Shown in pieces: positions 1 through 35,324 of a DNA stretch of 35,324 nucleotides. How positions within the stretch are numbered: the stretch's first letter is position 1; each line of letters opens with the position of its first letter. The notes under the pieces were generated by a model. That model saw only the letters and a list, made by a program, of their open reading frames with translations. It searched no databases and was not told the origin of the DNA. A program made the position numbers and the translations under genes. This stretch comes from Clostridia bacterium (GTDB lineage Bacteria; Bacillota; Clostridia; Oscillospirales; Acutalibacteraceae): assembly GCA_017396895.1 (NCBI GenBank), contig JAFQKN010000080.1, positions 1 to 35,324 on the forward strand, in the 5' to 3' direction.

Positions 1-1442
1 AGGGTGGTATTGTTGCAAAAGCGCAACATGAGTATCCGCAGATCTATCCCAAGGCCGGTTGGGTTGAACATAACCCTGATGATATTCTGAAAAGTCAGCT
101 TCGTGCTCTTGCCGATGCACTTATTAACGGTCAAATAGAAGCAAAAGATATAGCCGCAATCGGTATCACAAACCAAAGAGAAACCACGATTCTTTGGGAT
201 AAAACCACCGGTAAACCGGTTTATAATGCTATTGTTTGGCAATGCCGCAGAACTGCTGAAATGTGTGAATCATTAAAAGCAGAAGGCTTGGGGGAATACA
301 TCCAACAACACACAGGACTCATCATTGATGCTTATTTTTCGGGAACAAAGATTAAATGGATCCTTGAAAACGTTCCTGAAGCAAGAAAACTGGCCGATGA
401 AGGAAAATTGTTATTCGGCACGGTTGACACTTGGTTGATTTGGAATTTGACCGGCGGCAGAGTTCACGTAACTGATTATTCCAATGCAGCTAGAAGCATG
501 CTGTTTGATGTGGATACCTTAAAATGGGATAAATTCCTCTGTGACAAACTCGGTATACCGATGAATATTCTCCCCCGAGTTGCGCAGTCCAGTGAGGTTT
601 ACGGTGCTGTTGCACCCGGCATTCCCGGTATAGAAGCTTTGGCCGGTGTTCCGATCTGCTCGGCAATCGGTGACCAGCAGGCTGCCTTGTTCGGTCAAGC
701 TTGTTTTAATCCGGGCCAAGCAAAAAATACTTATGGAACAGGTTGTTTCCTGCTTATGAACACGGGCGATAAGCGTGTGCATTCCCGCAACAATCTGATC
801 ACCGGCATTGCTTGGGGACTTGACGGTAAAGTTGAGTATTGTATAGAGGGCAGTGCGTTTAATGCAGGCAGTGTGATTCAGTGGTTGCGTGATGAACTCA
901 AACTCATAAAATCTGCCCCCGAATGTGATAGACTTGCAGAGAGTGTTCCGAATGCCAACGGCATTTACCTTGTGCCTGCATTTACGGGCATGGGGGCGCC
1001 TTATTGGGATATGTATGCAAGAGGAGCCATTGTCGGCATGACGAGAGGTACCAACCGCGCTCACATCGCAAGAGCTGTTCTTGAATCCATTGCTTATCAG
1101 ATGACAGATCTCCTTGAAGCCATGATTGCAGATTCGGGCATCACTCTCGCAGAATTGAGAGTTGACGGCGGTGCTTCTGTAAGTGATATTATGATGCAGA
1201 TCCAGGCAAACATGATCCGAACTACGGTCAATCGCCCCAAGACAGTCGAAACCACTGCTCTCGGTGCCGCATATCTTGCAGGTCTGGCAGTTAATTTTTG
1301 GGATAATAAAGACGAGATCGAACAAATCCGTGAAGTTGACCGTGAATTTACACCTGAACTCGATCAGGAAGAGCGCGATAAGGTCTATGCCGGCTGGAAA
1401 AAAGCAGTTACACGTGCTTGTGATTGGGAAGAACATTTATAA
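1..1442 (+). CDS. glpK: Glycerol kinase (5' end outside window)
   Basis: ATP-dependent glycerol kinase, which makes sn-glycerol 3-phosphate in the cytoplasm (FGGY sugar kinase family). The frame is already open at base 3 and runs without a stop to TAA at 1440-1442, giving about 479 residues. The family is about 500 residues, so only some 20 N-terminal residues (the phosphate-1 loop) are missing. Family landmarks are visible: ITNQRETT and AIVWQ..RRT near base 165-250, a [10 protein letters not shown] segment near 670-700, the TYGTGCF segment near 730, and the [10 protein letters not shown] segment near 980-1010. The ATG at 261 is internal and is not the start. serC follows after 29 nt with no terminator between, so co-transcription is likely. 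The assignment rests on motifs and is firm. Confidence 0.95.
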
Positions 1443-1471
1443 TTTATTTTTCCTTTTGGAGGTTTAGTATT

Positions 1472-2554
1472 ATGTCCAGAGTTTACAATTTTTCCGCAGG
1501 TCCTTCCATGTTACCGGAAGAAGTTCTCAAAAAGGCAGCAGCAGAAATGCTTGATTATGAGGGTTGCGGCCAATCTGTTATGGAAATGTCTCACCGTTCC
1601 AAAACATTTGACAAGATCATAAAAGATGCGGAATCACTTTTCCGTGAACTGATGAATATTCCCGATAACTATAAAGTTCTGTTCCTTCAGGGCGGTGCAT
1701 CCACCCAGTTTGCATCCATTCCCATGAACTTTATGAACAAGAATAATAAGGCCGATTTCATCATTACCGGTCAGTGGGCAAAGAAAGCCTATCAAGAAGC
1801 GGCCCGATACGGAGAAGCAAGAGTTGTTGCATCTTCTGCAGATAAGACATTTTCTTATATTCCGAAGACTACAGCCGATGATTTCGACAAAGATGCCGAC
1901 TATGTTTATATCTGCATGAACAATACGATTTACGGCACTAAATTTGCGTCGCTTCCCGAAGTCGGTGATATTCCGCTGATTGCTGATATTTCTTCCATGT
2001 TCCTCTCCGAACCCATTGATGTTTCAAAGTTTGCTGTTGTTTACGGTGGTGCACAAAAAAATATTGCACCTGCCGGTTTAACTGTCGTTATTATTCGCGA
2101 AGATATGCTCGGGAATGCCATGGATATCACTCCGACCATGCTCAACTATCAAGTCATGGCTGATAATGACTCTTTGTACAATACGCCTCCCTGCTATACC
2201 ATTTATATTTGCAAACTTGTGCTTGAATGGATCAAAGATCAAGGCGGCATTGAGGCTGTTTATGCAAACAACTGCAAGAAGGCAAAGATCCTTTATGATT
2301 TCCTTGATAATTCCAAAATGTTCAATTCTACCGTTGCAACGGAAGACCGTTCACTTATGAATGTTCCCTTTGTGACCGGCAACGAAGAACTGGATGCCAA
2401 GTTTGTAAAAGAAGCAACAGCCGCCGGCTTTGTGAATCTGAAAGGTCACCGATCTTTCGGTGGTATGCGTGCATCCATTTACAATGCAATGCAGATTTAC
2501 GGTGTTGAAAAACTGGTAGCGTTTATGGCAGAATTTGAAGCCGCCAACAGCTAA
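1472..2554 (+). CDS. serC: Phosphoserine aminotransferase
   Basis: PLP-dependent class V aminotransferase converting 3-phosphohydroxypyruvate and glutamate to O-phosphoserine, the second step of serine synthesis. It may also serve pyridoxal phosphate synthesis. The 360-residue length is normal for SerC. The N-terminus starts with the family pattern YNFSAGPSMLP. The segment ADISS near residue 172 supplies the PLP-pyridine aspartate, and the Schiff-base lysine is K196 in YGGAQKN. The ATG at 1472 is chosen because GGAGG lies at 1458-1462, 9 nt upstream. An upstream in-frame start would overlap glpK and lacks a ribosome site. serA follows after 16 nt. Confidence 0.95.
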   Translation: MSRVYNFSAGPSMLPEEVLKKAAAEMLDYEGCGQSVMEMSHRSKTFDKIIKDAESLFRELMNIPDNYKVLFLQGGASTQFASIPMNFMNKNNKADFIITGQWAKKAYQEAARYGEARVVASSADKTFSYIPKTTADDFDKDADYVYICMNNTIYGTKFASLPEVGDIPLIADISSMFLSEPIDVSKFAVVYGGAQKNIAPAGLTVVIIREDMLGNAMDITPTMLNYQVMADNDSLYNTPPCYTIYICKLVLEWIKDQGGIEAVYANNCKKAKILYDFLDNSKMFNSTVATEDRSLMNVPFVTGNEELDAKFVKEATAAGFVNLKGHRSFGGMRASIYNAMQIYGVEKLVAFMAEFEAANS

Positions 2555-2570
2555 GAAAGGGTTCTTGATT

Positions 2571-3722
2571 ATGTACACAATTCTCACACTCAACAAAATT
2601 TCCGAAAAAGGTCTTGCTTGCTTCGACAGTCAATATGTTTGCTCTGCCGACACACAGACGCCGGACGCCGTGATCGTTCGTTCTGCATCTATGCATGATA
2701 TGGAGTTGCCGTCTTCCCTGCTTGCTGTTGCAAGAGCCGGCGCGGGTTATAACAACATTCCTGTTTCAGCCTGTACCGATAAAGGTATTTGTGTATTCAA
2801 TACGCCCGGTGCAAACGCAAATGCTGTTAAAGAACTGGTTATTTGTGCACTGTTTCTCACGTCTCGCCGCATTGTTCCGTCTGTTGAATGGTGCCGCACG
2901 CTGAAAGGAAACGGTGCAGAAGTCGGTAAGTTGGTAGAAAAAGGAAAGAGCAATTTCGCAGGTCCGGAGATTCTCGGAAAAACTTTGGGTGTTTACGGTA
3001 TGGGTGCGATCGGTGTGCTTGTAGCCAATGCTGCAGTTGCACTCGGAATGAACGTCATCGGTTATGATCCTTACATTTCAGACAAAGCGGTAGCCGCACT
3101 CAATAAATCCGTCACATTGACGGCAAATGCTGACGATCTGTTTAAGACTGCTGACTATATTACGCTTCACGCACCTTTGAATGATGCAACCAGAGGAGTT
3201 GTCAATAAAAACTCGCTTGCCTTGGCAAAAGACGGAATCCGTGTTCTGAATTTTGCACGTGGTGAATTGGTCGATTCGGCTGATATCATTGAAGCCGTTG
3301 AAAGCGGAAAGTGTGCCGCATATGCTACTGACTTCCCCACCGACGCACAACTCGGCGTAGACGGTATCATTGCCATACCGCATCTGGGAGCATCCTCTCC
3401 CGAATCGGAAGAGAACTGTGCTGTTATGGCAGCAAAGCAGATCAGAGCATATCTTGAAAAGGGTAATGTTGTAAATTCCGTCAATCTTCCCTGCATCAGC
3501 AAAGAAAACGACGGTGCGAACAGAATGACAGTTATTGCTTCTGCCGATGTTCAAGAACAGATCATTGCGTTCTTGAATGCCAACAGTATTTCTGTCAATT
3601 CTTGTGAATGTGCACTTCGCGGTGATGTATTCTATGGCATATTCGATTCTGATCAAGATGTCACGACCGTTCTTGAGTCAGTAAGAGACATTGATAATGT
3701 AATTGCAGTTCGTGCACTTTAA
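2571..3722 (+). CDS. serA: D-3-phosphoglycerate dehydrogenase-type enzyme
   Basis: NAD-dependent D-2-hydroxyacid dehydrogenase, assigned as 3-phosphoglycerate dehydrogenase because it directly follows serC. It has 383 residues. The Rossmann motif GMGAIG lies at 143-148, the catalytic arginine is R230 in FARGELVD, and the catalytic histidine is H271 in IPHLGASS. The glutamate expected between them (FPTE in E. coli SerA) reads FPTD here (D258). About 75 C-terminal residues after the catalytic core look like a single ACT-type regulatory domain, as in short clostridial PGDHs. The ATG at 2571 is preferred, with AGAAAGG at 2554-2560 upstream. A terminator follows the TAA stop. Confidence 0.88.
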   Translation: MYTILTLNKISEKGLACFDSQYVCSADTQTPDAVIVRSASMHDMELPSSLLAVARAGAGYNNIPVSACTDKGICVFNTPGANANAVKELVICALFLTSRRIVPSVEWCRTLKGNGAEVGKLVEKGKSNFAGPEILGKTLGVYGMGAIGVLVANAAVALGMNVIGYDPYISDKAVAALNKSVTLTANADDLFKTADYITLHAPLNDATRGVVNKNSLALAKDGIRVLNFARGELVDSADIIEAVESGKCAAYATDFPTDAQLGVDGIIAIPHLGASSPESEENCAVMAAKQIRAYLEKGNVVNSVNLPCISKENDGANRMTVIASADVQEQIIAFLNANSISVNSCECALRGDVFYGIFDSDQDVTTVLESVRDIDNVIAVRAL

Positions 3723-3732
3723 TATTATGATG

Positions 3733-3769
3733 AAAGACTTGCATTGGTTTCTTTGCAAGTCTTTTTGTT
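3733..3769 (+). terminator. Rho-independent terminator of glpK-serC-serA
   Basis: A perfect 11-bp inverted repeat, AAAGACTTGCA at 3733-3743 and its complement at 3754-3764, with a 10-nt loop. It is followed by a T-rich run and begins 11 nt after the serA stop. Confidence 0.85.
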
Positions 3770-3782
3770 TGAGGATTACATT

Positions 3783-3936
3783 ATGAATTTTTATGAGCAT
3801 GTAATTATCGTTGGAGCAAATAAAACGTTTCAGTTTCTTCACATGACCGACACGCATCTTACGTATGCTGATTCCCGGTAACGATCAACGAAAAACAGAT
3901 CTTGCGCAACACAGGAAAAGATCTTTTCCGAGTTAA
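3783..3936 (+). pseudogene. Decayed metallophosphoesterase N-terminus (frameshifted)
   Basis: An ATG at 3783 opens 32 codons that read through FQFLHMTDTHLTYADSR and stop at 3879-3881. HMTDTHL resembles the first metal-binding motif (D-x-H) of calcineurin-like phosphoesterases. Moving by +1, the next frame from 3880 continues naturally as NDQRKTDLAQHRK before stopping at 3934-3936. This is what a one-base change inside a DSR(D/N)DQRK sequence would give. A third short open stretch (3938-3982, LIALNNSYYLIASL) may be another scrap. Intact family members have about 250-300 residues, so most of the gene is gone. The remnant sits between two terminators in a 337-base gap between serA and the convergent transporter gene. 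Nothing else was recognised there. Confidence 0.55.
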
Positions 3937-4008
3937 TCTGATAGCCCTTAATAATTCTTATTATCTGATTGCGAGTCTCTGAGACTGTTTACAATCAAAT
4001 AAAGAATC

Positions 4009-4038
4009 AGCGCACATTGCAACAAAACAATGTGCGCT
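4009..4038 (-). terminator. Hairpin terminator of the GPH transporter gene
   Basis: A perfect 11-bp stem: AGCGCACATTG at 4009-4019 and its complement at 4028-4038, with an 8-nt loop. It lies 21 nt past the minus-strand stop at 4060. On the minus strand it is followed by a T-rich stretch (3993-4008), though not a clean T-run. Confidence 0.7.
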
Positions 4039-4059
4039 GTACTCATATTTATATCAATG

Positions 4060-5517
4060 TCATTGTTCCGCAACGGCAGCCTTTTCTTCTTCTAACAGCC
4101 TGCGGCGTTCTTTCAATGCTTGTTCTATTTCGTCTCTGCGTTCTTTGTTATCCTTCACAAAGCAAATAATGATAAGGTATAATACAGCGCCGACAACAGG
4201 TCCTAAAACAAACATCGGCCACTGCCATTTAATGAAAGTCTCATTTTGCGCAAGACCTGCTTCTTTTGCATAACTGTCGTAGCCCAGACGCTTGAGCAAC
4301 TGTCCTTCTATAATAGAAGAAACACCGCTTGTCATTTTGGTCGTGAAGTTCTGCATGGAGAATGAAACACCCTCTGAACGGATTCCTGTCTTATATTCCA
4401 CTTCATCAATAGAGTCACTCGTCAGTGATCTGTGTGCAATGTCCATCATGCTGCCGGGAAGATTGATGAGTGAGGTAAGAACGGTCATTATAATAAACTT
4501 GGGAAGAGAATTATATCCGACAAAGTAAATCAAAACACGAAGTCCGATCGCAAATATTTGAGAAGAAAGCAGAATGCGCTTCATGCCTCCGATCTTATCT
4601 GCAATTTTATTTGCAAAGAACATAGCAAATGTACCGGGTATTCCTGCAAACAAACCGTACATAAATTCAGCAGTTTGTCCGTTTACTGTGCTATTGCCGA
4701 CTTTTAAGGTCACGCAATTCTCAAAGAAATACGCATTCTGTACTTTCGGGCTGAATCCTTGTGAAAAACGGGCAAGAGAAATAAGGAGCAATGTGGGATT
4801 GTGACGCAAAATGGTCAGTGATGTCAACAAATTCTCATCCTTTGGAACCTCGGTATGAATACGTTCTTTCATTCTGTAAGCATTCATAGAAAGCAATTCA
4901 CCACCGAGGCCGAACACAAATGCGCATATCAAAAAGATTTGCACATCGGTCATTCCAAAAGACGTCAGAATCGAACGCACCTGCTGGAATGTGCCGACAA
5001 GAGCGCCGCCTGCACCTGCACCGATGGAAACCCATTGTGCCACACGTGATCGTTCTTGCGAGTGCGGTGATGACAGGGCGATCATACCCCAAAGGCTGAC
5101 ATCCTGGAATGAATAGAACAGATCAAACAAGAAATACAAAACAAGTATGTATGCTATTTTTCCGTTTTCGCTGAAATTGACGTTTATAAACATCAATGAA
5201 ACAAGGATGCCGAGAAACGGAGGGGTATAAAGTAAGAATGGACGCAACTTCATGCCGGTTTTATAATTTCTTCTGTCCACAAATCCGCCGACAATCGGAT
5301 CATTGATTGCATCCCATACGTGGCTGAGCGAGAAAATACCGCCTACCTTTGCAGGATCCATGTGCAAAATATTCACACAGAAATACTTTAACCAACTCGA
5401 TGTATAACTGTATGTGAGATTTTGACCGGTCAGACCGGACGCAAGTGCAAAGATCTCATTGTTCGGAACGTATCCTTCACCTTTTGTTTCTTTAGAGAAC
5501 AAGAAAAACGATTTCAT
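4060..5517 (-). CDS. GPH-family (MelB-like) sugar:cation symporter
   Basis: Major-facilitator transporter of the glycoside-pentoside-hexuronide type (MFS_2), with 485 residues and about 12 hydrophobic segments, acting in the cytoplasmic membrane. The segment HVWDAINDPIVGGFVDRRNY near residues 66-85 is the family's cation-site loop (D-x-x-x-D-P with a following basic loop). The KLRPFLL segment follows. The C-terminus is charged (rich in E, R and K) and cytosolic. The ATG at 5517 is chosen because AGGAGG ends 5 nt before it. A GTG two codons upstream overlaps that site. The substrate cannot be read from sequence; a glycoside or hexuronide is typical. It is transcribed alone, divergent from the VanR-like gene, from a strong promoter with a palindrome over its -35 box. 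Confidence 0.85.
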   Translation of the reverse strand: MKSFFLFSKETKGEGYVPNNEIFALASGLTGQNLTYSYTSSWLKYFCVNILHMDPAKVGGIFSLSHVWDAINDPIVGGFVDRRNYKTGMKLRPFLLYTPPFLGILVSLMFINVNFSENGKIAYILVLYFLFDLFYSFQDVSLWGMIALSSPHSQERSRVAQWVSIGAGAGGALVGTFQQVRSILTSFGMTDVQIFLICAFVFGLGGELLSMNAYRMKERIHTEVPKDENLLTSLTILRHNPTLLLISLARFSQGFSPKVQNAYFFENCVTLKVGNSTVNGQTAEFMYGLFAGIPGTFAMFFANKIADKIGGMKRILLSSQIFAIGLRVLIYFVGYNSLPKFIIMTVLTSLINLPGSMMDIAHRSLTSDSIDEVEYKTGIRSEGVSFSMQNFTTKMTSGVSSIIEGQLLKRLGYDSYAKEAGLAQNETFIKWQWPMFVLGPVVGAVLYLIIICFVKDNKERRDEIEQALKERRRLLEEEKAAVAEQ

Positions 5518-5543
5518 AAGCACCTCCTGATTATAATAATACT

Positions 5544-5572
5544 ATTATAACATTTATAGTTGTGAATGTAAA
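5544..5572 (-). promoter_or_regulatory. Sigma-A promoter of the GPH transporter gene, with overlapping palindrome
   Basis: On the minus strand TTTACA (5567-5572) and TATAAT (5544-5549) are separated by exactly 17 nt. A 16-bp dyad with a 2-nt centre, TGAATGTAAACATTCA at 5563-5578, covers the -35 box. This looks like a repressor operator. Confidence 0.75.
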
Positions 5573-5617
5573 CATTCATTTTCAGATTTTCATTTAACTT
5601 ATTTACAAATCTGTTCA

Positions 5618-5646
5618 TTGCAATTTTGGAAAGATTATGATATGGT
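5618..5646 (+). promoter_or_regulatory. Probable promoter of the VanR-like/VanS-like genes
   Basis: TTGCAA (5618-5623), a 17-nt spacer, and TATGGT (5641-5646), about 48 nt before the regulator's start. A 7-bp inverted repeat (CAGATTT at 5583-5589, AAATCTG at 5607-5613) lies just upstream. It may bind a regulator. Confidence 0.45.
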
Positions 5647-5693
5647 AAATAGCAATACAGACTTGATACTTTACGGCAGGAGATGTTTTGCTA

Positions 5694-6398
5694 ATGAATG
5701 AACGTATACTGATCGTGGATGATGAGAAAGAGATTGCAGACTTAATTGAGATCTATCTTACAAATGACGGTTACACTGTACATAAATGCTATAACGGGAC
5801 AGATGCACTTGAATGGATTGACAGACAAGATTTTGATCTGGCAATATTAGACATTATGTTGCCCGACATTGACGGATTTCAAATTTGCAGAACGATCAGA
5901 GAAAAGCATTTTTATCCTGTGATTATGTTAACGGCAAAAGTCGAAGATGCAGATAAAATTCTCGGTCTTACCATCGGAGCCGATGACTATATAACAAAAC
6001 CGTTTAATCCGTTGGAACTCACTGCAAGAGTAAAATCACAATTGCGCAGATATGTTCGCTATAACAATGCCGTATTGAAAGAAAAACAAACAGCGGAAAT
6101 TACTGAATATGAAGTCAGGGGCCTCACTGTTAACAAGGACTCGCATAAATGTTTTCTGTACGGACGAGAAATACAATTGACGCCAATTGAGTTTTCCATC
6201 TTGCTGTATCTGTGTGAACACAAAGGAAAGGTCATATCTTCCGAGGAGTTATTTGAAAATGTGTGGGGAGAAAAATTCCTTGACAATAACAATACAGTGA
6301 TGACGCATATAGGAAGATTGAGAGAAAAATTAAATGAACCTCCAAGAAAGCCCAAGTTCATAAAAACCGTATGGGGAGTTGGATACACAGTTGAATAA
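5694..6398 (+). CDS. VanR-like OmpR-family response regulator
   Basis: Two-component response regulator with 234 residues. The receiver domain spans residues 1-120, with the acidic pocket DDE near 9-11, the phospho-acceptor D53 in LAILDIMLP and the conserved lysine K102 in YITKPF. A winged-helix DNA-binding domain occupies about 135-234 and ends with FIKTVWGVGYTVE. By eye it is closely similar to VanR of glycopeptide resistance operons along its whole length (for example GLTIGADDYITKPFNPLELTARVK). The ATG at 5694 is chosen, 10 nt after AGGAGA (5678-5683). A TTG at 5688 is too close to that site. The kinase gene overlaps its 3' end. No vanHAX genes are present, so a resistance role is not implied. 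Confidence 0.92.
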   Translation: MNERILIVDDEKEIADLIEIYLTNDGYTVHKCYNGTDALEWIDRQDFDLAILDIMLPDIDGFQICRTIREKHFYPVIMLTAKVEDADKILGLTIGADDYITKPFNPLELTARVKSQLRRYVRYNNAVLKEKQTAEITEYEVRGLTVNKDSHKCFLYGREIQLTPIEFSILLYLCEHKGKVISSEELFENVWGEKFLDNNNTVMTHIGRLREKLNEPPRKPKFIKTVWGVGYTVE

Positions 6399-7539
6399 AA
6401 TTAAAAATATGATGAAGTCCAAGGATGACTTCAAACAATTACAAACAAGCATCCTCTTAAAAACGGCGATCATGTTGATTATATCAGTTGTTATAATATA
6501 CACCGTCTATGAAGGTTTTCTGAACGGTCGTTTTGCAAATGTGATCGTTGATTTCTTTCATACTTTCTTTTTTGACGATTATGAGGTGGCTTTAGAGGTG
6601 TATCAACGCTTCATAAATAATTACATGGATCTTTATATCCTGATAGCAATCATTGCAGTCTTTCTTGTAATCTTACGTATCTATTTGAAAAGTTTTACGA
6701 AGTATTTCAAAGAGATCAATCGCGGGATCGACTCCTTGATAGAAGAAGATACGGATGAAATTGTTCTGACAAGCGGATTGTCGTCAACTGCAAGCAAACT
6801 CAATTCCATCAAGCATACTCTTGAACAACGAAGATTGACTGCAGAGATAGCAGAAAAAAGAAAAAACGATTTAATAGTATATCTTGCACATGATCTAAAA
6901 ACTCCCTTGACTTCAGTGATCGGATATTTGACATTGCTGCGCGATGAAGGTAAAATATCAGAAGAACTCAGAGAAAAATATCTTTCCATTTCCCTTGAAA
7001 AAGCAGAAAGGTTGGAAGATCTGATCAATGAATTCTTTGAGATCACTCGCTACAATATTGCTGAAATTATACCGAATTTCAGCATTGTAAATTTAACAAG
7101 GTTGCTGGAACAACTGACTTTTGAATTCAAGCCGATGCTGACAAGCAAAAATCTTCATTGTAATCTTGAAATTGAACAAAATGTAATGATTCGTTGTGAT
7201 GCAGATAAAATGCAAAGGGTGTTTGAGAATCTTTTGAGAAATGCTGTCAATTATTGCTTTGAGAACAGTATGATTCAGATCCTTGTCTCACAGGATGAAT
7301 CATTTACATCCATCAGATTTATAAACAGCGGCACTACAATTACGCAAGAAAAACTGGATCGCATTTTTGAGCAATTTTACAGATTGGACTCAGCAAGAAG
7401 TACCAATAATGCCGGTGCAGGCTTGGGCCTTGCAATTGCGAAAGAGATCGTGAAACTTCACAACGGTACAATAACTGCCAAAAGTGATAATGAAACGATC
7501 GAATTTGAAGTATGCTTACCTGCAGATTGTAATTGTTGA
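6391..7539 (+). CDS. VanS-like sensor histidine kinase
   Basis: Membrane sensor kinase partner of the preceding regulator, about 382 residues. There are two membrane spans, at about 20-40 and 80-98, with a short extracytoplasmic loop between them (about 40 residues). A linker follows, then the H-box with H167 in YLAHDLKTPLTSVIGYL, an N-box (ENLLRNAVNY) and a G-box (GAGLGLAIAKEI). The layout and the phrases EKRKND and INEFFEITRYN match VanS closely. The start is uncertain. A TTG at 6391 overlaps the regulator stop by 8 nt and has GGGGAG 12 nt upstream. A TTG at 6379 sits on that site, and an ATG at 6409 is possible. The short external loop fits a direct wall- or drug-sensing kinase. Confidence 0.9.
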   Translation: MNKIKNMMKSKDDFKQLQTSILLKTAIMLIISVVIIYTVYEGFLNGRFANVIVDFFHTFFFDDYEVALEVYQRFINNYMDLYILIAIIAVFLVILRIYLKSFTKYFKEINRGIDSLIEEDTDEIVLTSGLSSTASKLNSIKHTLEQRRLTAEIAEKRKNDLIVYLAHDLKTPLTSVIGYLTLLRDEGKISEELREKYLSISLEKAERLEDLINEFFEITRYNIAEIIPNFSIVNLTRLLEQLTFEFKPMLTSKNLHCNLEIEQNVMIRCDADKMQRVFENLLRNAVNYCFENSMIQILVSQDESFTSIRFINSGTTITQEKLDRIFEQFYRLDSARSTNNAGAGLGLAIAKEIVKLHNGTITAKSDNETIEFEVCLPADCNC

Positions 7540-7561
7540 ACAAAATTGCTCTGTTTGTTTT

Positions 7562-7584
7562 TCGTAAGAAATTGTTAAGAAAAA
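7562..7584 (+). promoter_or_regulatory. Candidate VanR box pair upstream of the carboxypeptidase gene
   Basis: TCGTAAGAAATT at 7562-7573 agrees at every defined position with the 12-bp VanR consensus as I recall it from Tn1546 promoters (TCGTANGAAANT). A weaker copy, TGTTAAGAAAAA at 7573-7584, matches 7 of 10 defined positions. It lies 11 bp further on, the spacing usual for tandem OmpR-family sites. Downstream is a good -10 box, TATAAT at 7634-7639, with no recognisable -35 box, as expected for an activator-dependent promoter. The site is about 214-236 bases before the carboxypeptidase start. The rest of the 258-base gap shows a small dyad, TTTCCGTTCGGAAA at 7741-7754, and nothing else clear. 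Confidence 0.6.
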
Positions 7585-7797
7585 TCACATACTGTCTTTT
7601 GATAAAACATGGGTATTGCATATCGGATGCTGTTATAATAGCAATGCAAAACGGTTGATATCGGAAATCAAGTAAGGAATGTGATTTATATGAACTAAAA
7701 TATGGAAACAGAAAATACTTTGTACTCGAAAAAAAATTGATTTCCGTTCGGAAAACTCACTTTGCGTTATTATACAGAAAATTACAGGTACTACAAT

Positions 7798-8751
7798 ATG
7801 AAAAAAGTAATTATATATTTGTTATCAATCATAATATTAACTGTCAGTTGCACATCTTGCTCGGTAAATGTTCCGACTCCGCAGACAACATCACATCCTA
7901 CAACCGAAGAAATAACAATTCCGCAGATCACAGAGCCGCCAACCGTCGAAATGCCGACGCTTGCCCCTCCGACAATCACTGCAAAATGTTCATTTGTTTA
8001 TGATTTGAAAAATCATAAAATGATTGAAGGGGTAAACCTGCAGGAACGTATAGCACCTGCGTCCATCACCAAACTTTTAACAGCCTGTCTTGCTCTTGAA
8101 TACTTCAGCACCGATGAGTCCATGACCGCAGGCAATGAAGTGTTCAAAGTGCAACCAAACTCAAGTCTTTGCTTTATATTACCCGGCCACAAACTGACCG
8201 TACTGGATATACTTTACGGTTTGCTTATTCAATCGGGCAACGATGCGGCGTACACGATCGCCGTTGAAGTTGCAAGACGTGCAAACAGCCAAGCAAGCAT
8301 GACGGATGACGAAGCAATCAATCATTTTATAATACTGATGAATGAGTATGCACGACAGATAGGAATGAAAGACAGTCAATTTACAAGTCCGGACGGTTAT
8401 GATTCAGAGAATCAGTTTGTAACAGCTGAAGATATCCTCGCGCTTGCATTACAGGCAAAAAAATTCAGCGCAATCAGTATGATTACGGGTACTTTGGAAA
8501 AATACTCCGTTTTTCTAACGGGGGAAACGATCACATGGAGAAATACCAATCATTTTCTGGATCCGCAAAGTATCTTCTATTCTCCGTACGTAAACGGGAT
8601 GAAAACAGGTTCGACTCTCAATGCAGGTACCTGTTTGCTGACGTCATATAACGACGGCAATTTTGATCTGTTGATCTTTGTAGCAGGTTGTGAATCAGAT
8701 GAATCGCGTTACGTTGCCACGCAACAACTGATTCAATGGGCCATTCAATAA
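7798..8751 (+). CDS. Lipoprotein serine D,D-carboxypeptidase (peptidase S11)
   Basis: Penicillin-binding-protein type D-alanyl-D-alanine carboxypeptidase that trims the last D-Ala from peptidoglycan stem peptides outside the membrane. It has 317 residues. A hydrophobic signal (about residues 3-17) ends in cysteines C18/C21 (SCTSC), suggesting lipid anchoring. A Thr/Pro-rich spacer covers about 25-60. The active-site triad of motifs is complete: SITK with S89 and K92, SGN at 146-148, and KTG at 269-271. The ATG at 7798 is taken because the signal peptide starts there; its ribosome site (AGG near 7786) is weak. It is preceded by a VanR-type site and the VanRS-like pair. It lacks the C-terminal PBP5 amphipathic-helix domain of DacA. 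VanY of VanD-type clusters belongs to the same enzyme class. Confidence 0.9.
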   Translation: MKKVIIYLLSIIILTVSCTSCSVNVPTPQTTSHPTTEEITIPQITEPPTVEMPTLAPPTITAKCSFVYDLKNHKMIEGVNLQERIAPASITKLLTACLALEYFSTDESMTAGNEVFKVQPNSSLCFILPGHKLTVLDILYGLLIQSGNDAAYTIAVEVARRANSQASMTDDEAINHFIILMNEYARQIGMKDSQFTSPDGYDSENQFVTAEDILALALQAKKFSAISMITGTLEKYSVFLTGETITWRNTNHFLDPQSIFYSPYVNGMKTGSTLNAGTCLLTSYNDGNFDLLIFVAGCESDESRYVATQQLIQWAIQ

Positions 8752-8756
8752 TTCTG

Positions 8757-8796
8757 ACGGGATGCAAGAGACTTTTTTAAGTTTCTCGCATCCCGT
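8757..8796. terminator. Bidirectional hairpin between convergent genes
   Basis: A long imperfect stem: ACGGGATGC at 8757-8765 pairs with GCATCCCGT at 8788-8796, and the inner AGAGACTT pairs with AAGTTTCT. It lies between the carboxypeptidase stop and the helicase stop. T-runs on either side are weak, so termination strength is uncertain. Confidence 0.6.
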
Positions 8797-8800
8797 TGTT

Positions 8801-11029
8801 CTATACGGACCAGGAAAGAATGCAATTCTTCATCCCTTCAAGGTCTAATATTCCATATGCAAATCCCTTACGCACAAGTTCCGCAGGAAGAAATTCATCA
8901 TATTTTTCAAAAACCGGTACTTCCCTTTCATATACAAGTTCCAATGCATCGAAGTCCTTATTGATTTCTTCCTGCAAGACTTTGTAAAATTCTTCCTTTG
9001 TTGCTTTCATCGTAAATTGCATATAATACGGACGACATGAATCAAGTCCCGTCAAGCCGAGACGATTCGCACATTTGATTTTTAAGAATCGCTCCATTGC
9101 TAAAAATGCGTATGAACCGAGCCATGGCAACAAGCACCACATTTGACCGCCGAGATGAATCAGAGGCTCCCTTGTAAGAAATGAATGTAATGCCGTATTT
9201 CTCGCATGAAGCAGTCGTACAGCCGCATTTTTCATCAAATACGGATAAGATCTTTCCTCCGACAGGACTTGCTTCATTCGTTGCAATACCTTTGTATTGA
9301 TATCACCCGGACACATTCCGAAATATGCAGGTACCTTTCCTTTGACAAGCTCACAGTACACAAGTTTGCGCTTATGATCGACTTCTTCAACAACCCATAC
9401 ATGGCCCGCAATGGCTATTTTTTCACCTGCAGGAGGCGGCATGACAAGTGTACCGAGTTCCTGTGAGCCGCAACGCACTGTATATTCTTCACTTTCCTGA
9501 AATACCGCATAAAACTTGAATGAATTGACTTGACGTTCGCCGGCAAGACCTACGATCAATCCACCTTCTTCCGTACGCTGAATATGGCCGGTCTCAATAA
9601 GATGACGCAATAATACTTTGTAATCTTCCTGCGTTATACGGTGAAAACTTTTTAGTGTCAATACTCTTGAAGCAAGCGCGGCCGGTGTCAGTTCTCCGCA
9701 TGAAACAAGTGTTGACATGGTTTGATGATACAAAAGACTAAAAGGCAAACGGTTGAGATTCGGCGGTTCAACCCAGCGTTCTTCAAGATACAACTGGATT
9801 AAGGCAATACCTTGCAAAAGTTTCCATGGGATCGTTTCAGGTAACATAGCACGTGCGTGGGGCATATCTTCGCGAATAACAAACCACATTTCAGGAGGCA
9901 TATCACGTCTTCCCGTTCTGCCGAGACGTTGTAAAAACGAAGAAACAGTAAAAGGAGCATCAATTTGAAAAGCTCGTTCTAAGCGTCCGATATCAATTCC
10001 CAATTCAAGCGTTGATGTGGTAATTGTTGTTTGTAACTGTTCTTCATCTTTCATAACAGATTCGGCTGTTTCACGGTAAGATGCAGAAAGATTTCCATGA
10101 TGGATCAGAAAACGATCAGGTTCATGATTACTCTCGCAGTATCCGCGCAAAGTAGTTGTTACTGCTTCACATTCCTCACGTGAATTAACAAAAACAAGAC
10201 ATTTTCTGTCACGTGTATGATTATAAACGTATGCAAAACCGGGATCGGCATAGGCAGGGGCTTCATCCGATGGTTGTGACAACGCGGGCAACGCTTCTGC
10301 TGAGTCTCCTGCATCTGTTGCATTCTCCTGTTGCACAAAAAAATGCTCCATGGATATGCGCCATTTTACAGGTACACCGACAATATTCGGAACAAAGGTT
10401 TTCCGTCCCGTTCCTGTTGCCAAATATTCACCGACAGTCTGCGGATCACCGAGTGTAGCAGATAAACCGATCCGTCTCGGATTTACATTTGCAAGTTTTG
10501 ACAACCGTTCGATCAGACAGAGTGTTTGACCGCCTCTGTCGCCACGCATCATGGAATGCACTTCGTCTATGATAACAAAGCGAAGATCATGAAAAAGTTT
10601 ACCTAGATATGCGTGTTTCTTCATCAACAACGCTTCCAGTGATTCGGGTGTTATTTGTAGAATTCCGGAAGGATTCTTCAGCAATTTGTTTTTATGTGAC
10701 TGTGAAACATCTCCGTGCCAGTGCCAGACGGGAATGTTTGCTTCCGCACAAAGATCATTGAGTCTTCCAAACTGATCATTTATCAACGCTTTCAGCGGAC
10801 AAATGTACAATGCACCGACAGATGCGGGCATATCTTCTGCAAAAAGAGTCAGTATCGGAAAAAATGCTGCTTCCGTTTTTCCCGATGCGGTGGATGCACA
10901 CAGCAGAACATGGTCATCCGAACCGAATATAGCCTCCCCTGCCGCAACTTGTACGGCACGTAGATTTTGCCACTCGTTTGAATAGATATAACTTTGAATG
11001 AAAGGTGCATAACGATCAAATACGTTCAT
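8801..11029 (-). CDS. Lhr/BrxHI-like superfamily 2 helicase
   Basis: ATP-dependent DEAD/DEAH-type helicase of the Lhr-core/BrxHI type, 742 residues. Motif I is ASTASGKT (45-52), the DEVH box is at 155-158, motif III is SAT (190-192), and motif VI is QRLGRTGRR (367-375). A winged-helix/Lhr-core region of about 360 residues follows. No nuclease or DUF1998 motif was seen. The ATG at 11029 is preferred: GAGG lies 7 nt upstream, and it follows the ATPase stop by one base. A start at 11092 would overlap the ATPase gene. It is the last gene of the three-gene unit. Adjacent ATPase-helicase pairs of this kind (BrxD-BrxHI) occur in type 2 BREX. Substrate and polarity are unknown. Confidence 0.88.
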   Translation of the reverse strand: MNVFDRYAPFIQSYIYSNEWQNLRAVQVAAGEAIFGSDDHVLLCASTASGKTEAAFFPILTLFAEDMPASVGALYICPLKALINDQFGRLNDLCAEANIPVWHWHGDVSQSHKNKLLKNPSGILQITPESLEALLMKKHAYLGKLFHDLRFVIIDEVHSMMRGDRGGQTLCLIERLSKLANVNPRRIGLSATLGDPQTVGEYLATGTGRKTFVPNIVGVPVKWRISMEHFFVQQENATDAGDSAEALPALSQPSDEAPAYADPGFAYVYNHTRDRKCLVFVNSREECEAVTTTLRGYCESNHEPDRFLIHHGNLSASYRETAESVMKDEEQLQTTITTSTLELGIDIGRLERAFQIDAPFTVSSFLQRLGRTGRRDMPPEMWFVIREDMPHARAMLPETIPWKLLQGIALIQLYLEERWVEPPNLNRLPFSLLYHQTMSTLVSCGELTPAALASRVLTLKSFHRITQEDYKVLLRHLIETGHIQRTEEGGLIVGLAGERQVNSFKFYAVFQESEEYTVRCGSQELGTLVMPPPAGEKIAIAGHVWVVEEVDHKRKLVYCELVKGKVPAYFGMCPGDINTKVLQRMKQVLSEERSYPYLMKNAAVRLLHARNTALHSFLTREPLIHLGGQMWCLLPWLGSYAFLAMERFLKIKCANRLGLTGLDSCRPYYMQFTMKATKEEFYKVLQEEINKDFDALELVYEREVPVFEKYDEFLPAELVRKGFAYGILDLEGMKNCILSWSV

Positions 11030-11030
11030 C

Positions 11031-12350
11031 TTAAACCTCAAATTCAGCGAATGGTGAACCATCCGAATCTTCCTGTAATGCAGGTTTTGCAAAAGAAAAG
11101 TCTGCGGATCGCAAAATCATTTCGATTGTAATGTTTGAGTCTTGCAACAGAAGATTTAATAATTCTATAAAATCACGTATCACTTCGCGCGGTGTTATAT
11201 TCGTCTGCGCACCTATACGGCTGTATTCGATCTGAATAAAGTAAATCAGATCTTGCTGTTGCAGACGAACAGGATAATCGTACAGCACCGCATGAATATC
11301 ACGCAGTTTTTCTACGAGTATCAGCATTTCTTCGTTTGTCAGGGGTTCAAGATATATCATTGGCCCTAAAAGATCTTTTACATTCGTTTGCAAAGAAAAA
11401 CGGCCCGACTGTAACCTCGATCGCAGTGCCTCATAACTAAATACGCCGCGGTGTTTATCTTCCATGCATTGCGGAGTCGCACACATGATAAATCCGATGT
11501 GCGAAGCCTTACCTTGCAAGACATCATTGTACATTGTCAGTATCTTCTCATAATTATACTGTCTTGTTATGCTGTTTGGTATCTTATAGACGTTCACAAG
11601 TTCGTCAATCAGCACCAACATACCGCTGTAGCCTGCCCGTTTCAGAAATACAGCAAACAGCTTTAGATAGTCATACCAATCATCGTCAGTGATGCAAAGA
11701 TTGATACCGAGCGCGTTCTTCGCCTCCGTTTTGTTCTGGTATTCTCCTCGAAACCACTTCAATACGGATGCTTTTGTATCTGCATCGTCATTCCGAACAG
11801 AATGAAAATACATTGTCAACAACTTGGCAAAATCAAAACCGTGCACCATTTCATCGAGAGTTTGAACGACGGTGTAGATTCTTTTTTCGACTTCAGCAGA
11901 AAAGGCTTGACTTGTTACTTCATATTTTCCTTCAGCTGCGACTTCTGTTTGAACGGATTGAATCCATCGGTCAAGAATTAAAGACAACGCACCGCCGTCA
12001 GGTCTTGTTTTGGTTGACATATTGCGAATTAACTCCCTATAGGTTGCAAGACCTTGTCCTTTATTACCATGCAATCTCCGTTCGGGAGAGAGATCGGCAT
12101 CTATTACAACAAAATTGCGATCCATGCAATAACTGCGCATCGTCTGTAACAGAAAACTCTTTCCTGACCCGTATTTACCTATTAAAAAACGAAATGCGGC
12201 ACCTCCGTCGGCAATCACATCAACATCGTGCAGCATTGCATCTATTTCAGCCTTTCTGCCGACCGTAATATAAGGCAGGCCGATTCGCGGAACAACACCA
12301 CCGTTGAGTGCATTGATTATGACCTGTGCAATACGTTTAGGTATTTTCAT
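11031..12350 (-). CDS. BrxD-like (DUF2791) AAA-type ATPase
   Basis: P-loop ATPase of 439 residues that I assign to the DUF2791 family, which includes BREX BrxD. The segment IGKYGSGKSFLL carries the Walker A motif (58-65), followed by VVIDADLSPERRLHG. Walker B is LVLIDE (245-250), followed by ELVNVYK. A C-terminal segment FIQIEYSRIGAQTNITPREVIRDFIELLN is also typical of this family; it is described here from positions about 360-390. The start codon overlaps the stop of the TerB gene as ATGA, so translation is coupled. The helicase begins one base after its stop. By analogy with BREX it would be a motor or switch acting with the helicase on nucleic acid. This is inference. It could also act as a nucleotide-gated sensor. 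Confidence 0.85.
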   Translation of the reverse strand: MKIPKRIAQVIINALNGGVVPRIGLPYITVGRKAEIDAMLHDVDVIADGGAAFRFLIGKYGSGKSFLLQTMRSYCMDRNFVVIDADLSPERRLHGNKGQGLATYRELIRNMSTKTRPDGGALSLILDRWIQSVQTEVAAEGKYEVTSQAFSAEVEKRIYTVVQTLDEMVHGFDFAKLLTMYFHSVRNDDADTKASVLKWFRGEYQNKTEAKNALGINLCITDDDWYDYLKLFAVFLKRAGYSGMLVLIDELVNVYKIPNSITRQYNYEKILTMYNDVLQGKASHIGFIMCATPQCMEDKHRGVFSYEALRSRLQSGRFSLQTNVKDLLGPMIYLEPLTNEEMLILVEKLRDIHAVLYDYPVRLQQQDLIYFIQIEYSRIGAQTNITPREVIRDFIELLNLLLQDSNITIEMILRSADFSFAKPALQEDSDGSPFAEFEV

Positions 12351-13831
12351 AAATTCAAATATCCTTTCAATTCATCAATGTAATCTTCTTGAATATGCGG
12401 TATATCACCGTCAAAAAAGATGACTTGATCCAAAAAGATGTCAAAGAGTAATTCATTGATCTCATCTGCAAGAATACTGCTGACGGTTGCATTTTCTTTT
12501 AGTAATTCATCGAAGTCTTTGTTTTCCAAAAGACAAGCAATAAACAATATCTGCACCGCCGACAAGATCGATTGTTGCGTTTTTCCATTTTCCATAACAT
12601 CTTCTGTTGCGTGATCATAAGGTTCATCTTCTGTTTGATCTTCGATCAGTAATTTCTCCTGTGTCAGCAGAGCGTCATTACGGATCCCCTGCAAAACAGA
12701 CAGATCGATCTCAATGCGTTTTGCGCTTTCAAAACGCTTTTTTAATAAGTAATTGTCGATGCATTCATCAATGATCTTTTTCCAATCATCGGATATATTC
12801 CCATCTTTGACAGATTGCTTAAAAGAATATGCTATTCTCATTTTGCTGTCTACAGTTTTTAAGATCGCGCCTATAGGCTGCATTTTGGATGTAAAAGGTA
12901 AAAAAGCAGAGTAACGGAACTGTGCACCGGCTTGTATGTATTGTTGCATCGATCCGATGCTATAAGCATAATCTCTGCGCCTCAAATGATCGTAAAATAC
13001 AGCACCGGCAAACAAAGATCTTGTTCCTTCGCAGTAGCTGCCGAAAAAGCGGTCGCGCTTATGCAGCGCTTCATACTTACAATAATGACGTTCCAACGCA
13101 CGAAACACTTCTGCTGCAACCGATATACAATCATTCTGATGTGCAAGAAAAAATTTTGAAGAATCAAAGTGATAAGACGATAACTGCATCATTGCTTGAA
13201 AGACGGCTTCATCCGACGCATTCGTGTAATCAAGCAATACTGAAATATCACTTTTCGGTGTTGCATTCGGAATCTGTTGCAAATAATCATTCGGAAGATC
13301 ATAATAAATACAAAAGTCTGTCAGCCATCTGTGCATATAAAGTTCGGCACGTTGATCCAAAGTCGAATAGTAAGACCAGAATTCGCACAGTTTCATAAAT
13401 CCGTCCGTCGGATCTGTATACCCGATGCCGTTGATCAATTCATAAATGTATATGTAAACAAAAGACAGAGATGTTTTTCGGATCTCTCCCTTCCTGACTC
13501 TTGTTCGCCACGAAAAATAACCGCGCAATTGCTTGTCGGATAAGGCGCGGTATGTTGGATAATACCGCAAAAACGGTTCGTTGTATTCGTAATCATCCTC
13601 GACAGATTCCATAAATTTCGCTTGCTTATAAAATAATACATTTTCCGGAAGAGTCGGATTATTAAGTGCAATTTCTCGCATTTTTCTGTAGATCGGCGGT
13701 GTATAATTGGCCATCTGTGAAGCCTTTATAAGGATCGGCTCATCTTCATAAACTTTATCAGATAAAGTGTGCCTTTCTGCAAGTTTTGTATTTGATAAGA
13801 TGTTTTGAATGAAAGTTTCCGATATAGGCAA
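12347..13831 (-). CDS. TerB-N / TerB-C domain protein
   Basis: A 494-residue cytosolic protein recognised from the TerB-N signature at about 45-230: FYKQAKFME, then FLRYYPTYRALSDKQLRGYF, then the SWRTRVRKGEI and TSLSFVYIYIYELINGIG segments. The C-terminal about 150 residues, acidic and helical, fit the TerB-C region. TerB-N/TerB-C proteins have been linked by comparative genomics to stress-response and DNA-processing gene sets; no enzymatic motif is visible. The start is a TTG at 13831, with GGTGGTGA 6-8 nt upstream on the minus strand. The ATG at 13847 is out of frame. It is the first gene of the unit, led by a consensus promoter, and its stop overlaps the ATPase start. It may be the sensor or scaffold of the system. 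Confidence 0.8.
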   Translation of the reverse strand: MPISETFIQNILSNTKLAERHTLSDKVYEDEPILIKASQMANYTPPIYRKMREIALNNPTLPENVLFYKQAKFMESVEDDYEYNEPFLRYYPTYRALSDKQLRGYFSWRTRVRKGEIRKTSLSFVYIYIYELINGIGYTDPTDGFMKLCEFWSYYSTLDQRAELYMHRWLTDFCIYYDLPNDYLQQIPNATPKSDISVLLDYTNASDEAVFQAMMQLSSYHFDSSKFFLAHQNDCISVAAEVFRALERHYCKYEALHKRDRFFGSYCEGTRSLFAGAVFYDHLRRRDYAYSIGSMQQYIQAGAQFRYSAFLPFTSKMQPIGAILKTVDSKMRIAYSFKQSVKDGNISDDWKKIIDECIDNYLLKKRFESAKRIEIDLSVLQGIRNDALLTQEKLLIEDQTEDEPYDHATEDVMENGKTQQSILSAVQILFIACLLENKDFDELLKENATVSSILADEINELLFDIFLDQVIFFDGDIPHIQEDYIDELKGYLNL

Positions 13832-13883
13832 ATTTAATCACCACCATAATAAACAGAATATATGTTCTGCGAATGTTTGTTCT

Positions 13884-13912
13884 ATTATAGCAAACAATTG
13901 TTCGGTTTTCAA
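13884..13912 (-). promoter_or_regulatory. Sigma-A promoter of the TerB-ATPase-helicase unit
   Basis: On the minus strand TTGAAA (13907-13912) and TATAAT (13884-13889) are exactly 17 nt apart. The spacer contains a 10-bp palindrome, AACAATTGTT (13893-13902). CAATTGTT recurs at 13924-13931, 29 bp away from 13895-13902. Such paired sites around a promoter suggest repression. The leader is about 45 nt. Confidence 0.75.
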
Positions 13913-13934
13913 GTGCAATTTTTCAATTGTTGGC

Positions 13935-13972
13935 AAAAAAAAGAAGCACTGTACAAATAAAAGTACAATGCT
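13935..13972 (-). terminator. Rho-independent terminator of the Moco operon
   Basis: On the minus strand AGCATTGTAC (13963-13972) pairs with GTACAGTGCT (13945-13954) with one G-U pair. A run of eight Ts interrupted by one C follows (13935-13944). It lies 13 nt past the MOSC gene stop and directly before the promoter of the TerB unit. Confidence 0.88.
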
Positions 13973-13985
13973 CTTATGATATGAA

Positions 13986-14417
13986 TTATACAATGACTAT
14001 TTCATCTCCGGCTTTGACGATGCCGCCGACAATAACCTTTGCAAAGATACCGCGTTTCGGCATCACACACTTACCGACCTTCTTAAAAATCTCACATCCG
14101 TGGTGACATTCCTTACCGATCTGTGTGACTTCAAGAATGCACGCGCCGATCTGTAATCTCGCGCCTATGGGCAACGTATGCAATTCTATACCTCGCGTGG
14201 TGATGTTTTCAGCAAAAATACCGTAATCAAGATCGGAAAGTCCGAGTGCACGCATTTCATCTATACTTTCGTCTGCCAACAAACTGACCTGTCTGTGCCA
14301 ATTACCGGCATGGGCATCGTTTTGAAGGCCGAATTCCGCAATTAAAATCGCCTCGTCGATCGGCTTTTTAACTGTTCCTTTTTCTGTACTGATATTAACG
14401 GAAAGAACTTTTGCCAT
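13986..14417 (-). CDS. MOSC domain protein
   Basis: Small stand-alone MOSC-domain protein, 143 residues. The MOSC fold is also the C-terminal domain of Moco sulfurase. Visible family features are the GLQNDAHAG.WHRQVSLL segment near 33-50, the FAENI motif near 70, the LPIGARLQIG segment, and a conserved cysteine in IGKECHHGC near 104-109. The ATG at 14417 is chosen, with AGGTGG 5 nt upstream. A GTG at 14426 falls inside that site. It begins one base after the moaA stop and is the last gene of the Moco operon. Stand-alone MOSC proteins sit commonly next to moaA/moaC in Clostridia. A role in metal-sulfur or pterin handling is likely, but its reaction is not known from sequence. Confidence 0.85.
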   Translation of the reverse strand: MAKVLSVNISTEKGTVKKPIDEAILIAEFGLQNDAHAGNWHRQVSLLADESIDEMRALGLSDLDYGIFAENITTRGIELHTLPIGARLQIGACILEVTQIGKECHHGCEIFKKVGKCVMPKRGIFAKVIVGGIVKAGDEIVIV

Positions 14418-14418
14418 G

Positions 14419-15351
14419 TTAACCACCTAAATTATTCATTGTTCTGTTTGTTATAAATGCTTTTGAAAAACTGTTCTTGCAAGGTTTTTGACGAACTGCA
14501 TCCTGTATACGTTGCTTAATAAGATCATTGTTGTACATCACATCAACCAAAGGGATTTCGAGATTATTGCCTAAACACGGTCTTAGAGTACCGTCGGCGG
14601 TGAGACGCATACGAGAACAGGAATCACAGAAGCAAGATGAAATAGGATTTATAAAACCAACCGTTCCTTTGGCATTCGATTCACGGTAATTCATCGCCAC
14701 CCCGTCTGCTTTATTTTCTACAGGAAGCAATTGCGGATACATACGCAGAATTTGTGCACCGCTGATGCCTTCTTCCTTGGAATCCCCCATAGGCATCAAT
14801 TCAATAAAGCGTACCGTCAACGGGTACTCATGTGCCAATGCAATAAAATCTGCAATTTCATCGTCATTCTGACCTTTCAAAATGACCGTATTTATTTTTA
14901 ACGGAGTAAGTCCGTGACGAAAAACTGCTTCAATGCCGCTGAATGTATTTGACAAATCTGCACCGAACATCTCTTTACTGCGTTGCGCGTTCAATGTATT
15001 CAGACTGATATTCACACGATGCAAGCCGCTTTGTTTCAGATCAGATGCAAGCAATGCAAGCAACTGTCCGTTGGTAGTCAATGCGATATCATCATAAAAC
15101 GGCATATCGGATACAGCGGAAATAATTTCACAGATATCATTACGCAACAGGGGTTCGCCACCCGTAAAACGGATCTTACGAAACCCGCATTCACCAAACA
15201 GACGTGAAAGGCGTATAACGGTATCTGTTTTCATTTCCGATTCTTTTAAGCACCCGCCTTCATTTTTTGCACAGTGCGGACATGTCAGCTGGCATCGTTT
15301 TGTAAGTGAAAATCGCAGATAATCTACGGTTCTTCCGAATGTATCCTTCAT
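14419..15351 (-). CDS. moaA: GTP 3',8-cyclase MoaA
   Basis: Radical SAM enzyme for the first step of molybdopterin synthesis, GTP to 3',8-cyclo-7,8-dihydro-GTP. It has 310 residues. The N-terminal [4Fe-4S] motif is C20-x3-C24-x2-C27. The GGEP segment at 64-67 binds SAM. The second cluster uses C242, C245 and C259 in FCDSC...LRPCL. The protein ends in the conserved Gly-Gly (309-310) needed for activity. The ATG at 15351 overlaps the moaC stop as ATGA. Its ribosome site is weak, so translation probably depends on moaC. All catalytic features are intact. Confidence 0.95.
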
Positions 15352-15836
15352 AAGTCTGTTTTATCTCCGCTTGCAATAAAGGTGCCGCTTCTGCCGCCGG
15401 ATTTTGAGAGCAGACAAATATTCTCAATTCGCATCCCCCGATCAACAGCCTTACACATATCATAAACAGTTAATGCGGCAACACTTACAGCCGTGAGTGC
15501 TTCCATCTCAACACCTGTTTTATAAGAACATTTTGCAAAAGCTTGAATCAATAACGCATCTTCACTCATGAACTCAAAATCGACGCTGACTTTTTCGATC
15601 GGTATTGCATGACAAAGCGGAATCAGATCCGCAGTCTTTTTGGCACCGCAAATACCTGCAATGCGAGCAACAGACAATACATCTCCTTTATTTAATGAAT
15701 TGTCCTTAATCATTTGTAAGGTGTCAGGTTTCATTTTCACAACGGCCTGCGCTTGTGCAGTTCTTACCGTTACTTCCTTCTCAGAAACATCAACCATATT
15801 TGCTTTTCCCTGTTCGTCTATATGTGAAAACTGCAA
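15348..15836 (-). CDS. moaC: Cyclic pyranopterin monophosphate synthase MoaC
   Basis: Second enzyme of molybdopterin synthesis, converting the MoaA product to cPMP. The 162-residue length is normal. Conserved segments are MVDVSEK near the N-terminus, LIPLCHAIP near the middle, [17 protein letters not shown], and SGGRSG near the end. The start is taken as a TTG at 15836: GGAG (15846-15849) is 8 nt upstream, and the resulting N-terminus matches the family. A GTG at 15845 abuts that site and overlaps the upstream gene. It follows the moeA/PBP stop by one base. Confidence 0.93.
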
Positions 15837-15837
15837 A

Positions 15838-17748
15838 TTATTCACTCCAATTTATAATTTCACCGATTCCGTCAACGGTGTATCCGCCCAATTGAGTCAG
15901 CCTGTCCTTTAATTCGTGGCTTCTTAATGCATCAAGAAATAACTTCACGTAAGGTTGATCGAATGCGTTTTCGGACACTAAAAGGTCATAATGCTCGTTC
16001 CACAACGGAATAAAATCAAGATCATAGATCTTTGCGGCAGAATATATTCCCATTCCGACATCAGCAGAGTCGGATGCAACCATAGCTGCAACGGCTGTGT
16101 GCGTATATTCTTCACGTTCATAACCGTAAATCGTACTGCTATCGATATGATTTCTGTTTAATAAGTAATCAAGCAAAATTCTTGTTCCGGAACCTTTTTG
16201 CCGATTCACGTACGATATGCCTCCCGATAGTTGTTCGAGACATGTGACGTTTTTAGGATTTCCTTTTTTTACGATCAATCCCTGCAAACGTCCGACACCG
16301 CGGATGAGATATACCTTCTGAGTAAGAAACATCTTTTTAAGGTATGGTATATTATATATACCTGACTCTTCATCCAATAAGTGAATGCCCCCCATGTGCG
16401 CCTGATTCCGTTTGACAGCCATGATTCCGCCCATACTGCCGACATGAGAAGACATAACCAGACAAGAGTTTTCTTGTTTTCGCATAAGATCATAAACTTC
16501 ATCCAATAACGGATCATGACTGCCGACGATCATCAACGCAGTGTCCAATTGCCATTTCGGATACCTTAAAGCGATTTGAATCTCGCTTTCATTTTCATAT
16601 CCTTCACAATTTTGTGCAACATTCAGCAGTGCGGACGATTTTGAATAGCCACTCACCAAACCGGCTGACGTACGCATCGGCACTGCAATGAAATCATCAC
16701 CGATCTTCGCGGCGCGACAACGAACAGATTCCTCATATTTGAGACTTGAGATCAGTTTACCTGAAAGAATCGCACTTTCGGTCGGCAGTTCTGTTAAGAT
16801 TCTTTTTGTAAGTAATGCAATGATCGGCTTGACAAAAGTGTTCATGACAGTGATTCCGGAAACGGGATATCCGGGTAAACCAAAGAACGGTACGTTGCCG
16901 ATGCGACCGAGAATGGTCGGTTTGCCGGGTTTCATAGCAACCCCATGGCAAACAAGAGAACCGCATTCATTAAGAACCGTTGCAGTATAATCGTCTCTGC
17001 CTGCTGATGAGCCGGCAATAACAAGAACACAATCTGCTTTTTCTGCAGCATCCGTCACCGCCTTCTTCAACAATTCAATATGATCGGGGACGGTCTCATA
17101 AATAATGCTGTCAGCTCCCCATTGTTTCAGCATTGCGGAGAAAATAGCAGAATTATATTCGGGGATATCTCCGTCTTCAAGAGTAGTTTCTGCAGAAACA
17201 ATTTCATCACCGGTGGGAATAATTGCACATACCGGACGTCTTACAGCTTCAAAAGACAATACGCCGCCTGCCATAAAAGCACCTATCAAAGAAGGTGTCA
17301 ACTCAGTAAATGAAGGAGCAAGCATATCTCCCATACTGACATCCTCTCCGATTTGTCGTATATGTTGCCACGGTACTGCGGCAGCATAAATGCTTACGGA
17401 GCCGTCTTTATTCTCGATGACATTTTCAATCATGATCACACTGTCTGCGTTCGACGGAATCACATCACCCGTGTCCACGCGAACAAACTGATCCGAATTG
17501 AGTGTAACGGGATTTGCCTCGCTTGCACCGAAGGTATTTTCAGCAAGCACTGCAATGCCATCCATCGCACTTGAACAATAATGCGGCGAAGAGCGTTTGG
17601 CATAAACAGCCGTCGCAGTGACTCTGTGAAGCGAATCAGCAGTTTTCACCGTTTCGGTTTTATAACAAAAACCGTTGGCTGTCAATTGCTCTTTCAACAT
17701 ACCGATTGCTTGTGCAACAGGTGTGTTTGTTAAATATTCATACTTCAT
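15838..17748 (-). CDS. MoeA-type molybdopterin molybdenumtransferase fused to PBP-like domain
   Basis: A 636-residue two-domain protein. Residues 1 to about 400 are MoeA-like and catalyse metal insertion into adenylylated molybdopterin. They include SSAMDGIAV near 59, [11 protein letters not shown] near 87, IPTGDEIV near 170, a glycine-serine substrate loop ([10 protein letters not shown]) near 245, and [10 protein letters not shown] and GLPGYPVSG. From about 415 onward the sequence is a periplasmic-binding-protein-like domain (PF12727 type), with [17 protein letters not shown] near 540-556. It lacks a signal peptide and so is cytosolic. It may sense molybdate or tungstate. This fusion is known in Clostridia and archaea. 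The start overlaps the upstream moeA stop as ATGA, with GAGG 5-6 nt upstream. Confidence 0.9.
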
Positions 17749-18968
17749 ATCTGCCTCGCAAATAAATACACTTTAACTGTCTGTGATTCATTGACACCTT
17801 CACAATCTCTGTCGATGCGGATATATCCGTCCGCTTTCTGCAAGACGGAAATAACACCGGATTTAGAATACAGAGGTGTACACATAATTTCATTATCGCA
17901 GTATTGCAATTCGACGGGATACACCGCTTCCCGTCCATGATCGGACGGAATCTTTACGTTAGATTTTGCAAAAAGAGTAATCGGGCAAAAAACAGAATCA
18001 CGCATCTTATAAAGAGCCGGTTTAACGAACAATTCAGCAACCAAGGCGGCGGCTAAAGGATGTCCCGGCAATGCAAAAACGGGTGTATTATTAACAACGG
18101 AAAACATTGTAGGCTTACCCGGTTTCATCGCAATGCCGTGAAAATATACTTCCCCGAGCAGCGATAAAACATCATAAGCCGCATCCTTGTCTCCTGCCGA
18201 ACTGCCGCCGGACATCACGACAATATCATTTTCAGATACTGCTTTTTTGACGGCAAGTGTCAATTCGTCTATATCATCACGAACAATCGGATACTGATTG
18301 ATCTGCGTGCCGTTATCAAGCAACAACTCGCTCAGTAAAATCGTGTTGATATCACGGATTTGTCCGATCTGCGGAGTTTGTGTATATGGAATAATCTCGT
18401 CACCTGTGGATATCAAACCGATTTTTATTTTTTCATACACGGTGACGCAATCTATACCGAGTGAAGATAAAATACCGACACTGCGCGCCGTAATACACGC
18501 CCCTCTTTTTAATACCGGCTCACCGACCTTAATGTCATCTCCGCACCGAACAACGTTTTTATATACTGCAGCCGGTTTTCCGACATAAATATATCCGTCA
18601 TTGTAATCTTCACAATACTCAAGCATAACAACTGCATCTGCGCCGTCCGGTAAGCAACCGCCTGTAGGTATTTTCTGACACGTCCCCTTGTCAAGAACAG
18701 TATTTGCGGCATTGCCCATGATAACTTCGTCCGTAAGCCTCAATACAGACGGTAAACTCTGTGAGCAACCGAAGGTGTCGCTTGCCTTTACCGCAAATCC
18801 GTCCACAACCGAACGGTCAAAAGCCGGAACATTCTCTGTGCTGAAAACGTTCCGCGCAGAGATTCTGCCTATGCAGGCAGATAAAGAAACCGTTTCAGTG
18901 CAGTTAAACACAGGAAGATGGCTTGATATGATTTGTTGTGCCTGTTCGGAATTTACAACATTCAGCAT
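17745..18968 (-). CDS. moeA: Molybdopterin molybdenumtransferase MoeA
   Basis: Second, single-domain MoeA, 407 residues. It inserts molybdate or tungstate into MPT-AMP. Landmarks are PAFDRSVVDGFAV near 48-60, KIPTGGCLPDGADAVVMLE near 98-116, LISTGDEI, the MSGGSSAGDKD loop, MKPGKPTMFS and ALPGHPLAA. Most MoeA proteins have SxMDGYA at the first site. Here it is SVVDGFA, and the other copy has SAMDGIA. GGAGG lies 8 nt before the ATG. The gene overlaps the tupC stop by 7 nt. Genomes with two MoeA paralogues often use them for different metals; that is inference here. Confidence 0.93.
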   Translation of the reverse strand: MLNVVNSEQAQQIISSHLPVFNCTETVSLSACIGRISARNVFSTENVPAFDRSVVDGFAVKASDTFGCSQSLPSVLRLTDEVIMGNAANTVLDKGTCQKIPTGGCLPDGADAVVMLEYCEDYNDGYIYVGKPAAVYKNVVRCGDDIKVGEPVLKRGACITARSVGILSSLGIDCVTVYEKIKIGLISTGDEIIPYTQTPQIGQIRDINTILLSELLLDNGTQINQYPIVRDDIDELTLAVKKAVSENDIVVMSGGSSAGDKDAAYDVLSLLGEVYFHGIAMKPGKPTMFSVVNNTPVFALPGHPLAAALVAELFVKPALYKMRDSVFCPITLFAKSNVKIPSDHGREAVYPVELQYCDNEIMCTPLYSKSGVISVLQKADGYIRIDRDCEGVNESQTVKVYLFARQI

Positions 18969-19645
18969 TTATCGATCCTCCAATTGTTCAAAAATGCTTT
19001 TCCGAATTCAGTTTGCGGATTCCGTAAAATATCCGCTGTATTACCGAATTCAACAACGCGGCCTTTGTGCATGACGATCATTTTATTTGAAATCCGAACC
19101 GCCTGAGACGGCAGATGTGTGGAAAAGAGCAAGGTAGTATCATTTTGTCTGCAATAATCCATTAAAACCGCTTCAAGTTTTTCCGTCAGTTCAATGTCAA
19201 CTGCCGACAGCGGTTCATCCAACAATAATAAGCGGTAAGGTTTTACAAGCATACGAGCAAGGCACATTCTTTGTTTTTCACCGCCCGACAATGCATTCGG
19301 ACGGTGCTCCGCAAGATGTGTCAATCCGATACTTTCCATAATACGTGTAATTATTTCTTTTTTGTTATTATCTCTGTCTATTCCGAGTTCTAAATTACGG
19401 CGCAATGACAAATTACAACAAAACGGCGATTGCGGTTCATAGCCTGTTTCATTTTTTTCACAGGAAACGACGCAATCTCCTTGATCTGCTGCTATATAAC
19501 CCGACAGCAACCGCAGCAAAGTAGATTTTCCGGATCCGTTTGCGCCGACAAGAGCGACACGGTCATTTTTCTCTATATGCAATTCATCAATCTGCAATGT
19601 AAACTCCGATGAATACTTTTTTTCAAGATTCTGTATATGTATCAT
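18962..19645 (-). CDS. tupC: Tungstate/molybdate ABC transporter ATPase
   Basis: ABC transporter ATP-binding subunit, 227 residues. Walker A is GANGSGKST (34-42), the signature is ALSGGEKQR (118-126), Walker B is LLLLDEP (139-145), followed by the D-loop SAVD. The switch histidine lies in LLFSTHLP near 176. There is no C-terminal regulatory (TOBE-type) domain, as is usual for TupC and unlike ModC. The ATG overlaps the permease stop as ATGA. With TupA and TupB it forms the import system that feeds the Moco genes downstream. Confidence 0.9.
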   Translation of the reverse strand: MIHIQNLEKKYSSEFTLQIDELHIEKNDRVALVGANGSGKSTLLRLLSGYIAADQGDCVVSCEKNETGYEPQSPFCCNLSLRRNLELGIDRDNNKKEIITRIMESIGLTHLAEHRPNALSGGEKQRMCLARMLVKPYRLLLLDEPLSAVDIELTEKLEAVLMDYCRQNDTTLLFSTHLPSQAVRISNKMIVMHKGRVVEFGNTADILRNPQTEFGKAFLNNWRIDKC

Positions 19646-20325
19646 TTCATCTTCTCCTGCAACGAATAAGCAAGACTGTTCACAACAAAAGATAAAGTCA
19701 GCAACAAAATGCCGATCGCAACGGCAAATTCAAAATTTCCTTTTCCTGTTTCCAACTGAATGGCGGTTGTCATGACGCGCGTTTTATTTTGTATGTTACC
19801 GCCTACGATGGATACGGCACCTACTTCGGCAATGGCCCTGCCGAATCCGGTTAAAACAACACTCACCAATTGTGCTCTGCAATCAATAAGCAACAATATA
19901 ATCTGCTTGCCTTTAGAAAGACCTAGTCCGTGACAGGTTTCATTAAAAGATGCGGCTTTTGCACTTGCACAGTTTGCACTTAATCCGATCACAATGGGGG
20001 TAATCAGCAACACCTGTGCTACGATCATAGCCTTTATTGAATAAATGATATGAAACGATCCCAACGGCCCTACACGGCAGAACAATAAAAACACAACAAG
20101 ACCTGCCACAACAGGCGGCAAGCCCATCAATGTATTTATGAACCGCATCAAAACACCTTTTCCGCGAAAACTATTCTTGCCGAGCGCTGTTCCGATCGGC
20201 AATCCGATCACAGCAGAAACCAGTGTGCTGACAGTTGTCATTTGTGCGGTCGTAACTATGGTTGACCATAAATAGTCGTCACCTGTAAAAAAAAGCGTAA
20301 ACGCTTGTTTTAAGTATTCAAACAT
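19642..20325 (-). CDS. tupB: Tungstate ABC transporter permease
   Basis: Membrane subunit of the oxyanion importer, 227 residues with about five to six hydrophobic segments. The coupling loop is GRAIAEVGAVSIVGGNI near 175-191, matching the EAA motif of TupB-type permeases (A-x-E-V-G-A). LMGLPPVVAGLV near 80 is another family hallmark. The ATG at 20325 is chosen because the family N-terminus starts there; the upstream in-frame codons lie inside a strong hairpin. The ribosome site (GGATTTTG) is weak. The hairpin just before it may lower expression relative to tupA. Confidence 0.9.
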   Translation of the reverse strand: MFEYLKQAFTLFFTGDDYLWSTIVTTAQMTTVSTLVSAVIGLPIGTALGKNSFRGKGVLMRFINTLMGLPPVVAGLVVFLLFCRVGPLGSFHIIYSIKAMIVAQVLLITPIVIGLSANCASAKAASFNETCHGLGLSKGKQIILLLIDCRAQLVSVVLTGFGRAIAEVGAVSIVGGNIQNKTRVMTTAIQLETGKGNFEFAVAIGILLLTLSFVVNSLAYSLQEKMK

Positions 20326-20335
20326 AATCAAAATC

Positions 20336-20368
20336 CGGCTGTCGCAATTTCGGCAGTTGCGACAGCCG
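20336..20368 (-). promoter_or_regulatory. Intercistronic hairpin between tupA and tupB
   Basis: A perfect 12-bp GC-rich stem, CGGCTGTCGCAA at 20336-20347 and its complement at 20357-20368, with a 9-nt loop. It lies 7 nt after the tupA stop and 10 nt before the tupB start. The sequence after it on the minus strand is GATTTTGATT, which has no proper T-run. An mRNA-processing or stability element is more likely than a full terminator. Such elements commonly give excess binding protein over permease. Confidence 0.75.
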
Positions 20369-20375
20369 ATCAATT

Positions 20376-21344
20376 TTATTCAGCAGTCGGAACTGCAATT
20401 TCTATTGCTTTCCAGATCTTCAGTTCAGCTTTATGCGTACCGCTGTTGTCACCTCTGGAAATAAACTCCGATTTTGCTTCGGCAATTTTTCGGAAGGCCT
20501 GGCCTGCATTTTCACAGTCAGCGATCTGTGCCGGATCGTTTTCAGGGCCTACGACCACAAAGAAATTATACATGAACGGTATGCGTTTTACACCGAAGCC
20601 CTTGTTAATGAATTCTTCTTCGGAAGCCTTGGCATGCACAAGAAGAAGATCTGCTTCACCTTTTTCTGCGGCGGATATGGCGGCACCCGTACCTGCGGAT
20701 GCAATTTCTACGGTGTAACCGGTAGCGGCTTCAAAATATTCCATCAGATACGGAAGAAGTCCCGAATCGTTGACAGATGTAGTGGTAGAAAGTCGTATGA
20801 CATTGTTTTCCGGTTCTTCAACAGCATCTTGCTCTTTTTCAGGTAAAATATCAGTTACAAGATCTGCGTATGCTTCATCAACCGTAAACAAATTCTGACC
20901 GTAGTTGTCAGTGCCGTATACGGCGATCAGAGAAAGAGCGTCACTACTAAGCATCCAATCAATCAGATCATTGGCTCCCTGTGTGTTGATACCAACGCTT
21001 TCATCAAAAGCATCCGCATTCACAGCGATCAAAGAATAGGTATTCTTCATATCGTCACCCTTTTCAAGCAATATCTCAAGATCGAGATTTGCTTCATTGG
21101 CAAGAAAAGTGGCTTTATCCGTCAGAGCATAAGCCTGTTTCTCACTTGCCATATTCAGAGTGGCTCCCATTCCGGCACCTGCTGAAACATACCATGCAAA
21201 ATCATCTTCGCCAAGCACAGCAGAGTCGGTAACATCCTGAGTACCTGCTTCGGTTGTCGGTGTATCCGCATTATCATTTACACAAGCGGCAAAAGACAAC
21301 ACAAGACACATCACCGTCAAAAGTGCTAACATTTTTTTGAACAT
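20376..21344 (-). CDS. tupA: Tungstate-binding lipoprotein TupA, circularly permuted
   Basis: Extracytoplasmic tungstate/molybdate-binding protein, 322 residues. The signal peptide ends at lipobox FAAC with C21. The two halves are in reversed order compared with ordinary TupA. Residues 51-160 (from WYVSAGAGMGATLNMASE to YGQNLFTVD) correspond to the usual C-terminal part. Residues 181-315 (from NVIRLSTTTS through MYNFFVVVGP and FISRGDNSGTHKAEL to WKA) correspond to the usual N-terminal part. An acidic linker (about 161-180) joins them. Both anion-site motifs, STTTS and SRGDNSGTH, are present, so binding is probably retained. The ATG at 21344 is chosen with AGGAGA 8 nt upstream and the signal peptide following. 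A riboswitch precedes it. The assignment to TupA is firm; the permutation is read directly from motif order. Confidence 0.88.
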   Translation of the reverse strand: MFKKMLALLTVMCLVLSFAACVNDNADTPTTEAGTQDVTDSAVLGEDDFAWYVSAGAGMGATLNMASEKQAYALTDKATFLANEANLDLEILLEKGDDMKNTYSLIAVNADAFDESVGINTQGANDLIDWMLSSDALSLIAVYGTDNYGQNLFTVDEAYADLVTDILPEKEQDAVEEPENNVIRLSTTTSVNDSGLLPYLMEYFEAATGYTVEIASAGTGAAISAAEKGEADLLLVHAKASEEEFINKGFGVKRIPFMYNFFVVVGPENDPAQIADCENAGQAFRKIAEAKSEFISRGDNSGTHKAELKIWKAIEIAVPTAE

Positions 21345-21349
21345 AATTT

Positions 21350-21443
21350 TTCTCCTTTCCAATACGGGAGGCTTGAGCGTTTCCATTCAAACCCATCGGC
21401 TGTAAAGGCATATCAACAGACTTAGCCTGTACAACTCGAAGAA
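21350..21443 (-). promoter_or_regulatory. Moco/Tuco-type riboswitch (MOCO RNA motif)
   Basis: The leader of the Moco operon. On the minus strand it ends GCCTCCCGTATTGGAAAGG (21372-21354), nearly the same as the end of the E. coli moaA Moco RNA as I recall it. A 7-bp stem (21387-21393 with 21370-21376) carries a GAAA tetraloop (21380-21383). Another stem (21425-21432 with 21402-21409, one mismatch) opens into CTAAG (21425-21421) and TATG (21412-21409), which reads as an 11-nt GAAA-tetraloop receptor with the first pair swapped. UUCUUC (21443-21438) can pair with GGAGAA (21355-21350), which would cover the tupA ribosome site. The stems between receptor and loop helix are few, which resembles the reduced form proposed for tungsten cofactor. 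Confidence 0.78.
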
Positions 21444-21511
21444 TATATAATGACTCTTTAACTAACACAGCCGAATTATGTTAAAAAAGAGAACATTAAC
21501 GGTTTATTCAC

Positions 21512-21540
21512 TTGCACTGGGTAAACAAATATGGTATACT
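21512..21540 (+). promoter_or_regulatory. Sigma-A promoter of mogA
   Basis: TTGCAC (21512-21517), a 17-nt spacer, and TATACT (21535-21540), 22 nt before the mogA start. It points away from the tup/Moco operon. No equally good promoter for that operon was seen on the other strand of the gap. Confidence 0.75.
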
Positions 21541-21562
21541 TCAGCGTGAGGAAGTGATAAAG

Positions 21563-22057
21563 TTGAAAAAGATAGGATTGGCCGTAGTATGCATCAGCGA
21601 CAGAAGTGCAGACGGCACCCGTGAAGATTTAAGCGGCCCTGCCATCAGTGAAGCCTGTCGGGATTTATGTGATACTCTTATTTATACTATAATAGCGGAT
21701 GACTATGAAAAAATCAAGACTGCGCTACTAAATATTTGCAAGGATGAACGAATTCAACTGGTGCTTACAACCGGCGGAACAGGACTTGCGCCGCGTGATG
21801 TCACACCGGAAGCAACGCTTGCCGTTGCCGACAAAATTGTGCCCGGTATATGTGAGGAAATACGCAGGCAAAGTTTAAGATATACACCAAATGCAATGCT
21901 TTCGAGAGCCGTTAGCGTCATTTGCAATAATACGCTGATCATTAACCTTCCCGGAAGTCCCAAAGCGGTAAAAGAATGCTGTGATATCATCCGCCCCATC
22001 TTACCGCACGCGGCCGATCTTCTCGGGAATAGTGTAAAAGATTGTGCAAGAAATTGA
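21563..22057 (+). CDS. mogA: Molybdopterin adenylyltransferase (MogA/MoaB-like)
   Basis: Activates molybdopterin with ATP to give MPT-AMP, the substrate of MoeA. It has 164 residues. Family motifs are VCISDRS near the N-terminus, TTGGTGLAPRDVTPEAT near 75-91, and LINLPGSPKAVKE near 132-144. The TTG at 21563 is chosen because it gives the family N-terminus (KKIGLAVV), with GAGG at 21548-21551. A GTG at 21554 is too close to that site. It is divergent from the Moco operon and 15 nt before an ornithine-cyclodeaminase-like gene, with which it may be co-transcribed. Confidence 0.9.
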   Translation: MKKIGLAVVCISDRSADGTREDLSGPAISEACRDLCDTLIYTIIADDYEKIKTALLNICKDERIQLVLTTGGTGLAPRDVTPEATLAVADKIVPGICEEIRRQSLRYTPNAMLSRAVSVICNNTLIINLPGSPKAVKECCDIIRPILPHAADLLGNSVKDCARN

Positions 22058-22072
22058 GAGAGGTAAGCGATT

Positions 22073-23170
22073 ATGTTTGAACTTCCCCGTTATTCCGCCC
22101 CGGATTTTCATGCAGAACCTTTCTGCAACGCCCCCGATGTTACAACCAGACCTGCAGACAACGGAACTGTGCCGATTGATTTTTACGCAACCACGATCTA
22201 TCCCGAGTATTTTAAGATCAACGGAGAATGGAAACTGATACGCGAAAGCCGAATGGATGCCTGTGTTGTTATTCGCAACAATGAGCCTTTTGCGGTTGAA
22301 ATGCGCAATATACGTCAAGGTGACATGGTCGTCTGCGGAAGATGCGACGACGGTACAAACGGTGTGTTTGTGCACACAGACGGATTTACGGATCCGCAGC
22401 AAATCACAGACGAAAGCGGCACGTTTGCATTCCGCACCGGAAAATCAAGAGAAACAAGCGCATCACGCGATTACGATAAACTCTGCGACCTGTTAAGATA
22501 TGAGAAAGAGCACGGCAATATTCTGTGGGTTATGGGGCCTGCGTGTGTGTTTGACTACGACAGCCGAAATGCTATGCGCTTTTTGATCGAGAACGGCTAC
22601 TGCGACTGTCTTTTTGCAGGCAATGCACTCGCCACGCACGATCTGGAAGCATCCGTATTTAATACCGCGCTTGGTCAGGATATTTATACAAAAAAGAATA
22701 TGTACAACGGTCATTACAATCATTTGCACACGATCAATCTTGTCAGAAAAAGCGGCAGTGTCGCTGATTTTGTCAAAGAACATGAAATTCATTCCGGTGT
22801 AATGGCTGCACTTGTTGACGGTAACATCCCATTCGTGCTTGCAGGCTCCATTCGTGATGATGGACCGTTGCCTGACGTGATTCACAGTGTTTACGATGCA
22901 CAGGACACCATGAGAAATCACATCCGCAAGGCTACGACCGTTATTTCTCTTGCCACACAATTGCATTCCATTGCAACAGGTAACATGACGCCTGCATATC
23001 ATATTGACAGTGACAACACAATCCGACCTGTGTACTTTTATAATGTTGACGTCTCCGAATTTGCGGTCAACAAACTCATTGACAGAGGATCGTTGAGTGT
23101 TTGCGGTTTTGTAACCAATATTCAGGATTTTCTGGTAACAGTGGCAAGAAATCTGGGAGAGAGGAAATGA
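22073..23170 (+). CDS. LOR/SDH-family ornithine cyclodeaminase-like protein
   Basis: A 365-residue protein recognised as the TIGR00300-type LOR/SDH domain family. Archaeal and cyanobacterial members of this family convert ornithine to proline and ammonia with bound NAD. The N-terminal about 120 residues form the LOR-type half. The C-terminal half carries GNILWVMGPACVFDYDSRNA, FAGNALATHDLE and PFVLAGSIRDDGPLPD, which fit the Rossmann-like deaminase part. The ATG at 22073 has AGAGAGG 9 nt upstream. A YfcC-type transporter follows after 3 nt. Together they suggest arginine/ornithine uptake and use. The family call is fairly firm, the substrate less so. Confidence 0.72.
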   Translation: MFELPRYSAPDFHAEPFCNAPDVTTRPADNGTVPIDFYATTIYPEYFKINGEWKLIRESRMDACVVIRNNEPFAVEMRNIRQGDMVVCGRCDDGTNGVFVHTDGFTDPQQITDESGTFAFRTGKSRETSASRDYDKLCDLLRYEKEHGNILWVMGPACVFDYDSRNAMRFLIENGYCDCLFAGNALATHDLEASVFNTALGQDIYTKKNMYNGHYNHLHTINLVRKSGSVADFVKEHEIHSGVMAALVDGNIPFVLAGSIRDDGPLPDVIHSVYDAQDTMRNHIRKATTVISLATQLHSIATGNMTPAYHIDSDNTIRPVYFYNVDVSEFAVNKLIDRGSLSVCGFVTNIQDFLVTVARNLGERK

Positions 23171-23173
23171 ACA

Positions 23174-24655
23174 ATGAATAAGAAAAAAACAAAAGACAAC
23201 AATGCCGTTGCGGCAGGCATACAACTCAACAAAAAGACGGTATTGATGATAAGCATTCTTGCGGTGCTGTTGATTCTTGTGGCAGGCGTGCTTTCTCATG
23301 TTATTCCGCAGGGTGAATACACATCATCTTCAATCGTAGATGAAGTTGAGATCTTCGATCCCGATTCTTACGTGCAACTGGAAGATCAGCAGCCGCTTGC
23401 ATGGTGGAAAATACTGTTGTCCCCCATTCTCGCATTGAATCCTGCGAATGATTACTTCCTGACCGGAATTATCATCGTTGTATTCGTAGTTGTCATCGGC
23501 GGCACGTTCTTAATTGTTGATGAATGCGGTGTTCTTAAATACATTATGGGAATTGTTGTCGAGAAGTTTTCAAAGAAAAAATACTTCCTTCTCGCATTGA
23601 TCGTATTTATTTGTATGTTGCTCAGTTCCACTGCCGGCATACTTGAAGAAGCCATCACGCTTGTTCCCATAGCAGTAGCCATTTCGCTTGCATTGGGTTG
23701 GGATTCACTGGTCGGATTGGGAATGAGCCTGATCGCCGTTGCTTTCGGTTTTACAGCCGCAACGTTCAATCCTTTTAATGTCGTAACCATTCAAAAAATG
23801 GCAGGGCTGGAAATATATTCCGGATTGACATTCAGAGTCATTGTTTTTCTTGTTGTTTATGCAATTTTGACAGCATTTCTGATTCTTTATGCCAAACGAA
23901 TTGAAAAGAATCCGCAAAAATCTCTTTCCTATGAAAGCGATCTGCAAATGCGCGATAAGTATCCGATTGATATTTGCCGCGAAGCCATGCAGGATAAGCG
24001 AATCGCAAAAGCGAGCAAAGCATTCGGTATTTGCCTTGCATGTGTATTTCTGTTGATCGCTCTTGATTTTATTCTTGATATGGGTGGCACAATTTCATCT
24101 GCCGCCATGCCTGTTATGTTTGCATTAGGTGCTGTATTTGCCGCATGCTTTTCAGGGATGAGCCGAAAAGACTTTTTCAGGAATTTCGGCAAGGGCATCA
24201 AGACCATTCTGCCGATTCTCCCCTTTTTCGTGCTGATTCTTGCTATTATTTACGTTTTGACAGAAGGTTTAATTCTGCCGACAATTCTGCACAGTGCATA
24301 TCAGCACATTCAACATCTGAATCCGTTTATATGCATTCTCGTCATTTTCTTTATCATCATGGCTCTGGAATTCTTCATCGGTAGCGGTTCCATCAAAGCA
24401 TTACTGACGATGCCGGTTATTCTTCCGCTTGCCAATATGCTCGGCATTACTGGACAAAGCGTCATTTTGGCATTCTGCCTGGGTGACGGATTTACAAATC
24501 TTCTGTATCCCACAAGCGGGATTATGATCATCGCCATCGGAATGGTAGGCGTCAGCTATCGAAAATGGCTGAAATTCACTGCCCCCCTGTTCATTGCAGA
24601 ATTTGTAGCCTCCTTAATTTTTATGTTGCTTGCAATTGCTACCAATTATGCATAA
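23174..24655 (+). CDS. YfcC-family membrane transporter
   Basis: Polytopic membrane protein of 493 residues with about 12 hydrophobic segments, in the YfcC/DcuC superfamily. The first span (about 24-46) is followed by the segment HVIPQGEYT, and AFGFTAATFNPFNVVTIQ near 190-207 and GLTGQSV-like and GDGFTNLLYPTSG segments near 430-445 are typical. These paired re-entrant regions each carry polar residues. Relatives move basic amino acids or di-acids; next to an ornithine-cyclodeaminase-like gene, arginine or ornithine is the best guess. ATG at 23174 has GAGAGG upstream. It is the last gene of the mogA transcript. No clear terminator follows. Confidence 0.82.
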   Translation: MNKKKTKDNNAVAAGIQLNKKTVLMISILAVLLILVAGVLSHVIPQGEYTSSSIVDEVEIFDPDSYVQLEDQQPLAWWKILLSPILALNPANDYFLTGIIIVVFVVVIGGTFLIVDECGVLKYIMGIVVEKFSKKKYFLLALIVFICMLLSSTAGILEEAITLVPIAVAISLALGWDSLVGLGMSLIAVAFGFTAATFNPFNVVTIQKMAGLEIYSGLTFRVIVFLVVYAILTAFLILYAKRIEKNPQKSLSYESDLQMRDKYPIDICREAMQDKRIAKASKAFGICLACVFLLIALDFILDMGGTISSAAMPVMFALGAVFAACFSGMSRKDFFRNFGKGIKTILPILPFFVLILAIIYVLTEGLILPTILHSAYQHIQHLNPFICILVIFFIIMALEFFIGSGSIKALLTMPVILPLANMLGITGQSVILAFCLGDGFTNLLYPTSGIMIIAIGMVGVSYRKWLKFTAPLFIAEFVASLIFMLLAIATNYA

Positions 24656-24661
24656 AAAGTC

Positions 24662-24690
24662 TTGCTATCGGTAAATATTTCATATATAAT
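24662..24690 (+). promoter_or_regulatory. Sigma-A promoter of the DUF2974-like hydrolase gene
   Basis: TTGCTA (24662-24667), a 17-nt spacer and TATAAT (24685-24690), 32 nt before the ATG at 24723. Confidence 0.75.
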
Positions 24691-24722
24691 AACTTTATAA
24701 ATCATAACAAGGAGTGTTTGAT

Positions 24723-25877
24723 ATGAGCAATATCACTACATACATTGAACAATTCGGAAATATTCCGTTTGCAGAACTTCCCTATACGGACGCCGATGAT
24801 TTTTCACTGAACAATATTTTCTATATGCCACTTGAAAAGGTTGCGCCTTCCGTTTTTGAATCAAAACCGAAAACACTCGGTCACTATGCGCAGGCTTTTT
24901 ATGCATTACATGACTACAAAATGGTTCCGGCAGGACTTGTTCTTCCCAAGCACATCTGCCGCAGACTTGTAAAAATGTCCTCCAGCAGACGCTTTGCCGC
25001 AATCAAACTTACCGGTGTACGCAGTATACTTGATAAAGATAATACAGTCCAGTTTGCTGCGGCAACATTTATTCTGCCGAACAAAACAAACATCATCATG
25101 TTCAGAGGAACGGATGACACCATTTGCGGTTGGATCGAAGATTTTGACCTCTTATTGAAAGGGAAAACCGGTTCTCACGATCTGACGGTACAATATTTGG
25201 AAGAAGCCGCAAAAGCTCTTGAAGGCGACATTTACGTAACAGGACATTCCAAAGGCGGTCACCTCGCACTTTACGCAGCATTGATGTGCTCTCCCGAAAC
25301 AAGAAAGAGAATCAAGCGTGTGTACAATAATGACGGTCCCGGTTTCAACGATTCCGCTTTGATTGAGAGTGAGGCATACAGAGAAATCCTCCCCTGCTAC
25401 CGTCATTATATTCCTGACAGTTCCATGTTCGGCCTTATGCTGAAACACGATTATGACTACAAAGTTGTCAAGAGTTTTGTACCGTTGTTGGGCCTTGTGC
25501 AACACGATATCAGTACCTGGCAATTGGATGGAGCGATCCCTGTTACGGTTAACGATGTAACAAAAGTCGGCAAAATGCAGGATGTTGCGTTTGCAAGAGT
25601 CATTGAAGAAGCAACCCCGGAAAACGTAAACGGATTCAGAACAATACTGAATGATTGCTTTGAAGCAACCGGCACGCAGACACTGACCGGTTTTGTGAAA
25701 AATATCGTTCCCGCTGTACCCAAAATGATCCGCGGCTATTTCGATCATGATAAAGAAACACGAAGCAACTTTTGGCAGGCAACATTGCTGATTCTCGGAA
25801 ATCTTGCAAAAGCAGGTTTAGAGACGGTCAAAGGTGAACTGGAATTTCCTGGAGATCTTCCCGTAACCGCAAAATAA
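24723..25877 (+). CDS. DUF2974 (Mbeg1-like) alpha/beta hydrolase
   Basis: Lipase-like alpha/beta hydrolase of 384 residues without a signal peptide. The oxyanion/nucleophile region shows IIMFRGTDD near 125-132 and the nucleophile elbow YVTGHSKGGHLALYAA, with S176 in GHSKGG (174-179). NNDGPGF near 202 and a distal histidine (LVQHDIS) may complete the triad. This pattern fits the DUF2974/Mbeg1 family of Firmicutes, whose substrates are not established. The ATG at 24723 is 8 nt after AAGGAG; a GTG at 24714 is inside that site. The ZIP transporter gene follows after 19 nt, probably in the same transcript. Confidence 0.82.
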   Translation: MSNITTYIEQFGNIPFAELPYTDADDFSLNNIFYMPLEKVAPSVFESKPKTLGHYAQAFYALHDYKMVPAGLVLPKHICRRLVKMSSSRRFAAIKLTGVRSILDKDNTVQFAAATFILPNKTNIIMFRGTDDTICGWIEDFDLLLKGKTGSHDLTVQYLEEAAKALEGDIYVTGHSKGGHLALYAALMCSPETRKRIKRVYNNDGPGFNDSALIESEAYREILPCYRHYIPDSSMFGLMLKHDYDYKVVKSFVPLLGLVQHDISTWQLDGAIPVTVNDVTKVGKMQDVAFARVIEEATPENVNGFRTILNDCFEATGTQTLTGFVKNIVPAVPKMIRGYFDHDKETRSNFWQATLLILGNLAKAGLETVKGELEFPGDLPVTAK

Positions 25878-25896
25878 CCCATTTCAGAGGATCAAT

Positions 25897-26655
25897 ATGA
25901 AGATTGTGTTATTGACCGCCATCGGTGTCGGCGGAGCAACCGTGATCGGTGCCCTATTCGGATTTGCCATAAAGAAACCGTCTCACAAATTCAACGATAT
26001 TATCCTGTCCTTTGCTGCCGGTATCATGTTATGTGCGGCTGTGTTTGGACTTATTCAGGAGTCAATGTCTTTTGGCGGTGAATTCAGATTACTCATAACT
26101 GTTGCAGGTGTTTTGTGCGGTGCCGTGTGTTTGAATCTAATCGATCGTTTGGTTCCGCATCTGCACAGACTCTCCGGCGAAAACGAAGAAACACATCCGC
26201 AAAACACTGAAAAGTTGAACAAAGTCTTGCTGTTCATTCTTGCAATCGCCATTCATAATCTACCGGAGGGTATTGCCGCAGGTGTCGGTTTCGGCACAGG
26301 CAACAACTCGGAAGCCATTTCGATCGCAGGCGGCATTGCGCTACAGAATATACCGGAAGGTATGGTTATCATCGCACCCATGTTAGCGGTTGGCATGAGT
26401 AAAACAAAGGCTTTTTTAATTGCTTTTGCAACGGGTGTGGTCGAAGTTGTCGGAACTCTCATAGGTTACTTTGCTGTCAGTATATCATCGGCAATCCTGC
26501 CGTTTGCACTTGCGTTTGCAGGCGGAACGATGCTATATGTTATCAGCGATGAAATGATACCGGAAACACATGCCCACGGGCACGAAAGAGGTGCAACCTA
26601 TTCCCTTTTGATCGGCTTTTGTGTGATGCTTATTTTTGACACTTTGATCGGATAA
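25897..26655 (+). CDS. ZIP-family divalent metal transporter
   Basis: Integral membrane metal (zinc/iron/manganese) transporter of 252 residues with about eight hydrophobic segments. The two metal-site helices are intact: HNLPEG in AIAIHNLPEGIAAGVG near 119-124 and QNIPEG near 149-154. A short histidine-bearing loop (PHLHRLSGENEETHPQN) sits between spans 3 and 4, and another (ETHAHGHERG) near the end. It resembles GufA/ZupT-like proteins of Clostridia. ATG at 25897 has AGAGG upstream. A strong terminator follows 7 nt after the stop. Confidence 0.9.
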   Translation: MKIVLLTAIGVGGATVIGALFGFAIKKPSHKFNDIILSFAAGIMLCAAVFGLIQESMSFGGEFRLLITVAGVLCGAVCLNLIDRLVPHLHRLSGENEETHPQNTEKLNKVLLFILAIAIHNLPEGIAAGVGFGTGNNSEAISIAGGIALQNIPEGMVIIAPMLAVGMSKTKAFLIAFATGVVEVVGTLIGYFAVSISSAILPFALAFAGGTMLYVISDEMIPETHAHGHERGATYSLLIGFCVMLIFDTLIG

Positions 26656-26661
26656 TAAATT

Positions 26662-26696
26662 GACGGTGCAGATGATCTGCACCGTCAGATTTTTTT
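26662..26696 (+). terminator. Rho-independent terminator after the ZIP gene
   Basis: GACGGTGCAGAT (26662-26673) and its perfect complement (26675-26686), followed by seven Ts (26690-26696). It is also just downstream of the convergent minus-strand gene and may serve both directions. Confidence 0.92.
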
Positions 26697-26702
26697 CATA
26701 TT

Positions 26703-28148
26703 TTATTTGAATAGCAAAGCATTTGCCAGTGTTTTGATCGCCTTGATAACACCTGCTTTTCCGTCCGCAACACCTGCAACGATATCTGTTGCTGTTTGCG
26801 TTCCTGCCAAAGATGTATGCTGAAGTATAGCTTCAATCATACCTTCATGTACAACATACTCGATCAAAAAGTCTGTCACTTTCTGCGCATCGGCAACATA
26901 GTATGTATTTCCGTTGGTAAGCGTTTCAGCAGTTGCACAGGTAATCAATGTTGCAACATCCATATTCGGCAGATCTGCACTTTCGGATTTCGTAATCATG
27001 ATCAGCAAACTGTCAAGAAGCGTATTGAAGTCACCTGAAAGTTTGATACCCATGGACTCAATCATCTCAACCAAAGATTGACCGAGATTAAACAACAAAC
27101 CGTCTTCGTATCCCATTACAAGAGCCGCAAGCGGATTAAACTTAGCATCCATTCGCAGTGCACGCATTCCGTTTACCAATTCTCCGGATTCAACAGCATT
27201 TGCAAAATTGACAAGCAAAGAAGTGAGATTATTCATAGGATCCTGAGTGATCTTGTCAACAGCAGCAAAAACAGGCTGAAGAATGCCTTTCCACATATCG
27301 GAAATTTCAGTATAACCGCAATATTCATCTACGGAAGGATATTCACCTTCGACGAGTCCGAGCATATTGAAAAGTCGAACAAGGCAAAGTTCATAACCGG
27401 TTTTTTCGGACTCGTTATAGATATCCGCAGCATCCATGCGAATGGGAATTGCATCGAAATCAAGCAGAACTTCAAGTACGTTGACGTTAACAACACGTGT
27501 TTTTCCTTGAATGCAAACTTCAAGAACACCGCGCAAGCCCTTACTCATTTCACCCATTACGGTGAAGAAACTTTCTTCATCGGTTACACCCCATTCAATG
27601 GAATTCCAAAGTGTGGTTGTGCCGGAGCTACCGTTTTCTTTTGTATAAGAAACTTCTGTGTCCATATATGTCCAATCATCACCGACACTGTTAAGAACAT
27701 CATTGAGTGCTTTTCGTGTGCCATCCTTGTCAAGACAGGTGTAAGCATTCTCACCGAGTTGTTCAGCCAAAGAAGGACCGCTGTAATATAAATCAATCGT
27801 GTGGGCAAATTCAAGCATATTGAGATCGGTCAACACTTGTTTGAGCAAAGGATAAGCAAGTGACATGATGACATTAACGATCGTATCGGAGTACACAAAT
27901 TCCTTTACGGTCCCCAAAACAGAGGCAACAGAAAAGTTTCCTCCCGTCACGTCTGTCACAAGATCAGAGGCAGTATCACTCAAGTCACCTACAACACCAC
28001 CCATATTCACTTGCAACGAAACAACCGACTGGTCTTTTCCTGATACTTCCTCGCTGCTGTTTTTGCCGACTATGCCGACCGCGCCGCCGATAATCAAAGC
28101 GATGACGACAACGGTGATGATGATATTTCTGAGAAATATTTTATTCAT
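26703..28148 (-). CDS. Unrecognised membrane-anchored extracytoplasmic protein
   Basis: A 481-residue protein I do not recognise. Residues about 8-28 form one hydrophobic helix after MNKIFLRN, so it is probably a signal anchor with the rest outside the membrane. The remainder is acidic, rich in Leu, Val, Asp and Asn, apparently mostly helical, with no catalytic motif found. Ten or more cysteines or repeats were not seen. ATG at 28148 has GGAGG 7 nt upstream. It is a single-gene unit between a ZIP transporter and a GH38 gene. It may be a surface or wall-associated protein. Confidence 0.8.
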   Translation of the reverse strand: MNKIFLRNIIITVVVIALIIGGAVGIVGKNSSEEVSGKDQSVVSLQVNMGGVVGDLSDTASDLVTDVTGGNFSVASVLGTVKEFVYSDTIVNVIMSLAYPLLKQVLTDLNMLEFAHTIDLYYSGPSLAEQLGENAYTCLDKDGTRKALNDVLNSVGDDWTYMDTEVSYTKENGSSGTTTLWNSIEWGVTDEESFFTVMGEMSKGLRGVLEVCIQGKTRVVNVNVLEVLLDFDAIPIRMDAADIYNESEKTGYELCLVRLFNMLGLVEGEYPSVDEYCGYTEISDMWKGILQPVFAAVDKITQDPMNNLTSLLVNFANAVESGELVNGMRALRMDAKFNPLAALVMGYEDGLLFNLGQSLVEMIESMGIKLSGDFNTLLDSLLIMITKSESADLPNMDVATLITCATAETLTNGNTYYVADAQKVTDFLIEYVVHEGMIEAILQHTSLAGTQTATDIVAGVADGKAGVIKAIKTLANALLFK

Positions 28149-28180
28149 AGGGCATCCTCCATATACAGATATACATTATT

Positions 28181-28209
28181 ATTTAACCACAGAAAAAGAA
28201 TGATTGCAA
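28181..28209 (-). promoter_or_regulatory. Probable promoter of the 481-residue protein gene
   Basis: On the minus strand TTGCAA (28204-28209), a 17-nt spacer and TTAAAT (28181-28186), about 33 nt before the start. The -10 box is only moderate. Confidence 0.45.
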
Positions 28210-28304
28210 GAGTTATTTTTTTATAGATCCTCTTATTTTTAACAAATGGTTTATTATTGTCAACTTACACATATTTTTGTTATACATTTTTACATTTTAT
28301 CCAC

Positions 28305-28332
28305 TTGCAACTTTTTATGCGTGTGCTATACT
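28305..28332 (+). promoter_or_regulatory. Probable promoter of the GH38 gene
   Basis: TTGCAA (28305-28310), a 16-nt spacer and TATACT (28327-28332), 30 nt before the ATG. A second possible pair, TTGTCA (28258-28263) and TATACA, lies further upstream. No operator dyad was seen. Confidence 0.6.
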
Positions 28333-28362
28333 AAATAAGAATAATTATGAAAGGAGACTCGT

Positions 28363-31300
28363 ATGTATAACGAACCTCTGAAAGAAAAAGTCTATAAAAA
28401 ACTGGAAACATTGACTGAAATCTACGGCAAAAAGATTTTTGTTCCCTGCGGAGAAGCAGAAAATGTACAGTATTTTGATTGCGGTGCAGAGCATCTGCGC
28501 CTTCCGCCTGTTGACGGTCTTCAGCCTGCAAGCAAAGGCGACAAATGGGGCGGTGAATGGCAGAACCGTTGGTTCCTGTGCACCGTTAAAGTTCCTGCCG
28601 AGGCACAAGGTAAAAAATTGTACGCTGTTTCCGCTTGCGGCGGCGTTGAACAGATGCTGTTCATCAACGGCAAGCCGATGGGACTTTACAATTCAAAAAA
28701 TGATTTTGTGGGCGGAAACCATGCGGCACTGCTGATTTGCGACAATGCGAATGCAGGCGACGAATTCGAACTTGCATTTGAATGCTATGCAGGTCATTTT
28801 TGCGTGGATTGCCATCCGTTTGACAATTACGGTTATCCCGATATTGCAGAAAAGGATTATATGCACACATTCAACGGTATTCAGCTGTGCTATATGGATG
28901 AGGAGATCAAAGACTTCGTGTTTGATGTTCGTGAGTTGCTGACCGCCCGTGAAGTTCTTCCGAAAAATAACTTTGCACGGACGAGAGCCTTGCGAGTTCT
29001 TGATAAAGTTGCTGATTGTGTCGTCTTCTATCCGCTTCATTACAGTGATGAAGAAATTCACGAAGGTGTGCGCAAAGCATTGGTTCACACCCGTGCTTTC
29101 TTTGAGAAAGGCGGTAACAGCCGCACCTTCGGCCGTGTCGGCATCATCGGACACAGTCACATGGATACTGCTTGGCTTTGGCCTGTGGATGAAACCATCC
29201 GCAAGTGCGCAAGAACATACTGCAACGCAATGTCTCTTATGCGTCAGTATCCCGAGTACAAATTCATTCAGTCTTCCGCTTTGCATTGTGAATGGATGAA
29301 AAAATATTATCCTGCCATTTTTGAGGACATGAAGAAGTTTGTAGCAGAAGGAAGATATGAACCCAACGGCGGTGTATACGTTGAATGTGATTGCAATGTT
29401 ACAAGCGGTGAATTTATGATCCGTCAGTTCCTCAAAGGACAGTTGTTCACGAGAGAACACTTCGGTTATACCTCCGACTCTTTCTGGCTTCCCGACACGT
29501 TCGGCTACAACGGCAACATTCCGCAGATCATGAAAGGTTGTGACGTTGACTACTTCTACACCACCAAGATCGGTTGGAATGAAATGAATCACTTCCCGTT
29601 TGAAAGTTTCAAATGGAAAGGCATTGACGGAAGTGAAGTTCTCACCCATTTCAATATCACCCACTGTTTCCCCGATGTGGATGACATTACACGTGCAGTA
29701 AACGGCATCACACTGAAAGAATCTTCCGATATGCGTTTGGTTGCCTACGGTTACGGTGACGGTGGTGGCGGACCGACTTACGGCATGATTGAAAGTGCGC
29801 GCCGTGCCGGCTCCATGGAAGGTATGCCTGAAATCGAAAACATGACAATCAGCGCATTTATGAAAGAACTCGAACAGGAAACCGAGTATCTTCCTGTTTA
29901 TGACGGCGAACTGTATCTTGAACTGCACAGAGGTACTCTCACGCAGATGCATGATGTCAAGAGAAAAAACAGAAAAGCCGAGTTTGCCGTACGCGACATG
30001 GAATATTTCAATGTCGCCGCAGGCCAGCCTTGTTGTGCAAAGGCAGATGAGTGGACGAAGATTCTTCTCAAGAATCAGTTCCACGATATTCTTCCCGGTA
30101 CCTGCATCACACCCGTTTATACACATTACAACACCGAGATGGATCAGTTGATTGCCGACTTAAACGGACAGGCTCTTTCCTATGCACAGATGCTCACAGA
30201 CGGCGATGCCGCTAAGGTTACACTTTTCAATACGCTTTCTTTTGCACGTGATGATGTTGCTGTCATTGAGGGTGCAAAAGGATATGCTGCAGACCTTCCC
30301 TCTCAGAAATACACTGACGTATGCGGCAGAGAATGCCTTGCAGTAGCAGTCGGTTCTGTTGACGGCTTTGCGTCAAAAACCATTGCGCTCACCGACTCCG
30401 CCCCCGAAAATACATCAGTATTTAAATATGACGGAGAAACGCTGGAAACCCCCTTTGCAGTTATCCGCTTCGGTAAAGACGGTTACATTGAATCCTTTAT
30501 TGACAAAAATAGCGGACGCGAACTGCGCAAAGCAAACGGTGCTCCGCTGAACTGCCTGCTCTTTGGTGAAGATGTTCCGAACATTTGGGACAACTGGGAT
30601 CTTGAAACAGATGTTGTTGACAGATTGCAGATTGTGAACGGCTTTGTCGGCAGAGAAGTTGTGTCCGACGGTTGCGTAGAAATGAGACTTCGCTCCACTT
30701 TCAAAATAGGCAACAGCAATTTGACACAGGATATGGTCGTATATGCAGCAGATGCTCGTGTTGATTTCCACACTCTTGTTAATTGGAACTCTCCGCACTC
30801 CCTGCTTAAAGTCGGATTTGATCTTGATATTCGTACGCAGAATGCAAAGAACGAAATCCAATACGGTCATGTCGAACGTCCTACAACCAAAAACAACTCT
30901 TTGGAAGTGGCGAAGTTTGAAGTTTGTAACTACAAATGGACGGATGTTTCCGAAAACCGTTTCGGCGTTGCTTTGCTCAATGACTGTAAATACGGCATTA
31001 CCGTCAGCGACGCTTATTTGAGACTTTCACTGCACAGAGGCGGAACACATCCCGACGTAACAGGAGATAAAGGTGTTCACGAAATGACATATTCCCTGTT
31101 GCCGCATGACGGATCTTTCAGTGCCGATAGTGTTGTTAAGCCCTCTTACGAACTGAATGTTCCTTACGTATGTGTACAAGGAAAAGCAACTTCAAACGAA
31201 GCATTCCTGCAAATCGGCGGAGACAGCAGTATTATCTGTGAAGCGGTCAAACCGGCAGAATTAATCGAAAATGCTTATGTAATCCGTCTGTATGAATGCG

Positions 31301-31464
31301 AGAGAACGGCAGCAAGTGCAAGCATCAAATTGAGCCGTCCTTGCAAAAAAGCATGGATCGCCAATATGCTTGAAGACAAAAAGGAAGAACTTTCCGTTAA
31401 CGGTAACGAAATCACTCTTACTTTCAGACCCTTTGAGATCAAAACATTATTGATCGAAGAATAA
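28363..31464 (+). CDS. Alpha-mannosidase, glycoside hydrolase family 38
   Basis: Cytosolic zinc-dependent retaining alpha-mannosidase, 1033 residues, no signal peptide. An N-terminal beta-rich domain (about 1-250) precedes the catalytic domain. The zinc site starts with GHSHMDTAWLWP, giving H266 and D268, and continues with D378 in FWLPDTFGYNGNIPQ, which is also the expected nucleophile. Another histidine lies in ELHRGTLTQMHDVKRKNR near 524-541. The C-terminal half is beta-sandwich, as in bacterial GH38 enzymes. ATG has AAGGAG just upstream. Likely substrates are mannosides or glycan fragments brought in by a transporter. The MFS gene downstream is separated by a terminator but may be related. 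Confidence 0.93.
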   Translation: MYNEPLKEKVYKKLETLTEIYGKKIFVPCGEAENVQYFDCGAEHLRLPPVDGLQPASKGDKWGGEWQNRWFLCTVKVPAEAQGKKLYAVSACGGVEQMLFINGKPMGLYNSKNDFVGGNHAALLICDNANAGDEFELAFECYAGHFCVDCHPFDNYGYPDIAEKDYMHTFNGIQLCYMDEEIKDFVFDVRELLTAREVLPKNNFARTRALRVLDKVADCVVFYPLHYSDEEIHEGVRKALVHTRAFFEKGGNSRTFGRVGIIGHSHMDTAWLWPVDETIRKCARTYCNAMSLMRQYPEYKFIQSSALHCEWMKKYYPAIFEDMKKFVAEGRYEPNGGVYVECDCNVTSGEFMIRQFLKGQLFTREHFGYTSDSFWLPDTFGYNGNIPQIMKGCDVDYFYTTKIGWNEMNHFPFESFKWKGIDGSEVLTHFNITHCFPDVDDITRAVNGITLKESSDMRLVAYGYGDGGGGPTYGMIESARRAGSMEGMPEIENMTISAFMKELEQETEYLPVYDGELYLELHRGTLTQMHDVKRKNRKAEFAVRDMEYFNVAAGQPCCAKADEWTKILLKNQFHDILPGTCITPVYTHYNTEMDQLIADLNGQALSYAQMLTDGDAAKVTLFNTLSFARDDVAVIEGAKGYAADLPSQKYTDVCGRECLAVAVGSVDGFASKTIALTDSAPENTSVFKYDGETLETPFAVIRFGKDGYIESFIDKNSGRELRKANGAPLNCLLFGEDVPNIWDNWDLETDVVDRLQIVNGFVGREVVSDGCVEMRLRSTFKIGNSNLTQDMVVYAADARVDFHTLVNWNSPHSLLKVGFDLDIRTQNAKNEIQYGHVERPTTKNNSLEVAKFEVCNYKWTDVSENRFGVALLNDCKYGITVSDAYLRLSLHRGGTHPDVTGDKGVHEMTYSLLPHDGSFSADSVVKPSYELNVPYVCVQGKATSNEAFLQIGGDSSIICEAVKPAELIENAYVIRLYECERTAASASIKLSRPCKKAWIANMLEDKKEELSVNGNEITLTFRPFEIKTLLIEE

Positions 31465-31480
31465 ACTGAAACTTTATGTA

Positions 31481-31519
31481 AAGCCGATTGTTTGAATCGA
31501 ACAATCGGCTTTATTTTTA
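31481..31519 (+). terminator. Rho-independent terminator after the GH38 gene
   Basis: A perfect 12-bp stem, AAGCCGATTGTT at 31481-31492 (its last base may be part of the loop) with its complement at 31500-31511, followed by TATTTTTAT. It lies 16 nt after the stop. The next 170 bases hold an AT-rich promoter region with TATAAT near 31624-31629. Confidence 0.9.
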
Positions 31520-31688
31520 TTTATTTTCATGTGCGCTTTGACTAAAATTAACGGTCATCTTTGTTTAGAATTACAAAATTGTTTTCTTTGTTATCAAACA
31601 GTAGAAAACGCACTATAAGTATGTTATAATAATGTTTAATATTGTGACGGTAAGATATCCGTTCACGCACTTGCAGGAGGTAGAAACA

Positions 31689-34199
31689 TTGATCAGTAAA
31701 ATCAAAGGAATTCTGTCTGACGTACGCGTATATTGGAAGATACCGATGATCGGCAGATACATGACGTTCAAGGAAATCGCCGCATATTCAGGCGGCGGCA
31801 TCGGCGCATACATGATTATTACCCTCGGCAATGCCTGTTTGTTGGCAACAAATAACACTTTACTTTCAAGCACACTCGGTGTTGATCCGACCGATATGTA
31901 TTTGATGTATGTCATAGCTGTTCTTGCAAATATTCCTTTGACGGGTATTCGTGCCAATATCATTGATAACACACGCAACAAGGCAGGTAAATACAGACCG
32001 TACATTGTCACTATGGCTGTTCCGTCGGCATTGATATGCAACCTCATGGTCTGGTTCCCGTATAACAAACTTCCCGATATCGTCGGTGAAGGAATGCTGT
32101 TCGGTGAAAGCAGAGCATACGTAGCAAAATGTGCCATTATTATGGGATTAAATCTTGCTTTGCTATTTATTTATTACTTTTTCTATGATTCTTATGAAAA
32201 CCTTATTCACGTACTTTCACCCAACTCACAGGAACGAGCAGATGTAGCATCTGTAAAGAGCATCGTATACTCACTGGCCCCCACGCTTGTGAATTTATTC
32301 ACTCCCATTATTGCTCAAAACATCTTCCATTCCAACACAACTGACATCCGTGTTTACAGACTTCTCTATCCCCTGCTGACTGTCATGGGGCTTTTGCTGT
32401 GCATTGTCGTATATAAGCATACGGAAGAAAAAATCGTACAAGCAAAAACGCATGTTGTGCAGATCAAATTCATTGATGCACTCAAAGCAGTTGCAAAAAA
32501 TAAATATTTCTGGATCATTTCTCTTGCATCATGGATCGGTTTCCTTGAATCCGCTTATACCAATATTATGTTTTGGTTGTACAATTACGGCGGTGCTTGT
32601 ACCGGCAATGTTTACAGTCTCATTGTTACGGTTTACGGCAATGCATCCTTGTGGGGCATGCTCGCCGCTCCGTTTTGCATTCGCAAGTGGGGTAAAAAAG
32701 CGGTCTTGATTATTACAAATCTGTTCAATGTTGTATTTATCTTGATGATGTTACCGGCTTGCAGGCAGATCAACAATCTTACGATTTGGCTTGTGCTCGG
32801 TTGCTTGTATCTGAATGCGTTTATGGGCTCTTTCGCGCATATTCTCAATCCCTCCATACAAGCAGATATCCGTGATTATCAGCAATACAAAACCGGAGAA
32901 CGTATCGATGGGATGTTCTCTGCAGTAACAACGATCGGTACTGTCATCACGTTGCTCACATCTTCCGTTCTTCCTATCATTTATGAGAGAAACGGTCTTA
33001 CGAAAGAAAACGCCGCGATTGTCACTTCGCGTCCCGACATCCTTTCCCGGGTTATGGCTGACGGCACAACGGTTGGTGAAATACTTGCAAAACAGTTGGC
33101 AGAAGGTCAAGACAACTATAACAACGCTCTTTCCGCTTTATATGATCCGACCATTCTGTTAAGTTTATTAAAAGTGTTGATCATCGTGGCCGCTTTCGGT
33201 GCATTCCTCAATGTCATACCTTATATTTGGTATGATTTCAATGAAATCAAACAGCGCTCTGTGGTCAGCGTTTTGAAAGTACGTGCGTTGTTCGAAGACT
33301 ACGGAAACGGTGTTATTAAAGACCATGATCTTGTTGAGACAATCAGCATTATCAGAAAAGCAAGAGAGTTGCAATTTGCAACGCCCGAAGTAGTGGACAA
33401 AAAATCTTACAAAAAACTTAAGGACAAAAATGAGCGACGTGCGGCAAAGCGAGCAATGAACGATGCGTTGGATCGCAACGATGATATCGCAATTGCAAAG
33501 TTTGTTTGCGAAGAACTTGACAGATTTTCTTCTGCTTTCGGCAAGTTTGAACTTGAACAAAGCAGAATCATCCTCACGGCAGGATTGCACGGACTTCAAA
33601 ATGCCGATCTTGTTCAGTTAAAAGCAGATCTGCGCGCAGCAAAAGCGATGCCGAGAACTACGAAGGAAGAAAAACAAATTCGCAAATACGCAATTGAGAT
33701 CGCAAAGAAAAAAATCTCTTCCTTTAAGACTATTCGCAAGCATTTCAAAAATGAATCCGATTTTGTTCAACCCGACTTTACACTGCTTGAGAGTTACTTT
33801 GATGAAGAGGACAGAATCAATGAAGAAATCAAGAATCTTTATCTCGCCATCAAAAAAGCGCAGAGTGAAAATGATAAGACGGCGGCAAAACAGGCAAAGC
33901 TCAGCATCAGAGATCTGAAAAAAGCAAGAAATGCTGTTCAAAAGCAATCTAAAGCCGAAATGGACAGACACGCTTATTTCAACCGTGCGGCAAAGCCCTA
34001 TATCGATGCTGAAAAGACTGTTAAGCAGAGTGAAAACTATACGCATTTTGAGGACATTGCTGTACAATATGACGCCGCAAAAGCACGAGATGAAGCGGCA
34101 AACGAAGCAAGAATTGCTGAACAGAAACGGCTTGAAGAAGAAAAACAGGCTCATAAAGCTGAACTGAAAGCAAAAAAGCAAGCAAAGAAAAACAAATAA
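31689..34199 (+). CDS. MFS (GPH-like) transporter with long charged C-terminal tail
   Basis: An 836-residue membrane protein. Residues about 25-520 form a 12-span MFS-type transporter similar to the sugar/cation symporter fold; NTRNKAGKYRPYIV near 95-108 matches the loop that precedes the third span in GPH proteins. Residues about 521-836 are an unusual cytosolic tail, rich in Lys, Glu, Arg and Ala, strongly helical or coiled-coil, with runs such as KAELKAKKQAKKNK at the very end. The start is a TTG at 31689: AGGAGG (31675-31680) is 8 nt upstream. An ATG at 31632 lacks a ribosome site. The substrate is unknown; the GH38 gene upstream makes mannosides plausible. Confidence 0.82.
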   Translation: MISKIKGILSDVRVYWKIPMIGRYMTFKEIAAYSGGGIGAYMIITLGNACLLATNNTLLSSTLGVDPTDMYLMYVIAVLANIPLTGIRANIIDNTRNKAGKYRPYIVTMAVPSALICNLMVWFPYNKLPDIVGEGMLFGESRAYVAKCAIIMGLNLALLFIYYFFYDSYENLIHVLSPNSQERADVASVKSIVYSLAPTLVNLFTPIIAQNIFHSNTTDIRVYRLLYPLLTVMGLLLCIVVYKHTEEKIVQAKTHVVQIKFIDALKAVAKNKYFWIISLASWIGFLESAYTNIMFWLYNYGGACTGNVYSLIVTVYGNASLWGMLAAPFCIRKWGKKAVLIITNLFNVVFILMMLPACRQINNLTIWLVLGCLYLNAFMGSFAHILNPSIQADIRDYQQYKTGERIDGMFSAVTTIGTVITLLTSSVLPIIYERNGLTKENAAIVTSRPDILSRVMADGTTVGEILAKQLAEGQDNYNNALSALYDPTILLSLLKVLIIVAAFGAFLNVIPYIWYDFNEIKQRSVVSVLKVRALFEDYGNGVIKDHDLVETISIIRKARELQFATPEVVDKKSYKKLKDKNERRAAKRAMNDALDRNDDIAIAKFVCEELDRFSSAFGKFELEQSRIILTAGLHGLQNADLVQLKADLRAAKAMPRTTKEEKQIRKYAIEIAKKKISSFKTIRKHFKNESDFVQPDFTLLESYFDEEDRINEEIKNLYLAIKKAQSENDKTAAKQAKLSIRDLKKARNAVQKQSKAEMDRHAYFNRAAKPYIDAEKTVKQSENYTHFEDIAVQYDAAKARDEAANEARIAEQKRLEEEKQAHKAELKAKKQAKKNK

Positions 34200-34250
34200 T
34201 TATCCCGAAACGGCTGTAGCATAAAGCGCAGACCAAAAATCAAATAAAAG

Positions 34251-34304
34251 GAAGGTATTATTGCAGGCGAAGTATTCGCTTGAAATAATACCTTCTTTAT
34301 TATT
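34251..34304. terminator. Bidirectional terminator between MFS gene and sigE
   Basis: A 12-bp perfect stem (GAAGGTATTATT, 34251-34262, with 34284-34295) enclosing a smaller stem (GCGAA, 34267-34271, with TTCGC, 34275-34279). TTTATTATT follows on the plus strand and a T-rich stretch on the minus strand, so it may end both the MFS and the sigE transcripts. Confidence 0.85.
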
Positions 34305-34322
34305 AAATCACGATGTCAAGGT

Positions 34323-34347
34323 GTAAAACCGCTTGTTTTACTTTTTT
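34323..34347 (+). terminator. Second plus-strand terminator
   Basis: GTAAAAC (34323-34329) and GTTTTAC (34335-34341) with a 5-nt loop, then six Ts (34342-34347). It backs up the previous hairpin and stops plus-strand reading before the sigE gene. Confidence 0.7.
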
Positions 34348-34435
34348 AGTCATTCTTTTGAATTCTCGCTTTTTCAATATATTGCTTCGGGGCGAAGAAA
34401 ATGCCTTCTGCATCTAAATCCAACAGCCGTTTCAT
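34346..34435 (-). CDS. Possible 29-residue ORF coupled to sigE
   Basis: An ATG at 34435 shares its A with the sigE stop codon (TAATG), and 29 codons follow to TAA at 34346. The peptide begins [20 protein letters not shown] and continues EKARIQKND; it has mixed composition that looks translatable, but it matches nothing I know. Translational coupling to sigE is the only positive evidence. In many sporulating Firmicutes sigG lies here. It could be chance. Confidence 0.3.
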   Translation of the reverse strand: MKRLLDLDAEGIFFAPKQYIEKARIQKND

Positions 34436-35148
34436 TATGACGCTTCAGCCTTTTCAATGGCTGTGCGCAACCTCTTTAATATTTTCTTTTCAAGTCTTGA
34501 TATGTAACTTTGTGATATTCCCATTTTATCTGCAACTTCTTTTTGCGTATATTCCTTACTTCCATATAGCCCGAATCGTAAAGTAATGATTTCTTTTTCT
34601 CGAGCAGGAAGTTTTTCTATACATTCCATCAGCAGTCTGATATCATCCTCATTTTCAAGATCAGAACCAACATTTTGCTCAAAATCGGCTAACATATCAC
34701 CGATATGAAGTTCGTTACCATCCCAATCTGTATTTAATGGTTCATCAAGTGAGATTTCACTTCGTATGTTTCCTGTCTTGCGCAGATACATCAAAATTTC
34801 ATTGCTTATGCACCGACTCGCATAAGTTGCCAATTTGATGTTTTTTTCGGGACAAAAAGTATTAACTGCCTTTATCAGTCCGATTGTACCGATGGAAACA
34901 AGATCCTCTTGCGATATTCCCGTATTTTCAAATTTTTGAGCTATATAAACCACCAGTCGAAGATTGTGCACTATCAACGGTTCTCTCGCAGATTCATCGC
35001 CGGATGCAATTCTGTCGATATATATACTTTCTTCTTCACTATCAAGAGGCGGCGGCAAAGATTGCGGCCCGTTGACATAATGCAATGTCTGTGTACCTTG
35101 CAAGAGATACAACAGTTTTCTGATTCCCCTATCAATGATTCGCAACAT
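34435..35148 (-). CDS. sigE: Sporulation sigma factor SigE (pro-form)
   Basis: Mother-cell-specific early sporulation sigma factor, 237 residues. An N-terminal pro-sequence of about 27 residues precedes [13 protein letters not shown], the conserved stretch after the SpoIIGA cleavage site. Region 2 shows [13 protein letters not shown] and [14 protein letters not shown], then [19 protein letters not shown]. Region 4 ends with [20 protein letters not shown], the helix-turn-helix. ATG at 35148 has AAGGAGG about 10 nt upstream. It overlaps the spoIIGA stop by 17 nt. This gene is evidence that the organism can form endospores or descends from a spore-former. Confidence 0.95.
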
Positions 35149-35324
35149 TTTTATGCAACCTCCTTAATGAATCTTCTGCGTTATTAACCAAATCCGGATG
35201 CAATAACATCTGAAAACTGCCGTCTGAAAGCGCGTTTGTTGTAACCGCAATCACACAATCATTTATTCTATATTTTTTATTATTGTTGTATATAAGAATA
35301 TGATCCGGTCTGAATGCAGGCAAC
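35132..35324 (-). CDS. spoIIGA: Sigma-E processing peptidase SpoIIGA (3' end only)
   Basis: The frame is open from the window edge and ends at TGA (35132-35134). The last about 63 residues include [25 protein letters not shown] and [10 protein letters not shown], which fit the C-terminal end of the aspartic-type membrane protease that removes the SigE pro-sequence. The leading TTG at 35323 is an internal codon, not a start. The overlap with sigE is the usual arrangement and supports the call. The membrane part and catalytic aspartate lie outside the window. Confidence 0.85.

Follow-up and report, generated by a model that had tools for sequence, protein, structure and literature searches.

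By sequence comparison, a compact three-gene operon of a Clostridia bacterium in the family Acutalibacteraceae is the known anti-phage system Shango (SngA-SngB-SngC), and we hold it very likely that the trio is both Shango and, in this lineage, a member of the LexA (SOS) regulon. The operon lies in the window, our term for the whole stretch of 35,324 nucleotides that was analysed. SOS-type regulation of Shango appears, on the promoter sequences compared here, to be the new element, the system itself being already known; our literature search found no published report of SOS control of Shango and no listing of Shango as a LexA regulon member.

The operon and its identification as Shango

The trio is intact on the minus strand (13831-8801), and its genes overlap or abut in the window ORFs:

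12347..13831, minus strand: sngA, TerB_N/TerB_C protein, 494 aa, TTG start
11031..12350, minus strand: sngB, BrxD-like P-loop ATPase, 439 aa, ATG start
8801..11029, minus strand: sngC, SF2 DEAD/DEAH helicase of Lhr/BrxHI type, 742 aa
13944..13973, minus strand: terminator-like hairpin, right after the upstream MOSC-domain gene
8757..8796, no strand assigned: inverted repeat between sngC and a convergent DD-carboxypeptidase gene

The three genes are adjacent, in one operon and in the order A-B-C, an order also found in 73 of 80 related loci of named genomes and in each of the seven plasmid loci inspected (Bacillota, gamma- and alphaproteobacteria). The sngA/sngB junction is an ATGA overlap and the sngB/sngC junction a 1-base gap (TAA-G-ATG), which confirms the tightly packed unit described in the first-pass annotation; the longest ORF of sngC runs from 11092 to 8801, and translation probably begins at the ATG at 11029, giving the 742-aa protein. 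That annotation also placed a hairpin at each end of the unit, and here the upstream hairpin (13973-13944) was found in a terminator scan, whereas the repeat at 8757-8796 is visible in the sequence by eye but absent from the scan output.

We identify the trio as Shango because the best PADLOC matches of all three proteins are SngA (224 bits, 1.5e-66), SngB (619 bits, 1.1e-186) and SngC (902 bits, 6.8e-272), with BrxD second for SngB (160 bits, 3.2e-47) and BrxHI second for SngC (420 bits, 5e-126). This assignment rules out the initial suggestion of an undescribed system, whereas the accompanying idea of a stand-alone defence module holds up, as do the compact operon and the domains. The domains first proposed (TerB-N/C, BrxD-like ATPase, helicase) all score over Pfam cut-offs: TerB_N at residues 66-223 (107 bits) and TerB_C at 365-489 (49 bits) in SngA, BrxC_BrxD (552 bits) in SngB, and DEAD (98 bits) and Helicase_C (59 bits) in SngC. 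The motifs G[KRE]YG[SA]GK[ST] and DE[LAM]VN are present in six of six aligned SngB sequences, and the helicase motif residues of SngC are invariant across 25 aligned sequences. Structural comparison returned no PDB match below E 0.6 in a fold search with SngA, nothing below 0.2 in a profile search for its solved relatives, and for SngB a single weak match to a GTPase among PDB profiles (E 0.008). The label "Lhr-type" for the helicase stands as far as the fold goes, the closest solved structure to a predicted SngC model of moderate confidence (pLDDT 67.8) being Mycobacterium smegmatis Lhr (5v9x, E 1.5e-15), but SngC has no Lhr-specific Pfam match.

Shango has been tested as an anti-phage system and combines a TerB protein with an ATPase and a helicase (PMC10250203). 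Activity is demonstrated for the Pseudomonas aeruginosa PA14 and Escherichia coli copies, and PA14 Shango cut the plating of many, not all, tested phages 10-100-fold (PMC10250203). The window shares with these systems the same three protein families and a compact operon. It differs in having a short SngA (494 aa, against ~770 aa in Klebsiella and Salmonella plasmid systems), in being a single chromosomal system outside any defence hotspot, and perhaps in the LexA-type operator of its promoter.

The pairing of ATPase and helicase had been likened to BrxD-BrxHI of type 2 BREX, and the trio might accordingly be a degenerate BREX, reduced to that pair by loss of PglX, PglZ and BrxC. The family resemblance is genuine, SngB and SngC being related to BrxD and BrxHI, and a published tree places SngC together with BrxHI, DruE and DpdJ (PMC12278908). 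The closer likeness fails: both proteins score far higher to SngB and SngC than to their BREX counterparts (twice the BrxHI score in the case of SngC), SngB reaches 161 bits against the NCBIfam BrxD model, far below the equivalog cut-off of 350, and the two genes form, together with sngA, a conserved three-gene unit. PglZ, whose absence had been noted at first pass, was not found in the one genome searched, this one (assembly about 90% complete), and no gene for the PglX methylase or BrxC occurs among the window proteins scanned. We therefore reject a degenerate BREX as barely credible. Other SF2 helicases comparable to SngC are Druantia DruE, Dpd DpdJ and those of MrfA/YprA type. DruE is described as engaging 3'-tailed and ssDNA-containing DNA (PMC13192584). 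Druantia DruE reportedly carries PLD nuclease domains, whereas SngC has no nuclease domain by Pfam.

A LexA-type operator in the Shango promoter

The trio has its own promoter, as first proposed, and the space between its -35 and -10 elements is filled by a LexA-type operator:

13884..13912, minus strand: sigma-70-type promoter TTGAAA-17-TATAAT, 11/12 consensus matches, TG before the -10
13891..13904, minus strand: LexA-type operator CGAACAATTGTTTG, filling the -35/-10 space, perfect match
13856..13867, minus strand: possible second, weaker LexA box GAACATATATTC, downstream of the -10, 11/12 matches

This promoter is the best among 11 promoter-like sites in 8600-14200, a region that overall has no excess of such sites (11 against a shuffle mean of 14.3), and box matches of 11/12 taken alone are not significant within the window. 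The genome encodes lexA, and the exact 12-base box RAACAWWTGTTY occurs at 12 sites in its 2.7 Mb. Half of these sites lie at lexA, recA, sngA and two Y-family polymerase genes, one of which has two boxes, making five loci in all; the other six are away from known SOS genes. The window operator matches the box found before lexA and recA in the genus and at the two Y-family polymerase genes of the same genome, a likeness to the LexA (SOS) regulon of Bacillota. Because the same box precedes lexA and recA, we infer that LexA itself reads the box at sngA.

It is also conceivable, though in our estimation quite unlikely, that Shango here is free of SOS control and that the palindrome is a chance product of AT-rich promoters or the operator of another repressor. 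The motif is short, and RAACAWWTGTTY shows no excess across the genome (12 places, where the reversed motif has 10); many Shango promoters have no box, one of them within the genus. A first box pattern, CGAACNNNNGTTYG, had been dropped with 18 genome strand hits against 15 for the reversed control. The final consensus was set with both the lexA promoter and the Shango promoter known and was not blind to the window's box, and its independent test is provided by other genomes.

Those genomes argue against chance. Within the genus, all 24 lexA loci and all 25 recA loci examined have a perfect box ahead of the gene (one locus per genome, in 24 and 25 of the 26 genus genomes, with regions read from the profile match; the weakly matching lexA of G021 and G023 and the cut recA of G024 were omitted). 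At sngA, nine of the ten readable genus loci score at least 11/12, whereas 6 of the 148 control regions do so (p = 4e-10), with three of the 13 loci unreadable and left out (L047, L051, L055); six of the nine boxes are imperfect, at 11/12, and four reversed or scrambled motifs match 0-2 of the same nine loci. The tenth, L053, has no box, its top score anywhere upstream of its sngB being 9, and we counted it as a true miss.

The operator beyond the genus

Outside the genus, a strong box is present at 8 of the 16 Shango loci of the family that could be read, a count that has no control set and omits 4 of 20 loci with a cut or unfound sngA start or upstream region, as well as the fragment L272 (a 21st). 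In named genomes the box is present at 16 of 59 Shango loci and at 9 of the 264 controls (p = 1e-7), or, once loci are clustered at 85% identity, in 10 of 33 clusters, and the majority (43 of 59) are without a strong box; this count omits 21 of 80 loci with the same defects of sngA start or upstream region, and it overlaps the genus set in at least L108 and L124. In distant species the box lies within the spacer or abuts the -10, a placement that again speaks against coincidence: it extends into the -10 in L132 and L139 and fills the spacer in L165, and in L106, the locus of Paenibacillus cellulositrophicus KACC 16577, CGAACGTGCGTTC sits between TTGAAA and TATAAT. When seven plasmid loci were searched for group-specific LexA boxes, L106 alone had one; the second Paenibacillus copy (L192) and the enterobacterial and alphaproteobacterial plasmid copies had none.

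We consider it reasonably probable that Shango is SOS-induced across a good part of the Bacillota, under direct repression by LexA that is lifted when phages replicate or DNA is damaged, such that RecA/LexA would serve as the infection sensor for its expression. The differing operator placements (in the spacer, against the -10, upstream of the -35) would then reflect wiring that has been gained or rebuilt repeatedly and selected. We lower the odds of this wider proposal because L053 and L192 have no box.

Distribution and genomic setting

In a survey with one genome per species, Shango is patchy, as defence predicts, occurring in 13 of 26 genus genomes and 24 of 300 family genomes. Its surroundings offer no such agreement. 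The window and two sister species carry Shango at one shared chromosomal place, surrounded by genes of metabolism and regulation rather than of defence. A survey of the surroundings of the 80 loci took up to two ORFs per locus, each of 120-1199 aa and lying within 3 kb; of these 136 ORFs, some of which may not be real genes, no more than three matched any one PADLOC family among the best 25 of 79 matching families, and the Pfam matches are mostly metabolic or regulatory among the best 25 of 126 families, so that a defence island around Shango is unsupported by these neighbour matches. The window neighbours that do match defence models are a two-component pair and a MoaA protein, matches that we take for cross-matches. 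The flank genes were sought in the 26 genomes; in eight of the 13 Shango-less species the two flank relatives are on separate contigs and in five there is no second relative, and no clean empty site was demonstrable among these 13.

This setting bears on the alternative of a role in genome maintenance, in which Shango here would be an SOS-induced helicase-ATPase complex acting on damaged host DNA, with phage defence as a side effect. The mostly non-defence neighbours and the shared place in three species suit such a role, as do the SOS-type operator at sngA and a match of SngC to TIGR04121, a ligase-associated DNA-damage helicase (195 bits, below the cut-off of 850). A maintenance function is harder to reconcile with the lack of Shango in 276 of the 300 family genomes and in half of the genus (26 genomes), with the presence of SngB-like genes on plasmids (691 records, including one or more BrxD), and with the anti-phage protection reported for Shango elsewhere. 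Between the window and L044, moreover, SngA is 49% identical and the MFS neighbour 88%, though the DD-carboxypeptidase neighbour also reaches only 55%. We judge the genome-maintenance account unlikely, and retain that of a LexA-controlled Shango defence system.

Discussion

If the trio is such a system, LexA bound to the operator between the -35 and -10 would hold expression low in a healthy cell. Phage replication, or any DNA damage, would expose ssDNA, on which RecA filaments would promote LexA self-cleavage and thereby expression of the operon. SngC, as an Lhr/BrxHI-type helicase, may then engage ssDNA-containing phage replication intermediates, with the BrxD-like ATPase SngB as a possible loader or switch and the TerB_N/C protein SngA as a possible sensor or adaptor, and the three together may block or misprocess phage DNA, a final step for which no nuclease domain was found.

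Shango is widespread, and our literature search found nothing on its trigger, regulation or mechanism; the LexA operator offers a direct, testable answer to the timing of its expression. It suggests that Shango acts on DNA intermediates during infection, not on incoming DNA, and a LexA-switched system would be one that the cell arms upon DNA trouble. If this is true, prophage induction, DNA-damaging antibiotics and antiviral defence would lie on one switch in these bacteria.

The three genes encode Shango

All three reading frames are intact, sngA and sngB sharing an ATGA overlap and sngB and sngC lying one base apart, and Pfam assigns TerB_N and TerB_C domains to the sngA product, BrxC_BrxD to that of sngB, and DEAD and Helicase_C to that of sngC. 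Together with the TTGAAA-17-TATAAT promoter, these features bear out the first-pass annotation of a compact three-gene unit with its own promoter.

Features of the window
13831-12347, minus strand: sngA, reading frame intact
12350-11031, minus strand: sngB, reading frame intact
11029-8801, minus strand: sngC, reading frame intact
13912-13884, minus strand: TTGAAA-17-TATAAT, the one good promoter of the trio, ending about 50 bases 5' of sngA
13986-21386: molybdenum cofactor and transport block (MOSC, MoaA, MoaC, two MoeA-type proteins, ABC transporter, binding protein)

The same annotation took the unit for a candidate undescribed system, a claim that fails because PADLOC assigns all three proteins to Shango, which is already published: the top matches are SngA (224 bits), SngB (619) and SngC (902), with BrxD (160 bits) and BrxHI (420) as runners-up for the SngB and SngC proteins, and the NCBIfam BrxD model scores the SngB protein at 161 bits against a cut-off of 350. 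By these profile matches, the trio supplies the TerB-like protein, the ATPase and the helicase that make up the anti-phage system Shango; the cloned PA14 system lowered plating 10-100-fold for many, not all, Pseudomonas phages, and an E. coli copy is cited there as having modest activity (PMC10250203).

A LexA-type box in the sngA promoter

The spacer between the -35 and -10 elements of the sngA promoter is filled by CGAACAATTGTTTG, a box of the LexA operator type, which we scored out of 12 against a 12-base consensus. The genome encodes LexA, the SOS repressor, and its lexA promoter carries AAACAAATGTTT. As RAACAWWTGTTY, the box occurs 12 times in the genome. Six of these occurrences, distributed over five loci, stand 5' of lexA and recA, of a pair of Y-family polymerase genes and of sngA; the other six lie within ORFs or 5' of genes with no known SOS role. 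There is no genome-wide excess (12 places versus 10 for the reversed control), and the test therefore rests on position and conservation. A GHKL histidine kinase gene, an MFS gene, an ORF and a gene with a weak SurA-like match each follow or lie close to a perfect box, on contigs C47, C104, C154 (position 11210) and C173 (loci L033, L035, L040 and L043); these boxes may mark further SOS genes or have arisen by chance.

Across the genus, all 24 lexA loci and all 25 recA loci examined have a perfect box no more than 280 bases ahead of the match. Upstream of sngA, 9 of 10 readable genus loci score at least 11/12 (three of them perfect), versus 6 of 148 other upstream regions (Fisher p = 4e-10); the sole miss, L053, has no box anywhere 5' of sngB. 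Four reversed or scrambled motifs reach 11/12 in just 0-2 of the 9 genus loci. Half of the readable Shango loci in the family but outside the genus carry the box (8/16). In the named genomes it is found at 16 of 59 loci, compared with 9 of 264 controls (p = 1e-7); grouping the loci at 85% identity gives 10 of 33 clusters. Because relatives have common ancestry, these counts are not independent events. The remaining 43 of the 59 named loci have no strong box. One of the two Paenibacillus plasmid copies (L192) is likewise without a box, and the plasmid copies from enterobacteria (three) and alphaproteobacteria (two) do not carry their own groups' consensus boxes; these gaps count against the box being general.

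The placement of the box relative to the promoter helps the reading of a putative SOS operator. By eye, the box abuts both a TTGAC-type -35 and TATAAT in L132 and L139, and occupies the spacer in L165; a Paenibacillus plasmid copy, with SngB 52% identical, carries CGAACGTGCGTTC between TTGAAA and TATAAT. At five other loci (L048, L049, L050, L052 and L054) the box lies 5' of the apparent -35, not in the spacer.

Distribution and genomic context

A scan of named genomes gave at least 561 SngB relatives, and among the best 80 loci, which we retained, SngA lies 5' of sngB in 79, SngC lies 3' in 74, and both hold in 73. In four of the seven exceptions, the sequence stops less than 100 bases from sngB; in L174 it stops about 1 kb past sngB, with no SngC match there. 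L178 (6001-12333) is rearranged, with a partial SngC match 3' of sngB, no SngA 5', and its sole SngA-like match 3' of sngB on the opposite strand. An Oscillibacter bin (L115) has 6 kb 3' of sngB without sngC; where a SngC match would be expected, the gene after sngB (8088-9629) resembles, by eye, a serine recombinase, as though sngC had been invaded or displaced by a mobile element. The sngB-sngC spacing is wider in L123 and L112 (about 0.6 kb each) and L186 (about 2.5 kb), where an extra gene may have been inserted in the operon.

SngB occurs in 13 of 26 genus genomes (6 of 12 good ones) and, counting one fragment, in 24 of 300 family genomes (19 of 230 good ones). Among 72,556 plasmid records, 691 match SngB, 682 of them covering 80% or more of the query, mainly from Klebsiella and Salmonella; in a sample of 40 rows across the ranking, the last was annotated BrxD. 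None of 50,697 phage records matched SngB. The trio was seen in all seven plasmid loci inspected, one of which adjoins an AbiE pair. On another of the seven, a Klebsiella plasmid (L188, 2155-3078), a gene annotated as Lit-family phage exclusion adjoins Shango.

Neighbours are mostly non-defence genes, both in the window and across the 80 named-genome loci. Shango in two sister species (L044 and L045) shares the window's chromosomal place, with MFS and DD-carboxypeptidase genes on one side and ArgZ-like and DcuC genes on the other, the near matched flank in L045 being the DcuC gene; in a third (L046) the MFS gene adjoins Shango, and no matching flanks were found in the flanking stretches compared for the remaining carriers. 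At this place, L044 and L045 show no match to the window's molybdenum cofactor block, which comes next after Shango. Between the window and L044, identity is 49% for SngA, 72% for SngB and 78% for SngC, and 88% and 55% for the neighbouring MFS and DD-carboxypeptidase proteins; on these alignments SngA is thus the fastest-changing part of Shango yet not unique in the region. A response regulator, a histidine kinase and a D-alanyl-D-alanine carboxypeptidase lie consecutively at 5688-8751, an arrangement that may resemble a glycopeptide-type cell-wall sensing set in its regulator and carboxypeptidase components.

A proposed link to the SOS response

The SngC model, of only moderate confidence, is closest in fold to Lhr (5v9x), then MrfA; SngC groups with BrxHI, DruE and DpdJ in a published tree (PMC12278908), and DruE is described as engaging intermediates that contain ssDNA (PMC13192584). 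For SngA, whose model is confident (pLDDT 83.8), neither fold nor profile search found a solved relative, and no effector nuclease was found. Given the operator evidence, we propose that LexA would repress the Shango operon and that ssDNA arising from phage replication or damage would release it; we infer that SngB and SngA would then direct the SngC helicase to block or misprocess phage DNA.

Our literature search, with most subscription journals outside its reach, showed no paper linking Shango to LexA among those listed, and the link is, as far as searched, unreported. Shango itself was already known; what this locus would add is a regulatory link to the SOS response, which the sequence comparisons support well.
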